The notes beneath the pieces are model-generated. The model did not search any database. It was not told where the DNA came from and was given only the letters and a program-made list of their open reading frames with translations. This document shows, piece by piece, positions 1 through 64,000 of a DNA stretch of 64,000 nt. The stretch comes from Candidatus Bathyarchaeota archaeon (lineage in GTDB: Archaea > Thermoproteota > Bathyarchaeia > TCS64), in NCBI GenBank assembly GCA_026014875.1, contig JAOZHO010000039.1:1-64000 (forward strand). Reading direction: 5' to 3'. Each line of letters starts with the position of its first letter. Positions within the stretch are counted from its first letter, which is position 1. Both the position numbers and the translations under genes were made by a program.

Positions 1-191
1 GACCGGGTATTGATTTTAGGTTTTTTTCTATTTTAAGCACTCTAGTCTTCTCATTATACCTATTTATCAATCAAGTTAACACAGAAATCAGCTATAAACC
101 AGTCTATCTATCCTCATCAAATGAATTTCTAAACAGCCTAGCGCGCGGGAAATTCAACCTACGTGTTACATGAAAGATGCGCAGAATCGTA

Positions 192-1520
192 TCAAGAGGA
201 GTTCTCCACACCAAAATTGAATCTTGCACCCAGTTGTTCCAGTATCCTTTTTCTGTTAAGTAGGAGTTTAATTATAATCCCCGTTACTGGGAAGACCCAA
301 AGGTAATCCACCATAGGTAATAGACCCGCCTTACTCATGATCTTGGTCCTAATCTGGTGGTTTGTATTGCCGATATCTCGCCACCCTTCAGATGTATAGT
401 CGAGGATGGCGTTCACGTTGGAAAGTTTGATGAACCCCGTGTCCGTCGCTGGATTGAGGTAGAACTCACCCGTGAAGCCAACAGTCGAACCCCCGTGACC
501 CAGTAAACCATGGTTACATACCTCTATACCCATCCCATAGCCATTCCGTATCAGCTTTCGCAGAAACTCTCGGATAAAAAGGGACTTTCGAGTGTTGGTT
601 GACATTAGCTCAACCGTCTCCTCTTCAAGTATCTGGGCATCCTCGAAGACTCCATCGTTCATCAACGCCATCATCAGGTTCCCCATATCACTAGCTGAGC
701 TCCTTAGCATGTATCTACCATTCCACACGGGGAGCGGAATATTGGTGTCGTTCCCGTACATACGGGTGTGAGGTTTCGCATGTACATCCATGAACTCAAG
801 GCAATCAAATCCTGTGTGGTCCATCCGTAGTGGTGTGAAAATATTCTCTTTCATGTAATTCTGTATGGATTGGCCCGTAACCCTCTCTAGGATGCACATC
901 AGTATCTTGTAACCATTGTTGGAGTAACTGTATCCGGTACCCGGCTCCCTGACCCAGTGACTTGGTGAGTAAAGGCTTCCATCCTTATCCAGATTCATCT
1001 CTAACCACTCCTCAAGAGTGATATCAACCACGTATTCAGGGAAACTCCTTGTCCATTCTGTAGGGTTATCGTCGATCCAGTCATATGCGAACTCTGATGG
1101 CAATGTCCCATCCAACCCCGAGCGGTGGGACAACAACATCCTGATGGTTATTGGCGTATCAGGATACTCTGGGTGCCTGATGCTAAAAGCCATGTGCATG
1201 TTCACGTCATCATCGAGCCCGATCAATCCTTCCTCATATAGCTGCAGTATCGAGACTGCCACAAACACCTTCTGGATTGAACCAACGAGGAAAACAGTCT
1301 CTTCATCGGTCTGTTCGCCGAACCCCTTGACCCATTTCTCTTGACCGGAGATCACGCATACTTGGAGGGAGGGTATATCCCCGGACTTCACAAGTTCTGA
1401 TATCTCATTGGTTATTGTCCCGTCAAGTGAGTTAATGTTTAAAGCCACACAACAGGGGGAAAAAGAACCAGCCACAATCAGGGTCATTAAAAGGAAGACT
1501 GCATACTCTTTTCGTCTCAT
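192..1520 (-). CDS. Secreted serine hydrolase, beta-lactamase/penicillin-binding family (class C-like fold)
   Basis: A 442-residue serine hydrolase of the beta-lactamase/D-aminopeptidase/esterase superfamily. Residues 1-27 form a signal peptide (basic MRRK, then a hydrophobic stretch), so it is probably exported. The three active-site elements are present: SIQK (S81 nucleophile, K84), Y199-S-N201, and H342-G-G344. After the HGG box, a hydrophobic segment near residues 405-420 followed by RKR may anchor the C-terminus. The substrate cannot be told from sequence: peptides, esters and lactams are all known in the family. It stands alone, transcribed away from tRNA-Arg. Family certain, function open. 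Confidence 0.9.
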   Translation of the reverse strand: MRRKEYAVFLLMTLIVAGSFSPCCVALNINSLDGTITNEISELVKSGDIPSLQVCVISGQEKWVKGFGEQTDEETVFLVGSIQKVFVAVSILQLYEEGLIGLDDDVNMHMAFSIRHPEYPDTPITIRMLLSHRSGLDGTLPSEFAYDWIDDNPTEWTRSFPEYVVDITLEEWLEMNLDKDGSLYSPSHWVREPGTGYSYSNNGYKILMCILERVTGQSIQNYMKENIFTPLRMDHTGFDCLEFMDVHAKPHTRMYGNDTNIPLPVWNGRYMLRSSASDMGNLMMALMNDGVFEDAQILEEETVELMSTNTRKSLFIREFLRKLIRNGYGMGIEVCNHGLLGHGGSTVGFTGEFYLNPATDTGFIKLSNVNAILDYTSEGWRDIGNTNHQIRTKIMSKAGLLPMVDYLWVFPVTGIIIKLLLNRKRILEQLGARFNFGVENSS

Positions 1521-1751
1521 CCAATATTCTCTTTCACAGCATCACCCAAAAGACATAACTCTTTTCATTAACCCATACTGGAAAATATGAACTAATGTTT
1601 TAGGAAGATGATTATTCTATCCCCAGTTCGAAATAATGCGCGTTTTTTTTAATTTATAGACCTTTGTTATACTAGTAAAAGTCTCTCGCTCTATAAGGTG
1701 TGTATTAACACCCTTTATCAATGGTGGAAAATGGTCCGATTGAGTGAAAAG

Positions 1752-1828
1752 CGGGCTCGGTGGGATTCGAACCCACGCTCATCAGCTCCGCAGGCTGACG
1801 TCTTATCCTGACTTTAGATCACGAGCCC
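1752..1828 (-). tRNA. tRNA-Arg (anticodon GCG)
   Basis: Read on the minus strand it folds as a tRNA. The acceptor stem GGGCTCG/CGAGCCC is perfect. The anticodon stem TCAGC/GCTGA encloses loop CTGCGGA, giving anticodon GCG (codon CGC). The T-arm is GTGGG-TTCGAAT-CCCAC. The D-arm is the weak part: three good pairs and a long 12-base loop containing GG. CCA is not encoded. Its 3' end plus about 12 bases of downstream flank recur at 4709-4743 and 8411-8446. Confidence 0.9.
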
Positions 1829-1892
1829 GCCAACACTTCACACCGCCACATGAATAAACCTGCCACCAACCACCCCAACCCCAGTCACCCCT

Positions 1893-2285
1893 TCACGCAT
1901 CCACGCAACAAGAAACCCACCTGAGGGTGTCGTGGGGGTCTCTGCTGCTCCACGCGGGGAGGTCCGTGCCGTCCAGGCCGGCTGCCTGGATGAGGCCGAT
2001 GGCTGACAGCGGCTGGCTTCTCCTCAGCCTGAGGGCTTCCCTTCTGAGCCAGGCCTCGATTATCCTGAAGCCTTCGGCTCCGATGCGCTTCTTCATCTGG
2101 CTGAAGTGGGCGTCGCAGGGGGCCTTGTCTCGGTATCCGCAGGCGTTTCGGAGGTATGGGTTTCGTCTGAGGCGTTTGACGAGGTGCTTGACGTAGGGGA
2201 TCTGTTCTAGTTGGCGGAGCATGAGGGCCCGGAGGTCCCACTCGGGATTGTACTCAACAGGTCTTCCGGGTCCTTCAGTGTGCAA
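1893..2285 (-). pseudogene. Transposase remnant, DUF772 / IS5-IS1182-like N-terminal part
   Basis: About 130 residues match the N-terminal region of DUF772-type DDE transposases as I recall them: a helical block RLRRNPYLRNACGY, DAHFSQMKKRIG, and then LDGTDLPAWSSRDPHDT. That last motif normally holds the first catalytic aspartate (D in LDGTD). The frame stops right after DPHDTLRW, so most of the DDE core is missing. The apparent TTG start lies 3 bases beyond the stop of the upstream gene, so the 5' end may be truncated as well. A dead insertion-sequence fragment sitting just upstream of tRNA-Arg. Confidence 0.75.
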
Positions 2286-2287
2286 AT

Positions 2288-2608
2288 TTATCCAGTAATT
2301 ACCTCTATTACCTCGTTGTGAATGGCTACCCTATCTTCCAATGAATCTAATTCTTTTGTGAGTTCGCTCACAAGTTCTCTCTGATTCGGATCGGGGCTTA
2401 TGCGAGCCAAACGTAACTGAAGTTGTAAGCGATTCGCTAGGGCAAAGCCGTTGTAAATTGAGCAAATAAGGGAATAAAGGAAATAGTCAACCGGGGAATC
2501 TTTAACCACCAGATCCTTGGCTTTGGAAAGCTGGGCGAAAAATACTTGACATAAATTCTCTGCGCGATTCACATACTCGATACTCGGTGCATGAGATATC
2601 ATCGCCAC
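2288..2608 (-). CDS. Hypothetical helical protein
   Basis: A 106-residue protein that I do not recognise. It is predicted largely helical, with a leucine/arginine-rich middle (NRLQLQLRLARI) and an acidic helix ELVSELTKELDSLEDR that could form a short coiled coil. No cysteine pairs, membrane segments or catalytic motifs are visible. Its stop touches the edge of the transposase remnant, so the C-terminus may be altered by that insertion. It sits in a poorly conserved accessory stretch. Confidence 0.4.
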   Translation of the reverse strand: MAMISHAPSIEYVNRAENLCQVFFAQLSKAKDLVVKDSPVDYFLYSLICSIYNGFALANRLQLQLRLARISPDPNQRELVSELTKELDSLEDRVAIHNEVIEVITG

Positions 2609-2736
2609 AGGATTGGGCAGAGCACCGTTAAAACCTATCTCTGATTATCTGGGGGGCGCATCACCGCTTAAAACTTGATAAAAAAAATGAAGCTTACGAA
2701 TCTGACAACGCGCCCGCCATAAAAAACCGCCACACA

Positions 2737-2854
2737 ATGACCCACTCAAGCAAAACAGTGCCAAACCAGACCCAAAAGCAACGAGAAACAACGCCAAACA
2801 CCCACAAAACCCCTAAAAACGCCCCAAACAACACCCCCCAACAAAAAACAAAAA
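2737..2854. other. C/A-only tract, almost G-free on the plus strand
   Basis: Over 100 bases on the plus strand are nearly all A and C (runs such as CAAACACCCACAAAACCCC) with very few G. An open frame across it codes only low-complexity T/P/K/N/Q peptide and is not credible as a gene. A similar tract lies at 29621-29735. Confidence 0.6.
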
Positions 2855-2918
2855 GTGCGGGGGCGGGATTCGAACCCCACTACCGGTGGAGATATCTCCC
2901 GTCCCTTTCCCCTTTTTT
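2855..2918 (-). repeat. tRNA-3'-end-like repeat, copy A
   Basis: On the minus strand: a purine tract (AAAAAAGGGGAAAGGGACG), then a palindrome GGAGATATCTCC, then CACCGGTAGTG, then the T-loop box GGGGTTCGAATCCC and a tRNA-acceptor-like tail GCCCCCGC. The T-stem pairs for only three bases and there is no 5' tRNA half, so it is not a functional tRNA. Copies B-E (4720, 6749, 7771, 9784) share the layout. Confidence 0.7.
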
Positions 2919-2934
2919 CACACAAAAAAAGGAG

Positions 2935-3306
2935 CTATAAATTCTTAGATCTGAGAGCCGATATCAATTCATTGAACTCGTTATAATGACGAAACACTTC
3001 TATAAAGTCCTCTTTAGAGATATGCTTCTGATAATATTCAGAATTTAAAGTTTCAAATCTCTTGTTCAAGGTAGAAGATCTTTCGAATACATGAACTCTA
3101 ATCTCTTTTGTATTATAGAAACTTGGGGAGTATGGAGAGGAAAAACAAAGTTGTATCTCTAAGAAAATGATAGCAATTTGGATCAAAATTGTGCTATCGA
3201 TATGGACGGGCAACGAACAAGATATGCTTTGCATTTTTCTTCTCATATTAGCCGCAACGAGTACGATTTCATCACAGAAGGGCTGTTTGTTCATACACAT
3301 TCCCAT
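2935..3306 (-). CDS. Hypothetical protein
   Basis: A 123-residue frame, unrecognised. A hydrophobic stretch near residues 38-55 (STILIQIAIIFLEIQLCF) could be a membrane segment or a buried helix. The C-terminal half is polar and helical (KDFIEVFRHYNEFNELISAL after HIS). It ends 17 bases from repeat copy A. AT-rich composition like the genes around 3.3-4.6 kb suggests imported DNA. Support is only the open frame and plausible composition. Confidence 0.35.
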   Translation of the reverse strand: MGMCMNKQPFCDEIVLVAANMRRKMQSISCSLPVHIDSTILIQIAIIFLEIQLCFSSPYSPSFYNTKEIRVHVFERSSTLNKRFETLNSEYYQKHISKEDFIEVFRHYNEFNELISALRSKNL

Positions 3307-3619
3307 CTTTCAGATTTATTTAAATCATAAGGGGGGCACACATCGGGGACTGGAGTGCTTACGTTCAGTAACCAGGTTTTGGGAATAGCTACGACCCAAC
3401 GATGTTCAAGCATAAATCTATGATATGGTGAATGTGTCAAAAAAAATTAACAATAACGATGTATGTGTGATATTCCCAGTTAAAGTTAACATATACTGTA
3501 AATTGTAACAAAAACTCTTAAATCGTAGTGACTGCCTCCTTAAAAACCGAAGAGAAGGGGTCGAGGGGGGTTCCTAATCGAACTCAAATGGTTCTAAGTT
3601 TAGAAGGCATCGTAGAACG
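3307..3619. other. AT-rich intergenic stretch, no gene seen
   Basis: No credible frame or RNA. The last 40 bases (3578-3619) are open in the frame of the next gene and encode residues resembling the start of its DNA-binding domain, which suggests the downstream gene has lost its original start. Confidence 0.4.
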
Positions 3620-3883
3620 GTGTTTGAAATTTATGCCGATATCTTACACATTTGTAAAGATGGCAAGTTAATATCACACGTAGTAGGAAGAGCGGGCCTG
3701 AATTTCAAGAATATGCCTCGACACCTTAGAACTTTAAAGGATAACGAATTAATAGTTATAATTGAACAACATGGACATCCTATGTTATATAAAACAACTG
3801 ATAAAGGTTTACAATATATAGAAACCTATAATGAACTAATGAAATTTGTACCTAATAAACCAATAATAAGAATACTTTATTAA
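3620..3883 (+). CDS. Winged-helix DNA-binding protein (HTH_45/ArnR-like), probably 5'-truncated
   Basis: An 87-residue single winged helix. The sequence EIYADILHICKDG, then LNFKNMPRHLRTLKDNELI, then a wing ending YKTTDKGLQYIETYNEL is the pattern of the archaeal HTH_45 family: helix 1, recognition helix, beta wing with TTDKG. The only usable start in frame is GTG 3620. The codons before it read RRHRRT, which normally precede EIYADIL in this family, so the natural N-terminus extended further and its start codon is lost. Likely a small regulator of a mobile element. Regulatory target unknown. Confidence 0.65.
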   Translation: MFEIYADILHICKDGKLISHVVGRAGLNFKNMPRHLRTLKDNELIVIIEQHGHPMLYKTTDKGLQYIETYNELMKFVPNKPIIRILY

Positions 3884-4031
3884 GCCTTTTTATAAATGAT
3901 TAAATAAAATCAATCTAAAAAATTAGTAATAAAGTTATTTCTAAACATGGTGATACTTATCAACATTAAGTATTAAAGGGATGGAGCTGTTCTTTATATA
4001 CAAAAATTATTCCACACGATTAAAATGTAGA

Positions 4032-4183
4032 AAAACACCTCCAAGCCTTTAATCAGTAATATAATGATATTCAAAACACCTCCAAGCCTTTAATCAGTAA
4101 TATAATGATATTCAAAACACCTCCAAGCCTTTAATCAGTAATATAATGATATTCAAAACACCTCCAAGCCTTTAATCAGTAAT
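4032..4183. repeat. Tandem direct repeat, 41-bp unit, four copies (last partial)
   Basis: Units begin at 4032, 4073, 4114 and 4155 with exact 41-base spacing. Each starts AAAACACCTCCAAGCCTTTA and continues to ATGATATTC. The first three are full and essentially identical; the fourth matches for 29 bases. There are no spacers, so it is not CRISPR. Flanks are AT-rich. Such arrays serve as replication-initiator or partition sites (iterons) on archaeal plasmids and viruses; that role here is inference. Confidence 0.9.
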
Positions 4184-4258
4184 AATGAATAAATTATCCG
4201 GAATACAATTAGTGTAGTGACATATATTATTTAAATAACATGGTAAAAAACGATTGAA

Positions 4259-4651
4259 ATGCTGATGAAACCCTGGCAAAAATTAATACTATTTCTTCCA
4301 CGGTGTTATGCCTGGAGCAGACTTACCGACTGGTATATTAACAATGCCAGGATCCCGCATGCAGTATCATATCTCGTGAATGATTTCACACCGGCCTTTT
4401 GGCTTCACGAGCACATTGCCCCGTTTGAGCTGTGGACTCCGGACCCGAAGCGATTGCTTGAAACAATCTATATTTATGAGGATAAAAGACAGGAATTTTG
4501 TCTTGCCTTTCAGGAGTCCGGTAATAAATTTGTTCCATGCACAGACTGGACAATAAAGAATCTTGAAAAAAATTATGACCATGTTGATCTCCTTGAAAAC
4601 TTTGTTTTTAGTGGAAAAGAGGTAAGTCCGATTGTCTTTAAAAATTACTAA
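4259..4651 (+). CDS. Hypothetical protein of the AT-rich island
   Basis: A 130-residue protein that I cannot assign. It is rich in aromatic residues (six tryptophans, many tyrosines and phenylalanines) with no membrane segment or known metal motif. Features: PRCYAWSRLTDWYINNARIP near the start, FWLHEHIAPFELWTPDPKR in the middle, and a polar C-terminus. It starts 75 bases after the 41-bp array and ends 68 bases before repeat copy B. Low-GC codon use differs from the core genes of the window, which fits recent import. Possibly an element-encoded gene; function not inferable. Confidence 0.5.
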   Translation: MLMKPWQKLILFLPRCYAWSRLTDWYINNARIPHAVSYLVNDFTPAFWLHEHIAPFELWTPDPKRLLETIYIYEDKRQEFCLAFQESGNKFVPCTDWTIKNLEKNYDHVDLLENFVFSGKEVSPIVFKNY

Positions 4652-4719
4652 ACGAAAAGTGTGTGTGGAGGCTAAAATTTAATCCCGTACGCACAACAGG
4701 GGGCTAGGTTCAGTAAAAA

Positions 4720-4792
4720 GCGGGCTCGGTGGGATTCGAACCCTCCAACCAGTGGAGACAATCTCCCACATATTTCCCTTTTTCTTTTCTTA
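4720..4792 (-). repeat. tRNA-3'-end-like repeat, copy B, joined to a tRNA-Arg 3' end
   Basis: Positions 4720-4743 are identical to 1751-1774, the 3' end of tRNA-Arg. Beyond the T-loop box the sequence switches to the repeat core: on the minus strand GGGAAATATGTGGGAGA, TTG, TCTCCACTGGT. GTGG.GAGA/TCTCCAC makes a strong hairpin. The join at the T-loop box shows the two parts recombine at GGGTTCGAATCCC. Confidence 0.75.
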
Positions 4793-4940
4793 GGAAAGTG
4801 GGCAGTCAAGTAGATTTTTCTTGGATATTGTTCCCGTCTTAATGATATCGCTTGATTTTTCCATCGCCTATGGGTTGATGATGAAGTAATTCATGCAAAC
4901 CTAATTTTATGGGGAAGACCCATCAGTAGAGGGGAAAATC

Positions 4941-6617
4941 TTGACCGAAGCATCGATGGGGAAAATGGGGCCGAAGCCCGTGGTACGCAACAAACGCGCA
5001 GTGTGCAGCAGCTCGCATGCCAGAGTTACCGAAACAATGCTACAAGTGATGAAAGACGGCGGCAACGCTGTGGACGCCACGATCGCCGGCAGCATGATCC
5101 AAGCCGTGGTGGAGCCCCACATGACCAACCACACGGGCAGCGTCGCATTTCTCTACTGGGAGGCTGACTCCGGCCACACGTACCAGCTGAACGGTTCAGG
5201 CACCCTCGTCCCCGGCTTGCCCCCCTTCCGGCCTGTTCCCGGTCTATCTGGATCGCATCTATCTGGGCCCGGCCACAATCCATGCGCGTGCATTCCCGGC
5301 TTCATGCCCTCGATGGCGGCGTTGCACGAACGCTTCGGCAGCCAACCGTGGGGTTATCTATGCCAGCCGGCGATCGATGCGGCGAGAGATGGGCACATAA
5401 TGTCATCCTTCGAGTATGCCGCGCTGAAGTCTGATCTCCGTCTCTACACGTATTTTCCATCAGGCCGTGCGCTGTACACGCCGAAGGGATTCCTGCCGGA
5501 CGTGGGTGAACGCTTCCGGAATCCGGACTTGGCCGAGACGCTGCAGCGGGTGGCCAGCGAGGGTCCATCTTACTTCACCGAAGGGGATTGGGCGAAGCAT
5601 TTCGTGGCGACCGCCAACGATCTAGGCTGGCCGATCAATTTGGCCCATATGACTGACATCCCGCCCGAGTGGGTCGATCCGCTGCGCTACGAGCATCGCG
5701 GGTACGAGGTGATTCAATACTACCCCCCTCAGCGAACGGGCGTTTTCACCGCCATCGTGCTCGGCATCCTGAAGCAGTTCGACCTCGAATCATTGGGTCA
5801 CTACACAGAGTCGGCCGAGGCACTCTATGTGATGGCGCACGCGCTGCGCTACGCCCACTGGGAGTTGGGTATGCTACGCGACCCAGCGGTTTTCGAGGTG
5901 CCGATGGACCGGTGGCTATCGCCCGAGTTCCATGCCATGGTGGCCGATATCATCTGGCACAGCAGACCTAAAAAGGACCTGAGGGAACACGTGCGCATCA
6001 TCGCCGGGGACGCTGGGCTAGCCGCAGGGGGCATAAGCCCCGTCGCCGCCAACGCTCAGCACCAGCCCTCCGGCAGTTGCGAGTTGAGCGTCGTCGACCA
6101 GGAGGGCAATTGGGCTCAGTCGATGAACACGCTTCAAGCGGGCGGCATACCGGGCGTCGTAGTGGACGGCGTGCCCATGGTCGGCAGCCACGCGAAAACC
6201 ACCATGGCCGCGCCCATGGAAGGGTGGTTCGCAGGCGGCGGCAGGTTGAGGTCTATGGTCGGCAGCACGATTGTGCTACGCGATGGCCGGCCGTGGCTGG
6301 GACTCGGCACTCCAGGGTACGTCTATGCGACGATTCCGCAAGTGCTGTCAAGCATTCTCGATTACGGGATGGACCCCTACGAGGCATCGGTGCTGCCGCG
6401 TATGTTCCCCCTGTACGACGACTATGTGTTAGAGATCGAGAGCCGCATCCCGTCGGAGGTCGCCACCGGCCTAGCCAGGATGGGGGTCCTGCTGCGACCG
6501 CTGGAGCCGTACAACACGAGCATGGGTTCGTTCCAGATCAATTGGCGTGACCCGGAGACCGGCCTGCTCAACAGCAGCGCCGACCCGCGCCGCGTGGGAA
6601 CGGCAGCAGGATTTTAA
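4941..6617 (+). CDS. Gamma-glutamyltransferase / cephalosporin-acylase-like Ntn hydrolase
   Basis: A 558-residue member of the gamma-glutamyltranspeptidase family: the N-terminal GGNAVDATIAG motif (residues 40-50), NHTGSVAF, a large-subunit body, and the C-terminal small-subunit motifs SVVDQEGN, GSHAKTTM and LGTPG. The autocatalytic cleavage site, normally a Thr-Thr-His box before SVVD, reads G378-S379-C380-E381, so the nucleophile would be Ser379 (or Cys380) if the enzyme matures at all. No signal peptide. Start: TTG 4941 has AGGGG 9 bases upstream; ATG 4956 is the alternative. GC-rich codon use sets it apart from the AT-rich DNA just upstream and suggests transfer, perhaps from bacteria. 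Substrate unknown. Confidence 0.88.
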   Translation: MTEASMGKMGPKPVVRNKRAVCSSSHARVTETMLQVMKDGGNAVDATIAGSMIQAVVEPHMTNHTGSVAFLYWEADSGHTYQLNGSGTLVPGLPPFRPVPGLSGSHLSGPGHNPCACIPGFMPSMAALHERFGSQPWGYLCQPAIDAARDGHIMSSFEYAALKSDLRLYTYFPSGRALYTPKGFLPDVGERFRNPDLAETLQRVASEGPSYFTEGDWAKHFVATANDLGWPINLAHMTDIPPEWVDPLRYEHRGYEVIQYYPPQRTGVFTAIVLGILKQFDLESLGHYTESAEALYVMAHALRYAHWELGMLRDPAVFEVPMDRWLSPEFHAMVADIIWHSRPKKDLREHVRIIAGDAGLAAGGISPVAANAQHQPSGSCELSVVDQEGNWAQSMNTLQAGGIPGVVVDGVPMVGSHAKTTMAAPMEGWFAGGGRLRSMVGSTIVLRDGRPWLGLGTPGYVYATIPQVLSSILDYGMDPYEASVLPRMFPLYDDYVLEIESRIPSEVATGLARMGVLLRPLEPYNTSMGSFQINWRDPETGLLNSSADPRRVGTAAGF

Positions 6618-6748
6618 GAAGAGGCCCCGGAATCGCGCGAAGTGAAAAAAAGTGTGAGGAAGATTTCCACGTGTTTCGTGCGCACACTATGTACCCGTGA
6701 GCTTGTTGTAGGTGTGAAATGAACCTGCCCCTCTATTCTTTCACCTGA

Positions 6749-6797
6749 TGGATTCGAACCCCACTACCGGTGGAGATGTCTCCCGTCTCTTTCCTGA
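6749..6797 (-). repeat. tRNA-3'-end-like repeat, copy C
   Basis: Minus strand: CAGGAAAGAGACG, GGAGACATCTCC, ACCGGTAGTG, GGGTTCGAATCC. Nearly identical to copy A up to the T-loop box, then unrelated (ATCAGG). It lies between convergent genes (gamma-glutamyltransferase and DUF362). Confidence 0.7.
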
Positions 6798-6846
6798 TTA
6801 AAACACACTACCCGATGCATGCGCGAATCTAAGATCCGGTCTGTCT

Positions 6847-7677
6847 CTACAAGCCTCTATCCCAGACCCTGTGAACGGCCTCTATCCCGTCGCCCACGAC
6901 CTCAATATCATGCACCTCACCGAATCCCCCCTCGTGGAGCCACATCACGTGCTTTATGGTCTCGGGTTCGATACCTATGACCCTCGCGCCGGTGGCATCC
7001 GCCGCGACCGGGTCGGTGCTGGCGATTATGGCGTCCATCTTCACCGCGTTGCCCTTCCAGGGGCCCCTCCCCTCCTTCCCGTAGAAGCCGTCGATGACCG
7101 TCAGCGTCGGCGGGAGGGTGCTGCAGACATCGTGGACCACCTCGTTCGTGCCCTTAGCGTGGAACCGGAACTTGTGTTTCGTGGTGAGCATCCCGAACAT
7201 GTTCTTGAGGCCCATGGTGATGGTGGTGTGGTGGAGTGTCTTCATCGTCGCGGCGCTGATTATCGCCGACTCTGTGGCTATCTTGGCGACCTTGAAGCTC
7301 TTAATGGCCCTGGGCTTCTCCACGGTGAGTTTGACTTTCTCCTTCAGCCGCCCCATGTGGATGTACTCGGCTCCGAGGCGGTCTATGACCTCCATCATCC
7401 CTGTCTCGACCACCGCCTTATCCGGCGAGGTGATCCCTCCCTCAGTCTCCACGACGACGGCCCTCTTCCCGAGATCCATCACCCTGTTGAGGATCGCCTC
7501 GACCACGATGGGGTCCGTCGTGATGCCCGTCTCATACGTGTGGGACGTGATCAGGTTGACCTTGACGAGAACCGTGTCCCACCCCTTCAATGCCTCCCGG
7601 TACGGTATGAGATCGAGGGCCCGGTAGACCGGCTCCAGCCCCCTCTCACCCTTAACAACAGCCACAATCGAAGCCAT
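6847..7677 (-). CDS. DUF362 domain protein
   Basis: A 276-residue DUF362 protein. Visible family features: VLVKVNLITSHTYETGITTDP (metal/substrate-binding loop), VVVETEGGITSPDKAV, the NMFGMLTTKHKFRFHAKG block and the C-terminal IIASTDPVAADATGARVIGI. It lacks the ferredoxin (4Fe-4S) extension carried by many DUF362 proteins, so it is the stand-alone form. Biochemical role unproven; members occur near iron-sulfur and redox enzymes. Single gene flanked by repeat copies C and D. Confidence 0.85.
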   Translation of the reverse strand: MASIVAVVKGERGLEPVYRALDLIPYREALKGWDTVLVKVNLITSHTYETGITTDPIVVEAILNRVMDLGKRAVVVETEGGITSPDKAVVETGMMEVIDRLGAEYIHMGRLKEKVKLTVEKPRAIKSFKVAKIATESAIISAATMKTLHHTTITMGLKNMFGMLTTKHKFRFHAKGTNEVVHDVCSTLPPTLTVIDGFYGKEGRGPWKGNAVKMDAIIASTDPVAADATGARVIGIEPETIKHVMWLHEGGFGEVHDIEVVGDGIEAVHRVWDRGL

Positions 7678-7770
7678 TCAAGACGCTATACATCCGCCAT
7701 CTATTAAGAATCATGCGAAAAACATAACACCCAGAAACTGGAAATGGGCGACTCCGATACGGGTGAGCAG

Positions 7771-7822
7771 TTAAAACCCTACCCCCAGTGAGGGTATCTT
7801 CCGTCTCTTTCCCCTTTTTTTA
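7771..7822 (-). repeat. tRNA-3'-end-like repeat, copy D (degenerate)
   Basis: Minus strand: AAAAAAAGGGGAAAGAGACG, GAAGATACCC, TCACTGGGGGTA, GGGTTTTAACTGC. The purine tract and spacing match copies A and C, but the T-loop box has decayed. A different hairpin, TACCC/GGGTA, is possible. Confidence 0.55.
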
Positions 7823-8410
7823 ACAAGTGCGAGTAGCTCATGGCCCTATTGAAACCAACAAGGTGGTTCGGAGGTCTCTGCACGAAATATTGTGCATTTT
7901 CTGTGCTATGGGGGATTCGTTTGCAGTCTCTTGGGCCAGCTCTGCGGAGGGCGTATCACCGCTTGAAACGTACCTGCGCGCGAGCTATTGTCTCGGCTCT
8001 GTTTGCTTGATAAAGGATAAACTGCCCGTGCTGAGGCATTTACCCTGATTTAGTTCGGTTTGAAAGCTCCCATTAATGGGAATTAGGCCATAAGGTCCCA
8101 GTTCGTTGATTTTTTTTAGGGGGATCCCTGTCCCAGCGAAATGCGAAAAGCGAAGTCAACGCACCCCGGAACATGGGCTACAGCCTCAGGTTGGTGGTGT
8201 ACGAGCTCTCCAGGAGAACGTTTTTCGAGTGGAAAATCCGACTGCCCAATCCCCTTCACCTTGAATCCGATTTGCCTGAGACCCGAGACCCTGAACCCGA
8301 AGCCTGAGAACCCGACACCAGGAGAACCCCGTGGCCACGACCCAGGCCATGATGATAGCAAAGGTAGCCACCACCCCTAACAGGAAACGAAAGTAACTGA
8401 CCGGACCCGG
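7823..8410. other. Intergenic region without a credible gene
   Basis: Several short open frames exist on both strands, but none has family features or consistent codon use. A small inverted repeat CTCCCATTAATGGGAATT lies at about 8067-8084, and the stretch near 8270-8330 is a degenerate ACCCGA/ACCCTGA-type repeat. Confidence 0.5.
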
Positions 8411-8470
8411 TTGAGTGAAAAGCGAGCACGGTGGGATTCGAACCCAGTATCAAGGGGTGATATGGCTGTT
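8411..8470 (-). repeat. tRNA-Arg 3'-end duplicate, copy F
   Basis: Positions 8411-8446 match 1740-1775 with only two mismatches. The match covers the tRNA-Arg 3' end and 12 bases of flank beyond the tRNA. Continuing on the minus strand, 5' of the T-loop box is a hairpin TATCA-CCCCT-TGATA. It lies immediately after the truD stop, where a transcript would end. Confidence 0.75.
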
Positions 8471-8491
8471 TCGTGGTGTTCGTCTACGGGT

Positions 8492-9556
8492 CTAGGTTCC
8501 TTGCTCTGTCTTCATGAACTCCCTGAGCAGTGTTGTGGCGTAACCGCCCTTGTGAAGCATGAACGAAAGCTGAACTCCACGGGGAGCCTCGGTCACCTCG
8601 ATCCTGGGCGTCAGCCTACCGAAACGACGTGTGCCGGTGACCCTCATGCGCCTGAACGTCTCCAGGGACATCTCGGACTCTTCAAGTATCTCGGCTTCGA
8701 GGGCGGCTGCCTCTCCCAGCGGCTGGGACATCTTGTAACCGTATATGGGGGCCGTGAAGCTGATCTCCTGGGCTTCGTACCGGGGCTGCTCGGTCGAGGG
8801 GTCGTTCACCCAGAATATACCGCCGGTCTCATGTTTCTTCGCTATGTCGCCCAGCAGCAGCCTGTCGAAGAGGCCGCGCCTCATCCTCTCGGCCAGGTAT
8901 CTGTTGCATAGGTAGCTCCGGTACACTGAGACCAGGAGCTTGCCGAGCCACCTGTCGTTGAACGTCTTCTGCCCCTGAAGTATGGCCCAGCCCTCCCTCA
9001 CTTTCTCGCCGTCTCTCCCGATTCTCTGCTCGCCATAGTAGTTTGGCAACCCTTTCAGGTGAATCGTTTCGGCTATCCTCCTCGACCTCTCCGCGGCCTG
9101 GCTCGGGGGCATGCGTATGCCGGTGATCACTATTTTGAACCTGTTACCTATGAGGTGACCCGCCCTGAGCTTGTTGCCGTGAAACTTGGCCCAGTTCACA
9201 TTGACGTTCAATCTGCCCTCGATGAGTGCTGATGCGTCGTCGGGCCGCACGTCGTTCTTCTCGAAGAGTATGCTGAACGTCTGCGTGGTCACGGCGTGCT
9301 TGTCTTTGAGCCCCGCGGTGCCTATGTTCCGGGGTCTGAGGTTGAAGAGGTCCGCCAACTGGAGCTGCACGTCCCGGGTGGTCTGATTCCTCTTGGTTAT
9401 GTTGACGTAGAGGTGGCTCCCGTAGCCCGAGGGCTCGTAGAGGGCGACCTCTTCGACCATGAAATCCTCGGGGCGTGCCCTGATCCTGCCCCCTATGCCC
9501 TCCAGGTCAGCGGTGAGGTAGGGGAGTGACAGGTCGAGGGGCGGCGGCTTGATCAT
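8492..9556 (-). CDS. truD: tRNA pseudouridine synthase TruD
   Basis: Makes pseudouridine in tRNA (U13 in bacteria; archaeal and eukaryotic relatives, Pus7 type, modify several sites). Motif GLKDKHAVTTQ carries the catalytic aspartate (Asp85 from the chosen start). IRARPEDFMVEE at the N-terminus, KRNQTTRDV and NYYGEQRIGRDG are the other family blocks, with the TRUD insertion in the middle. I chose ATG 9556 (MIKPPPLDL): it gives 354 residues and puts IRARPEDF at the usual distance. An upstream ATG at 9667 would add 37 residues of unlikely composition. Single gene, divergent from the phosphatase at 9888. Confidence 0.93.
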   Translation of the reverse strand: MIKPPPLDLSLPYLTADLEGIGGRIRARPEDFMVEEVALYEPSGYGSHLYVNITKRNQTTRDVQLQLADLFNLRPRNIGTAGLKDKHAVTTQTFSILFEKNDVRPDDASALIEGRLNVNVNWAKFHGNKLRAGHLIGNRFKIVITGIRMPPSQAAERSRRIAETIHLKGLPNYYGEQRIGRDGEKVREGWAILQGQKTFNDRWLGKLLVSVYRSYLCNRYLAERMRRGLFDRLLLGDIAKKHETGGIFWVNDPSTEQPRYEAQEISFTAPIYGYKMSQPLGEAAALEAEILEESEMSLETFRRMRVTGTRRFGRLTPRIEVTEAPRGVQLSFMLHKGGYATTLLREFMKTEQGT

Positions 9557-9783
9557 TCTGTGATTTATCCCGCCGGGGTTCTTGAAGGGTTCTCTTTCGC
9601 TGATTAATTGGGTGAGGGTAGGGGAAAAAGCGGGGAAAATTACCCCAAAACCCCTTCCTCGGGACATATTGCGGCGGGGTTGGTTAAAGGGGTTGCGAAT
9701 AAAGTTGGGAAGAGCGTGAATGCACGTGCCTTAAAAACAATCGTTTTTAGAGTCATAATCATCCAATAGTTGTCTGAGAATAC

Positions 9784-9845
9784 GGGGACTGGATTCGAAC
9801 CCTACTGCCAGTGGTGGCGTCACCCGACGCTTTCCTTCTTTTTAT
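9784..9845 (-). repeat. tRNA-3'-end-like repeat, copy E
   Basis: Minus strand: AAAAAGAAGGAAA, then hairpin GCGTC-GGGT-GACGC, CACCACTGGCAGTA, GGGTTCGAATCC, AGTCCCC. The hairpin stem differs from copies A-C at nearly every base yet stays fully paired. Read on the plus strand it is GCGTC-ACCC-GACGC followed by TTTCCTTCTTTTT, a terminator-like layout, although it lies in the divergent truD/phosphatase promoter region. Confidence 0.7.
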
Positions 9846-9887
9846 GTGAGCCGTAGACTTATCTGAGCGCCCAGCAAACAAGAATCC

Positions 9888-10511
9888 ATGAGGAACGTCT
9901 ACGTTGTAACCCACGCACAGTCGCTCCACCATATCGAGAGGAGAGTCGGTGGGTGGTATGATACGTCTCTGACTGCCCTCGGGAGAGAGCAGGCAGAAAA
10001 AACCGGGCAATTCATAAAATCAGCCATCGACTCAACGGATGTCCAGTTGTTTTCATCCGATCTGAAACGTGCGGCGGAAACAGCGGGGATAATTGGCAAA
10101 CACCTCCAGAAGCCGGTCACGCTGGACTCGAGGCTGAGAGAAATGAGCTATGGGGACGCAGAAGGAAAACCCCAAAGCTGGTTCAATGACCAGATCGAGC
10201 CTCAGCCCAATGATGGTAACAGGCTTGACCACAGAGTTTACACTGGCGCTGAGAGTCGGTTTGAGGTCGCGGTAAGAGTCAGCGCAGCGTTGACTGATGC
10301 CCTCGATAAAGGTGCTCGAGACACGGTGATAGTGTCCCACGGGTTCGCCTCCACTTTCCTGTTCATGGCTTGGATGAAGGTTCCAGCGGATCACATGGAT
10401 TACTGCAACTTTTCCGCGAAACCCGGGAGCGTTACGATGCTACACGAGGACGACCTGTTTGGCAGTCGCTCAGTAACCTATCTATGCAGCACAGCCCACC
10501 TCAAAATATAG
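9888..10511 (+). CDS. Histidine phosphatase superfamily protein (phosphoglycerate-mutase-like fold)
   Basis: A 207-residue histidine phosphatase. The N-terminal RHG box reads VTHAQS: the catalytic His9 is kept, but the preceding Arg is Thr and the Gly is Ala. Other active-site elements are present: SSDLKRAAETA (second Arg), LREMSYGDAEG (acid/base Glu region) and VIVSHG (second His). The VGGWYDTSLTALG block after the box belongs to a recognisable subfamily that I recall having TH in place of RH. Acts on small phosphorylated compounds or phosphoproteins; substrate unknown. Single gene. Confidence 0.85.
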   Translation: MRNVYVVTHAQSLHHIERRVGGWYDTSLTALGREQAEKTGQFIKSAIDSTDVQLFSSDLKRAAETAGIIGKHLQKPVTLDSRLREMSYGDAEGKPQSWFNDQIEPQPNDGNRLDHRVYTGAESRFEVAVRVSAALTDALDKGARDTVIVSHGFASTFLFMAWMKVPADHMDYCNFSAKPGSVTMLHEDDLFGSRSVTYLCSTAHLKI

Positions 10512-10574
10512 ATCAATTGTATCTGGTCATTCGACGACCCTGCATAATAATCGAAAGAAGAAAGCCCAACAGAT

Positions 10575-10622
10575 TGGTGCGGGGGGTGGGGTTCAAACCC
10601 TATCACTAGGCTTGATACCACC
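10575..10622 (-). repeat. tRNA-3'-end-like fragment, copy G
   Basis: Minus strand: hairpin TATCA-AGCCTAG-TGATA, GGGTTTGAACCCC, then acceptor-like ACCCCCCGC followed by ACCA, as if from a CCA-encoding tRNA. No 5' half. Its hairpin stem matches that of copy F. It lies 64 bases after the phosphatase stop. Confidence 0.65.
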
Positions 10623-10780
10623 ATACAAATTATTCAATCAAATATTTTATCCTCGCTTCACCTCAATTGTAACATAGACTAAAGATGGTTGGGCACCATC
10701 TGAGGCGATGAGCGTCATCATCGATTGATAGATTTATCAGTTATCAATTTAGATCAGTCTATGAGGCGATTGAATTGGGT

Positions 10781-10867
10781 ATGCGTAGTGCCAAGAAGAA
10801 ACCTTTGACAAAGAAGGAAAGAGCAGAGAAAAGAAAAAGGCGTAAAGAGAAACGAGCGGCAAAGTAG
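10781..10867 (+). CDS. Candidate 28-residue very basic peptide
   Basis: A short frame ATG to TAG encoding a peptide with 17 Lys/Arg, for example KKKPLTKKERAEKRKRRKEK. Composition resembles ribosomal extensions or nucleic-acid-binding tails. An AT-rich stretch (ATAGATTTATCAGTTATC) lies 30-60 bases upstream. Short purine-rich DNA also gives such frames by chance, so this is only a candidate. It lies alone between the phosphatase and the DUF6506 gene. Confidence 0.3.
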   Translation: MRSAKKKPLTKKERAEKRKRRKEKRAAK

Positions 10868-10914
10868 ACTAACCCTTTGCGGTCACTCAGCGCATCGAGC
10901 GCGCGGGGGGGGGG

Positions 10915-11223
10915 TCATGACTGTCTTCCGGTTCTTGCCCTCTTGGTGATGGCGCTGCTTGGGCCATCGCCTCTAGCGACGAATACCCCCGCCTTCCCTC
11001 TTACCGCCTCTTGGATCTCCGCCACGTCTTCGTGGGTGAATCCGGGGCACAGCAGTATGGATTGAACTCCTTCATCTTCCACCATCCGTCTGCTGACATC
11101 GACGGCCTCAGCTTGGGTTCTCACGACCACGGAGTGAAGCGTGTATGTGCCTGTCTCGATGACGGATCTGTGTTGGGTCAGATCAGCGTCCCGAGCATGA
11201 GCGATGAAGCATACGTTGAACAT
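10915..11223 (-). CDS. DUF6506-like small protein
   Basis: A 102-residue alpha/beta protein: MFNVCFIAHARDAD, QHRSVIETGTYTLHSVVV, EAVDVSRRMVEDEGVQSILLCPGFTHEDVAEIQEAV. This matches, as I recall it, the small family DUF6506 (CPGF/CGGF-H-E motif after the second helix). Function unknown. The frame stays open to 11334, but the extra codons run through a tRNA-like fragment, so ATG 11223 (or 11238) is the likely start. The C-terminal tail is basic. Confidence 0.65.
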   Translation of the reverse strand: MFNVCFIAHARDADLTQHRSVIETGTYTLHSVVVRTQAEAVDVSRRMVEDEGVQSILLCPGFTHEDVAEIQEAVRGKAGVFVARGDGPSSAITKRARTGRQS

Positions 11224-11287
11224 CTTCCTCGATAGCATGATAATGTTCGAGTTAATATGTTCTCCACCAATCCATCTCTCGGAATGA

Positions 11288-11337
11288 TGGGGCAGGGGAT
11301 AGATTTGAACCACCGCCCTCAAAGGCCACCGCATATA
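11288..11337 (-). repeat. tRNA-Met-like 3' fragment
   Basis: Minus strand: GAGGGCGGTGGTTCAAATC, TATCCCCTGCCCC. The T-arm and acceptor 3' side resemble the initiator tRNA at 19403-19477 (GGTCGGTAGTTCAAATCTACC). The 5' half is absent. Confidence 0.55.
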
Positions 11338-11370
11338 TTATGTAAAGAGATTCCACGTGAACACGGACCG

Positions 11371-11955
11371 TTAGAATAGTAAATCGTTATCCACCAAGAC
11401 TGCGCGTACCTTCACGGCGGCCTCCAGGACCTGCTCCTCGCTCTTGGCTCCCGTGATCACCAGTTTTCCACTGTTGAATATCAGGACCACGGTCTTGGGG
11501 TCTTTTATCCTGTAGATGGCGCCCGGGAACTGCTCCGGCTCATACATTATGTTGTCCAGCACATAGGCGGCGGCTTCGAGGTCGACTTTTGCGCCGACAT
11601 CGGCGGAGGCGACCATGTTCTGAACGGTTATCTCCGGCTTCTTCAAGACGGTGATGCCATTATCACTCAACTCCCTGACCACCTTCCTCACGGCGCTGCC
11701 CGCCATCTTGGCCGACTTTGCCCCCGTGCAGACCATCTTCCCCGTCGTGAAGATCAAAGTCTTGGTTTTCGGCTGCTTGAGAGCGAAGACTAGGCCGGGG
11801 AACTTTTTTGGCCGGTACTCCACGTTCTGGAAGGCCGCCATGATGGCGAGGAGGTCGATCTTCTGGTCCAGGGACGCGGTGGCGACCACGTTCTCGATCC
11901 GCACATTGCAGGGCCTGCCTGGGCTCTTCTCGGATTCTATAAGAGTGGTCTTCAT
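11371..11955 (-). CDS. tbp: TATA-box-binding protein
   Basis: General transcription factor that binds promoter TATA boxes and recruits TFB and RNA polymerase. 194 residues from ATG 11955 with a very strong ribosome site (GGAGGGGGAGGGAG) just upstream; the frame extends upstream to 12030 but this start is clear. The two imperfect repeats of the saddle are visible: NVRIENVVATASLDQKIDL with KFPGLVFALKQPKTKTLIF and TGKMVCTGAK, then ITVQNMVASADVGAKVDL with QFPGAIYRIKDPKTVVLIF and SGKLVITGAK. Full family length, no acidic tail. Confidence 0.97.
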   Translation of the reverse strand: MKTTLIESEKSPGRPCNVRIENVVATASLDQKIDLLAIMAAFQNVEYRPKKFPGLVFALKQPKTKTLIFTTGKMVCTGAKSAKMAGSAVRKVVRELSDNGITVLKKPEITVQNMVASADVGAKVDLEAAAYVLDNIMYEPEQFPGAIYRIKDPKTVVLIFNSGKLVITGAKSEEQVLEAAVKVRAVLVDNDLLF

Positions 11956-12417
11956 TCTCCCTCCCCCTCCTCTTCTGAAGGTCTGGGTACGTTGGGATGT
12001 CGCTGAATTCCACCAACAGAAGCACAACAAGCGCCGGTGTTAGTGGGACAATTAGAAGAACATGGTTCATTAATCGTCGGGCCCTTCCTCCCCTTGAAGA
12101 TCGTTGCAGTGCGGTATCTTCCCAGTTCGCATGAGCGCGAACCGCATGTTAAGTCAGGGATGGACGTAGATCTTGACAGCGCTCCAGATCGGATCATAAA
12201 CCCTCAGTCGCTCACGGGGGATTGACGCATGCCACGATAACTGTTTCCATTAGATTCCGCTCGGTTCCGTGGGATTGATGGAGCCTCGCTGTTCTTTATC
12301 CCTTGACTTCCGGGGGGATGAGGGTGCGCCTCCTTTCTTCTCGCACGTGCCGCCCCTGAAACCCGTCGCGGAATGAGCATAATCACCAAATATAACTTGA
12401 ACTAAAAAAACAACGAG
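11956..12417. other. Intergenic region between tbp and the small membrane-protein gene
   Basis: About 460 bases with only short overlapping frames of poor composition. The tbp end holds its purine-rich ribosome site. At 12387-12398 AAATATAACT is a good archaeal TATA box for the gene at 12418, about 25 bases upstream of its ATG. Confidence 0.5.
12387..12398 (+). promoter_or_regulatory. TATA box for a leaderless gene
   Basis: The box AAATATAACT is centred about 25 bases before ATG 12418. In archaea transcription starts about 25 bases downstream of the box, so the transcript would begin at or near the start codon. Confidence 0.5.
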
Positions 12418-12558
12418 ATGAACCTCGAAACCATAGTCACAAAATCAACGAGCCTTACAATACCCTTCATCCTGATCGCCCTCACAATCATTCTGGGGAT
12501 ATATGGCATCATTCTCTCCATGCGCCTCGGACGCAAAAAACCCGAGAACGCAACCTAA
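12418..12558 (+). CDS. Small single-pass membrane protein (46 residues)
   Basis: A 46-residue frame: polar N-terminus (MNLETIVTKSTS), one hydrophobic helix of about 22 residues (LTIPFILIALTIILGIYGII), then a basic tail with RLGRKK. Topology by the positive-inside rule is N-out/C-in. An AAATATAACT box sits 25 bases upstream, which fits a leaderless transcript. No family recognised. Credible because promoter, start and membrane segment agree, but the size makes chance possible. Confidence 0.5.
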   Translation: MNLETIVTKSTSLTIPFILIALTIILGIYGIILSMRLGRKKPENAT

Positions 12559-12750
12559 TGATCATGAAAAGCGCGCCGGGTTGTTTAAAAATAAGATTGG
12601 ACCGTTCCTCTTCACTCGATTGAAGCGCGCGCGACTAACACTAAATCAAACGGTACCGTAAACTTGGAGTGAAATATACCCACGGGGTCGTCCTGGGGAT
12701 TAGATTAAACAAGCCGTGAACCAAAAACTGCCCAGTTTGATGTTTTGTGA

Positions 12751-12812
12751 TGGTGGCGGGGGGTAGATTTGAACCACCGACCTTGGGGTCATGAGCCTCG
12801 CTGGCCTACATT
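12751..12812 (-). repeat. Initiator-tRNA-Met-like 3' fragment with anticodon loop
   Basis: Minus strand from about 12810: GGCCAGCGAGG, CTCATGA (anticodon CAT), CCCCAAGGTCGGTGG, TTCAAATC, TACCCCCCGCCAC. It matches the tRNA at 19403-19477 from the end of the D-arm through the acceptor 3' strand. The 5' acceptor strand and most of the D-arm are missing. Confidence 0.7.
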
Positions 12813-12904
12813 ATGAACGTTATTAGTGACCTGGACTTGGTCAGATCCCATTCCATAACCTGTTCCAAGGATACAAATACCGTGAAAACATATTTTGGTT
12901 CACT

Positions 12905-13657
12905 ATGAAAAATCTGCTCAAAGAAAAGCTCCGCAAAGGAGAAAACGCTGTCGGGACCTTCATCGAGCTCGGGCATCCTGACGTGGCCGAGATTCTCAGC
13001 CACAGTGGATTCGACTGGCTGCTGATCGATGGGGAGCATAGCCCCATGGGGTTTGAGACCATGGAGCGTATGCTTCAGGCCATGGTGGGTACGGACTGCA
13101 CGCCAATCATCCGACCCCAATGGAACGATCCCGTCATCATCAAGCGGGTGCTGGACCTCGGGGCGCATGGGATCGTCGTGCCCTGGGTGAACACGAAGGA
13201 GGAAGCGGAGGCGGCGGTGAGTGCGGCGAGGTATCCCCCGGAGGGCATCAGGGGCTGGGGTCCGAGGAGGGCGTCGAGGTGGGACCCCGATTACAGGGAC
13301 ACCGCCAACGAGGAGATACTCGTGGCCGTTCAGGTCGAGACGCAGATGAGCCTCGATAACCTCGATGCCATCATGGGGGTCGACGGGGTCGATGCCTGTT
13401 ACGTCGGTCCCTGGGACCTGAGCAACAACCTCGGGTTCAGCGTCCCACCTGACTACGATAACAAGGCATTCATCGACGCCATCGAGCACGTGCTCGGAGT
13501 GGCCACTGACCACAGCAAGCCTGCCGGTATGTGGTGTAACCTCGATAATGTGGTCTGGGCCGTGGGGAAGGGGTTCAGGTTTAACACCGTCATCGACGCC
13601 GATACGATGCTGGCGTATGGCGCTGCTGAGGCCGTGAAGAGGGGAAGGGGAGACTGA
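12905..13657 (+). CDS. HpcH/HpaI-type class II aldolase (2-keto-3-deoxy acid aldolase family)
   Basis: A 250-residue metal-dependent aldolase that cleaves 4-hydroxy-2-oxo acids to pyruvate plus an aldehyde; the exact substrate (keto-deoxy sugar acid, hydroxy-oxo-heptanedioate, etc.) cannot be read from sequence. Key residues: catalytic His45 in IDGEHSP, Arg70 in IIRPQW (pyruvate carboxylate/carbonyl binding), metal ligands Glu145 in VQVET and Asp171 in VGPWDLS. YPPEGIRGWGPRRA is the family signature loop. Full length. Cytosolic. Single gene, followed by a convergent dehydrogenase. Confidence 0.9.
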   Translation: MKNLLKEKLRKGENAVGTFIELGHPDVAEILSHSGFDWLLIDGEHSPMGFETMERMLQAMVGTDCTPIIRPQWNDPVIIKRVLDLGAHGIVVPWVNTKEEAEAAVSAARYPPEGIRGWGPRRASRWDPDYRDTANEEILVAVQVETQMSLDNLDAIMGVDGVDACYVGPWDLSNNLGFSVPPDYDNKAFIDAIEHVLGVATDHSKPAGMWCNLDNVVWAVGKGFRFNTVIDADTMLAYGAAEAVKRGRGD

Positions 13658-13755
13658 TTCTCTCTCAAATGTGAGGGCCCCCCCGTTATCCCTGTGTCTT
13701 CCTCGTGCGCAGCTCGCCGTGAATAGGACGTGTGCGCGCATTAAACCAAGAGGGT

Positions 13756-14529
13756 TTAAAGGAAATCTCTTCGTCCGCCATCGACCAGGAGGATTTTTCC
13801 GGTGATGTATCTCGATTCATCGCTTGCGAAGAACAGCACCGCGTTGGCGATGTCTTCGGGGGTGCCAGTTATCCCCAGAGACGACGCGTTTCTCCTTCCC
13901 TCAAGTAGCTTTTCGTATTCTTCATCGCTCCGAGCTTCTCCTCTAAGCATATCGGTGTCGACTGCTCCGGGTGCGACGCAGTTGACGTTAATATTATGTT
14001 TCCCGAGTTCGAAGGCTGAACTTTTGGTTAGTTGTATTACACCTGCTTTTGAGACGGCGTAGCTGTTATCGCCGGGCATGGCTATGCCGAACCCGGAGTT
14101 TGAGGAGATGTTCACTATCTTCCCATAACCCCGGTCTATCATGTATCTTGCGGCTATCTGGGTGCAGAGGAAGACGCCCTTGAGGTTGATCTCCATGTGT
14201 TTATCCCATATCTCATCGGTGGTCTCAAGCAGTGACGCCCCGATGGCTATTCCCGCATTGTTGACGAGAATATCGACCTTGTGGAACGCGTTTACTGTGG
14301 CTGTGAACAGGTTCTCCACCTCCTCCCTTTTCGAGACGTCGCATCTGACGGCTATAGCCTTTCCACCCATCTGCCTGATGGAGTTGACTACTTCATCCGC
14401 TTCGTCTCGGCTTTTACTATAATTGATCGTTACTGCGCAGCCGCATCTCGCGAGAGCTAATGCGATAGATCGCCCAATGCTACGGGAAGACCCAGTTACG
14501 ACCGCCACCTTATTCTTGAAATCAAACAC
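13756..14529 (-). CDS. Short-chain dehydrogenase/reductase (SDR)
   Basis: A 257-residue classical SDR, NAD(P)H-dependent oxidoreductase. Cofactor motif TGSSRSIG (13-20), NNAG (90-93), catalytic Ser142/143, Tyr157 and Lys161 (YAVSK), and the C-terminal ITGKILLVDGG. Arg-type residues after the glycine motif (NYSKSRDE) suggest NADPH use. Closest in look to 3-oxoacyl-ACP reductase/glucose dehydrogenase groups; substrate unknown. With the M20 peptidase and alcohol dehydrogenase at 14.7-17.0 kb, same strand, it may form a catabolic set. Confidence 0.9.
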   Translation of the reverse strand: MFDFKNKVAVVTGSSRSIGRSIALALARCGCAVTINYSKSRDEADEVVNSIRQMGGKAIAVRCDVSKREEVENLFTATVNAFHKVDILVNNAGIAIGASLLETTDEIWDKHMEINLKGVFLCTQIAARYMIDRGYGKIVNISSNSGFGIAMPGDNSYAVSKAGVIQLTKSSAFELGKHNINVNCVAPGAVDTDMLRGEARSDEEYEKLLEGRRNASSLGITGTPEDIANAVLFFASDESRYITGKILLVDGGRRDFL

Positions 14530-14719
14530 GCCAAATCACTTTTCCTAGAGAGATAATTGGATATTGAATAAATATTTTTTTGGCTTTCTCTAAGAGGATG
14601 TCGAGCTCGATCCTTGTTTTCTTTTGACTATACGTGAAATTATCTGATGCGGTTGTGAAAGGAAAGAGATGGGAGAAAATCCCACTGGTTACGGACGCGT
14701 GAGTGTTTTTCGAAGACGT

Positions 14720-15970
14720 TTATGCGATTCCTAAGAGATTCATGAAGAACAGCGCATATATCTTTGTATTATCGATGAGTCCATCGACGGTAGTAAACTC
14801 ATCGTAAGTGTGCGTATTTCCACCACGACCACAACCGTAACTCACGAAAGATCTATCAGGGTACTTCAAGTTAAACCATCCATGGTCGCTCGAACCACCG
14901 CCTACTGCATTGTTTATTTCCGGTGTGATTCCGAGTACTTTAGATGCAGACTTTTGAAGAGCCTCAACGAGAACGGGGTCAATGACCGAGACTGAGGGAT
15001 AAAACCATCTATCAGGCACGAATTCAACATAAGCGTCGAACTCTGGGTCTTCCTTCTTCAACTTGTCGACGATGGCCTGAACTTCCGCAAGAGTGCTTTC
15101 AAATGACTCGACTTGCGGGATAAACCTCCTATCTATCTGAACGGTGCAAAGATCTGGGACATTGTTCCCCGTTGTGAAAGCGTTGACCAGGTTGATCGAC
15201 AGTCTACCTTTGCCTTCGATTTCGAAATCTCCAGACTTGAACTTGTCCCTTCTGTTGTTCACATCTTCCCTGAGTTCTTGGAGACGAGCTATTAGTTTCA
15301 TAGCTTTTACAGCGGCGTTTATGCCTTGGTCATTTCGCCCGGTATGCTCAGTATGCCCCTTGACGGTTATCCTGTAATACGCACGACCGTTAGCGGCTAT
15401 CCCCATTTTATCCCCGTCGCCACCGCCGCCTGAGTATAGAAGATGATCTGTATCGCAATGGCCTTCATCCACAACATGCTTCATGCCTCGATGTCCGCCC
15501 CGTTCCTCATCGCAGACGAAGGCGAAGACGATGTCTCCTTTCAGTCTAACCCCGGCGTCCTTGATTGCTTTTATTGCGAATAATAGGGGTGGAATCGGGA
15601 ACTTGTGGTCGGAGACTCCCCGACCATAAATTTTACCATCTTCGATGGTGCCGCTGAAGGGACCACGGGTCCATTTTGCGATGTCGCCGGTTGGTACAGT
15701 ATCGTAGTGGGCATATGTGGTGATTGATGGTTTACCAGACGTGCCCTTATAGCGCGCCATCACATTGGGTCTGCCTATTGTCTCTTGTTCGATCCGTACA
15801 TCATCTAGGTCAAACTTCTTGACCTCTTCAACGAGGAATTCGCCAATTTCGGCTTCATTTCCAGTGTAGCTTGGTATCTGAACGAGTTTCTGCATTAGAG
15901 CCACAATGTCGTCCTTGGATTCATCTATGAGGTTTAGAACCTTTTTTTCTATATTGCTTGACATTTTCAT
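14720..15970 (-). CDS. M20 family metallopeptidase/deacylase (ArgE/DapE/carboxypeptidase type)
   Basis: A 416-residue di-zinc M20 hydrolase acting on an amide bond of a small acyl-amino acid or dipeptide. Zinc-site motifs: YAHYDTVPTGD (His, Asp), GRGVSDHK (bridging Asp), CDEERGGHRG (catalytic Glu plus Glu ligand), and a C-terminal His within GGGSSDHGWFN. The dimerisation domain lies between. ATG 15964 has GAGG at better spacing than ATG 15970. Substrate not deducible. Same strand as the alcohol dehydrogenase, 24 bases downstream of it, so probably co-transcribed. Confidence 0.88.
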   Translation of the reverse strand: MKMSSNIEKKVLNLIDESKDDIVALMQKLVQIPSYTGNEAEIGEFLVEEVKKFDLDDVRIEQETIGRPNVMARYKGTSGKPSITTYAHYDTVPTGDIAKWTRGPFSGTIEDGKIYGRGVSDHKFPIPPLLFAIKAIKDAGVRLKGDIVFAFVCDEERGGHRGMKHVVDEGHCDTDHLLYSGGGGDGDKMGIAANGRAYYRITVKGHTEHTGRNDQGINAAVKAMKLIARLQELREDVNNRRDKFKSGDFEIEGKGRLSINLVNAFTTGNNVPDLCTVQIDRRFIPQVESFESTLAEVQAIVDKLKKEDPEFDAYVEFVPDRWFYPSVSVIDPVLVEALQKSASKVLGITPEINNAVGGGSSDHGWFNLKYPDRSFVSYGCGRGGNTHTYDEFTTVDGLIDNTKIYALFFMNLLGIA

Positions 15971-15994
15971 TCCTCGTCTCGCGAGCGTGCTAGA

Positions 15995-17047
15995 TTATGA
16001 GTCTAGCACTACTTTGATGGAGTTTGTACCTTGTTTGTCAGCTGCAACCGTGAAGGCTTCGTTGATCTTCTCCAGGGGGAACCTGTGGGTGATCATCTCG
16101 GTTGCATGGAGCTTGCCTTTGCTCAACAGGTCCGTCACGATCTGGAACTCTCGATCGTTGCCCCAATGATAGAAGCCGGAGACTCCTATGAGGTCGACCT
16201 CACCCATTTGAAGCTTCCTCCAATCAACATGGAGGTTTAAATCAGTACTCGGCATTCCTACCATCCCGATTATTCCTTTTCTCCGCACCATCTCAACTGC
16301 CTGCGGCAGTAAGAAAGCGGATGCTCCTCCGCCGACACAGTCGACCACCACGTCGGCTCCCCGTCCATCGGTTAACTCCATGACTTTCGCTACTGGGTCC
16401 TCTTTCTTCGAGTTGATGGTGGCGTACGCACCTATCGTGTTCTTCGCGAACTCTAGGGGATGATCTATGATGTCGATAATGATTCCGTCGGCTCCCGCCA
16501 CATTGACCAGGTCAAGCAGGCTTAAACCGATGGGCCCTGCGCCGATGACTACAACTTTCTGGTTCATGTGTATGTCTAGTCTGTTTATTGCATGGACGCT
16601 TGTCCCGTATACGTCCATGATCGCGGCCTCTCCATACCCGACATGATCGGGTATTGGGAAAACGTGACTAGAGGGCCCTGCCACGTATTCACAGAAAGCA
16701 CGGGCGAATGTCTTGCCCCGTATATCGCCTTTATACGGGCAGATGTGGTACTGACCAACTTTGCACCAGTAGCATTCTCCACACGGGACGACTGAGTCGA
16801 CGCCGACCCTGTCGCCGACTTTCACGTTTGTTACGTCCTTGCCTACGGCCACGATGTCTCCGGCGAGCTCATGGCCGCTTATGCGGCCCACGGACGCAGG
16901 TACTGGTACTTTCCACCTGTGTAGGTCGCTGCCACAGACGCCTGCGCTCCTAATTTTTACTAATACGTAATCAGGGCGTGTAATCTCTGGCATTGGAACC
17001 TCTTTAATTTCAAAGTCTCCTTCAGCGGTTTTTACCGCCGCTTTCAT
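15995..17047 (-). CDS. Zinc-dependent medium-chain alcohol/polyol dehydrogenase
   Basis: A 350-residue MDR-family dehydrogenase, NAD(P)+-dependent, like sorbitol/threonine/galactitol dehydrogenases. Catalytic zinc: Cys in AGVCGSDLH and His-Glu in ISGHELAG. Structural zinc cysteines: CGECYWCKVGQYHIC. Rossmann motif VIGAGPIGLSLLDL, with an acidic residue after the second strand (IIDIIDH) indicating NAD+. ATG 17047 (MKAAVKTAEG) is the family-typical start; the open frame runs 21 codons further. Heads a likely two-gene unit with the M20 hydrolase. Confidence 0.9.
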   Translation of the reverse strand: MKAAVKTAEGDFEIKEVPMPEITRPDYVLVKIRSAGVCGSDLHRWKVPVPASVGRISGHELAGDIVAVGKDVTNVKVGDRVGVDSVVPCGECYWCKVGQYHICPYKGDIRGKTFARAFCEYVAGPSSHVFPIPDHVGYGEAAIMDVYGTSVHAINRLDIHMNQKVVVIGAGPIGLSLLDLVNVAGADGIIIDIIDHPLEFAKNTIGAYATINSKKEDPVAKVMELTDGRGADVVVDCVGGGASAFLLPQAVEMVRRKGIIGMVGMPSTDLNLHVDWRKLQMGEVDLIGVSGFYHWGNDREFQIVTDLLSKGKLHATEMITHRFPLEKINEAFTVAADKQGTNSIKVVLDS

Positions 17048-17186
17048 TGTTTTTCCCAACGTTAATCGTATGGTGTTATGCCTGTCTGTATTTAGATTTA
17101 TTCCGCGCACATTGATTTGATAAACCTATAAGAGGAATGTTTGATTCCTGTCCGCCTCCATCAATTGAAATAGATTCTGGGGATTT

Positions 17187-17241
17187 ATAATTTGAAATGA
17201 AACCCGTTTCGTGGGTTCGAACCCCGCCCCCCGTACTTTTA
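17187..17241 (+). repeat. Plus-strand tRNA 3'-arm fragment
   Basis: Plus strand: hairpin GAAAC-CC-GTTTC, then T-arm GTGGG-TTCGAAC-CCCGC with a full 5-pair stem (one G-T), then CCCCCGTA as an acceptor 3' strand. No matching 5' half nearby. The box GGGTTCGAACCC is nearly palindromic. The only such fragment seen on the plus strand. Confidence 0.5.
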
Positions 17242-17313
17242 ATTAATTAATGATATATCATATGTGAGATACACCTACACTATCATAGTAGTTACCACTC
17301 ATAACCCGAGAAA

Positions 17314-17347
17314 TGGTAGCGGAGGGTAAATTTGTATTACCATCCGT
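17314..17347 (-). repeat. Initiator-tRNA-Met-like 3' fragment (short)
   Basis: Minus strand: GATGGTAATACAAATTTACC, CTCCGCTACCA. It matches the T-arm and acceptor end of the tRNA at 19403-19477, including the encoded CCA, with several substitutions. Confidence 0.6.
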
Positions 17348-17406
17348 GTGTGGAGAAACGCGTCTCATTGTAGGTACCCACCGGATTCCTCGGAGGGGGA
17401 TGGTGT

Positions 17407-17713
17407 CTACTTCTCCGGGAGAGGATCGTCGAGGATGCCCCCTTCGAGCAGGCGATCTGCTATGCTGTATCCATCGTTTTTCTCGACGAGGCTGGTCTTG
17501 ACAAGTCTGTTCAGGGTGTCGGATACCGTCGGGTGGGGTAACGTGCGGCCTTCGTTGGCCTCCAGTATCGACTTGACCTGGCTCCAGCTCGTTTTCTCGG
17601 TTGAAGAGGTCTTTTCGGTCCTTCTTGGGGGGCTGATCGAAGTACAAGGTAGGGGTACCCCTACATAGTAGGGGTGGGGGTACTAAGAAATATTCAGTCA
17701 CAGAGAACGACAA
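17407..17713 (-). pseudogene. Archaeal ATPase (AAA, PF01637-type) with the NTPase core deleted
   Basis: The first part reads LYFDQPPKKDRKDLFNREN-ELE, the N-terminal signature of archaeal PF01637 ATPases. It runs directly, with a frame change, into TSWSQVKSILEANEGRT, then HPTVSDTLNRLVKTSLVEKNDGYSIADRLLEGGI and a stop at 17407. That is the C-terminal winged helix of the same family. The Walker A and B core, normally several hundred residues, is absent. So one internal deletion fused the two ends and the frame was lost. The palindrome TAGGGGTACCCCTA lies near the start. Confidence 0.8.
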
Positions 17714-17748
17714 CCTCCACTAAATCCAGATGGAGGTCACATGAGAAA

Positions 17749-17792
17749 GGTAGCGGGAGGTAGATTTGAACTGCCGACCTACCGGGATTTTT
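17749..17792 (-). repeat. Initiator-tRNA-Met-like 3' fragment
   Basis: Minus strand: GGTAGGTCGGCAGTTCAAAT, CTACCTCCCGCTACC. T-arm and acceptor 3' strand of an initiator-like tRNA; anticodon arm and 5' half are lost. Confidence 0.65.
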
Positions 17793-17937
17793 TGAAGCGT
17801 TTCTATAGGTTTTTCGGACATTTGCTTTTCTCAGATTACCTTCAATTGCGCACGCGTATTTGATGAACACCGTTTTCGATTTCTTCTTATCTGAGTAGCC
17901 ATCTTGTATCGGGATTACCCTGAATCTACTTGGCGGG

Positions 17938-19179
17938 ATGAGGAAGTTCTGGCGTACCCAGAAAACAAATTACAGACTCATGATCGCCAGGGACAGCCTC
18001 ACCATGTTCAGCGGCAGGCGCCCTATGGAGAGGGGCATGGGCGGCTACGATGGCATATTCCTCAGCCGCCTTGGCGCATCCGCATTACAGATCGGTTACG
18101 TTAACGGCATCATAGGTCTCCTAAACGTGTTACTGGCCGTTCCAAGCGGCTGGCTCATAGACAGATCTGGCGATATCAGGCGGATCTACTTCGCCAGCTT
18201 TGCGCTGAGCCTCCCAGCCCTTCTCGCCCTGTACTTCACCACGGACTGGCGGATGTACTTGGCGGTGATGATGCTTTACGCTGTGAGCATCAGCATTCAG
18301 TATCCGTCTCAACTCATCATGGACATAGACTCAATGGAAGACTCTTCGAGGGTCTCAGGGATTGGGTTCCACAGGACGATTACGGCCATCGCAGGCGTCG
18401 CATCTCCCATAGTTATAGCATACGCTGTCAACTTCTTCGGTGGACTGGATTCCGCCGACAGCATCAGACCGCTGTTTCTAGTCTTCTTCGCTGTGGACAT
18501 CGTGGTTCTATACATCGTGACCCGCTACGCCGAGCACGTTCACATCAAAAGGGAGGAGAAAAGCATAAACATCCTCGATGGCGTGAAGGCGGTCATCAAT
18601 GGTCCGACACCTCTCAAGCTGCTTCTCATCAGTGAAATCACCACGGTTTTCGCCATGCTCATGGTGACGCCGTTCAGGGGCATCTATCAGGTCGACATAA
18701 AGATGGCAAGCATATTCATTTTTGGCTGGATCGGCGTAGCTGAGCCCGCCATTGACATCTTCTTCAGCATACCGTTGGCCAACCTCGTGGAGAGGTACGG
18801 AAGAAGGAAGACAGCGTACATCGGACACATCTTCGGTATTCTCGCGAGGCTCGTCCTCGTCATCACACCGGTGACCTTACCCCAGATGCTGATCATGGTG
18901 AGCGTCCTCGGAAGCTTCGAGGGATGCCTCTACGTGGGCATGGACGCCTATAGCCAGGAAGCCATCCCCCAGAGAGTCAGGGGCAGCTACACGGGGCTCA
19001 AGAACCTCATCGTGGGCGTCACGGGCGTGCTCAGCCCGATAGTCGGCGGCTACATCTGGGAGCTGAACCCCGACCTGCTCTTCTGGATGCCCGTCGCCCA
19101 GTGGACCCTCATCGCATTCCCCATACTAGTTGTCCTCATGAAGAAGTACAGCGTAGACGGCAACGTATTGCCCCAGTAA
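17938..19179 (+). CDS. Major facilitator superfamily transporter
   Basis: A 413-residue MFS permease with about 12 hydrophobic segments in two halves. The loop 2-3 signature appears as PSGWLIDRSGDIRR, and its second-half counterpart as LANLVERYGRRKTAYIG. Cytoplasmic-membrane transporter driven by an ion gradient; substrate not deducible, though MFS exporters of drugs and metabolites look like this. Start ATG 17938; the later ATGs in the first 30 residues would cut into helix 1 approach. Single gene between tRNA fragments. Confidence 0.9.
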   Translation: MRKFWRTQKTNYRLMIARDSLTMFSGRRPMERGMGGYDGIFLSRLGASALQIGYVNGIIGLLNVLLAVPSGWLIDRSGDIRRIYFASFALSLPALLALYFTTDWRMYLAVMMLYAVSISIQYPSQLIMDIDSMEDSSRVSGIGFHRTITAIAGVASPIVIAYAVNFFGGLDSADSIRPLFLVFFAVDIVVLYIVTRYAEHVHIKREEKSINILDGVKAVINGPTPLKLLLISEITTVFAMLMVTPFRGIYQVDIKMASIFIFGWIGVAEPAIDIFFSIPLANLVERYGRRKTAYIGHIFGILARLVLVITPVTLPQMLIMVSVLGSFEGCLYVGMDAYSQEAIPQRVRGSYTGLKNLIVGVTGVLSPIVGGYIWELNPDLLFWMPVAQWTLIAFPILVVLMKKYSVDGNVLPQ

Positions 19180-19230
19180 AGATTTAATCCAATGCGCGTG
19201 CGCAATTACAATGGGAAATCAAAACAAGGT

Positions 19231-19287
19231 AGACACATCTGAACCAGCGACCTCAGGGTCATGAGCCCCCCGGGGCAACCCACATAT
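19231..19287 (-). repeat. Initiator-tRNA-Met-like internal fragment
   Basis: Minus strand: TTGCCCCGGGGGG, CTCATGA (anticodon CAT), CCCTGAGGTCGCTGG, TTCAGATG. Anticodon arm, variable loop and part of the T-arm of an initiator-like tRNA. The acceptor strands are gone. It lies 113 bases from the intact tRNA. Confidence 0.65.
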
Positions 19288-19399
19288 AAACCATCAGAAA
19301 ACACGGAACAGAGAACCCAACGACCCATAAACCACGGACATTCACACAGAACAGTGAACACTCGGGAACCCTTATCCTAAGCCAACCGCACGCGAGAAC

Positions 19400-19477
19400 T
19401 GGTAGCGGGGGGTAGATTTGAACTACCGACCTTGGGGTTATGAGCCCCACGGGCTAACCTGGCTGCCCTACCCCGCT
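19400..19477 (-). tRNA. Initiator tRNA-Met (CAT), CCA encoded
   Basis: Intact cloverleaf on the minus strand: acceptor AGCGGGG/CCCCGCT, D-arm GGGC/GCCC, anticodon arm TGGGG-CTCATAA-CCCCA, variable AGGTC, T-arm GGTAG-TTCAAAT-CTACC, discriminator A, then encoded CCA (19400-19402). The A1-U72 pair and the run of G:C pairs in the anticodon stem mark the archaeal initiator. No intron. It is the intact member of the series of fragments at 11288, 12751, 17314, 17749 and 19231. Confidence 0.95.
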
Positions 19478-19553
19478 CCAACACACCATTCAACCACCAT
19501 ACTCTTATAAACTCTATCCCCAAACCCCAAACCCGACCCAAAGGCAACCCAAA

Positions 19554-19865
19554 ATGGCCAAACAAACCACCAAAATCGCCCTGGAACGAATCCACACCCT
19601 CTTCCAGCAGGCACAATCCACATACCCCCATAACCCCCAACGCGCCCAACGCCACATCGACCTCGCCCGCAAGATCGCCCAACGCACCCGCACCCACCTG
19701 CCCCCCCACCTCCGCCGCCAAGTCTGCCGCAAATGCAACGCATACCTCGTCCCCGGCTCCACCAGCCGAACCCGCATCCGCCAACGCCGAGAACCCCACG
19801 TCGCCACCACATGCCTCAAATGCGGCAACATCCAACGCCACCCCCTCAAGGAGAAACAGCCGTGA
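19554..19865 (+). CDS. rnp4: Ribonuclease P protein component 4 (Rpp21/Rnp4)
   Basis: A 103-residue protein subunit of RNase P, the ribozyme that trims tRNA 5' leaders; Rnp4 pairs with Rnp1/Rpp29 on the RNA specificity domain. N-terminal helices with NPQRAQRHIDLARKIAQRTR, then a zinc ribbon: C-x2-C (CRKCNAYLVPG) and C-x2-C (CLKCGNIQRHP). Basic throughout. Coding strand strongly C/A-rich. Stop overlaps the GTG start of dph5 (GTGA), so the two are co-transcribed. Confidence 0.93.
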   Translation: MAKQTTKIALERIHTLFQQAQSTYPHNPQRAQRHIDLARKIAQRTRTHLPPHLRRQVCRKCNAYLVPGSTSRTRIRQRREPHVATTCLKCGNIQRHPLKEKQP

Positions 19866-20899
19866 CCCTCACACTCATCAGCATCGGCCTCACAGACCAC
19901 AACGACATGAGCCAACGCGCCCTCCAAGCAGCCCAAGAATGCGACACCCTCTACGCCGAACTCTACACCATGATCCTAGACACCGACGCCCAACGCCTCA
20001 CAGAAGCCCTCGGAAAGCACGTCCAAGAGCTCCCCAGAGGCCGATTAGAGGAAGACTCCCCCACACTCATCAAAGAAGCCCAGCACACCAACATCGGAAT
20101 CCTCGTCGGCGGAGACGCCCTCACAGCCACCACCCACATCAGCCTCCTCCTCGAGGCCGCCAAGAAAGGAGTCAAAACCCGGGTCATCCACGGCTCCTCC
20201 ATACTCACCGCGGTCGCCGAGACCGGGCTCAGCCCCTACAAGTTCGGACGCACGGTCACCCTCCCCCTCCCCGGGAAGGCACCCCCCGACACCGTCCTCA
20301 CCACCCTTCGGGAGAACCGGGAGCACGGCCTCCACACCCTCATCCTCCTAGACCTCGACACCGCGAACCAGAAAGCCCACACCATCAACAGTGCCATCAG
20401 GATCCTCCTAGACGCCGACCAGCCCGAAACCTACAACGGGGACACCCTCACCGTCGGCGTCGCCCGCCTCGGCTGGAAAAACCAAGAGATCAAAGCCGAC
20501 TCCGCGGGGAACTTTGCTGGCCACGACTTCGGAGACCCTCCCCACGCCCTCATCGTCCCCGGGAGGCTCCACTTCCACGAGACAGAGGCCCTCAAGACCC
20601 TCGCAGACTGCCCCGACGAAGCCCTGGAAGGGCACAAACCCGTCGGGGAGCTCGACAGGCTCATCGAGAAATACTCAGAGGGCTGCAGGAGGGTCATCAG
20701 GGAGCTCGACCCCAAGGACCTCCCCAGACCCGTCACCCTGGAAGACGTAAAGGCTTTAACCGGGCACGCGGCCAACTACCTCGACGACGGGGAGTACTAC
20801 CAGACGGAGCGGAAGGCCACGGCCCTCGCCTCGGTGAGCTACGCCGAAGGAATACTGGACGCCCTCAGGCTCCTGGGCCTCGTCGAGTTCGAGTGGTAA
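19862..20899 (+). CDS. dph5: Diphthine synthase Dph5 fused to a DUF357 domain
   Basis: Methylates the modified histidine of elongation factor 2 with SAM in diphthamide synthesis. From GTG 19862 it has 345 residues. Residues 1-265 are Dph5: LTLISIGL, TLYAELYT, NIGILVGGDALTATTHISLL (SAM-site glycines), HGSSILTAVAETGLSPYKFG, VARLGWKNQEI and the PPHALIVPGRLHFHE block. Residues about 266-345 (RLIEKYSEGCRRVIREL to ALRLLGLVEFEW) match DUF357, a helical domain usually encoded separately. Normal Dph5 ends near residue 265, so this is a fusion. An upstream frame to 19733 overlaps rnp4 and is not used. Followed 2 bases later by the adenylyltransferase. Confidence 0.92.
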   Translation: MTLTLISIGLTDHNDMSQRALQAAQECDTLYAELYTMILDTDAQRLTEALGKHVQELPRGRLEEDSPTLIKEAQHTNIGILVGGDALTATTHISLLLEAAKKGVKTRVIHGSSILTAVAETGLSPYKFGRTVTLPLPGKAPPDTVLTTLRENREHGLHTLILLDLDTANQKAHTINSAIRILLDADQPETYNGDTLTVGVARLGWKNQEIKADSAGNFAGHDFGDPPHALIVPGRLHFHETEALKTLADCPDEALEGHKPVGELDRLIEKYSEGCRRVIRELDPKDLPRPVTLEDVKALTGHAANYLDDGEYYQTERKATALASVSYAEGILDALRLLGLVEFEW

Positions 20900-20901
20900 A
20901 A

Positions 20902-21348
20902 ATGAAGACAGTCCTCACCTCCGGAGCCTTCGACCTCATCCACTACGGCCACATCCGCCTCCTCGAGGAGGCAAAACGCCTAGGGGGCCCAGACGCCAGG
21001 CTCGTGGTCATCTTGGCCAGGGACGAGACCATCCAGAGGCTCAAGGGGCGCCCCCCGGTTATCCCCGAGGACCAGAGGAGAGCCGTCATAGAGGCCCTCA
21101 GGGTCGTCGACGAGGCCCTCCTGGGATACCAGGACCTCGACATGGCCACAGTCATCGAGAGGGTGAAACCCGACATCATCGCCGTAGGCTACGACCAGGA
21201 CGGAATCGAGGCGATGGCAAAGAAAGCCATCGAGGAACAGGGGCTCAAGGTCGAGGTCAAGCGGATCAGCAGATTCGGGCAGAACGACCTGGACAGCAGC
21301 TCCAAGATCAAGAGGAAGATCGTCGAAGATCGCTTCTCCGCCTACTGA
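20902..21348 (+). CDS. ribL: FAD synthase, archaeal RibL-type adenylyltransferase
   Basis: A 148-residue cytidylyltransferase-fold enzyme expected to join AMP to FMN making FAD. Motifs: SGAFDLIHYGHIRLL (TxFDxxHxGH nucleotide site), VVILARDETIQRLKGRPPVI and PEDQRRAVIEALRVVDEALLGY (typical of RibL), DIIAVGYDQDG, and SSSKIKRKI (like ISSSxIR). The main alternative is archaeal phosphopantetheine adenylyltransferase of the same fold; the ARDETIxxLKGR stretch favours RibL. It ends the rnp4-dph5-ribL unit. The riboflavin kinase ribK lies at 29.8 kb, so both flavin-cofactor steps are in the window. Confidence 0.8.
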   Translation: MKTVLTSGAFDLIHYGHIRLLEEAKRLGGPDARLVVILARDETIQRLKGRPPVIPEDQRRAVIEALRVVDEALLGYQDLDMATVIERVKPDIIAVGYDQDGIEAMAKKAIEEQGLKVEVKRISRFGQNDLDSSSKIKRKIVEDRFSAY

Positions 21349-21413
21349 GCCGGCCCAGGAAAGCGGGCGACCCCCCGGATTCTCGTTTAGGCTCCACGGG
21401 CTCCTGTCATCGA

Positions 21414-22274
21414 TCAGAGGTAGGACGGCATCACTTCGTCGGCGAATCGGCGCATCGAATCCAGCAGTTTCTCACGCGGGAAAGACGCCATGTAGATGCC
21501 GGCACCGCCCTCGACTGCCTCCTCCACCTTCCTAGAGGACTCACCGGCATCGTACGGGCCCCTGCTCCCCATGTCCCCAGTCATGAACTCGATCTCCCTG
21601 GCTCGGTCGGCCTCCTCGGCGGCTTCGAGGACCTTCTCCTTCATGGAGTCGGACCGTTCCCCGGCCCATGGGGGGATGAAGCAGATGTTGCCGTACTTCC
21701 CGGTGAGTCCGAGCATTCTGTCGCCCTGGCTCCCGAACAGCAGCCGGGGATAGGGCTTCTGGACAGGCTTGGGGTCCAGCACGGCGCCCTTCGCCTCGTA
21801 GAACTTCCCCTTGAAGTCGACCACGTCCCGGGTCCAGAGCTCCACCATGAGCTTGAGGCCCTCGATGGTCTTGTCGACCCGGTATCTGTCGCCGCCCCAG
21901 GTGCTGTAACCGTCGAACTCGTCCTTGGACCATCCTGCGCCGACGCCGAGGATCACCCGCCCACCGGAGAGGATGTCGAGGGTGGAGAGCATCTTCGCGA
22001 GCATGGCCGGGGGGCGGAAGGGGAGGGGGGTGACGAGTGTTCCGAGGCTGATGTTCTCGGTCTTCCCCGCGAGGTATGTGAGGGTGACCCATGTCTCCAG
22101 GGTGGAGTAGGCGTTGGGCATCCTGTGTCCCCTCATCTCCCCCCACATGTAGTGGTCGGGCATGAGGGCGCCTTGGAACCCGAGCCTGTCGGCTTCGATC
22201 ACTGCCTCGGTTATCGTCTCCGTGTTGGCGTAGAGGTTCCCGAGGCCTCCTAGGAAGAACTTCATGTGATTCAC
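21414..22274 (-). CDS. Luciferase-like (LLM class) F420/flavin-dependent oxidoreductase
   Basis: A 286-residue TIM-barrel oxidoreductase of the bacterial luciferase family, archaeal members of which mostly use F420. Visible: FFLGGLGNLYANTETITE, GFQGALMPDHYMWGE, NISLGTLVTPLPFRPPAMLA, LDILSGGRVILGVGAGW and a C-terminal GAGIYMASFPREKL. Substrate not known; related enzymes include methylene-tetrahydromethanopterin reductase and secondary alcohol dehydrogenases. Start ATG 22274 or 22265. Single gene, convergent with ribL. Confidence 0.87.
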   Translation of the reverse strand: MNHMKFFLGGLGNLYANTETITEAVIEADRLGFQGALMPDHYMWGEMRGHRMPNAYSTLETWVTLTYLAGKTENISLGTLVTPLPFRPPAMLAKMLSTLDILSGGRVILGVGAGWSKDEFDGYSTWGGDRYRVDKTIEGLKLMVELWTRDVVDFKGKFYEAKGAVLDPKPVQKPYPRLLFGSQGDRMLGLTGKYGNICFIPPWAGERSDSMKEKVLEAAEEADRAREIEFMTGDMGSRGPYDAGESSRKVEEAVEGGAGIYMASFPREKLLDSMRRFADEVMPSYL

Positions 22275-22505
22275 TGGGATCGTTCTCGTAGCCGCTTAAA
22301 TCGGTTGTCTGTTTGAGGGTTCCTTGGGCTTGAAGGGGAAGTCGTGGCCTTTGATGTCGAGTTTGTCTCATCTCTGATTTGGGTATGTCTCGAAACCGTC
22401 TCAGACGGGTATCGCTTTTAGTACTGCGTGATATTTGATAGGTATTACATAGTTAGTGACTGGTAGTTTGCGGTTGCGTGCGGGTAATGTTGGATGTGAG
22501 ATGAG

Positions 22506-23729
22506 ATGAAGGTTCTGAGATGCGAGAAAGCCATACTGGGGAATGGCGGAGCGATAGAGGACGCCGTTCTGCTGATCGAAGGCTCAAAAATCATGGAAGT
22601 AGGCGACAAATCTTCTGTTGACATACCCAGGGACGCAGAAGAGGTTGGGATTCGCGGTGGCTTCGTCCTCCCTGGCCTGATTGACACCCATCTTCACCTG
22701 GCCATTGGGCCGGGTGAGAACTATGCGGAGCAGTTCAGGAGCTCGGATGGGGTTCACCTCGCCACGGGGGTGGTGAATGCGAGGGTCACCCTCGACTCCG
22801 GGGTCACGACCGCAAGGGACTTGGGGGCTAGGAACAGGGTTGCCTTCGATCTCAGGGAGGTTGAGAGAACTGGGCTGATTCTCTCGCCGCGCCTCCTTGT
22901 CTGCGGTAGGTCCATAACCATGACGGGGGGCCACTTCCATTATTGCGGTGCTGAGGCCGATGGCTACGAGGGGGTCAGGAAGGCTACGAGGCAGCTCCTC
23001 AAGGAGGGAGCCGATTTCATCAAGATTATGACCTCGGGCGGGGGTACTGTGGGTACGAGGCGGGAGCTCCCCTCGTATTCGACCGAGGAGATACGGGGGG
23101 CGGTAGATGCAGCCCATAGCGTGGGTAAGACCGTGACGGCCCATTGTCATGCCACGCAGGCGATTATCAACGCTGTGGAGGCGGGTGTGGACGTGATCGA
23201 GCACTGTTCTTTCATGGGGCCGGACGGGAGAGGAGGGGTGAAGCATGAGTTCAGGGAGGACGTGGCGGAGGAGGTCGTGAAGAAGGGGATATGGGTGGAT
23301 AACCTCCTCAACCCGCGGCAGGAAAATTATGGTCGCGTGAAAAACTCTTTCGAGAATTTCAGGGGATTCAAAGAGTTGAACGCCAAAATCTTGCCGGGGA
23401 CCGATGGTCTCAAGCCCCTGCAGACGGGTCTGATGCCCTTGGCTTTGGAGATGTGGGTGAAGGGAGGGGCGTCTCCCATGGAGGCGATGATGGCGGCTAC
23501 CAGTATCTCCGCTGAGGCTATTGGGCTGGGAGACCTCATCGGCACCATCGAGCCTGGGAAAGAGGCCGATCTCGTGGTGGTGGGCAGTGATCCTCTGATG
23601 AATATTGTCGCCTTGAGAGATCCCCAAATGATCATGAAAGGAGGCAAGGTCGTTCCGCCATCCATGCAGTTCGAGGCGAGAGGAGAATTGGCGAGATTGG
23701 CGTCGGGATTCTCTGCTGCGTTCACTTAG
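22506..23729 (+). CDS. Amidohydrolase (imidazolonepropionase/prolidase-like metal-dependent hydrolase)
   Basis: A 407-residue amidohydrolase-superfamily enzyme. Metal site: GLIDTHLHLA (HxH), the Lys-containing stretch ADFIKIMTSGG, VTAHCHATQAI (His), DVIEHCSFM (His) and LPGTDGLKP (Asp). GTIEPGKEADLVVVGSDPL is the C-terminal beta-sandwich return. This subgroup includes Xaa-Pro dipeptidases and other cyclic-amide or peptide hydrolases. Substrate unknown. Starts ATG 22506; TTGs nearby are possible but the usual N-terminal KVLRCEKAIL is complete here. Confidence 0.88.
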   Translation: MKVLRCEKAILGNGGAIEDAVLLIEGSKIMEVGDKSSVDIPRDAEEVGIRGGFVLPGLIDTHLHLAIGPGENYAEQFRSSDGVHLATGVVNARVTLDSGVTTARDLGARNRVAFDLREVERTGLILSPRLLVCGRSITMTGGHFHYCGAEADGYEGVRKATRQLLKEGADFIKIMTSGGGTVGTRRELPSYSTEEIRGAVDAAHSVGKTVTAHCHATQAIINAVEAGVDVIEHCSFMGPDGRGGVKHEFREDVAEEVVKKGIWVDNLLNPRQENYGRVKNSFENFRGFKELNAKILPGTDGLKPLQTGLMPLALEMWVKGGASPMEAMMAATSISAEAIGLGDLIGTIEPGKEADLVVVGSDPLMNIVALRDPQMIMKGGKVVPPSMQFEARGELARLASGFSAAFT

Positions 23730-23749
23730 GTAATAAGCTAGGTTTTTCT

Positions 23750-23885
23750 TTGCGCGCGTATTCCGCCGTCAGGGATTACGGTGGAGTGAAGAAAAGAGTA
23801 TGGTATGTCGTCTGAGGCTCTATGTTTCAGTATTCACTACAAAGTTTGATTCCGCCAGTTTGCATCGGGGTTCGTTGTCATGAAG
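23750..23885. repeat. Dispersed intergenic repeat family 2, copy 1
   Basis: Contains GCGCGTATTCCGCCGTCAGG, then GGTGGAGTGAAGAAAAGAG, TTCAGTATTCACTAC and GGGGTTCGTTGTCA. The same blocks in the same order recur at 28434-28556, and parts at 27713-27800 and 29470-29520. Confidence 0.65.
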
Positions 23886-23939
23886 TATTAGGGGGTAGAT
23901 GCCGGGGGGAATGAAACCTTAGAAACGATCTTTTTTGCC

Positions 23940-26900
23940 TCATTCATCCATTATCGGTATCCTCACTGTGAACGTGGTCCCCCGGCCAACCTCAGACTCC
24001 ACCGTAATTGTACCCCCGTGAGCCTCCACAGCCCGCTTACAGTAAGCAAGACCGAGCCCCGTACCCCCAGGCTTTGACGTGAAAAACAGCGTGAATATGC
24101 GCTCTAGCTCCTCTTCGGTGATTCCTGTGCCTGTGTCCGAAACTCTGATGACAACCCCATCAGGCTCCTTATAGGCACTCAGAGAAAGCACGCCCCCGTC
24201 CGCCATCGCCTCGACGCTGTTCCGTATCAGGTTGTCGAGTACCCTCTGGGCCATCAGCGGATCAAGGCGCACGGATGTCAACTCCTCGCTGACATCCAGG
24301 TCTACTCTAATGTTATCGGGCACCGTGGAGCTCGTGATTATTTTCTGCAGTAGAGCGCCTACATTTGTCTCCTGTAGATGGACTGGAACGTCCCCCGTGC
24401 TGTATCGGAGGTCGTCCAGTATGCGCGTTGCGTAATTCACTGAATCCTTAATCTTTCCCCGTAGCTCTCCAGTCTGCTCGGGTGTCTTTTCCATCATGTA
24501 CAGCGCGTTCATGATGGTCTGAAGGGGTCCCCGCAGGTCATGGCCGACCATGGCGGAGACTCTTCCCATGGCGCTCATTCTCTCCGCCTCGACGAGTTGT
24601 TCCTCCATTCGTTTCTGGTCTGTGATGTCGGTGGTTATGATGCCGAGTCCCTCACCGACCTTGAAGGCCCTCAGGGACAGGCGTGCATCGCCGAGGAAGG
24701 GATGGGCCGGGGGGTCCTCTATTTGGAATGGTTTACCCGTCTTGATCACATCGAGGTATCTGTCGTATCTCCCAGTTTCCTTGATGTAAGGAGATAAGTC
24801 TAAAATGTTCTTGCCGATGAGGTCTTCCTTCCGTGTGCCTTCCGGCCAGTATTTCAGCAGAGCTTGGTTGACGTCTAGGCAGTTCAGCTCTGAATCGTAT
24901 AATGTGAATGCGTCGGGTGCCGACGCCATAAAGCTCCTGAGCCGTTCCTCGCTCACGGATAGCTCCATGGTTTTCTCCTTCACAATTTCTTCCAGGTGTT
25001 CAGAGTGTTGCTTGAGCTCCTCCTCCATCCGTTTGCGGTCGGTGATGTCTTGTACTGCGCCGTAGACGCGAACAACCCGTTTCTCGTCTTCGTCCCACTC
25101 GGGGTGGCCGTAGTCTCGCACCCATTTCATGTCGCCTTCTCTGGTGAATAGGCGGTATTCATCGATAGTCTTCTTGTTGGAGGTCAGTTTCCGAAATCTC
25201 TCCTCGAGGATGGGCACGTCTTCGGGATAGAACTGATTCGACCAGACGCTGCTATCTTTCACCTCTTCGCTTGTGAATCCAAACATTCTGGTGAAGCCGT
25301 CGGTTATCCAATCAGGCACATAAGAGCCGTCCGATTCAACCCGGGTGGAGTACGCATAGTCTGGTATGAGCTCAGAGACCTTGCGGAACCGTTTCTCCTT
25401 CTCCGCCAGTTCCTCCTCCATCCGCTTGCGGTCGGTGACGTTCTCAAAAACAGCGACAAAGTAGCCTTTTTCTGGGCTATAAACCGAGATATCCAGCCAG
25501 ATATTCAACGGTTTGAAGTATATCTCCAGCCGGCCCTCCATCCCAGTTAGAGCGACTTTGCCGTAGACCTCTAGTAATTCACGATGAGCCTCGATAGCCC
25601 CCGGGATCGCCTCTGAAACATTTTTCCCGGCGACATTCTCCCTTTTCAACCCGGTTAACGTTTCAAACGCGTCATTTATTTCGAGATAGATAAAGTCTAC
25701 AGGCTTATTGTCCTCGTTCAACACGATTTTACAGTAGGCAAAGCCGTCTAGCATGTTTTCGAACAAGGAACGGTACTTTTCCTCGCTTGACTTCAATGTC
25801 GCGCGTGCGCTCTCCACGGTCTCCAGTGCCTGAGACAACTTTTCGTTCGTCACAACCTGATTGCGGAAAACTACATTGAAGGGCTGCTCGATCCCAATCT
25901 TGACTATGGCCTTGTAGATGAGATAGAAAGTGATAACCTTCAAGAAGTGGCCAACGACGTTTGAGAAACCAAAAACACTGACGTAAAAAGTAAAGGCCAA
26001 CTCTGAGCAGATAGTCGTGAAAATTGAGAAGATAATCAAACGTAGAACGTGCTTATCGAATACCTCGCGTTCCTTGTAGAGTAGAAAAGCTGAGACAGCA
26101 AGAATAGCTGAGATTATGTACTCGCTGTTTATCTTGAAGGGAGTCAGCCCGACCCCTTCGACGAAACAGGTGGGGAAAACCTGCCAGACGAAGAGGGATA
26201 ACAATAACAAGATAACGACGGAGGAATAAGCGACGATTGTGGTCCTCACGTAGACTTTCCTCTTGATCGTCAGAGGGGCGATCAGCAAAGTCAGAGCTTG
26301 GAGAGACCGTGCGGCTATCCAAAGCTGTGTGGGCAAGTTTGCGTCGAACTCGGGCCAGACCCCCATCCCCTTGTAAGCGAGGAGATGGACTAGATCGATA
26401 AACCCGATGAAGATGAAGGAGATCCCCAAGAATTTGAGGTAGTTGTTATCCAGAATCTTCCGCGAGTTCCATGTGATGCAGAAGATCGTCCCTGCAACCA
26501 CGATGCTGAATATCTCTACTAGGCTATGGAAGAAGAGGAAGTTGATTTCGCTTAGGAAGAATAAAGCAATTATCAGAATAATGAAGGACGATACTTCCTG
26601 GGAATTATTAACGAGGAATTCAACGACGCCTGGCATATCTTGTCTGGGTGATTCGCTTTTTATTCCTCCATCGATATTTTTTACTGGCGTCGCGAGGTCT
26701 TTTCTTCCTTTAAACTTCGATGTATCTAATGCTACTCCTCTATCTCGCTCGCCCATTTTGGAGTATTTCCTCAGCGCCTCCTCTATCCTCTTCTGCTCAG
26801 TGACATCCCTCGAAACATGTACCACCTGAACTAGCTCACCCAACTCGTCTCTGATGCCGTGAACGGTGACTTCAATGTGTCTAACCTCTCCATCTATCCC

Positions 26901-27578
26901 AACGTGTTGAAACACTGTATCTGCGGAGTTTCCGGTCTCCGAGAGCCGAGACACCGGACAATCGGATGCAGGAAAGAAATCTAAGCCATGGAACACCTCG
27001 TAGCAATGCCGGCCGATCAGCTCTGATTCTTTCATTCCATAGGTTTGCAGGGTGGTCGGGTTGGCTGACAGGATTTTATGTGTGACTGGATCGATCAGGG
27101 TAATCGCGTCACTTACACTAGTATACAGAACCTGATACTGGACCAATGAATCAATCAGGTTTTTCTCAGACCTGTGTCTATCCACTGCAGATCTGATCCT
27201 CCTTGTGAGCACCTCGTAATGGCTCGGCTCTATCTCCTTCCTCATGTAGTCGTCTATCCCCGCGGCGAAGGCCTTCGAGGCCACTTCCTCGCTGCCCCGT
27301 CCCGTGTAGATGATGATGGGGATGTCGCTTGTCTCCCGTATCCTCACGGCCAACTCGATGCCGTTGAGACCGGGCATCTGATAGTCGGAGACGATGCAAT
27401 CGAAATGTCCTTCATCTAGTCTCCTCAAGGCCGCTTCGGGCGACGCGACAGATTCCACTTGAATGGTGCTGTCGGAAAGCTCGACGAACGACTTCGTAAA
27501 CTTAAGCGGACCTTGCTCATCGTCGACGTGGAGAACGTGGATGGCGTCTTCTGGATTTGACTGCCCAGTTTGACTCAA
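23940..27578 (-). CDS. Giant hybrid sensor kinase: REC-PAS-MASE3-PAS-PAS-PAS-HisKA-HATPase
   Basis: 1212 residues. Order: receiver domain (about 12-125; phospho-acceptor Asp65 in VSDYQMPG), PAS (about 140-270), an eight-helix membrane sensor of MASE3 type (about 325-560, FLSEINFLFFHSLVEIFSI), coiled coil, three PAS/PAC units each ending VTDRK/ITDRK/ITDQK, then HisKA with phospho-His1013 (VGHDLRGPLQ) and an ATPase domain (NLIRNSVEAM N-box, DTGTGI G1, TLFFTSKPGGTGLGLAYCKR F/G2). A membrane histidine kinase; the N-terminal receiver implies input from another kinase or a phosphorelay. Ligand unknown. No partner response regulator adjacent. Confidence 0.93.
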   Translation of the reverse strand: MSQTGQSNPEDAIHVLHVDDEQGPLKFTKSFVELSDSTIQVESVASPEAALRRLDEGHFDCIVSDYQMPGLNGIELAVRIRETSDIPIIIYTGRGSEEVASKAFAAGIDDYMRKEIEPSHYEVLTRRIRSAVDRHRSEKNLIDSLVQYQVLYTSVSDAITLIDPVTHKILSANPTTLQTYGMKESELIGRHCYEVFHGLDFFPASDCPVSRLSETGNSADTVFQHVGIDGEVRHIEVTVHGIRDELGELVQVVHVSRDVTEQKRIEEALRKYSKMGERDRGVALDTSKFKGRKDLATPVKNIDGGIKSESPRQDMPGVVEFLVNNSQEVSSFIILIIALFFLSEINFLFFHSLVEIFSIVVAGTIFCITWNSRKILDNNYLKFLGISFIFIGFIDLVHLLAYKGMGVWPEFDANLPTQLWIAARSLQALTLLIAPLTIKRKVYVRTTIVAYSSVVILLLLSLFVWQVFPTCFVEGVGLTPFKINSEYIISAILAVSAFLLYKEREVFDKHVLRLIIFSIFTTICSELAFTFYVSVFGFSNVVGHFLKVITFYLIYKAIVKIGIEQPFNVVFRNQVVTNEKLSQALETVESARATLKSSEEKYRSLFENMLDGFAYCKIVLNEDNKPVDFIYLEINDAFETLTGLKRENVAGKNVSEAIPGAIEAHRELLEVYGKVALTGMEGRLEIYFKPLNIWLDISVYSPEKGYFVAVFENVTDRKRMEEELAEKEKRFRKVSELIPDYAYSTRVESDGSYVPDWITDGFTRMFGFTSEEVKDSSVWSNQFYPEDVPILEERFRKLTSNKKTIDEYRLFTREGDMKWVRDYGHPEWDEDEKRVVRVYGAVQDITDRKRMEEELKQHSEHLEEIVKEKTMELSVSEERLRSFMASAPDAFTLYDSELNCLDVNQALLKYWPEGTRKEDLIGKNILDLSPYIKETGRYDRYLDVIKTGKPFQIEDPPAHPFLGDARLSLRAFKVGEGLGIITTDITDQKRMEEQLVEAERMSAMGRVSAMVGHDLRGPLQTIMNALYMMEKTPEQTGELRGKIKDSVNYATRILDDLRYSTGDVPVHLQETNVGALLQKIITSSTVPDNIRVDLDVSEELTSVRLDPLMAQRVLDNLIRNSVEAMADGGVLSLSAYKEPDGVVIRVSDTGTGITEEELERIFTLFFTSKPGGTGLGLAYCKRAVEAHGGTITVESEVGRGTTFTVRIPIMDE

Positions 27579-27712
27579 GATGTCTCGTGTATGCGTTTCC
27601 AGTTAAAGGTAAATAGGTTCTTACGGAACTCGATATAGTAATTTAACCCATATAATGCATATTGAACTCGATTTAACTTGGTTCCAAGAACGAAAAAATG
27701 GGTACATTTCAT

Positions 27713-27800
27713 TATTCACTGCGAAATCTGTACTCATTAATCTGTGTCAGGATTCTTTGTCAAAGACGAAGCGAAGAAAAGAGTAAGGGGATGACGAAAT
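27713..27800. repeat. Dispersed intergenic repeat family 2, copy 2 (partial)
   Basis: Carries ATTCACTGCGAAATCTG, then TCAGGATTCTTTGTCAAAG and ACGAAGCGAAGAAAAGAGTA. The blocks match copies 1, 3 and 4, but the GAAGAAAAGAG block follows the TTTGTCAA block as in copy 4. Confidence 0.65.
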
Positions 27801-27884
27801 GCGAAGAGAGGATAAAGACTATAGAGAGGGTTCTCCCATGTGCGCGCATTATTATATGAAAAAAGCAATGCACCTAGGAGTGGA

Positions 27885-28424
27885 TTGACTACGCCAAATG
27901 GGAATCCTATCGTCCTGATATCCACATCCCTCGGAGACATAGAGGTCGAGGTGCTCCGAGGCGAGGCCCCGGTGACCTCGGAGAACTTTCTCCGCTACGT
28001 GGATGATGGGCTCTTCGACGGTACCACCTTCTTCAGGACAGTCACATTGGGGAACCAGCCCGACTCGGAGGTGAAGATAGAGGTGATCCAGGGGGGCACG
28101 AATCCGAAAGGCGGGGCCTATCCCTCAACCTATCCCCCTATCGAGCACGAGACCACCGAGTCCACCGGGTTGAGGCACGGGGACGGGGCCGTCTCTATGG
28201 CGAGGATGGAGCCGGGGAGTGCGACCTCCAGTTTCTTCATCTGCATCGGGGATCAGCCCGAACTGGACCACGGGGGCAGGAGGAACCCGGATGGGCGGGG
28301 ATTCGCAGCATTCGGGCGGGTCAGGAGAGGCATGGACGTGGTCAGGAAGATCCACAAGCAGCCCCAGGAGGGACAGAGGCTTGAGCCCCCCGTCGAGATC
28401 ATATCCTGTCGACGGATCGACTGA
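27885..28424 (+). CDS. Cyclophilin-type peptidyl-prolyl cis-trans isomerase
   Basis: A 179-residue cyclophilin; catalyses proline isomerisation during folding. Motifs: LGDIEVEVLRGEAPVTSENFLRYV, FDGTTFFRTV (catalytic Arg, with FxxxV), IQGGTNPKGG, HGDGAVSMARMEPGSATSSFFICIGD and GFAAFGRVRRGMDVVRKI. The tryptophan that confers high cyclosporin affinity is replaced (ELDHGGRRNPDG), as in bacterial forms. TTG 27885 is chosen: AGGAG lies just upstream, and an AT-rich box ATTATTATAT sits 30 bases before. GTG 27840 would add 15 unlikely residues. No signal peptide, so cytosolic. Confidence 0.9.
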   Translation: MTTPNGNPIVLISTSLGDIEVEVLRGEAPVTSENFLRYVDDGLFDGTTFFRTVTLGNQPDSEVKIEVIQGGTNPKGGAYPSTYPPIEHETTESTGLRHGDGAVSMARMEPGSATSSFFICIGDQPELDHGGRRNPDGRGFAAFGRVRRGMDVVRKIHKQPQEGQRLEPPVEIISCRRID

Positions 28425-28433
28425 TCACCCTTT

Positions 28434-28556
28434 TTCGCGCGTGCACGGTCACGGATTGGGGTGGAGCGAAGAAGAGGTATGGGGGGCTGGCTTTCTTCAG
28501 GGTTCACTACGGAGTCTGAACCCATCATCCAATATCATGGTTCTTTGTCAACTCTG
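28434..28556. repeat. Dispersed intergenic repeat family 2, copy 3
   Basis: Full-length counterpart of copy 1: CGCGCGTGCACGGTCACGG, GGTGGAGCGAAGAAGAGG, TTCAGGGTTCACTACGGAG, then CATGGTTCTTTGTCAACTC. It overlaps the last few codons of the surface-protein gene on the minus strand. Confidence 0.65.
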
Positions 28557-29384
28557 GATTTTCCTGTGGATGAACAGAGATAGGAACACTCCAATAACAA
28601 TTGCTAGAGTGGGGAATCCTGGAATTCCCCCCTGTTCAGGTTCAGGAGTTGGCTCTGGTGAAGGCGATGGTGAGGGCTCAAGTGAAGGCGATGGGGATGG
28701 CTCAAGTGAAGGCGATGGGGAGGGCTCAAGTGAAGGCGATGGGGATGGCTCAGGTGAAGGCGATGGCTCCGGAGGAGTGTCCCCCTGAGGACCCACTTTC
28801 ACTAGATAAACATCAGTCCTATTGGCACCGAGGGGCCACGTTGTCCCGGTTAATATGTATCCTCCGTCGCTGGTCACCTGAACCGAGTGACTGTCATCAT
28901 AGCCGGAGCCTCCGAAGGTCGTGCTCCATTCCTCTATTCCCTGGGAATTAGTCTTCACCAGGTAAGCATCACTTCCACCGGCTCCGAAGGAATATGTCCA
29001 CCCTGCTATGACGTATCCTCCGTCGCTGGTCGCCTGAACAGACCATCCGCCATCGTCGTCGGAGCCTCCGAAGGTCCTGCTCCACTCCTCTATTCCCTGG
29101 GAATCCACCTTCACAAGATAGACATCGCCGTAAACGGCTTCGTCGCCTCGCATTGACATCGGTGGAATGTATAATCCGTCGCGCAAGCCTGCTATGATGT
29201 ATCCTCCGTCGCTGGTCACCTGAACAGACATCCCACTGTCAAAGTTGGTGCCACCTATAATCGCGCTCCACTCCTCCGATGGCGGCGAAGTTTCTGCTAT
29301 AGCCCAGGATAATGATATTGTCAGCAATACCAAGATTGGGAGAGATATAATTGCGAATTGTCGTGGTCCTTTCTGTTTTTTCAT
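28548..29384 (-). CDS. Surface protein with beta-propeller-like repeats and PGF-CTERM-like anchor
   Basis: 278 residues: signal peptide (1-31, basic start then ISLPILVLLTISLSWAIA), three about 50-residue repeats of the type EEWSxTFGGSxxDxGxSVQxTSDGGYIIxG, then YLVKVDSQG-like strands. A Pro/Ser/Glu stalk (residues about 205-250) follows, then GGIPGFPTLAIVIGVFLSLF and HRK. The PGF box, transmembrane helix and basic end are the archaeosortase PGF-CTERM sorting pattern. Expected to be exported, cleaved and lipid-anchored outside the cell. Adhesion or binding role is inferred from the repeats only. No archaeosortase gene in the window. Confidence 0.85.
   Translation of the reverse strand: MKKQKGPRQFAIISLPILVLLTISLSWAIAETSPPSEEWSAIIGGTNFDSGMSVQVTSDGGYIIAGLRDGLYIPPMSMRGDEAVYGDVYLVKVDSQGIEEWSRTFGGSDDDGGWSVQATSDGGYVIAGWTYSFGAGGSDAYLVKTNSQGIEEWSTTFGGSGYDDSHSVQVTSDGGYILTGTTWPLGANRTDVYLVKVGPQGDTPPEPSPSPEPSPSPSLEPSPSPSLEPSPSPSLEPSPSPSPEPTPEPEQGGIPGFPTLAIVIGVFLSLFIHRKIQS
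28636..28766. repeat. 24-bp minisatellite inside the surface-protein stalk
   Basis: Plus-strand unit GGCTCAAGTGAAGGCGATGG (then GGAT or GGAG) repeats about five times and encodes eight-residue PSPSPSLE units on the minus strand. Such in-frame arrays change length by slippage, so stalk length may vary among strains. Confidence 0.8.
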
Positions 29385-29469
29385 ATCGGCACCTTAGGAT
29401 ATATGCATATTTTTCAAATATATTTTAAAATTTACTATCCAAGCACAGGTTTTCTAAGAAAAACTATCT

Positions 29470-29735
29470 ACACGTTTCAGGGTTCTTTGTCAACTCTGAA
29501 GTGAAGAAAAGAGTATGGGGCGAACCATCCGAACCGTTCCCGCCCTCCCCATAACGAAAGGACCCCGGGAAACACCCGGAAACCACCCTCCGAGCAATTC
29601 AGTAGCAGTTCAGGTGCTATTCAGTACCAAAACCACACCCAAACAAACCACAAAACACCGCCAAACAACAAAACAACCCCTAAAACAACCCCAAACACGA
29701 CAACAAAAAAACACGCCTAAAAAACCGCTATAACA
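29470..29735. repeat. Repeat family 2 copy 4 followed by a C/A-rich tract
   Basis: 29470-29520 holds CAGGGTTCTTTGTCAACTC and GAAGTGAAGAAAAGAGTA, matching copies 2 and 3. From about 29621 to 29735 the plus strand is almost free of G (CCAAACAAACCACAAAACACC and similar), like 2737-2854. No gene is supported in this 370-base gap. Confidence 0.55.
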
Positions 29736-29761
29736 TGCCACCGTTATAAGACCGACGACCC

Positions 29762-30502
29762 TCACCCCACGACCCCGGGAGACGACCCCACCACCGGAAA
29801 CGTGAGCCTCACCAAGTCCCCGTCCTCCAACCCCAACCTCTCCCGCAGATCCACAGGCGCAATAACCTCCATCACCGACAGATCATACCCCGACCGATCC
29901 GCCACGATCAACGCCCCCCCCACCCCATCAACAAGCAACCGATAACAACGAGCACCCCCGAAAGCCCGATCCTCAACCCTGAACCCCTCCAACACCACAG
30001 CAGGCCACCCCTCCAACACCCGCCTCGACTCCAAGTAATCACCCACCAACCGCACATTCAACGTCCCCGGAAAAGGATCAAACCCCAACAACTCACGAAT
30101 CTGACCCCGATAACCGGCCTGAGAGATGTAATACCTCCCCTGAAACATACCGCTGAACACCGCCCCCTCGAAAACCAGCTCCCCGGCGCCCCCCTCCAGC
30201 CCCTCCCTCAACCGGAGATAGACCTCCTCCAGCCTCCCCAGCCCCTCCCCCGACACACGAATAACACTCCCACCGGCACCCCCACGCCTCACCACCAACC
30301 CCAACCCCTCCAACAAACCCAACCGCCGAGACGCAGACTGCTGAGACACACCCATCAACACCGCAAGCTCCCCCGTCGAAACCCGCACACCCCGAGCGCC
30401 AGCCCCCAGCCTCAACAACTCATACAACGTGAACCAGAGAAACGGCTTCAACGACAAACCAACAACCAAACAAACAAAACGGGTAGAAAGATAAAAGGAC
30501 AA
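29762..30502 (-). CDS. ribK: CTP-dependent riboflavin kinase with N-terminal winged helix
   Basis: Makes FMN from riboflavin using CTP (archaeal DUF120 enzyme). Residues about 25-100 form a helix-turn-helix (VSTGELAVLMGVSQQSASRRLGLLEGLGLV), so it may also repress flavin genes. Residues about 110-246 are the kinase: VFSGMFQGRYYISQAGY, FDPFPGTLNVRL (substrate loop), YRLLVDG and VIAPVDLRERLGLEDGDLV. The coding strand is G/T-rich, the reverse of the C/A-rich plus-coded rnp4/dph5. The stop of rtcB is 17 bases upstream of this frame's start, so they are probably co-transcribed. ATG 30502 starts a hydrophobic run; a later start is possible. Confidence 0.92.
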   Translation of the reverse strand: MSFYLSTRFVCLVVGLSLKPFLWFTLYELLRLGAGARGVRVSTGELAVLMGVSQQSASRRLGLLEGLGLVVRRGGAGGSVIRVSGEGLGRLEEVYLRLREGLEGGAGELVFEGAVFSGMFQGRYYISQAGYRGQIRELLGFDPFPGTLNVRLVGDYLESRRVLEGWPAVVLEGFRVEDRAFGGARCYRLLVDGVGGALIVADRSGYDLSVMEVIAPVDLRERLGLEDGDLVRLTFPVVGSSPGVVG

Positions 30503-30518
30503 CCCGTAAACGGGTAGA

Positions 30519-31967
30519 CTATCCCTTCGCCACGGCCACAGGCACCGACATCATCACCTTACGCCCGATCCCCAGCCTATGACTCACATCCGCCACCCGG
30601 TGCACGTCCTTATAGCTACCCGGGCTCTCCTCCTCCAACACCCGCCCACTCGCCGCCTTAACCACGATCCCCTTACGCTTCAACTGCTGAACGATACTCC
30701 TAGCATCAAACCGCCTACGAGCACCCGTCCTCGACATCACCCGTCCCGCACCATGAGCAGTACTCGCAAAAGAGATCTCCTCCCCCCGATCCGTACCCTT
30801 CAACAGATAACTCGCAGTCCCCATCGTCCCCACCAACAACACAGGCTGACCCACCGACTTGTAATCAGAAGGAAGATCAGCCCTACCCGGACCGAAGGCC
30901 CGGGAAGCCCCCTTACGGTGCACCATGAGATCCATCCTCTTCCCATCCACAACGTGCTCCTCCTTCTTCGCAGTATTATGAGTCATCCCATACACCAGAT
31001 CCATCCCCATATCATCCGCAGACCGCCCCAGCACCTCCTCGAAAGCCTGCCGCACACGATGCATGATGATATGCCTATTCAGGAACGCCCAGTTAACCGC
31101 GCAGCACATCGCCCCGTAATAATCATCCGCCTCCCGGCTACCCAGAGGGGCACACCCCAGCTCCCGCACAGGGATACGGATCCCATGATCCCTCACAGCC
31201 CGATCCATCACACGAATATAATCCGAAGCCACCTGATGCCCGAAACCCCTGGAACCCGTATGAATCCAGACGACGATCTGATCCCGCTCCGTGATACCGA
31301 ACGCCTTCGCCGCCCCCTCATCGAACACATCCCTCACCCGAGCGATCTCCAGGAAATGATTACCCGCCCCCAGCGTCCCCAACTGAGTCGAGCCCCGCTT
31401 CATCGCCCTAGGCGAGACCTTCTCCGGATTCGCCTCCGCCATGCAGCCCCCCTCCTCCAAATGCGCAGAGTCACCATCCCAGCCAAAGCCATTACCGATA
31501 GCCCAGTCCACTCCCTCGGAGACCGCTCTCGCAAGCTCACGAACAGAGAGACGAATATCACTCCCCACCCCAACACCACAGGGAACCAGCTGAAACATCC
31601 TCTCGATTAGCTCCCGAGCCACGGGCTTCACCTCCCCGTAGGTGAGATCGGTGCGCATCAGCCTGACACCACAGTTAATATCATAACCCACACCACCCGG
31701 CGTGATGACCCCCTCATCCGCATCGAAACCCGCCACCCCACCGATAGGGAAACCATACCCCTGATGCCCATCCGGCAACGTGATACCATACTTCTGAATC
31801 CCCGGGAGCTGAGTGATGTTAATCGCCTGATACAAGGTCTCATCCCCCTTCATACCCCCAAGAAGAGTCTCATCAGCATAGATCCTAGCGGGAACCCTCA
31901 TATACCGGTTAAACTCCACCGGCACCTCCCAGGTGAGGTCATCAATCCTCTTAATAGGAACATCCAT
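30519..31967 (-). CDS. rtcB: RNA-splicing ligase RtcB
   Basis: Joins the 2',3'-cyclic phosphate and 5'-OH ends left by the tRNA endonuclease, using GTP and Mn2+. 482 residues from ATG 31967 (MDVPIKRIDD). Motifs: LPDGHQGYGFPIGGVAGFD, GGVGYDINCGVR (Mn ligands Asp, Cys), LGAGNHFLEI, HTGSRGFGHQ, MTHNTAKKEEH and the guanylylation region AHGAGRVMSRTGARR. No intein, although this gene often hosts one. An upstream frame to 32027 adds 20 unlikely residues. Partner enzyme EndA is at 50.7 kb. Divergent from the regulator at 32039. Confidence 0.96.
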   Translation of the reverse strand: MDVPIKRIDDLTWEVPVEFNRYMRVPARIYADETLLGGMKGDETLYQAINITQLPGIQKYGITLPDGHQGYGFPIGGVAGFDADEGVITPGGVGYDINCGVRLMRTDLTYGEVKPVARELIERMFQLVPCGVGVGSDIRLSVRELARAVSEGVDWAIGNGFGWDGDSAHLEEGGCMAEANPEKVSPRAMKRGSTQLGTLGAGNHFLEIARVRDVFDEGAAKAFGITERDQIVVWIHTGSRGFGHQVASDYIRVMDRAVRDHGIRIPVRELGCAPLGSREADDYYGAMCCAVNWAFLNRHIIMHRVRQAFEEVLGRSADDMGMDLVYGMTHNTAKKEEHVVDGKRMDLMVHRKGASRAFGPGRADLPSDYKSVGQPVLLVGTMGTASYLLKGTDRGEEISFASTAHGAGRVMSRTGARRRFDARSIVQQLKRKGIVVKAASGRVLEEESPGSYKDVHRVADVSHRLGIGRKVMMSVPVAVAKG

Positions 31968-32038
31968 AATGAACCAAAACCGATATCCTCCGACAGAATA
32001 ATAAGACTTTTTTGGCATAGACACCAATAATAACAGAG

Positions 32039-32506
32039 ATGCAGCTCAGAATAGTCAGGAGAATCCCCCTCACCGAGGTCACCAACAGAGTAGAACAATA
32101 CAAAAAACAATTCGGCGCAAGCCTCGACGACATATCAAACCAATTCGCAGAGAAAGCCCTCGATCAAGAGGCTTTCGACGACTACGTAGAATGGATGGCC
32201 ATGGAACACGCTCTCGGGGCCTACGTCGAAGGCGAGGCTTTCGACTACCTCACCGAAGACATCCTCGACCTGGGACCCCAAGACCTCTCAAAGCTCACCC
32301 CGAAGAGGCTCGAACTCCTAGACCAAATGTCGAGGCACAACGCAGACTCCATAAACGAGCTCGCATCGAGCATCGGGAGAGACGTCAAAAACGTCTACAA
32401 CGACCTCAAGATCCTCGAGAGCCTCGGACTGATCGAACTCGTGAAAAATGGACGCCGGATGATCCCAGACCTCCTAGTGAAAGAGATCACATTCCTGACT
32501 TGGTGA
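32039..32506 (+). CDS. Winged-helix regulator (HVO_A0114-like)
   Basis: 155 residues. The N-terminal half is an acidic helical region (FGASLDDISNQFAEKALDQEAFDDYVEWMAMEHAL). The C-terminal half is a winged helix: LTPKRLELLDQMSRHNADSINELASSIGRDVKNVYNDLKILESLGLIEL, the pattern of the HVO_A0114/antitoxin-like DNA-binding group. No toxin partner seen. It shares a 71-base divergent promoter region with rtcB, so it may regulate itself and rtcB; that is inference from position. Confidence 0.75.
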   Translation: MQLRIVRRIPLTEVTNRVEQYKKQFGASLDDISNQFAEKALDQEAFDDYVEWMAMEHALGAYVEGEAFDYLTEDILDLGPQDLSKLTPKRLELLDQMSRHNADSINELASSIGRDVKNVYNDLKILESLGLIELVKNGRRMIPDLLVKEITFLTW

Positions 32507-32546
32507 TCCAGATGTACAAAGATTAAATGTCCTCCACATAGTTCTA

Positions 32547-34202
32547 ATGAGGCATTTGAAAATGACAGAAACACAAGATCACGCGATGGCAGATCTGCTA
32601 CTCATCAACGGGAAGATAGTAACGGTAGACCCCGACTTCAGCATCCTCGAAGCCGTGGCAGTTAAAGACGGTAAGATCCTCGCCGTGGGCACAACCTCCG
32701 AGATGAAAAACTGGAAAGGATCCGGGACCGAAATGATCAACTTAGCGGGAAAAATGGTCCTCCCCGGACTGATTGACTCACACCTCCACATGGTGGGGAC
32801 TGGGATAGCCCTCTTCCAGATCAACTGCAGGACGCCGCCGATAAAATCGATATCAGACCTAGTCGACGCCGTTAGGAAGAAAGCCTCGGATGTGAAACCC
32901 GGAGAGTGGATCCTGGGGAGGGGATGGGACCAAGCCAAGCTGTCGGACCAAAGGGACCCGAATAGATGGGACCTCGACGAGGCGTCCCCCGAGAACCCTG
33001 TATGGTTGACCAGGACCTGCGGCCACATCTCAGTGGTGAACAGCAGAGCCCTGGGGATCGCCGGGGTCAGCAAGAATACCCCCCAGCCCATGGGGGGTCA
33101 CATCGTGAAAGACGAGAACGGCGAGCCCACGGGGCTGCTCCAAGAGGGGCCCGCTATGGATCTGGTACGGCAACACATCCCATCCCAAGACCTAGAGCGA
33201 ACAGCGGAAGCAATCAAGCGGGCCTCCAACGCATTCAGTGAGGCCGGGATAACGGGGGTCATCGAAGCCGGCATAGAGCCCCTGGACATGAGAGCCTACC
33301 AGAAGGTCGCCACTGGGGGGGAGCTCACAGTCAGGGTCAATATGATGCTCCGGGGCAGGGTGACGGGTGAATCAGCGGAGGAGAGCGTCATCAGGATAAT
33401 GGACTTCCCCATGACCACAGGATACGGCGACGACCTGCTGAGGTTCCTGGGGCTCAAGCTCCTGATAGACGGCGGCGTCGGGGGGCGCACAGCCCTCCTC
33501 AGGGAGCCCTATGAGGACGACCCCGACAACTACGGGATACTCACCATGCCCAAGGAAGACCTACAGAAACGGGTGGACGCCGGGAACCTCACGGGGATGA
33601 TGGTGGGGGTCCACTGCGCCGGAGGCAAAGCCATGGACATCGTCCTCAACGCATTCGAGGAAACCGACAAGCTCAAGCCCATCAAAGGGAGAAGATTCGC
33701 AATCATCCACGCCTACCAGCCCACAAAACAGAACTTCGAAACCTGCAGACGCCTGGGGATCACTGTCGCCTCCCAACCCAGCTTCCTCTACTACCTCGGA
33801 GAGAGCTACTACGAGAACATCGGCCACGAGAGATCCGAGTGGCTCAAGCCCCACAGGGCGTGGATCGACAACGGAATCATCGTAGCCTCTGGAACCGACT
33901 CCCCCGTAACGCCCTACCTCCCATTCCCGAGTCTCTGGACCTCCATCGCCCGGAGAACTGAGGTGAACAACGTCCAGATGGGCACCGAACAATGCATCAC
34001 CCGAGAGGAAGCCATCAGGCTCTACACCATCAACGGCGCCTACCACACATTCGAGGAAACCATCAAAGGTAGCATCGAGCAGGGCAAACTCGCAGACATG
34101 ATAGTCATAGACAGGGACATCCTCACCTGTCCCCTGGACGACATCAAGGAAACCAAGGTGCTCCGAACAATCCTCGGAGGAAAAAGCGTCTACGAGGCCT
34201 GA
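32547..34202 (+). CDS. YtcJ-like amidohydrolase (paralogue 1)
   Basis: 551 residues, amidohydrolase superfamily, YtcJ/NfdA type (relatives hydrolyse N-substituted formamides and other amides). Motifs: LLINGKIVTVDPDFSILEAVAVKDG, GLIDSHLHMVGTG (HxH metal ligands), GRGWDQAKL, PVWLTRTCGHISVVNSRAL, LIDGGVGGRTALL, VGVHCAGGKAMD, IIHAYQP and SGTDSPVTPYLPF (Asp ligand), ending GSIEQGKLADMIVIDRDIL. Start may be ATG 32547 or ATG 32586 (MADLLLINGK), the latter closer to family practice. Related to the gene at 35333 on the opposite strand. Confidence 0.87.
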   Translation: MRHLKMTETQDHAMADLLLINGKIVTVDPDFSILEAVAVKDGKILAVGTTSEMKNWKGSGTEMINLAGKMVLPGLIDSHLHMVGTGIALFQINCRTPPIKSISDLVDAVRKKASDVKPGEWILGRGWDQAKLSDQRDPNRWDLDEASPENPVWLTRTCGHISVVNSRALGIAGVSKNTPQPMGGHIVKDENGEPTGLLQEGPAMDLVRQHIPSQDLERTAEAIKRASNAFSEAGITGVIEAGIEPLDMRAYQKVATGGELTVRVNMMLRGRVTGESAEESVIRIMDFPMTTGYGDDLLRFLGLKLLIDGGVGGRTALLREPYEDDPDNYGILTMPKEDLQKRVDAGNLTGMMVGVHCAGGKAMDIVLNAFEETDKLKPIKGRRFAIIHAYQPTKQNFETCRRLGITVASQPSFLYYLGESYYENIGHERSEWLKPHRAWIDNGIIVASGTDSPVTPYLPFPSLWTSIARRTEVNNVQMGTEQCITREEAIRLYTINGAYHTFEETIKGSIEQGKLADMIVIDRDILTCPLDDIKETKVLRTILGGKSVYEA

Positions 34203-34212
34203 TCCCAGCCCG

Positions 34213-34683
34213 TCACCTATGATCGTCGGGCGTGTCATGGGTCCTGATGGGTGTGATCACCAGATGCCCGTCCCTCACGGCCCAGGTCCTCAAACCATCG
34301 TACTCGATCCCATTATCCTCCAGCAGGCGCAAGGCATCCTCCTCCTTACCCTCAGGAACATACAGGAAGAACTTTTTCACCCGCCTTCCAATCGCCGCAC
34401 TGTCCGAGAGAAGCCTCCATTTTTCAACCTGAGCCTCCGTGACGGTGTCCTCCCCCTCGACCTCACCGATCTCCTGGATATCCGTGTTCGCCCTCGTGAT
34501 CACAATACTTGGGTAAACAAACCCAGACGGTCCCGAGACTCCCCTGACCCTCCTCCCGGAGTCATTCGTGATAGTGACATAATCCTCTCCCCAGTTCGTC
34601 TGATCCACGAAAGGGAACCGTGTAGCTGCAATGATCCTGATAACCCGGTTCCTGATCTCCTCCCTCGACAACAAACAGGTCAC
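34213..34683 (-). CDS. Conserved-looking hypothetical protein
   Basis: 156 residues, unrecognised. Alpha/beta composition with a basic helical N-terminus (REEIRNRVIRIIAATRFPF), a beta-rich middle with VTITNDSGRRVRGV, and a C-terminal domain KKFFLYVPEGKEEDALRLLEDNGIEYDGLRTW. Its ATG overlaps the stop of the HD-domain gene by 4 bases (ATGA), so the two are translationally coupled and likely act together. It ends 10 bases from the convergent amidohydrolase. Confidence 0.7.
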   Translation of the reverse strand: MTCLLSREEIRNRVIRIIAATRFPFVDQTNWGEDYVTITNDSGRRVRGVSGPSGFVYPSIVITRANTDIQEIGEVEGEDTVTEAQVEKWRLLSDSAAIGRRVKKFFLYVPEGKEEDALRLLEDNGIEYDGLRTWAVRDGHLVITPIRTHDTPDDHR

Positions 34684-35228
34684 AACCCTATCTCGTCGCT
34701 AACCGACTGCATCGCCTCGATGCTCAACGTGAGGAACGTATTCAGGTCGAGCCCTATCTCCTCGCACCTCATGATATTCTCCCTGCTAACGCTACGCGCG
34801 AAAGACTTATCCTTCATCCTCCTCCTCAGGCTCTTCGGCTTCATGCCCTCAAGTCTGGTCGGCCTCACAAGAGCACCGGCAACGATCATCCCCGAGATAG
34901 CATCCGCAGCGAAGAGGCTGATCTCCATCCTGCTCTTAGCCTCCACTCCTGTCATCGGGTTATGAGACCTGATGGCGTTTAGACCCTCCTCGGGCAGGTA
35001 ATCCGCTACCATCGCCGCAGATAGGAGGCCGTGTCTGGGAAAGTCATCGCTAGTTCTCTCGTAGTCGACATCGTGGAGCATCCCCACAGCCTCCCAAAGG
35101 GCTGGTTCCTCACCGAAATGATTCGCCATCCCCTTCATGATCGCCGAGACCGCAATCATGTGATTCACGAGATTCCTATTCTTAACGTGCTTCCTCACGA
35201 GCCCCAGAGACTCCTCCCGAGAGATCAT
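34680..35228 (-). CDS. HD-domain phosphohydrolase
   Basis: 182 residues. HD metal site: NHMIAVSAIMKGMA (first His), AVGMLHDVDYE (His-Asp), HGLLSAAMVADYL and the distal Asp in LFAADAISGM. HDIG-type proteins hydrolyse nucleotides or phosphate monoesters; substrate unknown. The C-terminal part has a basic helix KPKSLRRRMKDKSFAR. Coupled to the following unknown gene by ATGA overlap. Confidence 0.85.
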   Translation of the reverse strand: MISREESLGLVRKHVKNRNLVNHMIAVSAIMKGMANHFGEEPALWEAVGMLHDVDYERTSDDFPRHGLLSAAMVADYLPEEGLNAIRSHNPMTGVEAKSRMEISLFAADAISGMIVAGALVRPTRLEGMKPKSLRRRMKDKSFARSVSRENIMRCEEIGLDLNTFLTLSIEAMQSVSDEIGL

Positions 35229-35332
35229 ACCTGAGAATTCGGAGCTATACCCGTTTAAGCCTTAGGGCTCCACAAATCCTTAAATGAAAAAACCAGAGTC
35301 CCTTTCAAAAAATCTTGAGAGGATCCAAGGTA

Positions 35333-37018
35333 TTAATCCTTAGAATAGAGAATTTCTCCATTCACCATCGTCGTACACACGAGAACGTCTTTTATCTCCT
35401 TTGAAGGAACCTCGACAAGGTCCTTTTCGAGCACCGTTATGTCGGCGAGTTTCCCCAGCTCGATGCTCCCCTTTATATCTTCCTCGAAAGCTGAATAGGC
35501 GGCGTCTAGGGTGAAACATTTCACAGCCTCTTCAACCGAGATCCGGCTATTCTTGATGTAGTGGTTGACTGCTGAGTGGATCCCGTAGAGGGGATGGAAG
35601 GGCATCCCATCGGAGCCGAAAGGGACTCTTATTCCCTCGTCGAGGAGTGCCCTGAACGGGTTGTTCTGCCTTAGGCGTCGCTTGCCTAAACGGGCCTCGT
35701 ATAGGCTGTCGGGTCCGCTCCATTCTCCGACGAAATTGGGCTGCATCGAGGCTACGATCCCCAGCCTGCTGATCCTTTCTATCTGATCCGTTGAGAGGAG
35801 CTCACAGTGTTCTATTCTGTGACGGTGATCTTTTCGAGGGGAGCTTCTTAGGGCCGCCTCGATGGCGTTGATCACGAGGTCGATGCCGTAGTCGCCGATA
35901 GCGTGGATTGCCAGTTGGGAGCCCTGATCGTGGATCATCCGGACCTGCTCGTTGAGTTCCTCCTCAGTCATCAGTGTGAGCCCCTTGGTGGACTGATCGT
36001 CCTCGTAGGGCTCGTAGAGGGCTGCAGTCCTCGCCCCCAAAGAGCCATCCATTAAGATCTTAGCTGGGCCCAGGCGCAACATCTCGTTTCCGAAGCCGGA
36101 TTGCAGGCCAACTACTCCAATAGACTCTGCGAGATCGCCTCGCCACATTAAGTTGACCCGTACCTTCAGTATCCCCTCTTCTAGAGCGGTCTGATAGACC
36201 ATGATGCCGAACTCGCCAAGCCCTGCGTCGTGGACCCCTGTGCATCCGAGGCTCAGAGCGTGTTCATTGGCCAGTTTAAGCCCCTCTAATGCTATTTCCG
36301 CTGTCTCCGGGGGGATGAAGGGGGTGATGAGTTGCTCTGCGTCCCTGAGCACTCCCGTTGGCTCCCCCTCCGGGCTCTTGTCGACCTGACCTCCCTGGGG
36401 ATTGGGCGTGTCTTTAGTGATGCCAGCGATTTCCATGGCCCTGGAGTTGAGGGTTATCATGTGTCCGCACACACGGGTCAACGCAACAGGATGATCCGGG
36501 GAGATGGGGTCCAAGTCCCATTTGTTGATGTAACGCCTGTCCTCCCATTTGCTGTCGTCCCATCCCCTCCCTTGAACCCATTCGCCCTTTTTCGTCTGAG
36601 ACAGCTTTTCCATGATCTCAGTTTGGGCTTCTTTGATGGATTTGGTCTGGCTGAGGTCGATTGTCTTCTTCATCCTCATTCCCATCTGGAGGAAATGAAG
36701 GTGGGCGTCAATGAGCCCGGGGATCACAGTCTTGCCGGTGATGTCGATGATCTCCGTGCCCTCGGGAATCTCAACTTGACCACGTTCACCTATGGCTACA
36801 ATCCGCTCGCCCTCAATAACTACAACGCTATCTCGGATTGGAGGGCGACCAGTTCCATCGAATAGAGTGCCACCCACAAACGCCTTCGATCTGTGTTCTG
36901 TAGACAATGCGCTCCCGCGAATCACCAAAAACGGGTGATTTAAACATTGCTGGCATTTGTGAGAAGGGTTGATCATTCTATGATTCTTGTTGGGTGACCC
37001 CAGCACGCATGCGGACAA
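35333..37018 (-). CDS. YtcJ-like amidohydrolase (paralogue 2)
   Basis: Same family and domain order as the gene at 32547: VVVIEGERIVAIGE, GLIDAHLHFLQMGM (HxH), GRGWDDSKW, PVALTRVCGHMITLNSRAM, LMDGSLGARTAALYEPY, LAIHAIGDYGIDL, RIEHCELLS and FGSDGMPFHPLYG. The frame begins at 37018, but the first 37 codons (with CQQC) do not fit the family. TTG 36907 (LSTEHRSKAFVGG) or ATG 36976 are more likely starts. The upstream small gene ends at 37020. Substrate unknown. Confidence 0.85.
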   Translation of the reverse strand: MSACVLGSPNKNHRMINPSHKCQQCLNHPFLVIRGSALSTEHRSKAFVGGTLFDGTGRPPIRDSVVVIEGERIVAIGERGQVEIPEGTEIIDITGKTVIPGLIDAHLHFLQMGMRMKKTIDLSQTKSIKEAQTEIMEKLSQTKKGEWVQGRGWDDSKWEDRRYINKWDLDPISPDHPVALTRVCGHMITLNSRAMEIAGITKDTPNPQGGQVDKSPEGEPTGVLRDAEQLITPFIPPETAEIALEGLKLANEHALSLGCTGVHDAGLGEFGIMVYQTALEEGILKVRVNLMWRGDLAESIGVVGLQSGFGNEMLRLGPAKILMDGSLGARTAALYEPYEDDQSTKGLTLMTEEELNEQVRMIHDQGSQLAIHAIGDYGIDLVINAIEAALRSSPRKDHRHRIEHCELLSTDQIERISRLGIVASMQPNFVGEWSGPDSLYEARLGKRRLRQNNPFRALLDEGIRVPFGSDGMPFHPLYGIHSAVNHYIKNSRISVEEAVKCFTLDAAYSAFEEDIKGSIELGKLADITVLEKDLVEVPSKEIKDVLVCTTMVNGEILYSKD

Positions 37019-37019
37019 A

Positions 37020-37313
37020 CTAGAGGTTGGATATCTCGCTGATCCTCGACCGGATCTCGAGAGCTCTGGATGCGAAGATCCTCCTGAACTCTTCCATCTC
37101 GCTATCGCTGATCTCCTGCCTTGCCCTAGTCTTGACGTCGACCAGAGCAGTGATCACGTTATTCCAGACCGCCCCGAACAATGCACTCTCGACGGAGCTA
37201 ATCACGCCCTGTTCCTTGTAAAGCTTTAAGATCTGATACTTCTTCCTCAGGCTCTCCTCGTCGATGTTGATATCGATGATCTTCTCGACGCTTCCTCTCA
37301 GGGCGGGCTCCAT
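37020..37313 (-). CDS. Hypothetical small helical protein
   Basis: 97 residues, unrecognised and predicted almost all helical: SVEKIIDINIDEESLRKKYQILKLY, SALFGAVWNNVITALVDV, EMEEFRRIFASRALEIRSRISEI. No membrane segment or cysteine motif. Located just upstream of the second YtcJ-like gene on the same strand. Good codon composition supports it as a real gene. Confidence 0.6.
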   Translation of the reverse strand: MEPALRGSVEKIIDINIDEESLRKKYQILKLYKEQGVISSVESALFGAVWNNVITALVDVKTRARQEISDSEMEEFRRIFASRALEIRSRISEISNL

Positions 37314-37419
37314 CTCGATCGCTCAACCTCATAGAAGCATTGCTTCGGTATTTGGGACTTTCTCTGCTATCGTATTTCTAGACTCGGTTTAACTCTGGTT
37401 GCTCCCATATAAAGGAGAA

Positions 37420-38256
37420 TCATTCTTCGACTCTGAGAATCACAATCGGGTAATGATCGACGAGCCTCAGCATCTCCCAGGTGACGTCGGTCAATCCGAC
37501 CCCGAAGCTCCTGGCCATGTCCCACACGGTCCTACCAGCTCCATGCCCTCTCACTCTGTGGGAGACATTCGCTAGCGTTAGCAAGAAATCAGGATTTCGG
37601 ACGGTCCCTGATTCAGCTAGGGGGGTGGATCTTGCGGTGAAGTTGAGTTTTCGACCTAGTAGGAAGGTCAGGAAACCCCCTATGTGGATGATCCCCCGGA
37701 TCGGGATTCTCCGGGGAGCTATGTGAAGGTTTCTTTTGGAGTATGTCGTGTCTCCGTCAACGATAATAGTTGATAGATGTTTTCCAATAGACTCTAAGGC
37801 ACTATGGATCGAGTCCGCGATGAGTTTTGGATCCTCAAGGGGGAGGCAGACGTAGGAGTAAGGTAGGTTGCTTGCGTCGATCCCTCCCTCCGAGTAGTGC
37901 CTCAGAGCCTGAAGTAGCCCGACATGCTCGAGTGCTACTTGTTTATGGGCGGCACCCTCGCTGTGTGGGTAGTTTCTCAATCTTTCTTTGGTGTGCTCCC
38001 TGAGTTTGGCGAGCTTCCCGAAGGGGCCTCCCCATAGGCGTCTCATCCAGAATGAAACTAGGAGTTTAGCGAGCCACCCCTGTTTTATTTGGGATTCGTC
38101 GATGAGGTTGCCCATGGCTGTGGAGATGGCTTTCTCGGATATGGTGACGATATCACCGTCATGGAGAACTACTTTGACCGCTTCGACAATCTCATGGACG
38201 TGATCTGTGCCCGGTGGCCAGTATCTGGTCTTGACCCTGATGGCTGTGATCTTCAA
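37420..38256 (-). CDS. CofE-like ligase (coenzyme F420 gamma-glutamyl ligase family)
   Basis: 278 residues. GDIVTISEKAISTAMGNLIDE corresponds to the start of CofE-type ligases (GDILVIASKVVS). Also visible: PYSYVCLPLEDP, IIVDGDTTYS and GTVRNPDFLL. True CofE adds glutamates to F420-0 and is about 250 residues; this one has an insertion after ISTAMG (KLLVSFWMRRLWGGPFGKLA). So it is a family member with possibly different acceptor. It lies 66 bases after the cooC pseudogene on the same strand, so it may belong to the ACDS unit. Confidence 0.65.
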   Translation of the reverse strand: MKITAIRVKTRYWPPGTDHVHEIVEAVKVVLHDGDIVTISEKAISTAMGNLIDESQIKQGWLAKLLVSFWMRRLWGGPFGKLAKLREHTKERLRNYPHSEGAAHKQVALEHVGLLQALRHYSEGGIDASNLPYSYVCLPLEDPKLIADSIHSALESIGKHLSTIIVDGDTTYSKRNLHIAPRRIPIRGIIHIGGFLTFLLGRKLNFTARSTPLAESGTVRNPDFLLTLANVSHRVRGHGAGRTVWDMARSFGVGLTDVTWEMLRLVDHYPIVILRVEE

Positions 38257-38322
38257 TGGGCGTCCTCGACGGGTTCTTTCCTCCCCTATCTCAGTTTAGA
38301 GGGTTAAAACGATTGAGATGGC

Positions 38323-39094
38323 TCAGAAGTTGTAGCGGGTCTTCAAGATTTCTTTGAGTTTGTACAAAGCTATGACCGCGGGTGAGCTATCATCATGGTC
38401 TATGGGGGCAATACCGAGCATGTCGGCCTCAATAACCTCTCTATCATAGGGAACGTAGGCTGCGACCTCGACGTCTAGTCCCATCATCTTCTCCTCAATG
38501 AAGAGACGCTCCCTCTCGGAGCGGATCTTGTTCCCGACAGCGAGAAACTCCTGGACCTCGATCTCCTTAGCGAGTTTGAGGACCCTCTTCACTGTCTCCA
38601 CGGACTTCATCCGGGGCTCGATGGCTCCGAGCATCGTTTCCATCCTCCTCGCTGTGCCCCGGCCAAGGTGCTCGAGACCCGCTTCCATGTCCAAGAACGT
38701 CACCTCGTAGTTCCTCATCAGCGTATCCAGGATCCTTGTGAGCATATTATTGACGAAGCAATAGCATCCCTCAGACTGACCCATCGCGAGGAGGTCGAAG
38801 CGGTCCTATTCGACGAGGGTCTGGAAGACATTGGCCTCAAGTACCTCCTTTTTGGAGAGGGTTGGCGATAGTGTGCCGGCCTCGATCTTGTCCTTTAGCT
38901 CCTTCGAGGACTGTCCTACAGTCCGTTGGAGCTCCACACCCAAGACTTCAGGGAGGTTGGTGGCGGGGGTCAGCGTCCACGACGAGGGAGATCTTCTCTG
39001 TGTTCTGGATCAGCCATTTAAGGAGTAAAGCAGTGATTGTGGTCTTGCCGGTGCCTCCTTTACCTGAGATCGAAAGGACTAGCTTCTCGGCCAT
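38323..39094 (-). pseudogene. cooC: CooC-type CODH nickel-insertion ATPase, disrupted
   Basis: Starts as a normal P-loop ATPase: MAEKLVLSISGKGGTGKTTI, then VVDADP. After DADP a run of five C (38965-38969, G on plus) shifts the frame; with four C it continues ATNLPEVLGVELQRTVGQSS. The restored frame then meets TAG at 38806-38808, just where the family has Tyr in ...VEYDRFDLL. The rest (MGQSEGCYCFVNNML, FLDMEAGLEHLGRG, VGNKIR, YVPYDREVIEADM) is intact to 38323. Two lesions in one gene. CooC loads nickel into carbon monoxide dehydrogenase. Total length 772 = 3n+1 confirms the indel. Assembly error or TAG read-through are alternatives. Confidence 0.85.
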
Positions 39095-39135
39095 CAGTGA
39101 ACCTCAGAAATCATCGAAGAAAAAGGTTGGGAAAA

Positions 39136-40548
39136 TCAGTCGGTTTTGGGGGGCCAGTTGTCCTCAACGAATTTGGCAGCACCCGAGGAGTCTAGGGGTC
39201 CAACAGATACGGTCCACCCAGAGGTCTCCTTGATCTCTCCGCTCAGACGGGCCGCCCTCCCGGGGATGATGAGGTGCCGGTGATTCACCAAATCCCCTAC
39301 CTCGAAGGTAACCAGTGCCTCGGCGACGGTGTCCGCGGTCATTTTTCTTCCAGCCACTGCGCTTTCCACCGAGAGCCCTTCGCTGTCCACGACCACCAGG
39401 TAGCAGTCCATTTTGGCTCCCTCGATGTCTGAGGCGACTGTGTAGTATGTCAGGGCGAAATTGGTGGTGAGGAGAACGGGTGAGCCTTCGTTTGGATTCC
39501 CATAGTTGAAGACCCCTGCCTCAACGGAGACGGGTTTCCGTGGGTCTGTGTAGAGGTTCTGCCTTAGGAATACGAGGGGTAGCAGCGACCATCCGCTCAC
39601 GCTGTGCACCACGAGGATGTCAGAGTACCTGGTGATGAGCGCAGAGGTAAGCATCGCCTCGTTCCACTCGTTGATCAGGGGGTCATCCGCCTCTTCGGTC
39701 CAGGCCACGATAGGCGCGCCTAACAGGGGAAAGCCCAGATATTCCTCCTCCTCGTTGATGGCATCCCAGCGGAGGATCGTGAAGTTGTCCAGTGTCTTGC
39801 CTATGCCTTCGTCCCACTGGGTTCCCGGGTCGAGGACGATATCTACAACCCCATACTCCGTGAGAGTCCTCGCTAGGCTCTTCAGGGCGTCGAGGTGAAA
39901 GGGAGCGGATGCAACGAGGGGGCAGTTGTACTTGAGGGCTAGATCCGCCATCTCCTTCCAGTTGTCCTTCGTGGCAGCATAGATGAGAGGTCTCTTATTC
40001 CCGACTGCGGATAATGCCTGTTCCATAACATCAGGGGTTAGGGCGCAGAGAAGAAGGGGCATCTCGGTTAGATCAGTTGCCTTCCGCGCGGCTGCTTCGA
40101 ACGTGGCTGGGTCGTTGGAGGTAGATCTTAGCGCGATCATGTCGAGAGAGAGCTGCATTCCGATGTACTCGTACTCGAACTCGTCGGCGATCTTGATTCG
40201 TGCCTCAAACTCCTCCTGAGGCATCTCGTCGCTCAGATCGATAGCGATGGAGGGAAGGTTGAAATAGGTGAACTCGTGGCGATATAGAACGTACTCCCCG
40301 CCCAATGTGACAGACTTGTCCCCCGTGCCCACCTCTACTGCTTTCACGGCGGGCTTTAGAAGCATCCAGAGCTTGTTGTAGGCCTCGGTATGCTTGGGTT
40401 CCATGAGTAGCGGACATTCCGGGAGTGTAGCTTCACGGTTGACCAGCTTCGCCGCGAAGGCCATGCAGTTGCTCTCCCCACACTCTTTGCAGTTGGTCAT
40501 GGGGAGCATCTTGTAGACCTCTATCGGGCTCAATTCCTTTGCCGGCAC
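39136..40548 (-). CDS. cdhE: ACDS gamma subunit, corrinoid iron-sulfur protein large subunit
   Basis: Carries the 4Fe-4S centre and cobamide-binding domain that passes the methyl group between methyl-tetrahydropterin and acetyl-CoA synthase. 470 residues from GTG 40548, preceded by GGAGG overlapping the cdhD stop region. N-terminal cluster: TNCKECGESNCMAFAAKL then ECP (C-x2-C-x4-C-x16-C). TIM barrel in the middle, corrinoid-binding C-terminal part from about residue 310. Full length and intact. A longer open frame to 40788 overlaps cdhD and is not used. Co-transcribed with cdhC and cdhD. Confidence 0.95.
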   Translation of the reverse strand: MPAKELSPIEVYKMLPMTNCKECGESNCMAFAAKLVNREATLPECPLLMEPKHTEAYNKLWMLLKPAVKAVEVGTGDKSVTLGGEYVLYRHEFTYFNLPSIAIDLSDEMPQEEFEARIKIADEFEYEYIGMQLSLDMIALRSTSNDPATFEAAARKATDLTEMPLLLCALTPDVMEQALSAVGNKRPLIYAATKDNWKEMADLALKYNCPLVASAPFHLDALKSLARTLTEYGVVDIVLDPGTQWDEGIGKTLDNFTILRWDAINEEEEYLGFPLLGAPIVAWTEEADDPLINEWNEAMLTSALITRYSDILVVHSVSGWSLLPLVFLRQNLYTDPRKPVSVEAGVFNYGNPNEGSPVLLTTNFALTYYTVASDIEGAKMDCYLVVVDSEGLSVESAVAGRKMTADTVAEALVTFEVGDLVNHRHLIIPGRAARLSGEIKETSGWTVSVGPLDSSGAAKFVEDNWPPKTD

Positions 40549-40559
40549 ACCTGCGCCTC

Positions 40560-41765
40560 CTACAGCTTGAGCGAGACCCAGTCCGGGGCCTCGCTCGGCG
40601 TTTTGCCGCTCATCAAGTTGTTGATCAGTGTCCTCACCGCCTGGACGGCGGCGGGGTGCATCATCATGAAGTAGTCCACGCCCGCCAGCAGCAGGGTCTG
40701 AGCTGTGATAGTTTCCCAGATAGGCCCCCTGAGCTCCCTGGGCGCCCACTCTGGCCCCATCTTCATCCAAGCCTCCCGGGCAGCCCAAGCGTTGGTGGAG
40801 CCCGAGGAGATGGGATGATTGAGCTCAGGGTCACCCTTAAGGGCTGCAAGTCTCGACCTCTCCATAACGGTGAACGCGTAGTCGAGCCCGTAGCCCAAGG
40901 CTGCAGTGGTAGTGTCCATGACTATGTCCTCCTTGGGGAGGAAGTCGTAGAGCTTCCGGTTAAGCTCCCGGGCCTTGTTGACGTCCATGGATGTGAATGC
41001 GATGACCGTGTGGCCATTCTCCTTGACGACCTTGGCGGTGGCCTCGATGTCCATGTCTAGGGTCACAGAGTTGAAGAGGATCCTCTCCCCCGCTGTGGCC
41101 TCGGCGATGACCTTGAAGACCTCTAAGTCCTTTTTAGGATCACCGCAACCTCCTACGGCTATAGGTACATCGACGGCCTCAAGCACGTCCTCCACCGTTT
41201 TAAGAGCTGATTTTGGGGATGCGTCATCGATGAACGAGTCGATTGTCAACATGTGAAGATTGATCATATCAGCGTCGAACTTCTCGACGCACAGTTTGGC
41301 CCACTCGGCCGGGTCATCCACGACTTCCCGGAAGTGCATCTTGACAGCCCTCGCCAAGGGTACCTTCCCCCAGTCGAAGACGTCCATCGCTATGATGGGC
41401 CTGTTCGGAGTCTTCGCTTGGAAATTGTAGAATGCGGGCGCGGTCTCGCCGCCGATGAAAAAGGATCTGCCCCTGGTTCCTCCGTCGGCTTTCGTGGCTC
41501 CGAGCTTAACCTCGACGACTTTCCCAAGATATTCCCCTGGGGGGATCCCGACTTGGGCCTCTAGGAGCTGGGTCGGTTTCACAGTCGGGACTATCTGCTG
41601 CGATGTGTTTACCACTGGGGCACTCATCACCATCCCGGGGGAGAGCCTGAGCTCCAGCTCATCGAAGCTGAGTTCGACGTCCTCGAACTCTATCTGCTGG
41701 AACTTCGCTAGAGCTTCTAGGAGGTCGAGGCTTATCGGGAGGCTCTCCTTCTTTTTATCAACCAT
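40560..41765 (-). CDS. cdhD: ACDS delta subunit, corrinoid iron-sulfur protein small subunit
   Basis: 401 residues. The TIM-barrel partner of CdhE in the corrinoid iron-sulfur protein. Visible: LRLSPGMVMSAP, GRSFFIGGETAPAFYNFQ, PIIAMDVFDWGKVPLAR, VPIAVGGCGDPKKDLEVF, IVMDTTTAALGYGLDYAFTVMER and LLAGVDYFMMMHPAAVQAV. Intact. It starts 6 bases after the cdhC stop and ends 11 bases before the cdhE start, so one operon. Cytosolic. Confidence 0.95.
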   Translation of the reverse strand: MVDKKKESLPISLDLLEALAKFQQIEFEDVELSFDELELRLSPGMVMSAPVVNTSQQIVPTVKPTQLLEAQVGIPPGEYLGKVVEVKLGATKADGGTRGRSFFIGGETAPAFYNFQAKTPNRPIIAMDVFDWGKVPLARAVKMHFREVVDDPAEWAKLCVEKFDADMINLHMLTIDSFIDDASPKSALKTVEDVLEAVDVPIAVGGCGDPKKDLEVFKVIAEATAGERILFNSVTLDMDIEATAKVVKENGHTVIAFTSMDVNKARELNRKLYDFLPKEDIVMDTTTAALGYGLDYAFTVMERSRLAALKGDPELNHPISSGSTNAWAAREAWMKMGPEWAPRELRGPIWETITAQTLLLAGVDYFMMMHPAAVQAVRTLINNLMSGKTPSEAPDWVSLKL

Positions 41766-41771
41766 TGTGGG

Positions 41772-43160
41772 CTATCTCCCTTTGTTGGCTTTTATGATCA
41801 TCTTCTCGGCTTTGATCTTGGCGTTCTTCAGGATGATGGTGAAGCCAATGCCTGAAGGGATCCCCTGAATGGGGATGGCAGAAGCCGGCAGCTCAAGGGT
41901 CGACACCGTGACCTCTCCGGTCTCAGCGGTGGCAAGCCAAGGCTCCTCTCTCCATCTTTCCACGATGGAATGATTCTTTTTCGTAAGCCAGGATTTCAGC
42001 TCGTCTAGATCGGCGACCTCGGTCTCCGTCGCGACCTTGGGGGCGATTTCAGGTGGCAAAAATTCCTGGATTCGCTCCTTTATATCCTGGGGCATCCAGA
42101 CTACTCGGTCCCAGCCTCCGTCCGCATCGAGGAACTTTAGGTTCCTCATATATTCTATGGAAAGGCCGTGGAATCCGTCCACCTCCCTGCCGCCGGCGGT
42201 GAGGTCGGAGATTGTCACGAAGTTGAGTCCGTTGATTGTCTCCCCCTTGAAGTTTCGGTGGACGACGCCGAATCCGTCGACCTCGGGGATCAAGAATGCG
42301 CATCCCTCGAAACAGCCGCAGCTGGTGTGCGGATACCCGAAGGTTGTGTAAAGTTGTACCCTCTCTATCTCGCCGAGGGATTTCTCTTGAATGATCTTAT
42401 TGACTCCCACATACTCACCCGTCTTGGCGTCGATGACCTCACCTTGGGGAATCTCGAAGACCGGCCCTTTCTGGTCCACCTTGACGGTGGCTTTACCGTC
42501 GAACCAGCTGATTGCCCCGCAGTTGGCGTATCTTTGGGGGGTGATGACGCAGAGGTGAGTGGAGGCGAAGCTCTGGCAGAGCAGGCACCCATAAAAGACA
42601 TCGTCGTCGCTCATGCCCCTTGCCCTAGCATCCCGTGCCCCATATATCTCGAGGGCTTTGCGGTACCACTCCTTTACGAGGTCGGGCTCAGTGATGAAGG
42701 TCAGCGGGATCTTCTCGATGAAGGGCAGCTCGCTCTTGAAGAGCCGCTTCAGGACCTCTCCCTTGTGGTTGAAGCAATTGAAACCTTTTTCGAAGGACTT
42801 TTTACTGATCCTCATCTGGATGTCGTAGCGCTGGTTGAGGTGCATGAAGCCCTCTATAAAGTTGCAGTATTCGTGGAGTCGGCGCTCAATGACGCCCTCG
42901 AGGTCTTTCTCGACCTCCTTCTCGGCGACCTCAATGAGGAGACAAAAGGGCGTGTTCGTCCTCTCGGGGAAATCAGATATATCTTGGCCGATTATGATGA
43001 TCCTTCCGTCCTCGATCTCGTCCATCCCTCTGACCTGAACCAGCCCGAATTTGTACTCCTCTCTTGGGCCACCCAGCTCGATGCGCATGTCGCGACTCTT
43101 GATTCTCTCACCTTCGTATATTATTCCGACATCTACAGGGATGTCTTCGAACATTGACAT
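41772..43160 (-). CDS. cdhC: ACDS beta subunit, acetyl-CoA synthase (A-cluster)
   Basis: Makes or cleaves acetyl-CoA at a nickel-iron-sulfur A-cluster, from methyl-CFeSP, CO and CoA. 462 residues, archaeal length (no CO-tunnel N-terminal domain). A-cluster cysteines: YGCLLCQSFASTHLC, RYANCG and SCGCFEGCAFLIP. FHGLSIEYM and the GGWDRVVWMP region are also family typical. The C-terminal 60 residues form the usual hydrophobic tail. Intact. In bacteria and methanogens the CO comes from CODH, which is not present in this cluster. Confidence 0.96.
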   Translation of the reverse strand: MSMFEDIPVDVGIIYEGERIKSRDMRIELGGPREEYKFGLVQVRGMDEIEDGRIIIIGQDISDFPERTNTPFCLLIEVAEKEVEKDLEGVIERRLHEYCNFIEGFMHLNQRYDIQMRISKKSFEKGFNCFNHKGEVLKRLFKSELPFIEKIPLTFITEPDLVKEWYRKALEIYGARDARARGMSDDDVFYGCLLCQSFASTHLCVITPQRYANCGAISWFDGKATVKVDQKGPVFEIPQGEVIDAKTGEYVGVNKIIQEKSLGEIERVQLYTTFGYPHTSCGCFEGCAFLIPEVDGFGVVHRNFKGETINGLNFVTISDLTAGGREVDGFHGLSIEYMRNLKFLDADGGWDRVVWMPQDIKERIQEFLPPEIAPKVATETEVADLDELKSWLTKKNHSIVERWREEPWLATAETGEVTVSTLELPASAIPIQGIPSGIGFTIILKNAKIKAEKMIIKANKGR

Positions 43161-43161
43161 C

Positions 43162-43545
43162 TTAGGCTTCCTCCAATAACAATGACATTATTTTATCTAA
43201 AAATGCCTTCCACTCGTCCTCTTTCATGCTTCCCCAGCTCCAGCTCGCGTTAGGCTGATAGCTCCTTGTGAGCGAAATGGTCCGGAGGTCCATCGCAAAG
43301 CTCTTCAGCCCGGTGAGGAACCAGCCATTCGAGGTAATATTGGAAGCCTGCGAAGACAACCAGATCGTATTGCCCCTCACCATCGAAGCCTCCCCAGAGG
43401 GGTCTCTGAGACGGTCTCCAAGGTTCATTAAGGGAATGCTGTGGACACCCTGCACATCCCGCTTCAGATCTCGCTTAGACAATGAAACACAGCCACTAAC
43501 GGATCTGGATAACCCGGCTCTTCACGGATACTAAAGTTTATCTCG
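43162..43545 (-). pseudogene. cdhB: ACDS epsilon subunit (CODH accessory), frameshifted and 5'-truncated
   Basis: Three reading frames must be joined to recover the family sequence: VAVFHCLSEI (to about 43466), KRDVQGVHSIPLMNLGDRLRDP (to about 43400), then WGGFDGEGQYDLVVFAGFQYYLEWLV (to about 43320), then LTGLKSFAMDLRTISL, YQPNASWSWGSMKEDEWKAFLDKI to the stop at 43162. The last two indels compensate, leaving a deceptive 106-codon open frame. The N-terminal third (PLLVVGSE region) is missing. CdhB binds the CODH alpha subunit CdhA. It lies directly upstream of cdhC. No cdhA follows upstream. Confidence 0.8.
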
Positions 43546-43728
43546 GGACGAATCGACGTGATGAGAAATTTCTAAAACATTTAAGGAATAACCAATTGAA
43601 ACAGGATATTACTCGACATTTCACAGATAAAGAATAGTATCTATGAAATTTACCTTCAACGAATTCGTTTCAAATGACATCTTGTCAATAATTTGCTTCG
43701 TATCTCTCTACAGAGGATTCAAAGTGAG

Positions 43729-44100
43729 TCAGAACCCCCCCCATAGCCCCTTGAACCGTCCGTGTGTGATCGCTTGTTTCAGATAGTGTTTACCTGAAAA
43801 TCTCATCACTTTCCTGATCTTATCCCTGTGCTCACCCGAGTTGCAGTGGATCTCGCAGATTTTACACGGGGGATTCGGGTCTTGGGGACAGAGCCTCCGC
43901 CTGTTAGAGGAGTACTCCATGAGGTCAATGCAGTCTTTGTACAGAATAGGGTTCGGAAGACCCCCCAGACTCAGAAGTGCCTCAGAGGGAGCCCAAGGGA
44001 ACTTGTCCTCAGAGCGATGATTTCTGTTGCAGTAGATCTCGATGAAAATGGAGAGAATCCTTATGCCCTTGTCGACTCCGATTTATTTTCTCTCCGGCAT
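43729..44100 (-). pseudogene. YgbA_NO (nitrous-oxide-stimulated promoter) family-like gene with an early stop
   Basis: The 3' part encodes YKDCIDLMEYSSNRRRLCP, then CKICEIHCNSGEHRDKIRKVMRFSGKHYL, which matches my memory of the YgbA_NO family (C-x2-C-x3-HC, RxxIRxVMRYSG). Upstream in the same frame is GIRILSIFIEIYCNRNH, also family-like, and then ATG CCG GAG AGA AAA TAA: a start followed by an in-frame TAA at 44083-44085. Only ATG 43920 is left for translation, giving 63 residues. Family function unknown (linked to NO response in bacteria). Confidence 0.55.
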
Positions 44101-44255
44101 ATTCCATGACTGCCAAGGGAAATATACGGGCGGATTCTTCCATCGGCGTCTTATAAACCCGATACTCATCCCTCAGGTCTTCGCCCCGAGAAAAGAATAA
44201 TAGAGGTCCCCTGAATATAAGAGCCGTAAAGTTCGCTCCAGAGGTATATGAAGAC

Positions 44256-45986
44256 ATGAGTATCGAATCCATCAGGGAGTCCGCCCTCAAACACGCTGTG
44301 CACAACGCCGCCACCCATGGAGGCAGGGCCAACACGGGTCCTGTGATGGGCAGGATCATGGCCGAGTGCCCAGAGTTAAGGGGAAAGGCGGACGAGGCGA
44401 GCAGGATCATCGGCAAGATCGTCGATGAAGTCAACTCGTGGCCCCACGAGAGACAGATAATAGTCCTCCAGGAGAGATGGCCTGAACTCCTGGAGACAAA
44501 AAGGAAGGAAGAGAAAAAGAAGACCTTACCGCCTTTAAAGAACGTGGAAAGGTTCAAGATAGTGAAGACGAGGTTCGCCCCAAACCCGGACGGCGCCCTA
44601 CACCTTGGTAGCGCCGAGCCCATCATCTTCTGCGACGAGTACGCCAAGATGTACAACGGTAGGTTCATCCTGCGATACGAGGACACCAGCCCCATCATCA
44701 AAGCCCCGATCCTCGAGATTTACGACTGGATCAAAGAGGATCTCGACTGGCTCGGAGTAAAAGTAGACGAGACCTACGTGCAGTCCGACAGGATCGAGAT
44801 TTACTACGAGTACGCGGTGAAGCTTCTCGAGATGGGTTCTGCATACGTCTGCACTTGTACATCCCAGGCGTTCAAGGAACGCTATATGGCGAAGAAGGCT
44901 TGCCCATGCAGGGCAAATTCGCCTGAGGTCAACCTCGAACGTTGGAGCAAAATGCTCGACGGGAGGTTCAAGAAAGGTGATGCAGTAGTCCGGATCAAGA
45001 CCGACCTGGCCCACCCCAACCCCGCAGTCAGGGACTGGCCGGCGCTCAGGATCGTCGAGGGGGTCCACCCGAGGCAAGGAGACAAGTACAGAGTCTGGCC
45101 CCTTTATAACTTCAGCTGCACCATCGACGACCATGAGATGAAGATCTCCCACATCATCAGGGGAAAGGAGCATGAAGTCAACACCACGAGGCAGAGATAC
45201 CTCTCGGATCACCTCGGCTGGGAGTTCCCGGAGATCATCAACATAGGCCGCCTGGGGCTCGAGGTCGGCGTCCTCAGCAAATCTAGGATACGGAGCGGCA
45301 TCGAGGACGGGAGCTTCACCGGGTGGGACGACCCCCGCGTAGGGACCTTGAGATCCCTCAAGCGGAGGGGGCTCCAGCCCGAGGCCATCAGGGAGGTAAT
45401 GATCCAGGTTGGCCCCAAGCCTATCAACGCCACCCTGAGTTGGGATCACATCGCATCGGTAAACAGGAAGATCATCGAGTCCAGGGCGCGGAGGTTCACC
45501 TTCGTCAGGGATCCTGTCAACCTCAAGGTCACAGGCATACTGGGGGAGCATGATGTGCGGCTCCCGAGCCACCCCGATCATCCGGAATGGGGGAGCAGAA
45601 ACTACTCGGTGAGGTCAGATAAGGGTGAAGCAGTGTTTATCGTCTCTGGTGAAGACGCGGAGAAAATGAGGGTCGGCGGGTTCGCCCGTTTGATGGGGCT
45701 TTTCAACATCGAGATCACGCATTTGGGCTCTGGCGAGATTCACGCACGTTTCCACTCCAAGAGTCATCAAAAGGCGAGGGAACTTAATTTCCCGTTCGTC
45801 CACTGGCTCCCGTCGGGCGTCGGAATCAAGGCGCGGGTCGTGATGCCCGACGCATCCACCGCCCGAGGGATAGCCGAGGAGGGATGTCGAGACCTCAAGG
45901 AAGACTCAATGATCCAGTTTGAGAGGTACGGCTTCGTCCGTGTGGACAGCCAGTCTCCCTTTGTGGCTTACTATGCGCACAGATGA
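44256..45986 (+). CDS. gltX: Glutamyl-tRNA synthetase, archaeal type
   Basis: Charges tRNA-Glu (and, in archaea that use GatDE, only Glu). 576 residues with the archaeal/eukaryotic N-terminal helical domain (1-95), class I catalytic domain RFAPNPDGALHLGSA (HIGH motif variant, 105-119), the Zn-binding CTCTSQAFKERYMAKKACPC, WPLYNFSCTIDDHEMKISHIIRGKEH, the KMSKS equivalent LSKSRIRSG and the beta-barrel anticodon domain. Full length. Single gene with its own promoter region upstream. Confidence 0.96.
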   Translation: MSIESIRESALKHAVHNAATHGGRANTGPVMGRIMAECPELRGKADEASRIIGKIVDEVNSWPHERQIIVLQERWPELLETKRKEEKKKTLPPLKNVERFKIVKTRFAPNPDGALHLGSAEPIIFCDEYAKMYNGRFILRYEDTSPIIKAPILEIYDWIKEDLDWLGVKVDETYVQSDRIEIYYEYAVKLLEMGSAYVCTCTSQAFKERYMAKKACPCRANSPEVNLERWSKMLDGRFKKGDAVVRIKTDLAHPNPAVRDWPALRIVEGVHPRQGDKYRVWPLYNFSCTIDDHEMKISHIIRGKEHEVNTTRQRYLSDHLGWEFPEIINIGRLGLEVGVLSKSRIRSGIEDGSFTGWDDPRVGTLRSLKRRGLQPEAIREVMIQVGPKPINATLSWDHIASVNRKIIESRARRFTFVRDPVNLKVTGILGEHDVRLPSHPDHPEWGSRNYSVRSDKGEAVFIVSGEDAEKMRVGGFARLMGLFNIEITHLGSGEIHARFHSKSHQKARELNFPFVHWLPSGVGIKARVVMPDASTARGIAEEGCRDLKEDSMIQFERYGFVRVDSQSPFVAYYAHR

Positions 45987-46085
45987 TCGATAACTACACT
46001 TCCGGCGTGAGGACTTTTTCCAACTTATCACAATGTTTAAAAATAGATGTCCAGTTAAGACGTATGCACACTGGAAGGAAATGAC

Positions 46086-46478
46086 ATGTCTACAACGGAT
46101 GTAGATCCTTCGAAGCCTTTCTACGTAAGGTTCGAAGTACCTAAAGAGGTCGCCGAGGCATCATACGAGGTGCTAAAGATCGCCTCAGAATCGGGGAAGA
46201 TTCGAAAAGGAACGAACGAGGCTACGAAATCGATAGAGCGGGGGAGAGCCCTGTTGGTCCTATTAGCCGAGAATGTCGAGCCCCCCGAGATAGTTGCCCA
46301 CATCCCGATGCTCTGCGATGAGCGGAAGGCCCCATACGTATACGTCCCCGAGAAGCAGAGGCTAGGACAGTCAGCAGGGTTGCTGGTTGGCTCCGCCGCG
46401 GCTGCTATCGAGGACCCCGGTGAGGGCACCGAGCTCCTGAACGAGATCCTCGAGAAGCTCAAGGAGATAATAAAGTAG
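46086..46478 (+). CDS. rpl7ae: Ribosomal protein L7Ae
   Basis: 130 residues. Kink-turn RNA-binding protein of the large ribosomal subunit, box C/D and H/ACA snoRNPs and archaeal RNase P. Key stretch: [32 protein letters not shown], then [36 protein letters not shown] supplies the ribosome site. A TATA-like TTTAAAAATAG lies about 45 bases upstream. First gene of L7Ae-S28e-L24e. Confidence 0.97.
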
Positions 46479-46480
46479 GG

Positions 46481-46693
46481 ATGTCCCGCCAAACCGACGC
46501 CCTGACCCCCGCCACGGTGATCCAGATACTGGGTCGCACGGGGCTGACTGGAGAGGTCATGCAGGTGAGGGTTAGAGTAGAGGAGGGCAGGGATAAGGGT
46601 CGCATCATCACCCGGAACGTGAAGGGGCCCGTGAGGATCGACGATATGCTGCTCCTCAGGGACACAGAACGGGAAGCCAGGAAGATCAGGTAG
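46481..46693 (+). CDS. rps28e: Ribosomal protein S28e
   Basis: 70 residues, small-subunit protein near the mRNA exit. Family pattern [50 protein letters not shown]. Starts 2 bases after the L7Ae stop and is co-transcribed with it and L24e, the conserved archaeal order. The usual fourth member, ndk, does not follow. Confidence 0.97.
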
Positions 46694-46702
46694 GTCAATA
46701 GG

Positions 46703-46885
46703 ATGCCCCAAGTCTACAAATGCACCTTCTGCGCTTACGATATCGCCCCCGGGACCGGCATCAACTTCGTCCGGAGAGACGGCAGAATCCTGAGATTTTG
46801 TTCGAGTAAATGCAAAAAGAACACATTAAAGCTCAAGCGTGACCCCCGAAAGCTAAAGTGGACAAAGTCATACGTAAGACGCTAA
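46703..46885 (+). CDS. rpl24e: Ribosomal protein L24e
   Basis: 60 residues, zinc-binding large-subunit protein. C-x2-C (CTFCAYDI) and C-x3-C (FCSSKCKKN) hold the zinc; GTGINFVRRDGRI and KLKRDPRKLKWTKSYVRR are family typical. 9 bases after S28e; end of the operon. The downstream gap to rfcS contains AT-rich promoter sequence. Confidence 0.97.
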   Translation: MPQVYKCTFCAYDIAPGTGINFVRRDGRILRFCSSKCKKNTLKLKRDPRKLKWTKSYVRR

Positions 46886-47060
46886 ATACACTTCATTGTA
46901 TACAACTCTTCAATCCAATCATTCTATTGGATAGTCAATATATTTGTTAATAAGACGAAGATTGAGGACGATTATTCACCCTAATTAAACAAAAGGGTTT
47001 TGTCTCCCTAAAAAAAATACTTTAAACGCTGAGACTCCCCCTATACGAGGGAGCTATATC

Positions 47061-48029
47061 ATGAGCAGCGGCATGTGGACCGAGAAATACAGGCCCCAGG
47101 CACTCGACGACATCGTTAACCAACGCGACATTATAAGCAGGCTCAAGACCTTTGTAACCGAAAAAAATATCCCTCATTTACTCCTTGTCGGACCGGCTGG
47201 GGTCGGAAAGACCACGAGCATCCTTGCACTCGCCCAGGACCTATATGGGCCGAGTTACAGGAACTTTGTCTTGGAGCTCAACGCGAGCGACGAGAGAGGA
47301 ATCAACGTAATCAGGGACAAAGTCAAGAACTACGCAAGGACTGCTGCTATGGCGAGCTCAGTTAGCTTTAAGATAATCATTATGGATGAGGCGGATCACC
47401 TCACCGGAGACGCACAACACGCCCTCCGGCGAACCATGGAGGTGTACACGAAGACCGCCAGATTCTGCCTCATAGGCAACTACAGCGAGAACATCATAGA
47501 TCCCATACAAAGCAGGTGCAGCGTTTTCAGATACGGCTCACTCGATGAAGCGGACATTAGGGACCGCCTCACGCTCATCTCCGAGAAAGAGAATCTGCAA
47601 ATTGTGGACGAAGGGTTAGACGCACTGTTTCAAGCCAGTGGCGGGGACCTCAGGAAAGCCATAAACATGCTTCAAGCCGCTTCCGCAAACGGGGAACTCG
47701 TAGACGACATCTCGGTGTACAGCCTCCTGGGAAGCATTAGACCAGACCGTGTACAAACCATGATCCAGCTTGCTCTGGATGGCAAGTTCTTGGAAAGTCG
47801 CGAGGCGTTAAGAGGCATCCTCATCAATCAAGGGATGGCCCCCGAGGACATTATTCGAATAACATATCGCGAGATAATGAGGCACAAATCTCTGACTGAA
47901 CAAAAGAAGGTGAGATTAAGCGATATCATCGGTGAGGTGGATTACCGGTTGACCCAAGGCGCAAGACCCGAGATCCAGCTGTCAACCCTCCTCGGACACC
48001 TCTCGCTCGTCGGGGACGAGACGAGGTGA
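47061..48029 (+). CDS. rfcS: Replication factor C small subunit
   Basis: 322-residue AAA+ ATPase. Four copies with one RfcL make the clamp loader that places PCNA on primed DNA. Walker A GPAGVGKTTS, Walker B IIMDEADHL, sensor 1 LIGNYSENIIDPIQSRC (arginine finger SRC), plus the collar domain. No intein. A TATA-like TACTTTAAAC lies about 40 bases upstream and GGGAGC before the ATG. Its stop overlaps the rfcL start (GTGA). Confidence 0.97.
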   Translation: MSSGMWTEKYRPQALDDIVNQRDIISRLKTFVTEKNIPHLLLVGPAGVGKTTSILALAQDLYGPSYRNFVLELNASDERGINVIRDKVKNYARTAAMASSVSFKIIIMDEADHLTGDAQHALRRTMEVYTKTARFCLIGNYSENIIDPIQSRCSVFRYGSLDEADIRDRLTLISEKENLQIVDEGLDALFQASGGDLRKAINMLQAASANGELVDDISVYSLLGSIRPDRVQTMIQLALDGKFLESREALRGILINQGMAPEDIIRITYREIMRHKSLTEQKKVRLSDIIGEVDYRLTQGARPEIQLSTLLGHLSLVGDETR

Positions 48030-49624
48030 CCACCCCACAGCTCTGGACCAACCGCTACAGACCTAAAAAGAGAGAGGATTTTGTAGGCAACGAGCAGGCA
48101 GTCGAGGAGCTAGAGAAATGGATAAAAAGCTGGCGGAAGAAACCGCCGAAGAAACGAGCCGCCTTCCTGTATGGTCCACCGGGCATAGGCAAGACATCCG
48201 TCGCCCAGGTCTTGGCGAGAGAGCACGACTATAGGCTAGTGGAAATCAACGCGAGCGACACCAGAAATAAGGGAAGCATCGAGGAGACCCTCGGCAAGGC
48301 CGTCAAGCAGAATGTCACGCTTTTTGGGCAGAAGCGGATGGTCCTTTTGGATGAGATGGATGGTCTTAGTGGCCAGCAAGACCGGGGAGGGGTCTCTGCG
48401 GTCTCCAAGATCATCGACCAGACCACGAGCCCGATGATCCTCATTGCGAACACGATTGAGGAGAATATGCAAGACAGGTTCAGAGCCATACTCAAGAAGG
48501 TTAAGAGCATCGAGTTCAAGCCAGTCAGCTCCGCTCAAATAGTCTCGAAACTCGAATTTATTTCAGAGGACCAGGGCATACCGGTGCATCCAGATGTCCT
48601 CATGGAAATTGCCATGAAGAGCAACGGAGACCTACGATCTGCCACCAACGACCTCGAGACGATAGCTAGCGGAAAGAAGACTGTCTCCCCTGATGACTTG
48701 ACGGTTATTGGTCGCCGGGACAGGCTGGAGTCCACTCATAACATTCTCAACAAGATATTCACCTCGCGTGACTTCCGTGAAGCCCGAAGGACGATCAATC
48801 AAAGCATGATCAAATACGACGATCTTTATGAGTGGATTTACGAGAACATTCCTATCGTTTTGGATGATCCATACGAGCGCCTTGAGGCGCTGGAGGCACT
48901 CTCCCGAGCGGACATTTACCAGAAGCGAGCCCGGACAAACGATTACAGGCTGCTCAAGTATTTCTTCGACCTCATGACTGGAGGCATCGCGTTCGCCAGG
49001 AAAAACAGCAAAGGTGAGGGATACAGAGATCAGCTCAATGCGGCGATAATGGGTGCTGGGTTCACTCCGAGCCTGATAAGCACGATCAATGTCCCTGAGG
49101 GGATCATGGTCAAGCCAAACCGTTGGCTGGGCAAGGACAAGTGGGCAAAGCTCAACACCAGCCTTCGTGGACTGGGAGCCAGATGGGTTTACGGCAAGAA
49201 CGTCTGGATGCTACCGTATTATCGGGAACCCCAGGCCAAGTGGCGTTTCATTCGCACATACCACGCCAGGAGACGCATGAAAAGCGTCACGAGGCGGCTC
49301 GCCGCCAAGACCCATACATCGTCAGCCAAGGCGCGAAACGAGATACTGCCCCTACTCAGACACATGATACGGAGGAACGAGGGGATATACGACGATCTCT
49401 CCACATGGATGCTTGACGCCCCGAAAAAGAAGCTCGACCATCTGAGATACATGACCTTCGCCAAGAAGCCACGGGACTTCGTGAGCCTCGAGAACTACTC
49501 CAAATACAAGCAACGTGAGATGAAAAAGAGGATCGACAACATTGCGAAGGAGACCGAGACCGACCTCCGTAACATCGAGAGATGGCTTGCCGATGAAAAG
49601 AAGAATGCCTCATGGAGTAAATGA
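48026..49624 (+). CDS. rfcL: Replication factor C large subunit
   Basis: 532 residues from GTG 48026. AAA+ ATPase of the clamp loader: Walker A YGPPGIGKTSV, Walker B VLLDEMDGL, sensor ANTIEENMQDRFRAILKK, then a long C-terminal region with WLGKDKWAKLNTSLRGLGARWVYG. Many archaeal RfcL proteins end with a PCNA-binding PIP box; the visible end WLADEKKNASWSK lacks one. Translationally coupled to rfcS by a 4-base overlap. Confidence 0.95.
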   Translation: MTTPQLWTNRYRPKKREDFVGNEQAVEELEKWIKSWRKKPPKKRAAFLYGPPGIGKTSVAQVLAREHDYRLVEINASDTRNKGSIEETLGKAVKQNVTLFGQKRMVLLDEMDGLSGQQDRGGVSAVSKIIDQTTSPMILIANTIEENMQDRFRAILKKVKSIEFKPVSSAQIVSKLEFISEDQGIPVHPDVLMEIAMKSNGDLRSATNDLETIASGKKTVSPDDLTVIGRRDRLESTHNILNKIFTSRDFREARRTINQSMIKYDDLYEWIYENIPIVLDDPYERLEALEALSRADIYQKRARTNDYRLLKYFFDLMTGGIAFARKNSKGEGYRDQLNAAIMGAGFTPSLISTINVPEGIMVKPNRWLGKDKWAKLNTSLRGLGARWVYGKNVWMLPYYREPQAKWRFIRTYHARRRMKSVTRRLAAKTHTSSAKARNEILPLLRHMIRRNEGIYDDLSTWMLDAPKKKLDHLRYMTFAKKPRDFVSLENYSKYKQREMKKRIDNIAKETETDLRNIERWLADEKKNASWSK

Positions 49625-49892
49625 GGAAGCTCGCTTCCACGTTTCTATCAAACTAACATTCCGAGGCCCCACCATCTCAATGCCTTGTCCGACCAAGTCT
49701 AATGCCGCAAGTCCTCAGGCGAACCTTCCCACGAGGGAATCTACGCTACGTATTAACGAGCTAGAAGTTATCACACAGGGTTAGACCATTGTGACCGTGA
49801 GTGAAGTTCATCCGGATAGATCTGGCTGGGCGATGATCTATCAACGGCTCAACACCTAAGGCCACCAGACTCAGACGACGGTAATCCTACGC
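49625..49892. other. Gap between convergent rfcL and the coiled-coil gene; nothing seen
   Basis: A short plus frame from inside rfcL runs on to 49784 but is a shadow. No tRNA-like box, hairpin-T run or repeat copy was seen. Confidence 0.4.
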
Positions 49893-50501
49893 TCATTCTT
49901 TCCTGCTGAGGCTGAAATAGAGCTCGTCGTATTCCTCCTTGACCTCTGCCAGCCTCCCTTCGAGTTGAGCCACTAGCGCGGTTATCTCTGCCTGGGATTC
50001 CCTAGCGTTTTTCACCAAGTCGCCCAGGCGCATCATCTTTGCGGGGGTCATGGGGGGCCTATCGGTCTGCTGGTTCTCCCTCAGCTCCAAGATGGTTTGG
50101 ATGATCTCGGAGGGATCCTCGTGGATGGCCCTGCAGAGGGAGGTGAACTCCGCGATTTCCTCGAGGGCCTTTCTCAACTCGTCGATTGAGGCTTTGGCGG
50201 TCCCTTCCTCGGCGCCCTCCTGAGTGAGGGATTCCTTGAATATGTCGAGGCGCTCGAAGATGCCGGTTACTCTTAGCTGGATCGTGGGGACTTTTTCGGG
50301 CTTCAGAATGGAGAGATATTCCCGGAGCTCCTTGATGAGCTCCCTGACGACGTTGATCCTCTCTCCTGTCTCTTCCCATACCTTCTCCGGGGGGGTCCGG
50401 TCGACCACGGTTCCTGTTGTGATGTCGATGGCTAGTTCCCGAACAACTGATTCGAGTTCGTTGACCCTTCCTTCGAAACGCTCTAGCATCCCCAGTCCCA
50501 T
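49893..50501 (-). CDS. Coiled-coil protein of unknown function
   Basis: 202 residues, acidic, almost entirely helical. Heptad-like stretches: RFEGRVNELESVVRELAIDI (8-30), NVVRELIKELREYLSILKPEK (49-70), a middle linker, and KNARESQAEITALVAQLEGRLAEVKEEYDELYFSL at the C-terminus. No enzyme motif or membrane segment. Resembles prefoldin-like or chromosome-associated structural proteins in composition only. Start ATG 50501 or ATG 50489. Single gene. Confidence 0.75.
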   Translation of the reverse strand: MGLGMLERFEGRVNELESVVRELAIDITTGTVVDRTPPEKVWEETGERINVVRELIKELREYLSILKPEKVPTIQLRVTGIFERLDIFKESLTQEGAEEGTAKASIDELRKALEEIAEFTSLCRAIHEDPSEIIQTILELRENQQTDRPPMTPAKMMRLGDLVKNARESQAEITALVAQLEGRLAEVKEEYDELYFSLSRKE

Positions 50502-50713
50502 TTGACCCTGAACGCCTTCCTCGTTTAAAGACCTTTTCAGGTATCCATGAAAAGGTGTCCGTCAATAGATGTCGGAGGACGTGATGTGCCATTCATCATG
50601 TAATAGGTCTCCACTATCGACTTTTGATGCTCGTCCCGGAGATCCATTTACCCTAATGGGTTTGAATATCACCGTTTATCGGGGACTTGGCTCGCACGCG
50701 AGGTAATAGCCCA

Positions 50714-51277
50714 TCAGGGGCGCCACCATTTGAAGCTCAGGAATCTGATCTCGCCTGAGTCTACCATGGCGATGATGAACGTCTTCCTGACACTGGTTGC
50801 GAGTCGACCTGCCTCGACTATCTCCGCCGCTGTGAGCCCTTCCCCTGAGACTTTCACTTTGATGATGTAAGGAGCATGATCAAGCCCCGGCCCTTTCTCG
50901 TATACCGCAAAGTCGCAGCCGTATTTGATCCCGGGGGTGACAATGAGCCCCCGCTCCCTCAAGTCCCTGTATATATGGTACCTCTCCTCAAATCCCTCGA
51001 GCATCCCAGATGCAGAGTTTGTGAGTTCCTCTAGGTCGACTTCGTTTTCTCCCTCCCCGGAATAGACGCTTATCATCTCCTTCTCGAGGAGGTAGATCCC
51101 CTCGATTGGGTCAAGAATGAGGGGCGCCTCAAAGTCCTCCTTCGGTTTAGGTATCCCAAGGGGTTTGCCGTAAAAACCAGTGGCGTAAAGCCTCCGGCTC
51201 TCCTGTGGCGACCAAACGACCAGACGGCCGTCCTTGAGGCTCTCTACTCTGGCGAGGAGGCCTTTCTGGGGATCCAT
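50714..51277 (-). CDS. endA: tRNA-splicing endonuclease EndA
   Basis: Cuts introns from tRNA at bulge-helix-bulge sites. 187 residues from ATG 51277, the one-domain (homotetramer alpha or heteromer-catalytic) size. Catalytic triad region: Tyr in GIKYGCDFAVYEKGPG, His in LDHAPYIIKV, Lys in VRKTFIIAMV. RYHIYRDLRERGLIVTPGIKYG is the family hallmark. The frame extends to 51325 but overlaps the upstream gene. It starts 1 base after that gene's stop. Works with RtcB (30.5 kb). Confidence 0.94.
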   Translation of the reverse strand: MDPQKGLLARVESLKDGRLVVWSPQESRRLYATGFYGKPLGIPKPKEDFEAPLILDPIEGIYLLEKEMISVYSGEGENEVDLEELTNSASGMLEGFEERYHIYRDLRERGLIVTPGIKYGCDFAVYEKGPGLDHAPYIIKVKVSGEGLTAAEIVEAGRLATSVRKTFIIAMVDSGEIRFLSFKWWRP

Positions 51278-51278
51278 C

Positions 51279-51932
51279 TCAGAGGGCGAGGATTCTGATG
51301 AGGTCAGCCTCCTCGACGGCGGCATCGATCATCTCCTCGAGCTTCATGGAGACATCTCGGAGGGTGAGGATGAGGGGCAGCTCCCCCTTACTCGTGATGA
51401 TTGAGAGATCAAGGTCCCTGTAGAGGATATCCACTTTCCGTTCCAGTTCGTCCAACTCGCCGGCTAGGGTAAGGGATCGTTCGGAGTTGAACCCGATGCT
51501 GATGAGGCTCTCCCTGAGCTTGACGAGGGCGTCGAAGGCGGCGTCAGCCATGTCCGCGAGGCCAACGCCGATCTGGGCGGGAATCTTCCAGTTCCTCTCC
51601 CCGATGGCCTCGAGGCGGACCCCCACCGACTCGGCGTGGTCGACGACCTCGGACTGCTTGGAGATAAGGCGGTAAAGGTCTTCCCGATTGAATAGAAGAG
51701 TCCCCGAGGAGCGAAGCTCCTTCATGATGCCCCGTTTGATATCTATTGCCTCAGATCGGATTTTTTGGACCTCGGCGATCCTCTCCTGCATGCCCCCGTG
51801 CTCGTGTTTCACTAGATTGTCGATCATCACGAGAACCCTGCGGTAGATCTCGACGACTAGTCTTGCGTGGTCCTGGCACATCATAAGGATATTCCGGAGT
51901 GCCCTATCTTCTCTTTCGACTGGGAAAACCAA
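51279..51932 (-). CDS. DUF47/PhoU-like protein
   Basis: 217-residue all-helical protein of the DUF47 (TIGR00153) family, relatives of PhoU. Visible: VEREDRALRNILMMCQDHARLVVE, IKRGIMKELRSSGTLLFNREDLYRLI, SKQSEVVDHAESVGVRLEAI and LTLRDVSMKLEEMIDAAVEEADLIRIL. DUF47 genes often sit next to phosphate permeases (Pit), but none is present here. Coupled to endA by adjacency of stop and start, likely co-transcribed. Role in phosphate or metal binding is family-based inference. Confidence 0.85.
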   Translation of the reverse strand: MVFPVEREDRALRNILMMCQDHARLVVEIYRRVLVMIDNLVKHEHGGMQERIAEVQKIRSEAIDIKRGIMKELRSSGTLLFNREDLYRLISKQSEVVDHAESVGVRLEAIGERNWKIPAQIGVGLADMADAAFDALVKLRESLISIGFNSERSLTLAGELDELERKVDILYRDLDLSIITSKGELPLILTLRDVSMKLEEMIDAAVEEADLIRILAL

Positions 51933-52063
51933 GTATTCACCTGAAATACGATATATTATCTAAAGCTCACCCGGATTATTAAGCGTTCAAGATCTGCCGC
52001 TCTGTTTTCTGAGAATAACGGTATTTACTAGTGGGTTTACCGGGGAGTTCTCCCGTTTAAGGG

Positions 52064-52282
52064 TTAATCACGCTTTTTTTTGCTGCTGGTCCACCAGTCT
52101 AGGTAGTCGCTGTGGCGTCGTCGCCTCCGGTCCTCGTCGTCCTCCGGCCTCTCGAAGCGACGGTCCTGGGCTTCGGAGAGCTGGGACTCAGTGAACATTG
52201 TGCCGCAGCTCTTACAGCTGTGCATTCTCTGCTTTCGGTCCCAGACGAGTTCGCCACCGCAGTCTGTACAGTATGAAGGCAT
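52064..52282 (-). CDS. Small zinc-ribbon protein
   Basis: 72 residues: an N-terminal zinc ribbon C-x2-C (SYCTDCGGELVW) and C-x2-C (HSCKSCGTMF), then a very charged tail with RRRRRHSDYLDWW and KKKRD. Starts at ATG 52282. Could be nucleic-acid or protein binding; partner unknown. It follows the malic enzyme by 56 bases on the same strand. Confidence 0.7.
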   Translation of the reverse strand: MPSYCTDCGGELVWDRKQRMHSCKSCGTMFTESQLSEAQDRRFERPEDDEDRRRRRHSDYLDWWTSSKKKRD

Positions 52283-52338
52283 ATTGTCCGAATTGATTGG
52301 AGAAGGGAAGGATAAAAAGATTAGTGCCCGAGCGAAGA

Positions 52339-53724
52339 TTAGGCGGGCTCGGGGGGAGGGGTTTCGATGATTCCATGCTTCATGAGCAACTCGACGATCT
52401 TCTGGGTCCTCCCGATGATATATTCGGCGTGCTCGTATAGCTCCTGCCTGCTCAGCTTCTTCCTTGCAAGCCCCTGCTCGATGGCCTTGAGGCCCGTCTC
52501 CACGGCCTGGCGGGGGTAGATCTCCCACTCGCTCATGGTGGGGATGATGTACTCCTCGTGGAGCCCCTTGTCCTCGGCGTATTTGGCAAGCTCGGTGGCT
52601 GAGGCGATGCACATCTCGTCTGAGATGGTCTTGGCCCTGACATCGAGGGCGCCCCTGAAGATGGCGGGGAAGACGAGGCTGTTGTTCACCTGGTTGGGGA
52701 AGTCACTGCGTCCCGTCGCGATGATCTTGACCCCAGCTTCCTTGGCCTCCCATGGCCAGATCTCTGGTATGGGGTTGGCGCAGGCGAATACGATGGCGTC
52801 GTCAGCCATCCCCTTTACCTCATCGGGCTTGATGGTCCCCGGACCCGGCTTGGAAGCGGCGATTACGATGTCGCTTCCCTTCATCGCCTCCTTTTTGCCC
52901 CCCTCGACCCCGTCGGGGTTCGTCTTGAGCGCCAGGTCCCACTTGTATGTGCCTTCAACGCCTTCTCTGTTCTGGTGGAGGGTTCCGCGGCTGTCCACCA
53001 TGATTATATTCTTGGGGTTGACGCCCGCTGCCTCGAGGACGTAGAAGGTCCGAGTGTTCGCGGATCCGATACCGACGATGGTAAACTTGGCCTCGCTCAT
53101 CTTCTTCCCGACGACCTTCAGGGCATTGATGGTCCCCGCCAAGATCACGGCGGCGGTCCCCTGCTGGTCGTCGTGCCAAACGGGGATGGGCATCTCCTTC
53201 CTGAGGGTCTCCAGGATATGGAAGCACTTGGGCTTTGAAAAGTCCTCGAGATTGATCCCGCCGAAGGTGGGCTCCAACCACTTGACGGCCTGGATGATCT
53301 CCTCGGGATCCTTCGTGGCGAGGCAGATGGGGAAGGCATCAACTCCCCCGAGGTACTTGAAAATTAGGGCCTTGCCCTCCATGACGGGCATCCCTGCATG
53401 AGCCCCGATGTCCCCGAGCCCGAGGACCCGGGTCCCGTCAGAGACCACACCGACGTAGTTCCACTTGCTGGTCTGCTCGAAGGCCTGCTCTATGTCCTTC
53501 TCGATGTCCCGGCAGGACTGGGCGACCCCCGGGGTATACCAAATGGAGAAGTCTTGGAGGCTCCTGATGGCGCACTTGGGCATAACCTCTACCTTCCCCC
53601 TGTAGAACTTGTGGTATGGCGGGGCGATCTTGCTCCACTTGGAGGCCTTGGCCAAAAGTTCATCTGTGTCGACTTTTCCGCTCAAAATCCATCTGATAAT
53701 GTGGATCTGCAGCATATATAACAA
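52339..53724 (-). CDS. maeB: Malic enzyme, NAD(P)-dependent
   Basis: Interconverts malate and pyruvate plus CO2 with NAD(P). Short (bacterial/archaeal) type. Motifs: FSIWYTPGVAQSCRDIE, VVSDGTRVLGLGDIGAHAGMPVMEGKALIFK, PIPVWHDDQQGTAAVILAGTINALK, VGIGSANTRTFYVLEAAG (Rossmann, G-x-G-x2-A form), FACANPIPEIWP and GRSDFPNQVNN. TTATATATG at 53714-53722 is a TATA box overlapping the first possible codons, so the true start may be TTG 53685 rather than 53724 or ATG 53715. Follows the Hdr-fumarate reductase genes by 70 bases. Confidence 0.93.
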   Translation of the reverse strand: MLYMLQIHIIRWILSGKVDTDELLAKASKWSKIAPPYHKFYRGKVEVMPKCAIRSLQDFSIWYTPGVAQSCRDIEKDIEQAFEQTSKWNYVGVVSDGTRVLGLGDIGAHAGMPVMEGKALIFKYLGGVDAFPICLATKDPEEIIQAVKWLEPTFGGINLEDFSKPKCFHILETLRKEMPIPVWHDDQQGTAAVILAGTINALKVVGKKMSEAKFTIVGIGSANTRTFYVLEAAGVNPKNIIMVDSRGTLHQNREGVEGTYKWDLALKTNPDGVEGGKKEAMKGSDIVIAASKPGPGTIKPDEVKGMADDAIVFACANPIPEIWPWEAKEAGVKIIATGRSDFPNQVNNSLVFPAIFRGALDVRAKTISDEMCIASATELAKYAEDKGLHEEYIIPTMSEWEIYPRQAVETGLKAIEQGLARKKLSRQELYEHAEYIIGRTQKIVELLMKHGIIETPPPEPA

Positions 53725-53794
53725 TTAAGCCTCCCGATGCCCCCTTCATGACAAGGGAGCAGATCCTGAGAGATCGTTGAGATATAAAGTCGGC

Positions 53795-56164
53795 TTATCC
53801 TAACTTCTCTTTCAGCTCTTCTCGGACCTCGTCCTCCAAGGGGCCCTCGTCCTCGATCATGTTGTGGAACGTGTTGAAGACCCGCTCCAGCTTCCTCCAG
53901 TCTGGCACGTAGACCCTGCTGAACCAGATGCGTACGCTGTCGACGTCGTGGTCCTCGAGCTCCCACTTATAGTCGTTGGCCCTCTCCTCTGAGAGGATAT
54001 GTGCCTTTCCGTAGGGGCCCTCGTGCTCAGGGGCCTCGAGGAACATGATTCCGTCGGCGCCGTGGGCGAACGCCGTGAGTAGGTGGTCAAGCTTGAGCCT
54101 AGCGAGGGATGGCAGGGGGATTATCCTGATGCTGCTCGGGTAGCTGAGCCTGGCAAGCCCTGCTAGGTCGATGGCGGTGTAGGCGACCTGCCTCTCGGTG
54201 AAGGCGAGGATCTTTATCTCGCTCTCGGACGCCTCCAAGGTTCCCTTGATCTGGGCTATGAGCTGGGCGTCGGTGAGGCCCTGCTGGTCCAGGGCGTTGT
54301 GGGGGCAGGCGGGGATGCAGGCTCCGCATCCGGTGCACATTATCTCGTTGATCAGGGCCTTCCCGGACTCGACTGTGATGGCTGACTCGGGGCAGGCCTC
54401 GACGCAATCCCCGCAGGCGTCGCAGAGCTCCGGGTTGGATAGGTATGCTTTGTTGGGCTCGATGACCCGATCCCCGGATAGGAAGTTGACCGCCTTCATG
54501 GCTGCCCCCTCGGCCTCGGCGGTGGTGGACTGGATGTCCTTGGGGCCCACGACGACCCCTGCAGCGAAGATTCCGTCCCTCTTCGTGGCCATGGGGTCGA
54601 GCTTCGGGTGGCGCTCTAGGATAAACTGGTCCTCGTCGACGGGTACCTTGAGCATCTCGGCGAGTTTCAGGGTTTCCTCGGAGGTTACGATCGGGGGGCA
54701 GAGGACTACGAGGTCGACGGGGTACTCGACCATCCGGTCGATCATCATGTCCTCCCCCCGGATCAGGACCTGCTCCCCATGGGGCACTATTTCGGTGACC
54801 TTGCCCTTCACGAACATGGCGCCCTTCTCCTGGGTGGTCCTGTAGAACTCCTCGTATCTGCGGCCGGGGGCTCTTATGTCGATATAATGAATCCAGACAT
54901 CGATACCCCGGTCCCTGAGGAGCTGGGTCTGCTTCAGGGCATATAGGCAGCAGACTCGGCTGCAGTAGACTTTTCCCACCTCGGTGTCCCTAGAGCCAGC
55001 GCATAGAACGAAGGTGACGCTCTTCGCCTCTCTCCCCGTCGCTGGGACGACGACCATGCTGCCGGTGGGGCCGTTTACGTCGAGGATGCGCTCCATCTCA
55101 AGGCTCGTCACGACATTGGGGTACTTTCCGTAACCGTAGTTGGCGAGGCTCCCGATGTCGTAGAGCTCGAAGCCCGTGGCCATGACGATGGCACCCACGT
55201 TGAGCTCCAGCTCGGAGCCCTGGTCAAAGGGATCAATGCACTTCCGGGGGCAGATCGCCGAGCACTTTAAGCACTTGGTGCAGGCGTCGAAGTCGATGGT
55301 GTAGACGCTGGGAACAGCCTGGGGGAAGGGCATGTAGACCGCCTTCCGTGTGCTCAGGCCCTCGTTGAACTCGTCGGGAACCTCCACGGGGCAGACCCTG
55401 GCACAGGCCCCGCAGCTGATGCAATCCTCAACGTTGACGCCCCTCCGCTTGAGCCTCACCTTGACCTTGAAATCCCCTGGAACCCCCGTGACCTCCGCGA
55501 CCTCCGCGTAGGTGATGAGGTCGATGTTCCTGTTCCTGCTGACCTGAGCCATTTTCGGAGTGAGGATACACTGGCTGCAGTCCATGGTGGGGAAGACCTT
55601 GGGGAACTGGATCATGTGTCCCCCGATGCTGGCGTTCTTCTCGACGAGATGGACCTTGAGGCCGCTCTCGGCCATCCGGAGGCTCGTGGTGATCCCGGCG
55701 ACCCCGCCCCCGATGACCAGGACCTCCCTGACGACGTCCATGCTCTTGGACTCGAGGGACACCGATTCCTTGACCCTGGAGATGGCTCCCCGGATGAGGT
55801 CGAGGGCTTTGCGGGTAGCTCCCTCGTGGTCGTCCTTGTGGACCCAGCTGCACTGCTCCCGGATGTTCACTATCTCCAGAAGGGCTGGGTTGAGGCCAGC
55901 TTCCTCGAGGCCCTCCTTGAAGGTCTCCCAGTGCATGTTGGGGGTGCAGCAAGCGAGGATGACCCGATCGAGGTTCCTCTTATCCACCATGTCTTTGATG
56001 TTCTCGACGGAGGGGCTCGAGCAGAGGTAGAGCTCCTCCCTGACGTAGGCGACCTCGCCCCTCAGGCTCTTGGCTACGCTGGGGACATCCACGACGTCCC
56101 CTATGTTTCCCCCGCACTCGCAGACCCAGACGCCTATCCTAAGGTTTTCACCCATCAGCATCAC
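53795..56164 (-). CDS. hdrA: Heterodisulfide reductase A-like flavoprotein with C-terminal cysteine-free MvhD-like domain
   Basis: 789 residues. HdrA is the FAD protein where electron bifurcation occurs in Hdr complexes. N-terminal VWVCECGGNIGDVVDV and CCTPNMHWETF, FAD motif VIGGGVAGITTSLRMA, DCSQCILTPKM cluster site, then four ferredoxin clusters: CISCGACARVCP, CTKCLKCSAICPRKC, CDACGDCVEACP, CTGCGACIPACP. Residues 651-789 align with MvhD, the 2Fe-2S linker to hydrogenase, but every MvhD cysteine is gone: FTERQVAYTAIDLAG replaces CCNWCSYGGADTAG-type, LPSLARLKLD and APEHEGPYG replace the other two. So no 2Fe-2S cluster. 2 bases after the tfrA stop; same operon. Confidence 0.92.
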   Translation of the reverse strand: MMLMGENLRIGVWVCECGGNIGDVVDVPSVAKSLRGEVAYVREELYLCSSPSVENIKDMVDKRNLDRVILACCTPNMHWETFKEGLEEAGLNPALLEIVNIREQCSWVHKDDHEGATRKALDLIRGAISRVKESVSLESKSMDVVREVLVIGGGVAGITTSLRMAESGLKVHLVEKNASIGGHMIQFPKVFPTMDCSQCILTPKMAQVSRNRNIDLITYAEVAEVTGVPGDFKVKVRLKRRGVNVEDCISCGACARVCPVEVPDEFNEGLSTRKAVYMPFPQAVPSVYTIDFDACTKCLKCSAICPRKCIDPFDQGSELELNVGAIVMATGFELYDIGSLANYGYGKYPNVVTSLEMERILDVNGPTGSMVVVPATGREAKSVTFVLCAGSRDTEVGKVYCSRVCCLYALKQTQLLRDRGIDVWIHYIDIRAPGRRYEEFYRTTQEKGAMFVKGKVTEIVPHGEQVLIRGEDMMIDRMVEYPVDLVVLCPPIVTSEETLKLAEMLKVPVDEDQFILERHPKLDPMATKRDGIFAAGVVVGPKDIQSTTAEAEGAAMKAVNFLSGDRVIEPNKAYLSNPELCDACGDCVEACPESAITVESGKALINEIMCTGCGACIPACPHNALDQQGLTDAQLIAQIKGTLEASESEIKILAFTERQVAYTAIDLAGLARLSYPSSIRIIPLPSLARLKLDHLLTAFAHGADGIMFLEAPEHEGPYGKAHILSEERANDYKWELEDHDVDSVRIWFSRVYVPDWRKLERVFNTFHNMIEDEGPLEDEVREELKEKLG

Positions 56165-56166
56165 GT

Positions 56167-57807
56167 CTACAGCAGTTTGATCTGATGTTTCAGCGTCTTC
56201 TTTCCCCGGTATTCCGGGAGCAGAATCGGTGCCTTCCTGTCGGTCTCAATCCCCGTCTCGTCGAGCCATTTTTCGTATTGATCGAGGTGGCTCAGGGTGA
56301 GTTCTCCGAGTTCCACGTTCTTGGCATGCTCGGCGGCGAATACGCCCGCCCTCCTCCCGAAGACGTAGAGTTCGAGCTGGCTGTTCCCCATGAGTCTGTT
56401 CTTCCCGTGGACCCCCCCGGTGACCTCGCCGGCGGCGAAGAGGCCCGGGATGTTGGTCTCGCACCGGGCGTTGATCTCGACCCCGCCGTTCTGGTAGTGG
56501 AGGGTGGGAAAGACGAGCATGGGCTCCTTCCGGATGTCGATTCCGAACTTGTTGAAGTTCCTGAGCATCGAGGCGAACTCCCTCTCGATGGTCCCCTCCC
56601 CGTTGATGACTTCGATTAAGGGGGTGTCGAGCCATATGCCCCGCATCCCCGTGGGGGTCACGATGCCTTTCTCCCGTCCGTAGCACTCCCTGATGAGGGC
56701 CGAGGCCTCCACGTCCCTGGTCTCCAGCGGGTAGACGAAAAGCTCCCCGTCGATGTTGAGGGGTTGCGCTCCTCGAGCCCTCAGCTTCTCGGTGCAGAGC
56801 TGCCCCACTATCTGCTCGGGGAAGGCGGCTCCCGTCGGGTGGAACTGTGTGGAATCGAGGTCCCTAAGATTCGCTCCAGCGTGATAGGCCATGACGACTC
56901 CGTCGTTGGTGGAGCCATAATGGTTGGTTGTCTCGAATCCCTGGATGTGGAGCCGACCGAAGCCGCCGGTGGCGAGGACCGTGACCTTGGCCCTGCAGAT
57001 GAGGTACTCGTCGTGGTCCATGTCGTAGAGGACGGCGCCGGCGACCTGCCCCTTGTCATCCATGATGAACTCTACGGCGGATGTAAGCTCCACGAAGGGG
57101 ATCTCCCTGCTCAGGAATTCGTCGATGAGGACCCTGGTGATCTCGAGCCCTGTATAGTCCTTGCAGCTGAGCATCCTCTTCCTGCTGGTCCCTCCTCCGG
57201 GAGCAAGCTGCATGGTCCCATCTTCGAGCTTGTCGTACATGACGCCGAGCTCCTCGTGCCACCTGATAACGTTCGGCCCCTCCCTGACCAGCAGCTCCGC
57301 TAGCTCAGGCTTGTTCTCATAGTGGCCCCCACCTATGACGTCGAGGTAGTGGATCGCGGGGTTGTCGTCAGGGGCGACGGCGGCCTGGATACCGCCTTGG
57401 CTCATCTTGGAGTTGGCGTCCCCGAGCCTCAGCTTCTGGACCATGAGAATCTTCTCCGTGGGGATACCATTTTCCTGGGCCAAGAAGGCGGCGCTTAGCC
57501 CTGCGCCCCCCGCCCCGATGATGAGAACGTCGACATCATAGTCAATGTTGGAGAGGTCGATGTCCCCAGGCTTGATGATCGTGTGGGCCTCGAGGTTGTC
57601 CGCGACTTCGTGAGGCACCAGCATCCCCTTGCTGGGGCCTATCTTGAGGGCGCGCTTCTGGTCGCTTTTGAAGTCGGGGTGCCAGTCCTGCAGAATCTTC
57701 TCCTTCTCGTCGGCGGTCATCTCGGGGAGGGCTTTGCCCACCCTGTTGGGTCTAGTCTTCTCCACTAGGCGGAGGGATTCCTGCATACTCTCCGGGTATC
57801 CACTCAT
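56167..57807 (-). CDS. tfrA: Fumarate reductase/succinate dehydrogenase flavoprotein subunit (TfrA/SdhA-like)
   Basis: 546-residue FAD flavoprotein that interconverts fumarate and succinate. IIGAGGAGLSAAFLAQENG (FAD), NSKMSQGGIQAAVAPDDN (FAD-binding SQGG), GGHYENKPELAELLV, VLATGGFGRLH, DLDSTQFHPTGA (active-site HPTG), GMRGIWLDTPLIEV and the C-terminal FPTLHYQNGGVEI, GLFAAGEVTGGVHGKNRLMGNSQLE (active-site His/Arg). An N-terminal extension of about 85 residues precedes the FAD motif. No twin-arginine signal and no membrane-anchor genes near, so it is a soluble enzyme, as with thiol:fumarate reductase. L-aspartate oxidase is excluded by the operon. Confidence 0.92.
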   Translation of the reverse strand: MSGYPESMQESLRLVEKTRPNRVGKALPEMTADEKEKILQDWHPDFKSDQKRALKIGPSKGMLVPHEVADNLEAHTIIKPGDIDLSNIDYDVDVLIIGAGGAGLSAAFLAQENGIPTEKILMVQKLRLGDANSKMSQGGIQAAVAPDDNPAIHYLDVIGGGHYENKPELAELLVREGPNVIRWHEELGVMYDKLEDGTMQLAPGGGTSRKRMLSCKDYTGLEITRVLIDEFLSREIPFVELTSAVEFIMDDKGQVAGAVLYDMDHDEYLICRAKVTVLATGGFGRLHIQGFETTNHYGSTNDGVVMAYHAGANLRDLDSTQFHPTGAAFPEQIVGQLCTEKLRARGAQPLNIDGELFVYPLETRDVEASALIRECYGREKGIVTPTGMRGIWLDTPLIEVINGEGTIEREFASMLRNFNKFGIDIRKEPMLVFPTLHYQNGGVEINARCETNIPGLFAAGEVTGGVHGKNRLMGNSQLELYVFGRRAGVFAAEHAKNVELGELTLSHLDQYEKWLDETGIETDRKAPILLPEYRGKKTLKHQIKLL

Positions 57808-57811
57808 GTGA

Positions 57812-58504
57812 TCACAACCTCTTCTCCCTTGTCTCGTATCGCTCCTTGAGCGCCTCCCTGTCGAGGGATTGCAGCTCCGCGATCTCGGCGTCGAATTTGC
57901 CCTCCTCGACCTCCTTCAACTTTTCTAGGACGTGCTCCGCGGGGCCATCGACGTACTTGCTGTAGAGCCTCCGGGCGAGCTGTGCGATGTTGTAGGGCAC
58001 TATCTCGGCGGGGCACCTAATGGCGCAGAGGCCGCAGCTGATGCAGTCGAAGCTGAGCTTCGCAGCCTCGGATACGTCACCCCTCAGGGCGGCCTGGACG
58101 TAGTCCATAACCATGATGTCCTGGGGGCATGCCTTGGTACATGTGTTGCAGCTGAGGCAGCGGCTTATCTCGGGGTAGTGCACCATGAAGGCGTTGGCGT
58201 CGGCCCGGAGATCGTTGATGTCGTAGCTCTTTTTCTCCGCGGGGCTGAAGGGGATCTGGGCGATGTACATATCGTCCTCCACCATCTTCTGACAGGCGAG
58301 GGCGCCGAGGAGCTTGTAGCTCCCCTTAGTGCGGTATATGGTGGCGCAAGCGCCACAGTATCCCCCGCGGCAGCCGGAGCCTCGCCTGAACTGGTGGCCG
58401 GCGTACTCCATGGCTTTCATGATGGTGAGGTCCCCGGGGACCTCATGGCTTTTGCCCATCACGTGGATGGTAACCATATTAGACTCGTTATTTTCCATGA
58501 TCAT
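57812..58504 (-). CDS. tfrB: Fumarate reductase/succinate dehydrogenase iron-sulfur subunit (TfrB/SdhB-like)
   Basis: 230 residues. Conducts electrons to TfrA. 2Fe-2S: GSGCRGGYCGACATIY then ALACQ. Two ferredoxin clusters: CLSCNTCTKACPQDI and CISCGLCAIRCPAEI. In methanogens TfrB continues into an HdrB-like CCG domain; here it ends without it, and the CCG protein is the separate upstream gene. Its start overlaps the hdrB stop by 4 bases; tfrA begins 4 bases after its stop. Confidence 0.92.
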   Translation of the reverse strand: MIMENNESNMVTIHVMGKSHEVPGDLTIMKAMEYAGHQFRRGSGCRGGYCGACATIYRTKGSYKLLGALACQKMVEDDMYIAQIPFSPAEKKSYDINDLRADANAFMVHYPEISRCLSCNTCTKACPQDIMVMDYVQAALRGDVSEAAKLSFDCISCGLCAIRCPAEIVPYNIAQLARRLYSKYVDGPAEHVLEKLKEVEEGKFDAEIAELQSLDREALKERYETREKRL

Positions 58505-59400
58505 CTCTCCATTATCAACCCCTTCTCCGCCAGGAGCGGCCTGGGGTCGGGGGTGTTCTCTTCGAACGCTGTCGCCTCCTCGTTAAGGCCGAAGGCGAGG
58601 GCCATTAGCTGTGTGTAATAAACAACAGGAATGGAACTGAACTCGGGGTGAAGCTTCTTGATCTCGTGCTGCCTCTTCCCGAGGTTGAACTCGCATAAGG
58701 GGCAAGCGGTCACCACCATATCCGCCCCCATCTCGTTCGCCTGGGAGAGGATCTTATGGGACAGCTCGGCGGAGACCTCCTTCATATGGACAGCGTGGTA
58801 GGCACCGCAACACTTGGACTTGTAGGCCAAGTCCACCACCTCGGCTCCGAGAGCCTCGAGGAGGTCCTCGATGATCCGAGGATTATCGGGGTCGTCGAGG
58901 GCGAACTCCCGGGGCCTCAGCAGGAGGCAACCGTAATAGGGGGCGACCTTGAGGCCCTCCAGCGGCAGCTTGACAGCTCCAGTGATCGTTTCCCACCCCT
59001 TCTCCTTTAGGAGTTCCAAGAAGTGGAGGACCTCGACTTTCCCGCTGTACTCGGGTTCCTTCTCCATGATGCCCCTGATCTTCTCCATCTTGTCTGGATC
59101 CTCCAGGGCTGCTGTATTCGCCCGCTTGATCGTGTTCCAGCACATGACGCATTGGGTCACGAGCTTTCCATCCTCGATTTCCCCATTGGCTATCATCTCG
59201 TCGACCCGGATGAGGTTTCTTATGGGGGCGAGGTAGTGTATCACGTCGTCCTTGGCGAGGGCGTGGACGGTGCCACAGCAGTTCCACCGGGGGAGCTCCA
59301 CGAGCTCGATGTCGAGAGTTTTGGCGGCCTCCAGCGTCGATGTCTCGAAGTTCTGCGCGTCCGTCTTGAGCGTGCATCCGGGGTAGTATGGTAGTCTCAT
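58501..59400 (-). CDS. hdrB: Heterodisulfide reductase B-like CCG-domain protein
   Basis: 299 residues with two CCG (cysteine-rich) domains that in HdrB hold the non-cubane 4Fe-4S clusters where disulfide is reduced. First domain: YYPGC, WNCCGTVHAL, QCVMCWNT. Second: PYYGCLLLRP, SKCCGAYHAVHM, ACPLCEFNLGKRQ. All ligand cysteines are present, so the disulfide-reducing site looks functional. Middle gene of hdrC-hdrB-tfrB-tfrA-hdrA. Confidence 0.93.
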   Translation of the reverse strand: MRLPYYPGCTLKTDAQNFETSTLEAAKTLDIELVELPRWNCCGTVHALAKDDVIHYLAPIRNLIRVDEMIANGEIEDGKLVTQCVMCWNTIKRANTAALEDPDKMEKIRGIMEKEPEYSGKVEVLHFLELLKEKGWETITGAVKLPLEGLKVAPYYGCLLLRPREFALDDPDNPRIIEDLLEALGAEVVDLAYKSKCCGAYHAVHMKEVSAELSHKILSQANEMGADMVVTACPLCEFNLGKRQHEIKKLHPEFSSIPVVYYTQLMALAFGLNEEATAFEENTPDPRPLLAEKGLIMER

Positions 59401-59410
59401 ATTCGTTCCC

Positions 59411-59854
59411 TCATCCTGTTAGTTTCCGCTGGTTGCTGATGATCGCGATCTGGGGGAGCTCCATGAGCTCCTCCGAGGTGAGTTCGTCGAGGCTGAACCT
59501 GTCGTACTTGGCCCTGAGGGCGACCTGCCTGAGAGCCTCCATGACGTTGGCGACGTCGATCCCCCGGGGGCAGCGGACCTCGCAGTTGAAGCATGTTATG
59601 CAGACCCACGGGGTGTTAGAGTCCAGGGCTTCCTCCATGCCCAACTGGACGTACCTGATGACCGTGGAGGGGAGGAACTCCATCTCCTCGGTGAGGGGGC
59701 AGCCTGAGCTGCATCCCCCGCACTGCATACAGAGGTCAATGTTCTCCCCGCTGAGCTCCTCGATCTTGGCCTTGAAAGAGGCGTTCTCGGGTCCAAAAGT
59801 TAGGTATTGCCCCGACTTTCCCGGTGACATCTCATATGGATGGACCTTGTCCAT
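59411..59854 (-). CDS. hdrC: Heterodisulfide reductase C-like ferredoxin protein
   Basis: 147 residues, two 4Fe-4S clusters (CMQCGGCSSGCP and CITCFNCEVRCPRGID) carrying electrons between HdrA and HdrB. Helical C-terminus KYDRFSLDELTSEELMELP. First gene of the operon. AAAAATATAATATG is a TATA box touching the first ATG, so transcription probably starts inside the listed frame and ATG 59830 (MSPGKSG) may be the actual start. Confidence 0.92.
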   Translation of the reverse strand: MDKVHPYEMSPGKSGQYLTFGPENASFKAKIEELSGENIDLCMQCGGCSSGCPLTEEMEFLPSTVIRYVQLGMEEALDSNTPWVCITCFNCEVRCPRGIDVANVMEALRQVALRAKYDRFSLDELTSEELMELPQIAIISNQRKLTG

Positions 59855-59946
59855 ATTATATTTTTGCTAAAAACGGGAACAATTCGAGGCCCGCACTGTT
59901 AGAGCTTATATTCACTTCGATCTGAGTATGGAGGAGTGTTAGAGAG
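59855..59946. promoter_or_regulatory. Divergent promoter region, hdr-fumarate reductase operon / fumarase operon
   Basis: 92 bases between hdrC (minus) and the fumarase genes (plus). Minus side: AAAAATATAATATG. Plus side: GCTTATATTCA at about 59905, then GGAGGAGTG before ATG 59947. Shared control of both operons is likely by position. Confidence 0.55.
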
Positions 59947-60546
59947 ATGGAGCATCATCTTACGACGCCGGTTAGAGAGGAAGACATCAGAAAGCTAAGG
60001 ATGGGGGACCTCGTCTACGTCACGGGGACGATCATTACTGCCAGGGACGAGGCCCACCTCGAGGCTCTGGAGCTCCACGAAAAGGGAGAGAAGCCCCCCG
60101 TCGACTTCAAGGGGGTCGGCGTATTCCATTGTGGCCCCATCATGAAGAAGGCGGACGGCGAGTGGACCGTCATCGCGGCGGGCCCCACCACTTCCGCCCG
60201 GATGGAGATATTTCAGGACAACTTCATCGAGACGTTCCGTCCCGCCATAATCATCGGAAAAGGGGGCATGGGGGACCGCACCTCCAAGGCGTGCCAAGAG
60301 TTTGGATGCGTCTACGGAGCCTTTACGGGAGGGGCGGCTCTTCTGGCTGCGAGAGGAATTAAAAATGTGAGGGACGTCTTCTGGCTCGAAGAGATGGGGA
60401 TGCCCGAGTGCCTCTGGGTCTACGACGTGGAGGACTTTGGCCCCATGATAGTCACCATCGACACCCACGGGGGGAACATGACCCAGGACGTCAAGACCCA
60501 GGTGACGGAGAGGATGGAGAAAATTCTGGCGGAGATGGAGGGATGA
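59947..60546 (+). CDS. fumB: Fumarate hydratase class I, beta (C-terminal) subunit
   Basis: 199 residues. Hydrates fumarate to malate with the alpha subunit. Motifs: LRMGDLVYVTGTIITARDEAH, FHCGPIMKKADGEW, AAGPTTSARMEI, IIGKGGMGDRT and AFTGGAALLAARGIKNV. In the two-subunit archaeal form beta usually follows or precedes alpha as separate genes; here beta is first. GGAGG upstream of the ATG. Overlaps the alpha start by 3 bases (ATGA). Confidence 0.94.
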   Translation: MEHHLTTPVREEDIRKLRMGDLVYVTGTIITARDEAHLEALELHEKGEKPPVDFKGVGVFHCGPIMKKADGEWTVIAAGPTTSARMEIFQDNFIETFRPAIIIGKGGMGDRTSKACQEFGCVYGAFTGGAALLAARGIKNVRDVFWLEEMGMPECLWVYDVEDFGPMIVTIDTHGGNMTQDVKTQVTERMEKILAEMEG

Positions 60547-61430
60547 GAATGGCGGAGCTAGAGAAGCTTGTCGAGAACACAGCAGTTGAGCTCTTGAGGA
60601 TCGCGGCCACCGAGCTCCCGGTCGAGTACGTCGAAGAGATTAAGAAAGGCTTAGAGGAGACGGATGGCGCCGTGGGGAGGGCCCAGCTCGGGAACATCTT
60701 GGAGGATATCGATCTCGCCCGGGAAGGCTCGAAGCCGATGTGCCAGGATACGGGGATCGTCGCGTTCATGGTCAAGGTAGGCGACAATTTCCCTCTCAGG
60801 TCGAGGCTCAAGGAGATCCTAGTCGACGCCACAAGGAGGGCCACGGAGGAGGTTCCCCTCCGCCCGAACGCGGTGGACATGTTCAAGGGTAACACGAGAG
60901 ATAACGTTGGCCTCAACGGCTATGTACCCATGATTTTCATTGACTTGGTGCCTGGCGGCGATCTGGAGATCATTGCGATGCCCAAGGGGGGTGGGAGCAC
61001 CAACATTGCTGCCCACAGGATGCTCAAACCTGGTCTTGGCTGGAAAGGTATCAAACAGTTCGTCATCGAGGCCCTCGCCGAGGCTGGCTCCCTGGGCTGC
61101 CCCCCCTACTTCGTGGGGATCGGCATAGGGGGCGGGGAGGACCTCTGCATGACCCTGGCTAAGAAGGCATTGCTGAAGCCATTCAAATCGAGGAACGAGA
61201 ACCCCGATGTCGCCGCAATCGAGGATGAGCTCCTAGAGAAGGTCAACCAGCTGGGGATAGGGGCCATGGGGCTGGGTGAAGGCCCGACGGCCCTCGACCT
61301 CCACATCGAACTAGCCGCGAGGCACCCCGCCTCTCTTCCGGTGGGTGTGGTCATCAGCTGCTGGGCGCTGAGGCACGCAAGAGCTGTGATAACGGGTGAA
61401 GGCCAAGTCAGCATAAACAAGAGCGCATAG
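60543..61430 (+). CDS. fumA: Fumarate hydratase class I, alpha (N-terminal) subunit
   Basis: 295 residues from ATG 60543. Holds the 4Fe-4S catalytic cluster: cysteines in KPMCQDTGIVAF, GSLGCPPYFVGIGIGGGEDLCM and near the C-terminus (ISCW). LRPNAVDMFKGNTRDNVG, MPKGGGSTNIAAHRMLKPG and GAMGLGEGPTALDLHIE are family blocks. A longer frame from 60408 overlaps beta and is rejected. With malic enzyme and the fumarate reductase it completes pyruvate-malate-fumarate-succinate. Confidence 0.94.
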   Translation: MRMAELEKLVENTAVELLRIAATELPVEYVEEIKKGLEETDGAVGRAQLGNILEDIDLAREGSKPMCQDTGIVAFMVKVGDNFPLRSRLKEILVDATRRATEEVPLRPNAVDMFKGNTRDNVGLNGYVPMIFIDLVPGGDLEIIAMPKGGGSTNIAAHRMLKPGLGWKGIKQFVIEALAEAGSLGCPPYFVGIGIGGGEDLCMTLAKKALLKPFKSRNENPDVAAIEDELLEKVNQLGIGAMGLGEGPTALDLHIELAARHPASLPVGVVISCWALRHARAVITGEGQVSINKSA

Positions 61431-61504
61431 AGAGACCTGAAGGCCTCCACACCTAATCAAGAAAGGTTAAAGCCTCTCCTGCTCCCATTTCGAGATCGAT
61501 AACT

Positions 61505-63049
61505 ATGGGAGATCCGAAAGGGAGCCTTCAGGAGAATTACTCGAGCCTCATGGGGAAGACGCGGGAACTTTTCATCCTCCAGTCGATGGGAGCCATCATA
61601 GGCTGGGACATGGAGACCAAGATGCCCCCGAAAGGCATCCAGCTGAGGAGCCAGCAGTTTGCCCTTCTCCAGAAGATTGGGCACAGGATGGTCGTTGACC
61701 CCGAGGTCGGGAGGCTGATCGAGGCCATCACCGGGGATAAAGACTACGATAGCCTCAGCCAAGTCGAGAAGAGGAACATTCACCTCATGAAGAAGGAGTA
61801 CGACGAAGAGACGAAGCTCCCCGAGGAGCTCGTGGTGAAGACGGCGAGGCAGACCGCGATCACCGTGGACATCTGGAAGAAGGCGAAGGCAGCGAAGGAC
61901 TGGGAGATGTTCAAGCCCGATCTGGAAAAGCTCTTCGAACTCCGGGTGAAAGCGGCGGACATCCTCATGGATGTCAAGGGTGCCAAGACCCGGTACGACG
62001 CCCTCATCGACCTCTTCGAGCCTGGAATGACGGTGGAGACCATCACCAGTGTCTTCACGGGGATGAGGAAGGGACTCGTCAAGACAATCGGTGATATCCA
62101 GGGCGCCCCGAGGAAGTCGGATCCCTCCCTCCTCGCCAAAAGTGTCCCCATCGCCACCCAGGTCAAGATAGGGGAGAGCCTCAGCGAGTTGATTGGCTAC
62201 GACGTCACCTCACCTGAAGCCGGGGGCAGGATAGACGAGACCGAGCACCCCTTCACAACCGGCTACTACGACGACGTCAGGATCACCACCCACTACTACG
62301 AGGACAAGTTCGTCTCCAGCGTCTTCTCGGTCCTCCACGAGGGGGGGCATGCCCTCTATGAGCAGAACCTCCCGAGGGACTGGATGTTCCAGCCCGTGGG
62401 CACAGGGTGCAGCATGGGGATCCACGAGTCCCAGTCCCGGTTCGTTGAGAACATGTTCGGCAGGAGCCCCGAGTTCTGGGGCCACTACTACCCCACACTT
62501 TGCGAGCTCACCGGAGGCGCCTTATCGGGGTTGGCCCTCGACGACTTCGTCCTCGCCATCAACCACGTCGAGCCCTCCAAGATCCGGGTCGAGGCGGACG
62601 AGGTCACATACGGGCTCCACATCATCATCAGGTTCGAGATAGAGAGGGATCTCTTCTCAGGCAAGATTGGCATCGATGAGCTCCCCCAGGCTTGGAACGA
62701 AATGTACAGAGAGTACTTGGGCGTCGAGATCCAGGACGACTCCGAGGGGGTGATGCAAGACACCCACTGGGCCGGTGGCGCCTTCGGCTACTTCCCCAGC
62801 TATGCTCTCGGCAACATCTACGGAGGCCAGATGCTCGAGAAGATGGTCAGAGATATCCCCGACTACAAAGAGAAGATCGCAATAGGCAGCTTCACTGAGA
62901 TGGGGGCTTGGCTCACTGAGAATGTCCACAAGTACGGGAATCTCTACGACGCTGCAGACCTCATCAAGGTTGTGACGGGGAACGGACTCAGGATCGAGCC
63001 GTTCCTGAACTACCTTGACGAGAAGTACTCGAATCTGTACGGATACTGA
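61505..63049 (+). CDS. Carboxypeptidase Taq/M32 family metallopeptidase
   Basis: 514 residues, family M32 zinc carboxypeptidase, cytosolic, releases C-terminal residues from peptides. HEXXH zinc site is H278-E-G-G-H282 (SVLHEGGHALYEQ). IHESQSRFVENMFGRS supplies the third ligand Glu. The M32 signature region RVEADEVTYGLHIIIRFEIERDL and WAGGAFGYFPSYALGN(I)YG are present. Full length. ATG 61505 is preceded by an AT-poor leader. Its stop overlaps the taw1 start (TGATG). Confidence 0.95.
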   Translation: MGDPKGSLQENYSSLMGKTRELFILQSMGAIIGWDMETKMPPKGIQLRSQQFALLQKIGHRMVVDPEVGRLIEAITGDKDYDSLSQVEKRNIHLMKKEYDEETKLPEELVVKTARQTAITVDIWKKAKAAKDWEMFKPDLEKLFELRVKAADILMDVKGAKTRYDALIDLFEPGMTVETITSVFTGMRKGLVKTIGDIQGAPRKSDPSLLAKSVPIATQVKIGESLSELIGYDVTSPEAGGRIDETEHPFTTGYYDDVRITTHYYEDKFVSSVFSVLHEGGHALYEQNLPRDWMFQPVGTGCSMGIHESQSRFVENMFGRSPEFWGHYYPTLCELTGGALSGLALDDFVLAINHVEPSKIRVEADEVTYGLHIIIRFEIERDLFSGKIGIDELPQAWNEMYREYLGVEIQDDSEGVMQDTHWAGGAFGYFPSYALGNIYGGQMLEKMVRDIPDYKEKIAIGSFTEMGAWLTENVHKYGNLYDAADLIKVVTGNGLRIEPFLNYLDEKYSNLYGY

Positions 63050-64000
63050 TGCGGAAATTGAGCGTCCCCGATGAGCTGAGAAAAGTCTACCGGCGCCAGG
63101 GATACCGCCTGGTAGGGGGACACAGCGCCGTCAAGACCTGCCACTGGACTAGGAGGAGCCTCAGCACCGGGGGCAGGGAGCACTGCTACAAGCAGAAGTT
63201 CTACGGTGTCCCCAGCCACCGGTGCCTCCAGATGACTCCCAGCCTCGGCAGGTGCACCCAGAGCTGCCTGTTCTGCTGGAGAGCCACCCCCGAGAACCTG
63301 GGCGTCATATGGGATCAATCCAGATTCCCCGCTGCTGAGGCCGAGGAGCCCGAAGCCATCGTTCAGGGATGCCTCGAGGCCCACAAGAAGGCCATCAGTG
63401 GATTCGGGGGAAATCCTGAAGTCCCGGATGAGATGCTGAGGCAGGCCAACCAGCCACTCCACGCCGCCATAAGCCTCGAGGGTGAGCCTACACTATATCC
63501 CCGCCTCGGGGAGCTCATCGAGGCTTTCTACGATTATGATTTCAAGTCAGTGTTCCTCGTGACCAACGGCCTCGACCCCAAAGCCCTATCGAATCTGTCA
63601 TCCGAGCCGACTCAGCTCTACGTCAGCGTATGCGCCCCCGACGAGGAGACTTATCGGAGAACCTGCAGACCTCTGATACCCGATGGGTGGAACAGACTCA
63701 ACGAGAGCCTAGGGCTCCTCAGGAGCTTCAGCTGCCCCACTGTCCTCAGGCACACCCTCGTCCCCAAGCTAAACATGCATAACCCCGGGGGCTACGCAAA
63801 GCTCGCGGTGACCTCCAACGCCACCTACGTCGAGCCCAAGGCGGCGATGTCTGTGGGCTACGCCCGGAAACGCTTCGGATATGACGAGATGGCATGGCAC
63901 AAAGACATCCGAGCCTTCGCTGAAGAACTTTCAGCCGAGTCCGGCTATGCTATAATCGATGAGCAGCCCCTGAGCTCCATCGTCCTGCTCAGCAGGCTCG
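63049..64000 (+). CDS. taw1: 4-demethylwyosine synthase Taw1/TYW1 (partial, runs off the window)
   Basis: 317 codons visible, C-terminus outside. A radical SAM enzyme that builds the tricyclic base of wyosine at G37 of tRNA-Phe from pyruvate. SAM cluster Cys69-x3-Cys73-x2-Cys76 (RCTQSCLFCW). Cys31, Cys46 and Cys59 form the second cluster site of archaeal Taw1. HAAISLEGEPTLYPRLGELIEAF, FLVTNGLDP and LVPKLNMHN are family blocks. Coupled to the M32 gene by a 1-base overlap. Confidence 0.95.
   Translation, partial: MRKLSVPDELRKVYRRQGYRLVGGHSAVKTCHWTRRSLSTGGREHCYKQKFYGVPSHRCLQMTPSLGRCTQSCLFCWRATPENLGVIWDQSRFPAAEAEEPEAIVQGCLEAHKKAISGFGGNPEVPDEMLRQANQPLHAAISLEGEPTLYPRLGELIEAFYDYDFKSVFLVTNGLDPKALSNLSSEPTQLYVSVCAPDEETYRRTCRPLIPDGWNRLNESLGLLRSFSCPTVLRHTLVPKLNMHNPGGYAKLAVTSNATYVEPKAAMSVGYARKRFGYDEMAWHKDIRAFAEELSAESGYAIIDEQPLSSIVLLSRL

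Follow-up and report, generated by a model that had tools for sequence, protein, structure and literature searches.

Bathyarchaeia, archaea that are abundant in sediments, have few representatives in culture, and to our knowledge little is known about how they acquire genes. The window analysed here, a 64,000-nt stretch of DNA from Candidatus Bathyarchaeota archaeon (JAOZHO010000039.1, positions 1–64,000; assembly GCA_026014875.1, here G000), contains repeats in which a conserved module is joined to a tRNA T-loop sequence, and this raises the question of what meets at these junctions. The repeats are probably the joints of small, mostly single-gene cassettes that have been recombined core to core through a 12-base stretch of the T-loop.

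Repeat copies in the window and in related genomes

An earlier note on this DNA had described five minus-strand copies, A to E, and all of them are present where it had placed them. A model search of their own genome scored them at 63.2, 42, 53, 48 and 47 bits, respectively, with E-values from 4e-17 to 2e-10. The T-loop box GGTTCGAATCC, allowing at most one mismatch, occurs eight times in the window, compared to 2.0 times (sd 1.45) in shuffled sequences, none of which reached eight. The note had assigned the box to every copy, which holds for A, B, C and E, whereas the box of D has decayed to GGGTTTTAACTGC. Two degenerate sites had escaped it: one with a core at 8434–8445 in a decayed module, and one with a core at 10590–10600. 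The reality of the repeat had been made dependent on the existence of further copies, and there are approximately 21 in this metagenome-assembled genome (MAG) and approximately 104 in the 27 genomes of the family comparison, each of which is a MAG.

Architecture of the site

The module consists of an arm of about 40 nt, denoted P, followed by the 12-bp core GGGTTCGAAYCC. The P arm is composed of an A-run, GGGGAAAGAGAC, a palindrome of the form GGAGATATCTCC or GGTGATATCACC, and CACYGGTRGTR. The core matches the T-loop region exactly in many tRNA genes and reads GTTCGAA or GTTTGAA, with a pyrimidine at position 4 in nearly all of 70 copies. The tail directly 3′ of the core matches a tRNA 3′ end in at least 10 of 12 bases at 25 of the 62 sites scored, against about 0.8 expected by shuffling, and 12 of these 25 tails match in full. 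The tails belong to tRNA-Arg, two tRNA-Leu, tRNA-Ser and tRNA-Gln, and a single P module is common to cassettes with these five tails. The note had described the copies as one 5′ module that is joined, at the T-loop, to varying tRNA tails, and this description was correct. The tails of many other sites have no remaining likeness to tRNA.

Cassettes and arrays

Each copy is probably an att-like recombination site with which a small cassette terminates on its right side, where the cassette would be the DNA from core to core: a left end, which is often a tRNA 3′ end, the cargo, the P arm, and the core. The repeat-bearing part of the window can be divided in this manner, with all sites and cassettes on the minus strand. 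Site A (2866–2918) is followed by a tail (2755–2865) similar to the 3′ end of tRNA-Leu(CAA) and its flank, with 76% identity along 126 bp to the DNA flanking the tRNA-Leu on contig C8, and it terminates a cassette body with an HTH_45 gene and small ORFs (2919–4731). Site B (4732–4783) continues, as had been noticed before, into the 3′ end of tRNA-Arg(GCG), matching it in 12 of 12 bases, and then into TTTTTACTGAACC; the cassette body that ends there (4784–6749) carries a gamma-glutamyltranspeptidase gene (4941–6617, plus strand). Site C (6750–6798) is followed by a non-tRNA left end of the GAATAGAGGGGCAGGTTCATTTC type, which is common to other sites, and terminates a DUF362 cassette body (6799–7770; gene 6847–7677, minus strand). 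Site D, with the decayed core, occupies positions 7771–7820. The first degenerate site (8422–8465) has a tRNA-Arg-like tail, and its left end (8325–8446) aligns along 122 bp, with 88% identity, to the sequence immediately 3′ of the functional tRNA-Arg(GCG) on contig C45. The cassette of a divergent TruD-family protein (8434–9790; gene 8492–9667, minus strand) precedes site E (9791–9843), which is the right end of a histidine-phosphatase cassette (9791–10589; gene 9888–10511, plus strand). On its left, the phosphatase cassette is bordered by the second degenerate site (10590–10640), which has the core GGGTTTGAACC and is intact in the related genome G002. A second, diverged tRNA-Arg(GCG) (1752–1828, minus strand; 54.8 bits, uncalled by ARAGORN) has a 3′ flank corresponding to the left end of a cassette named K1. 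We considered whether the TruD cargo is a single-copy housekeeping gene and found no support for this, as the TruD encoded here is a divergent, patchily distributed paralogue.

Among pairs of neighbouring sites at most 6 kb apart, 29 of 32 have both sites on the same strand (p=1.3e-6). The spacing between neighbours ranges from 0.1 to 5.5 kb, and most of the 29 same-strand pairs are less than 4 kb apart, as in the arrays of at least two sites with small tandem cassettes (spacing below 4 kb) that define integrons. Many intervals are nearly filled by a single gene. The cargo is diverse, including TBP, SHMT, FBPase, transporters and hydrolases, and the genes point in either direction with respect to the site. 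Decay or rearrangement is evident from some degenerate sites and from a trio of mixed orientation on contig C27.

Movement of cassettes

Precise gain or loss of a cassette at a site was observed for the phosphatase cassette, in the one complete filled and empty pair (G000 and G002) that was worked through for the P family. After in silico removal of positions 9791–10589, the window aligns without a break to contig C90 of G002 (798 bp, 91% identity), whereas with the cassette left in place the alignment splits in two at the core. The cassette is present in G002 on a different contig, C2, where it likewise has a site on either side, with a distance of 791 bp between the two. A swap of partners was found for K1, which is located 3′ of the T-loop of tRNA-Arg(GCG) in genome G001 and 3′ of a P module in G002; the homology between the two begins with the first core base. 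Two loci, tRNA-Arg(GCG) with K1 in G001 (L151) and tRNA-Leu(TAG) in G013 (L078), have a restored tRNA at one end and a displaced 3′ fragment at the other.

Based on the site architecture and these rearrangements, a mechanism can be proposed. Exchange within the core would insert a circularised cassette into a tRNA gene, and the tRNA 3′ tail of the cassette would restore the gene. Alternatively, the circularised cassette may be inserted beside a core already present in an array, and recombination in the core could also excise a cassette again. The core has a single reading direction, and cassettes inserted one after another would therefore form same-strand arrays of short units. The exchange would be catalysed by a site-specific recombinase, most likely of the tyrosine type and provided in trans; it would involve circular intermediates and may continue at present. 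An att site using the T-loop was one of three candidates in the earlier note, and the one that agrees with the data. Another, a tRNA-derived mobile repeat, was half right: there is mobility, but the unit that moves is all of the DNA from one repeat to the next, including its gene, and not the 60-nt repeat. A target duplication of the casposon type was rejected; it would give a conserved left end right after the core, and that side varies.

Accretion and homologous recombination as alternatives

The arrays could instead have resulted from serial accretion of large islands or viruses targeting tRNA genes, with the small intervals as leftovers of deletions and the sites as useless displaced tRNA 3′ fragments. 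We consider this unlikely, though it deserves to be weighed. The same tRNAs do host integrase-bearing elements, such as a stretch of about 27 kb on C45 with an integrase (L012:9108–10328) between tRNA-Arg tails; relatives have SSV-type integrases that overlap tRNA genes; and cases of tandem integration at a single locus are known from archaea (PMC8371274). However, whole cassettes of about 0.8–1.3 kb, with their genes intact, have changed locus, their borders running from core to core, one intact gene fills many intervals, and a single P module is combined with five different tRNA tails. The integrase element on C45 has another palindrome at its right end, and it is therefore not the obvious owner of P.

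Shuffling of intervals by homologous recombination among dispersed repeats, without a dedicated enzyme, appears improbable. The better P copies share roughly 75–90% identity over about 50 bp, to which tRNA tails add up to about 35 bp, and this could provide a substrate. Nevertheless, the shared stretch spanning the junction is short and diverged in both the G000 and G002 pair and the K1 swap, and P and the 5′ half of the tRNA have only the core in common. The same-strand bias and the insertion at several tRNA genes would be left to explain.

Hairpin and RNA folding

The cassette explanation is independent of pairing in the hairpin, which the earlier note had described as differing in sequence and staying paired. 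The hairpin is weakly supported: there is a small excess of pairing among 70 copies, whereas D lacks pairing and the stem GCGTC/GACGC proposed for E is shifted in register relative to the palindrome common to the other copies, the homologous place reading GGTGACGCCACC. The comparison with shuffled sequence that the note had suggested was borderline, with the 4-bp stem paired in 85% of cells against 80.5% after shuffling (70 copies). One pair of columns flips from A-U to U-A in 12 of the 70 copies and is mismatched in 18. RNAalifold provided no consensus structure for 13 copies, and three of four single copies folded with their tails were no more stable than shuffles. An Rfam search at the gathering score matched only real tRNAs.

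Despite the T-loop box, the weak hairpin and one copy (C38:3690) that folds more stably than shuffles (z −2.5), it is very improbable that the copies form a family of structured small RNAs or tRNA-like RNAs, the third candidate of the note, since no consensus fold emerges, the covariation is weak, lineage-limited and accompanied by many mismatches, and conservation ends at the core, beyond which the sequences differ. The near-match ACGGGAG/CTCCCGT at C38:3690 suggested a tRNA without D and anticodon arms; this reading was rejected because the matching 3′ strand is present in that copy alone.

Search for a recombinase

The sites have so far not been connected with any recombinase. None of the 27 family genomes contains an integron integrase (IntI, TIGR02249) above the cut-off, and no PF00589 domain was found in the scanned cassette genes between sites. 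The PF00589 genes are scattered, mostly away from the arrays, and the contigs that carry integrases mostly differ from those that carry sites; G003 and G006, both site-bearing, have no PF00589 match at E≤1e-5. Two integrases were rejected as the single cognate enzyme: the 325-aa enzyme of C24, encoded beside tRNA-Leu(TAG), is unlinked to P, and no more than three other genomes contain close homologues of it; the 406-aa enzyme of C45 has its own palindrome and core and is likewise unlinked to P. Phage and plasmid searches for autonomous carriers yielded no match. As candidate carriers, IMG/VR offered only three near-identical contigs, which have an 18-nt palindrome and not the site.

Relation to known systems

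The nearest precedents appear to be integron arrays and the ssrA islands of Dehalococcoides. The attC core of integrons is GTTRRRY, whereas the core here is GGGTTCGAAYCC and does not conform to it. Further differences from integrons are the use of tRNA genes as docking sites, the lack of IntI in the 27 genomes, and the mixed orientation of genes relative to the site. Like the cassettes described here, those of integron arrays, including archaeal ones (PMC9668308), are small, mostly single-gene and on the same strand, each ends in a palindromic site of about 55 nt, and the integrase is often absent, as in CALINs. The text of the archaeal integron survey (PMC9668308) mentions neither Bathyarchaeia nor tRNA. 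We tentatively suggest, with rather less than even confidence, that Bathyarchaeia possess an independently arisen equivalent of integrons, in which a recombinase in trans would use a shared P-core site to gather and reshuffle mostly single-gene cassettes at several tRNA genes, with the tRNA T-loop in the role of attI.

The T-loop has served as the point of exchange in mycobacteriophage Ms6 (PMC1762012) and in the ssrA islands (PMC3146451). The latter resemble the Bathyarchaeia cassettes in being arranged in tandem 3′ of a tRNA-like gene, with direct repeats of its 3′ end and a short conserved non-host motif just 5′ of each repeat. However, they use one target, ssrA, and are several kilobases long, an integration module and an integrase being recognisable in 16 of them (PMC3146451), whereas the cassettes use several tRNA targets, often contain one gene, and have no integrase in the intervals examined. 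Ms6 recombines site-specifically in a near-identical T-loop core, its attP being AGGGGTTCGAATCCCCTTAGCTCCAC (PMC1762012), but Ms6 is a phage; it encodes its own integrase, has a single attP, and lacks cassettes and arrays. Tycheposons and related additive islands (PMC10872708) also carry cargo and have tRNA genes or repeats of tRNA 3′ ends at their borders, yet they span 4–200 kb and encode a tyrosine recombinase, in contrast to about 0.1–5.5 kb and none in the intervals examined here. As in tRNA and tmRNA islands generally, a tRNA is restored and a fragment displaced, but no integrase was found among the cassette genes scanned between sites.

If the proposed explanation is correct, the cassettes provide a route by which single metabolic and regulatory genes (TBP, SHMT, transporters, hydrolases) move between Bathyarchaeia genomes, they account for gene turnover beside tRNA genes in this group, and integron-like arrays can be built with tRNA T-loops instead of attI. 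The site model of about 53 nt is a ready tool for mapping cassettes in MAGs, and the core sequence hints at which recombinase to seek.

A separate observation concerns the SHMT carried in a cassette, which is the only SHMT found in this genome; its score is much higher than those of the SHMTs in most relatives.

Structure of the site

The five repeat copies described in the earlier note (A–E, window 2855-9845, minus strand) are present in the window sequence, all on the same strand. The tRNA T-loop box assigned to every copy is found in all except D, which has no intact box. The five copies were not the whole set in the region, as two more degenerate sites, with cores at 8434-8445 and 10590-10600, had been overlooked. 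The window, in which the box is about four times more common than in shuffled sequence, corresponds to contig C1 of a 2.5-Mb MAG.

The aligned copies contain, in order, an A-run, GGGGAAAGAGAC, a palindrome (GGAGATATCTCC, or GGTGATATCACC in other genera), CACYGGTRGTR, and the 12-bp T-loop core GGGTTCGAAYCC. We call the conserved arm of about 40 nt that precedes the core P. Upstream of the A-run, the copies are unlike each other, save a few with about 30 nt in common. The sequences following the core sort into classes. In 25 of the 62 sites, at least ten of the 12 nucleotides that follow the core agree with a tRNA 3' end, against a shuffled expectation of about 0.8. The matched ends belong to tRNA-Arg(GCG), two tRNA-Leu, one tRNA-Ser and one tRNA-Gln, the last two named from their anticodons by eye. 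Another class has a common left end that is not derived from a tRNA. The DNA from one core to the next, ending in P and core, is referred to as a cassette. At 106 bp, C38:3107 to 3213 is the shortest such unit, and the source genome, G000, has it in two places.

Cassettes occupy different positions in related genomes

The cassette with the histidine-phosphatase gene (window 9791-10589, minus strand), whose right end is site E, is absent from the orthologous place in the relative G002. When the window flanks are joined at the core, they form an unbroken 798-bp alignment to G002 at 91%, whereas the filled version gives two alignment blocks that meet at the core. G002 carries the phosphatase cassette on another contig, between two sites. 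Cassette K1 is joined to the T-loop of tRNA-Arg(GCG) in G001. In G002 it adjoins a P module (73.6% over 1013 bp), with homology starting at the first base of the core; in G000 it is located on contig C38 (91% over 1175 bp). Two gene types of the array intervals, SDR and DEAD-box, reappear in G002 and G013 in different surroundings. All of these genomes are MAGs; nevertheless, judging from the sequences, assembly chimerism is not likely to have caused the cassette moves, because the P-cores are too diverged.

Arrays, cargo and distribution

Neighbouring sites within 6 kb have the same strand in 29 of 32 pairs (p=1.3e-6), and G000 contains ten such neighbouring pairs compared to about one by chance. 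A single gene nearly fills many of the intervals between sites. Several tRNA genes are followed on their downstream side by an array that points the same way: tRNA-Arg(GCG) in G000 and G001, tRNA-Leu(CAG) in G000, and tRNA-Leu(TAG) in G013. Upstream of the window array, the first intact tRNA gene encountered on its strand is tRNA-Met (19403-19477), and from there the T-loop-site array continues toward the contig end. Window positions 1-120, at this end, are identical to the end of contig C27 and the start of C38, forming an assembly-graph branch; C38, which bears four more sites, may continue the window array.

Cargo in the window comprises gamma-glutamyltranspeptidase, DUF362, a divergent TruD and histidine phosphatase, and further right DUF6506, TATA-binding protein (TBP; 11371-12030, minus strand, inside the array region), SDR, M20 peptidase, ADH and MFS. 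Cassettes of relatives carry beta-lactamase-fold hydrolases, GNAT, FBP aldolase, FBPase, Fic, 2-hydroxyacid dehydrogenase, MFS, eIF-1A and an AbiE-type pair. TBP-related matches number about ten in G013, one of them directly downstream of tRNA-Leu(TAG) (locus L078), and several in G008 and G002.

SHMT is cargo adjoining tRNA-Leu(CAG) in G000. This cassette copy (locus L014, 4993-6297; G000:C50:439 kb) is the sole SHMT gene found in that genome. TruD and the cassette type of SHMT occur patchily among relatives. The score of the G000 cassette SHMT, about 540 bits compared to 230-260 bits for most relatives' SHMTs, suggests a horizontally acquired type.

A 53-position sequence model of the site, R1, identified 21 copies in G000 at E<1e-4 and 132 copies at E<=0.01 across 61 related genomes. 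Twenty-seven genomes of the same family hold 104 of the 132, and matches beyond the family are weak. When 84,980 named genomes were scanned for the exact pattern of the site, only three contigs contained it, all from Candidatus Bathyarchaeota, including JABIBQ010000033.1 (46,263 bases). Phage and plasmid records gave no match to the site, and IMG/VR gave none that stands up.

Proposed mechanism and related systems

The most economical reading is that the cassettes move by conservative site-specific recombination inside the core, with P as an arm or second half-site common to all cassettes. We infer that a recombinase step and circular intermediates may be involved, and that the system may be active at present. 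Exchange within a tRNA T-loop was described for Ms6, with the core AGGGGTTCGAATCCCC (PMC1762012). In Dehalococcoides islands, exchange takes place in the T-loop of tmRNA, and a conserved motif lies directly upstream of each repeat (PMC3146451).

The cassette system works like an integron array; however, it departs from integrons in both IntI and the attC core, and therefore is not classed as one. The tyrosine recombinases of the family are varied and encoded mostly on contigs other than those with sites, and no integron integrase was found among them. The closest known system is that of the Dehalococcoides ssrA islands, from which the cassettes differ in their smaller units, several target genes, and the lack of an integrase in the examined intervals. 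We found no published description of such a system in Bathyarchaeia in the literature searched, which covered subscription journals in part.

Two further loci of G000 contain integrases. At locus L097 (G000:C28:96327-98190), a broken integrase lies between two copies of one 107-nt tRNA gene that has intron-like extra sequence, an arrangement like SSV-type integration. On G000:C45, a stretch of about 27 kb, from 8476 of locus L012 to about 4690 of locus L013, is bounded on each side by a tRNA-Arg tail; a 406-aa integrase lies close to the left edge, and the palindrome at the right end is a different one, CGCTCGGTATACTGAGCG.

Second array and other repeats

A second kind of array (window 11287-19477, minus strand) is headed by the intact tRNA-Met. 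Partial copies of the 3' half of this tRNA are located downstream of it on the minus strand, at 19221, 17748, 17314, 12751 and 11287, and similar fragments occur in G002, G013 and G003 (loci L086, L148 and L153). Its exchange point seems to differ from that of the T-loop family, since the fragments contain the anticodon arm. Alternating GCGCGC-type motifs (GCGCGTGCGC and similar) recur in intergenic positions, beside cassette borders and within tRNA-Met-type junctions, both in the window and in relatives. The window also contains a tandem direct repeat at 4032-4184 with a 41-bp unit, the overlapping copies of which are 100% identical.
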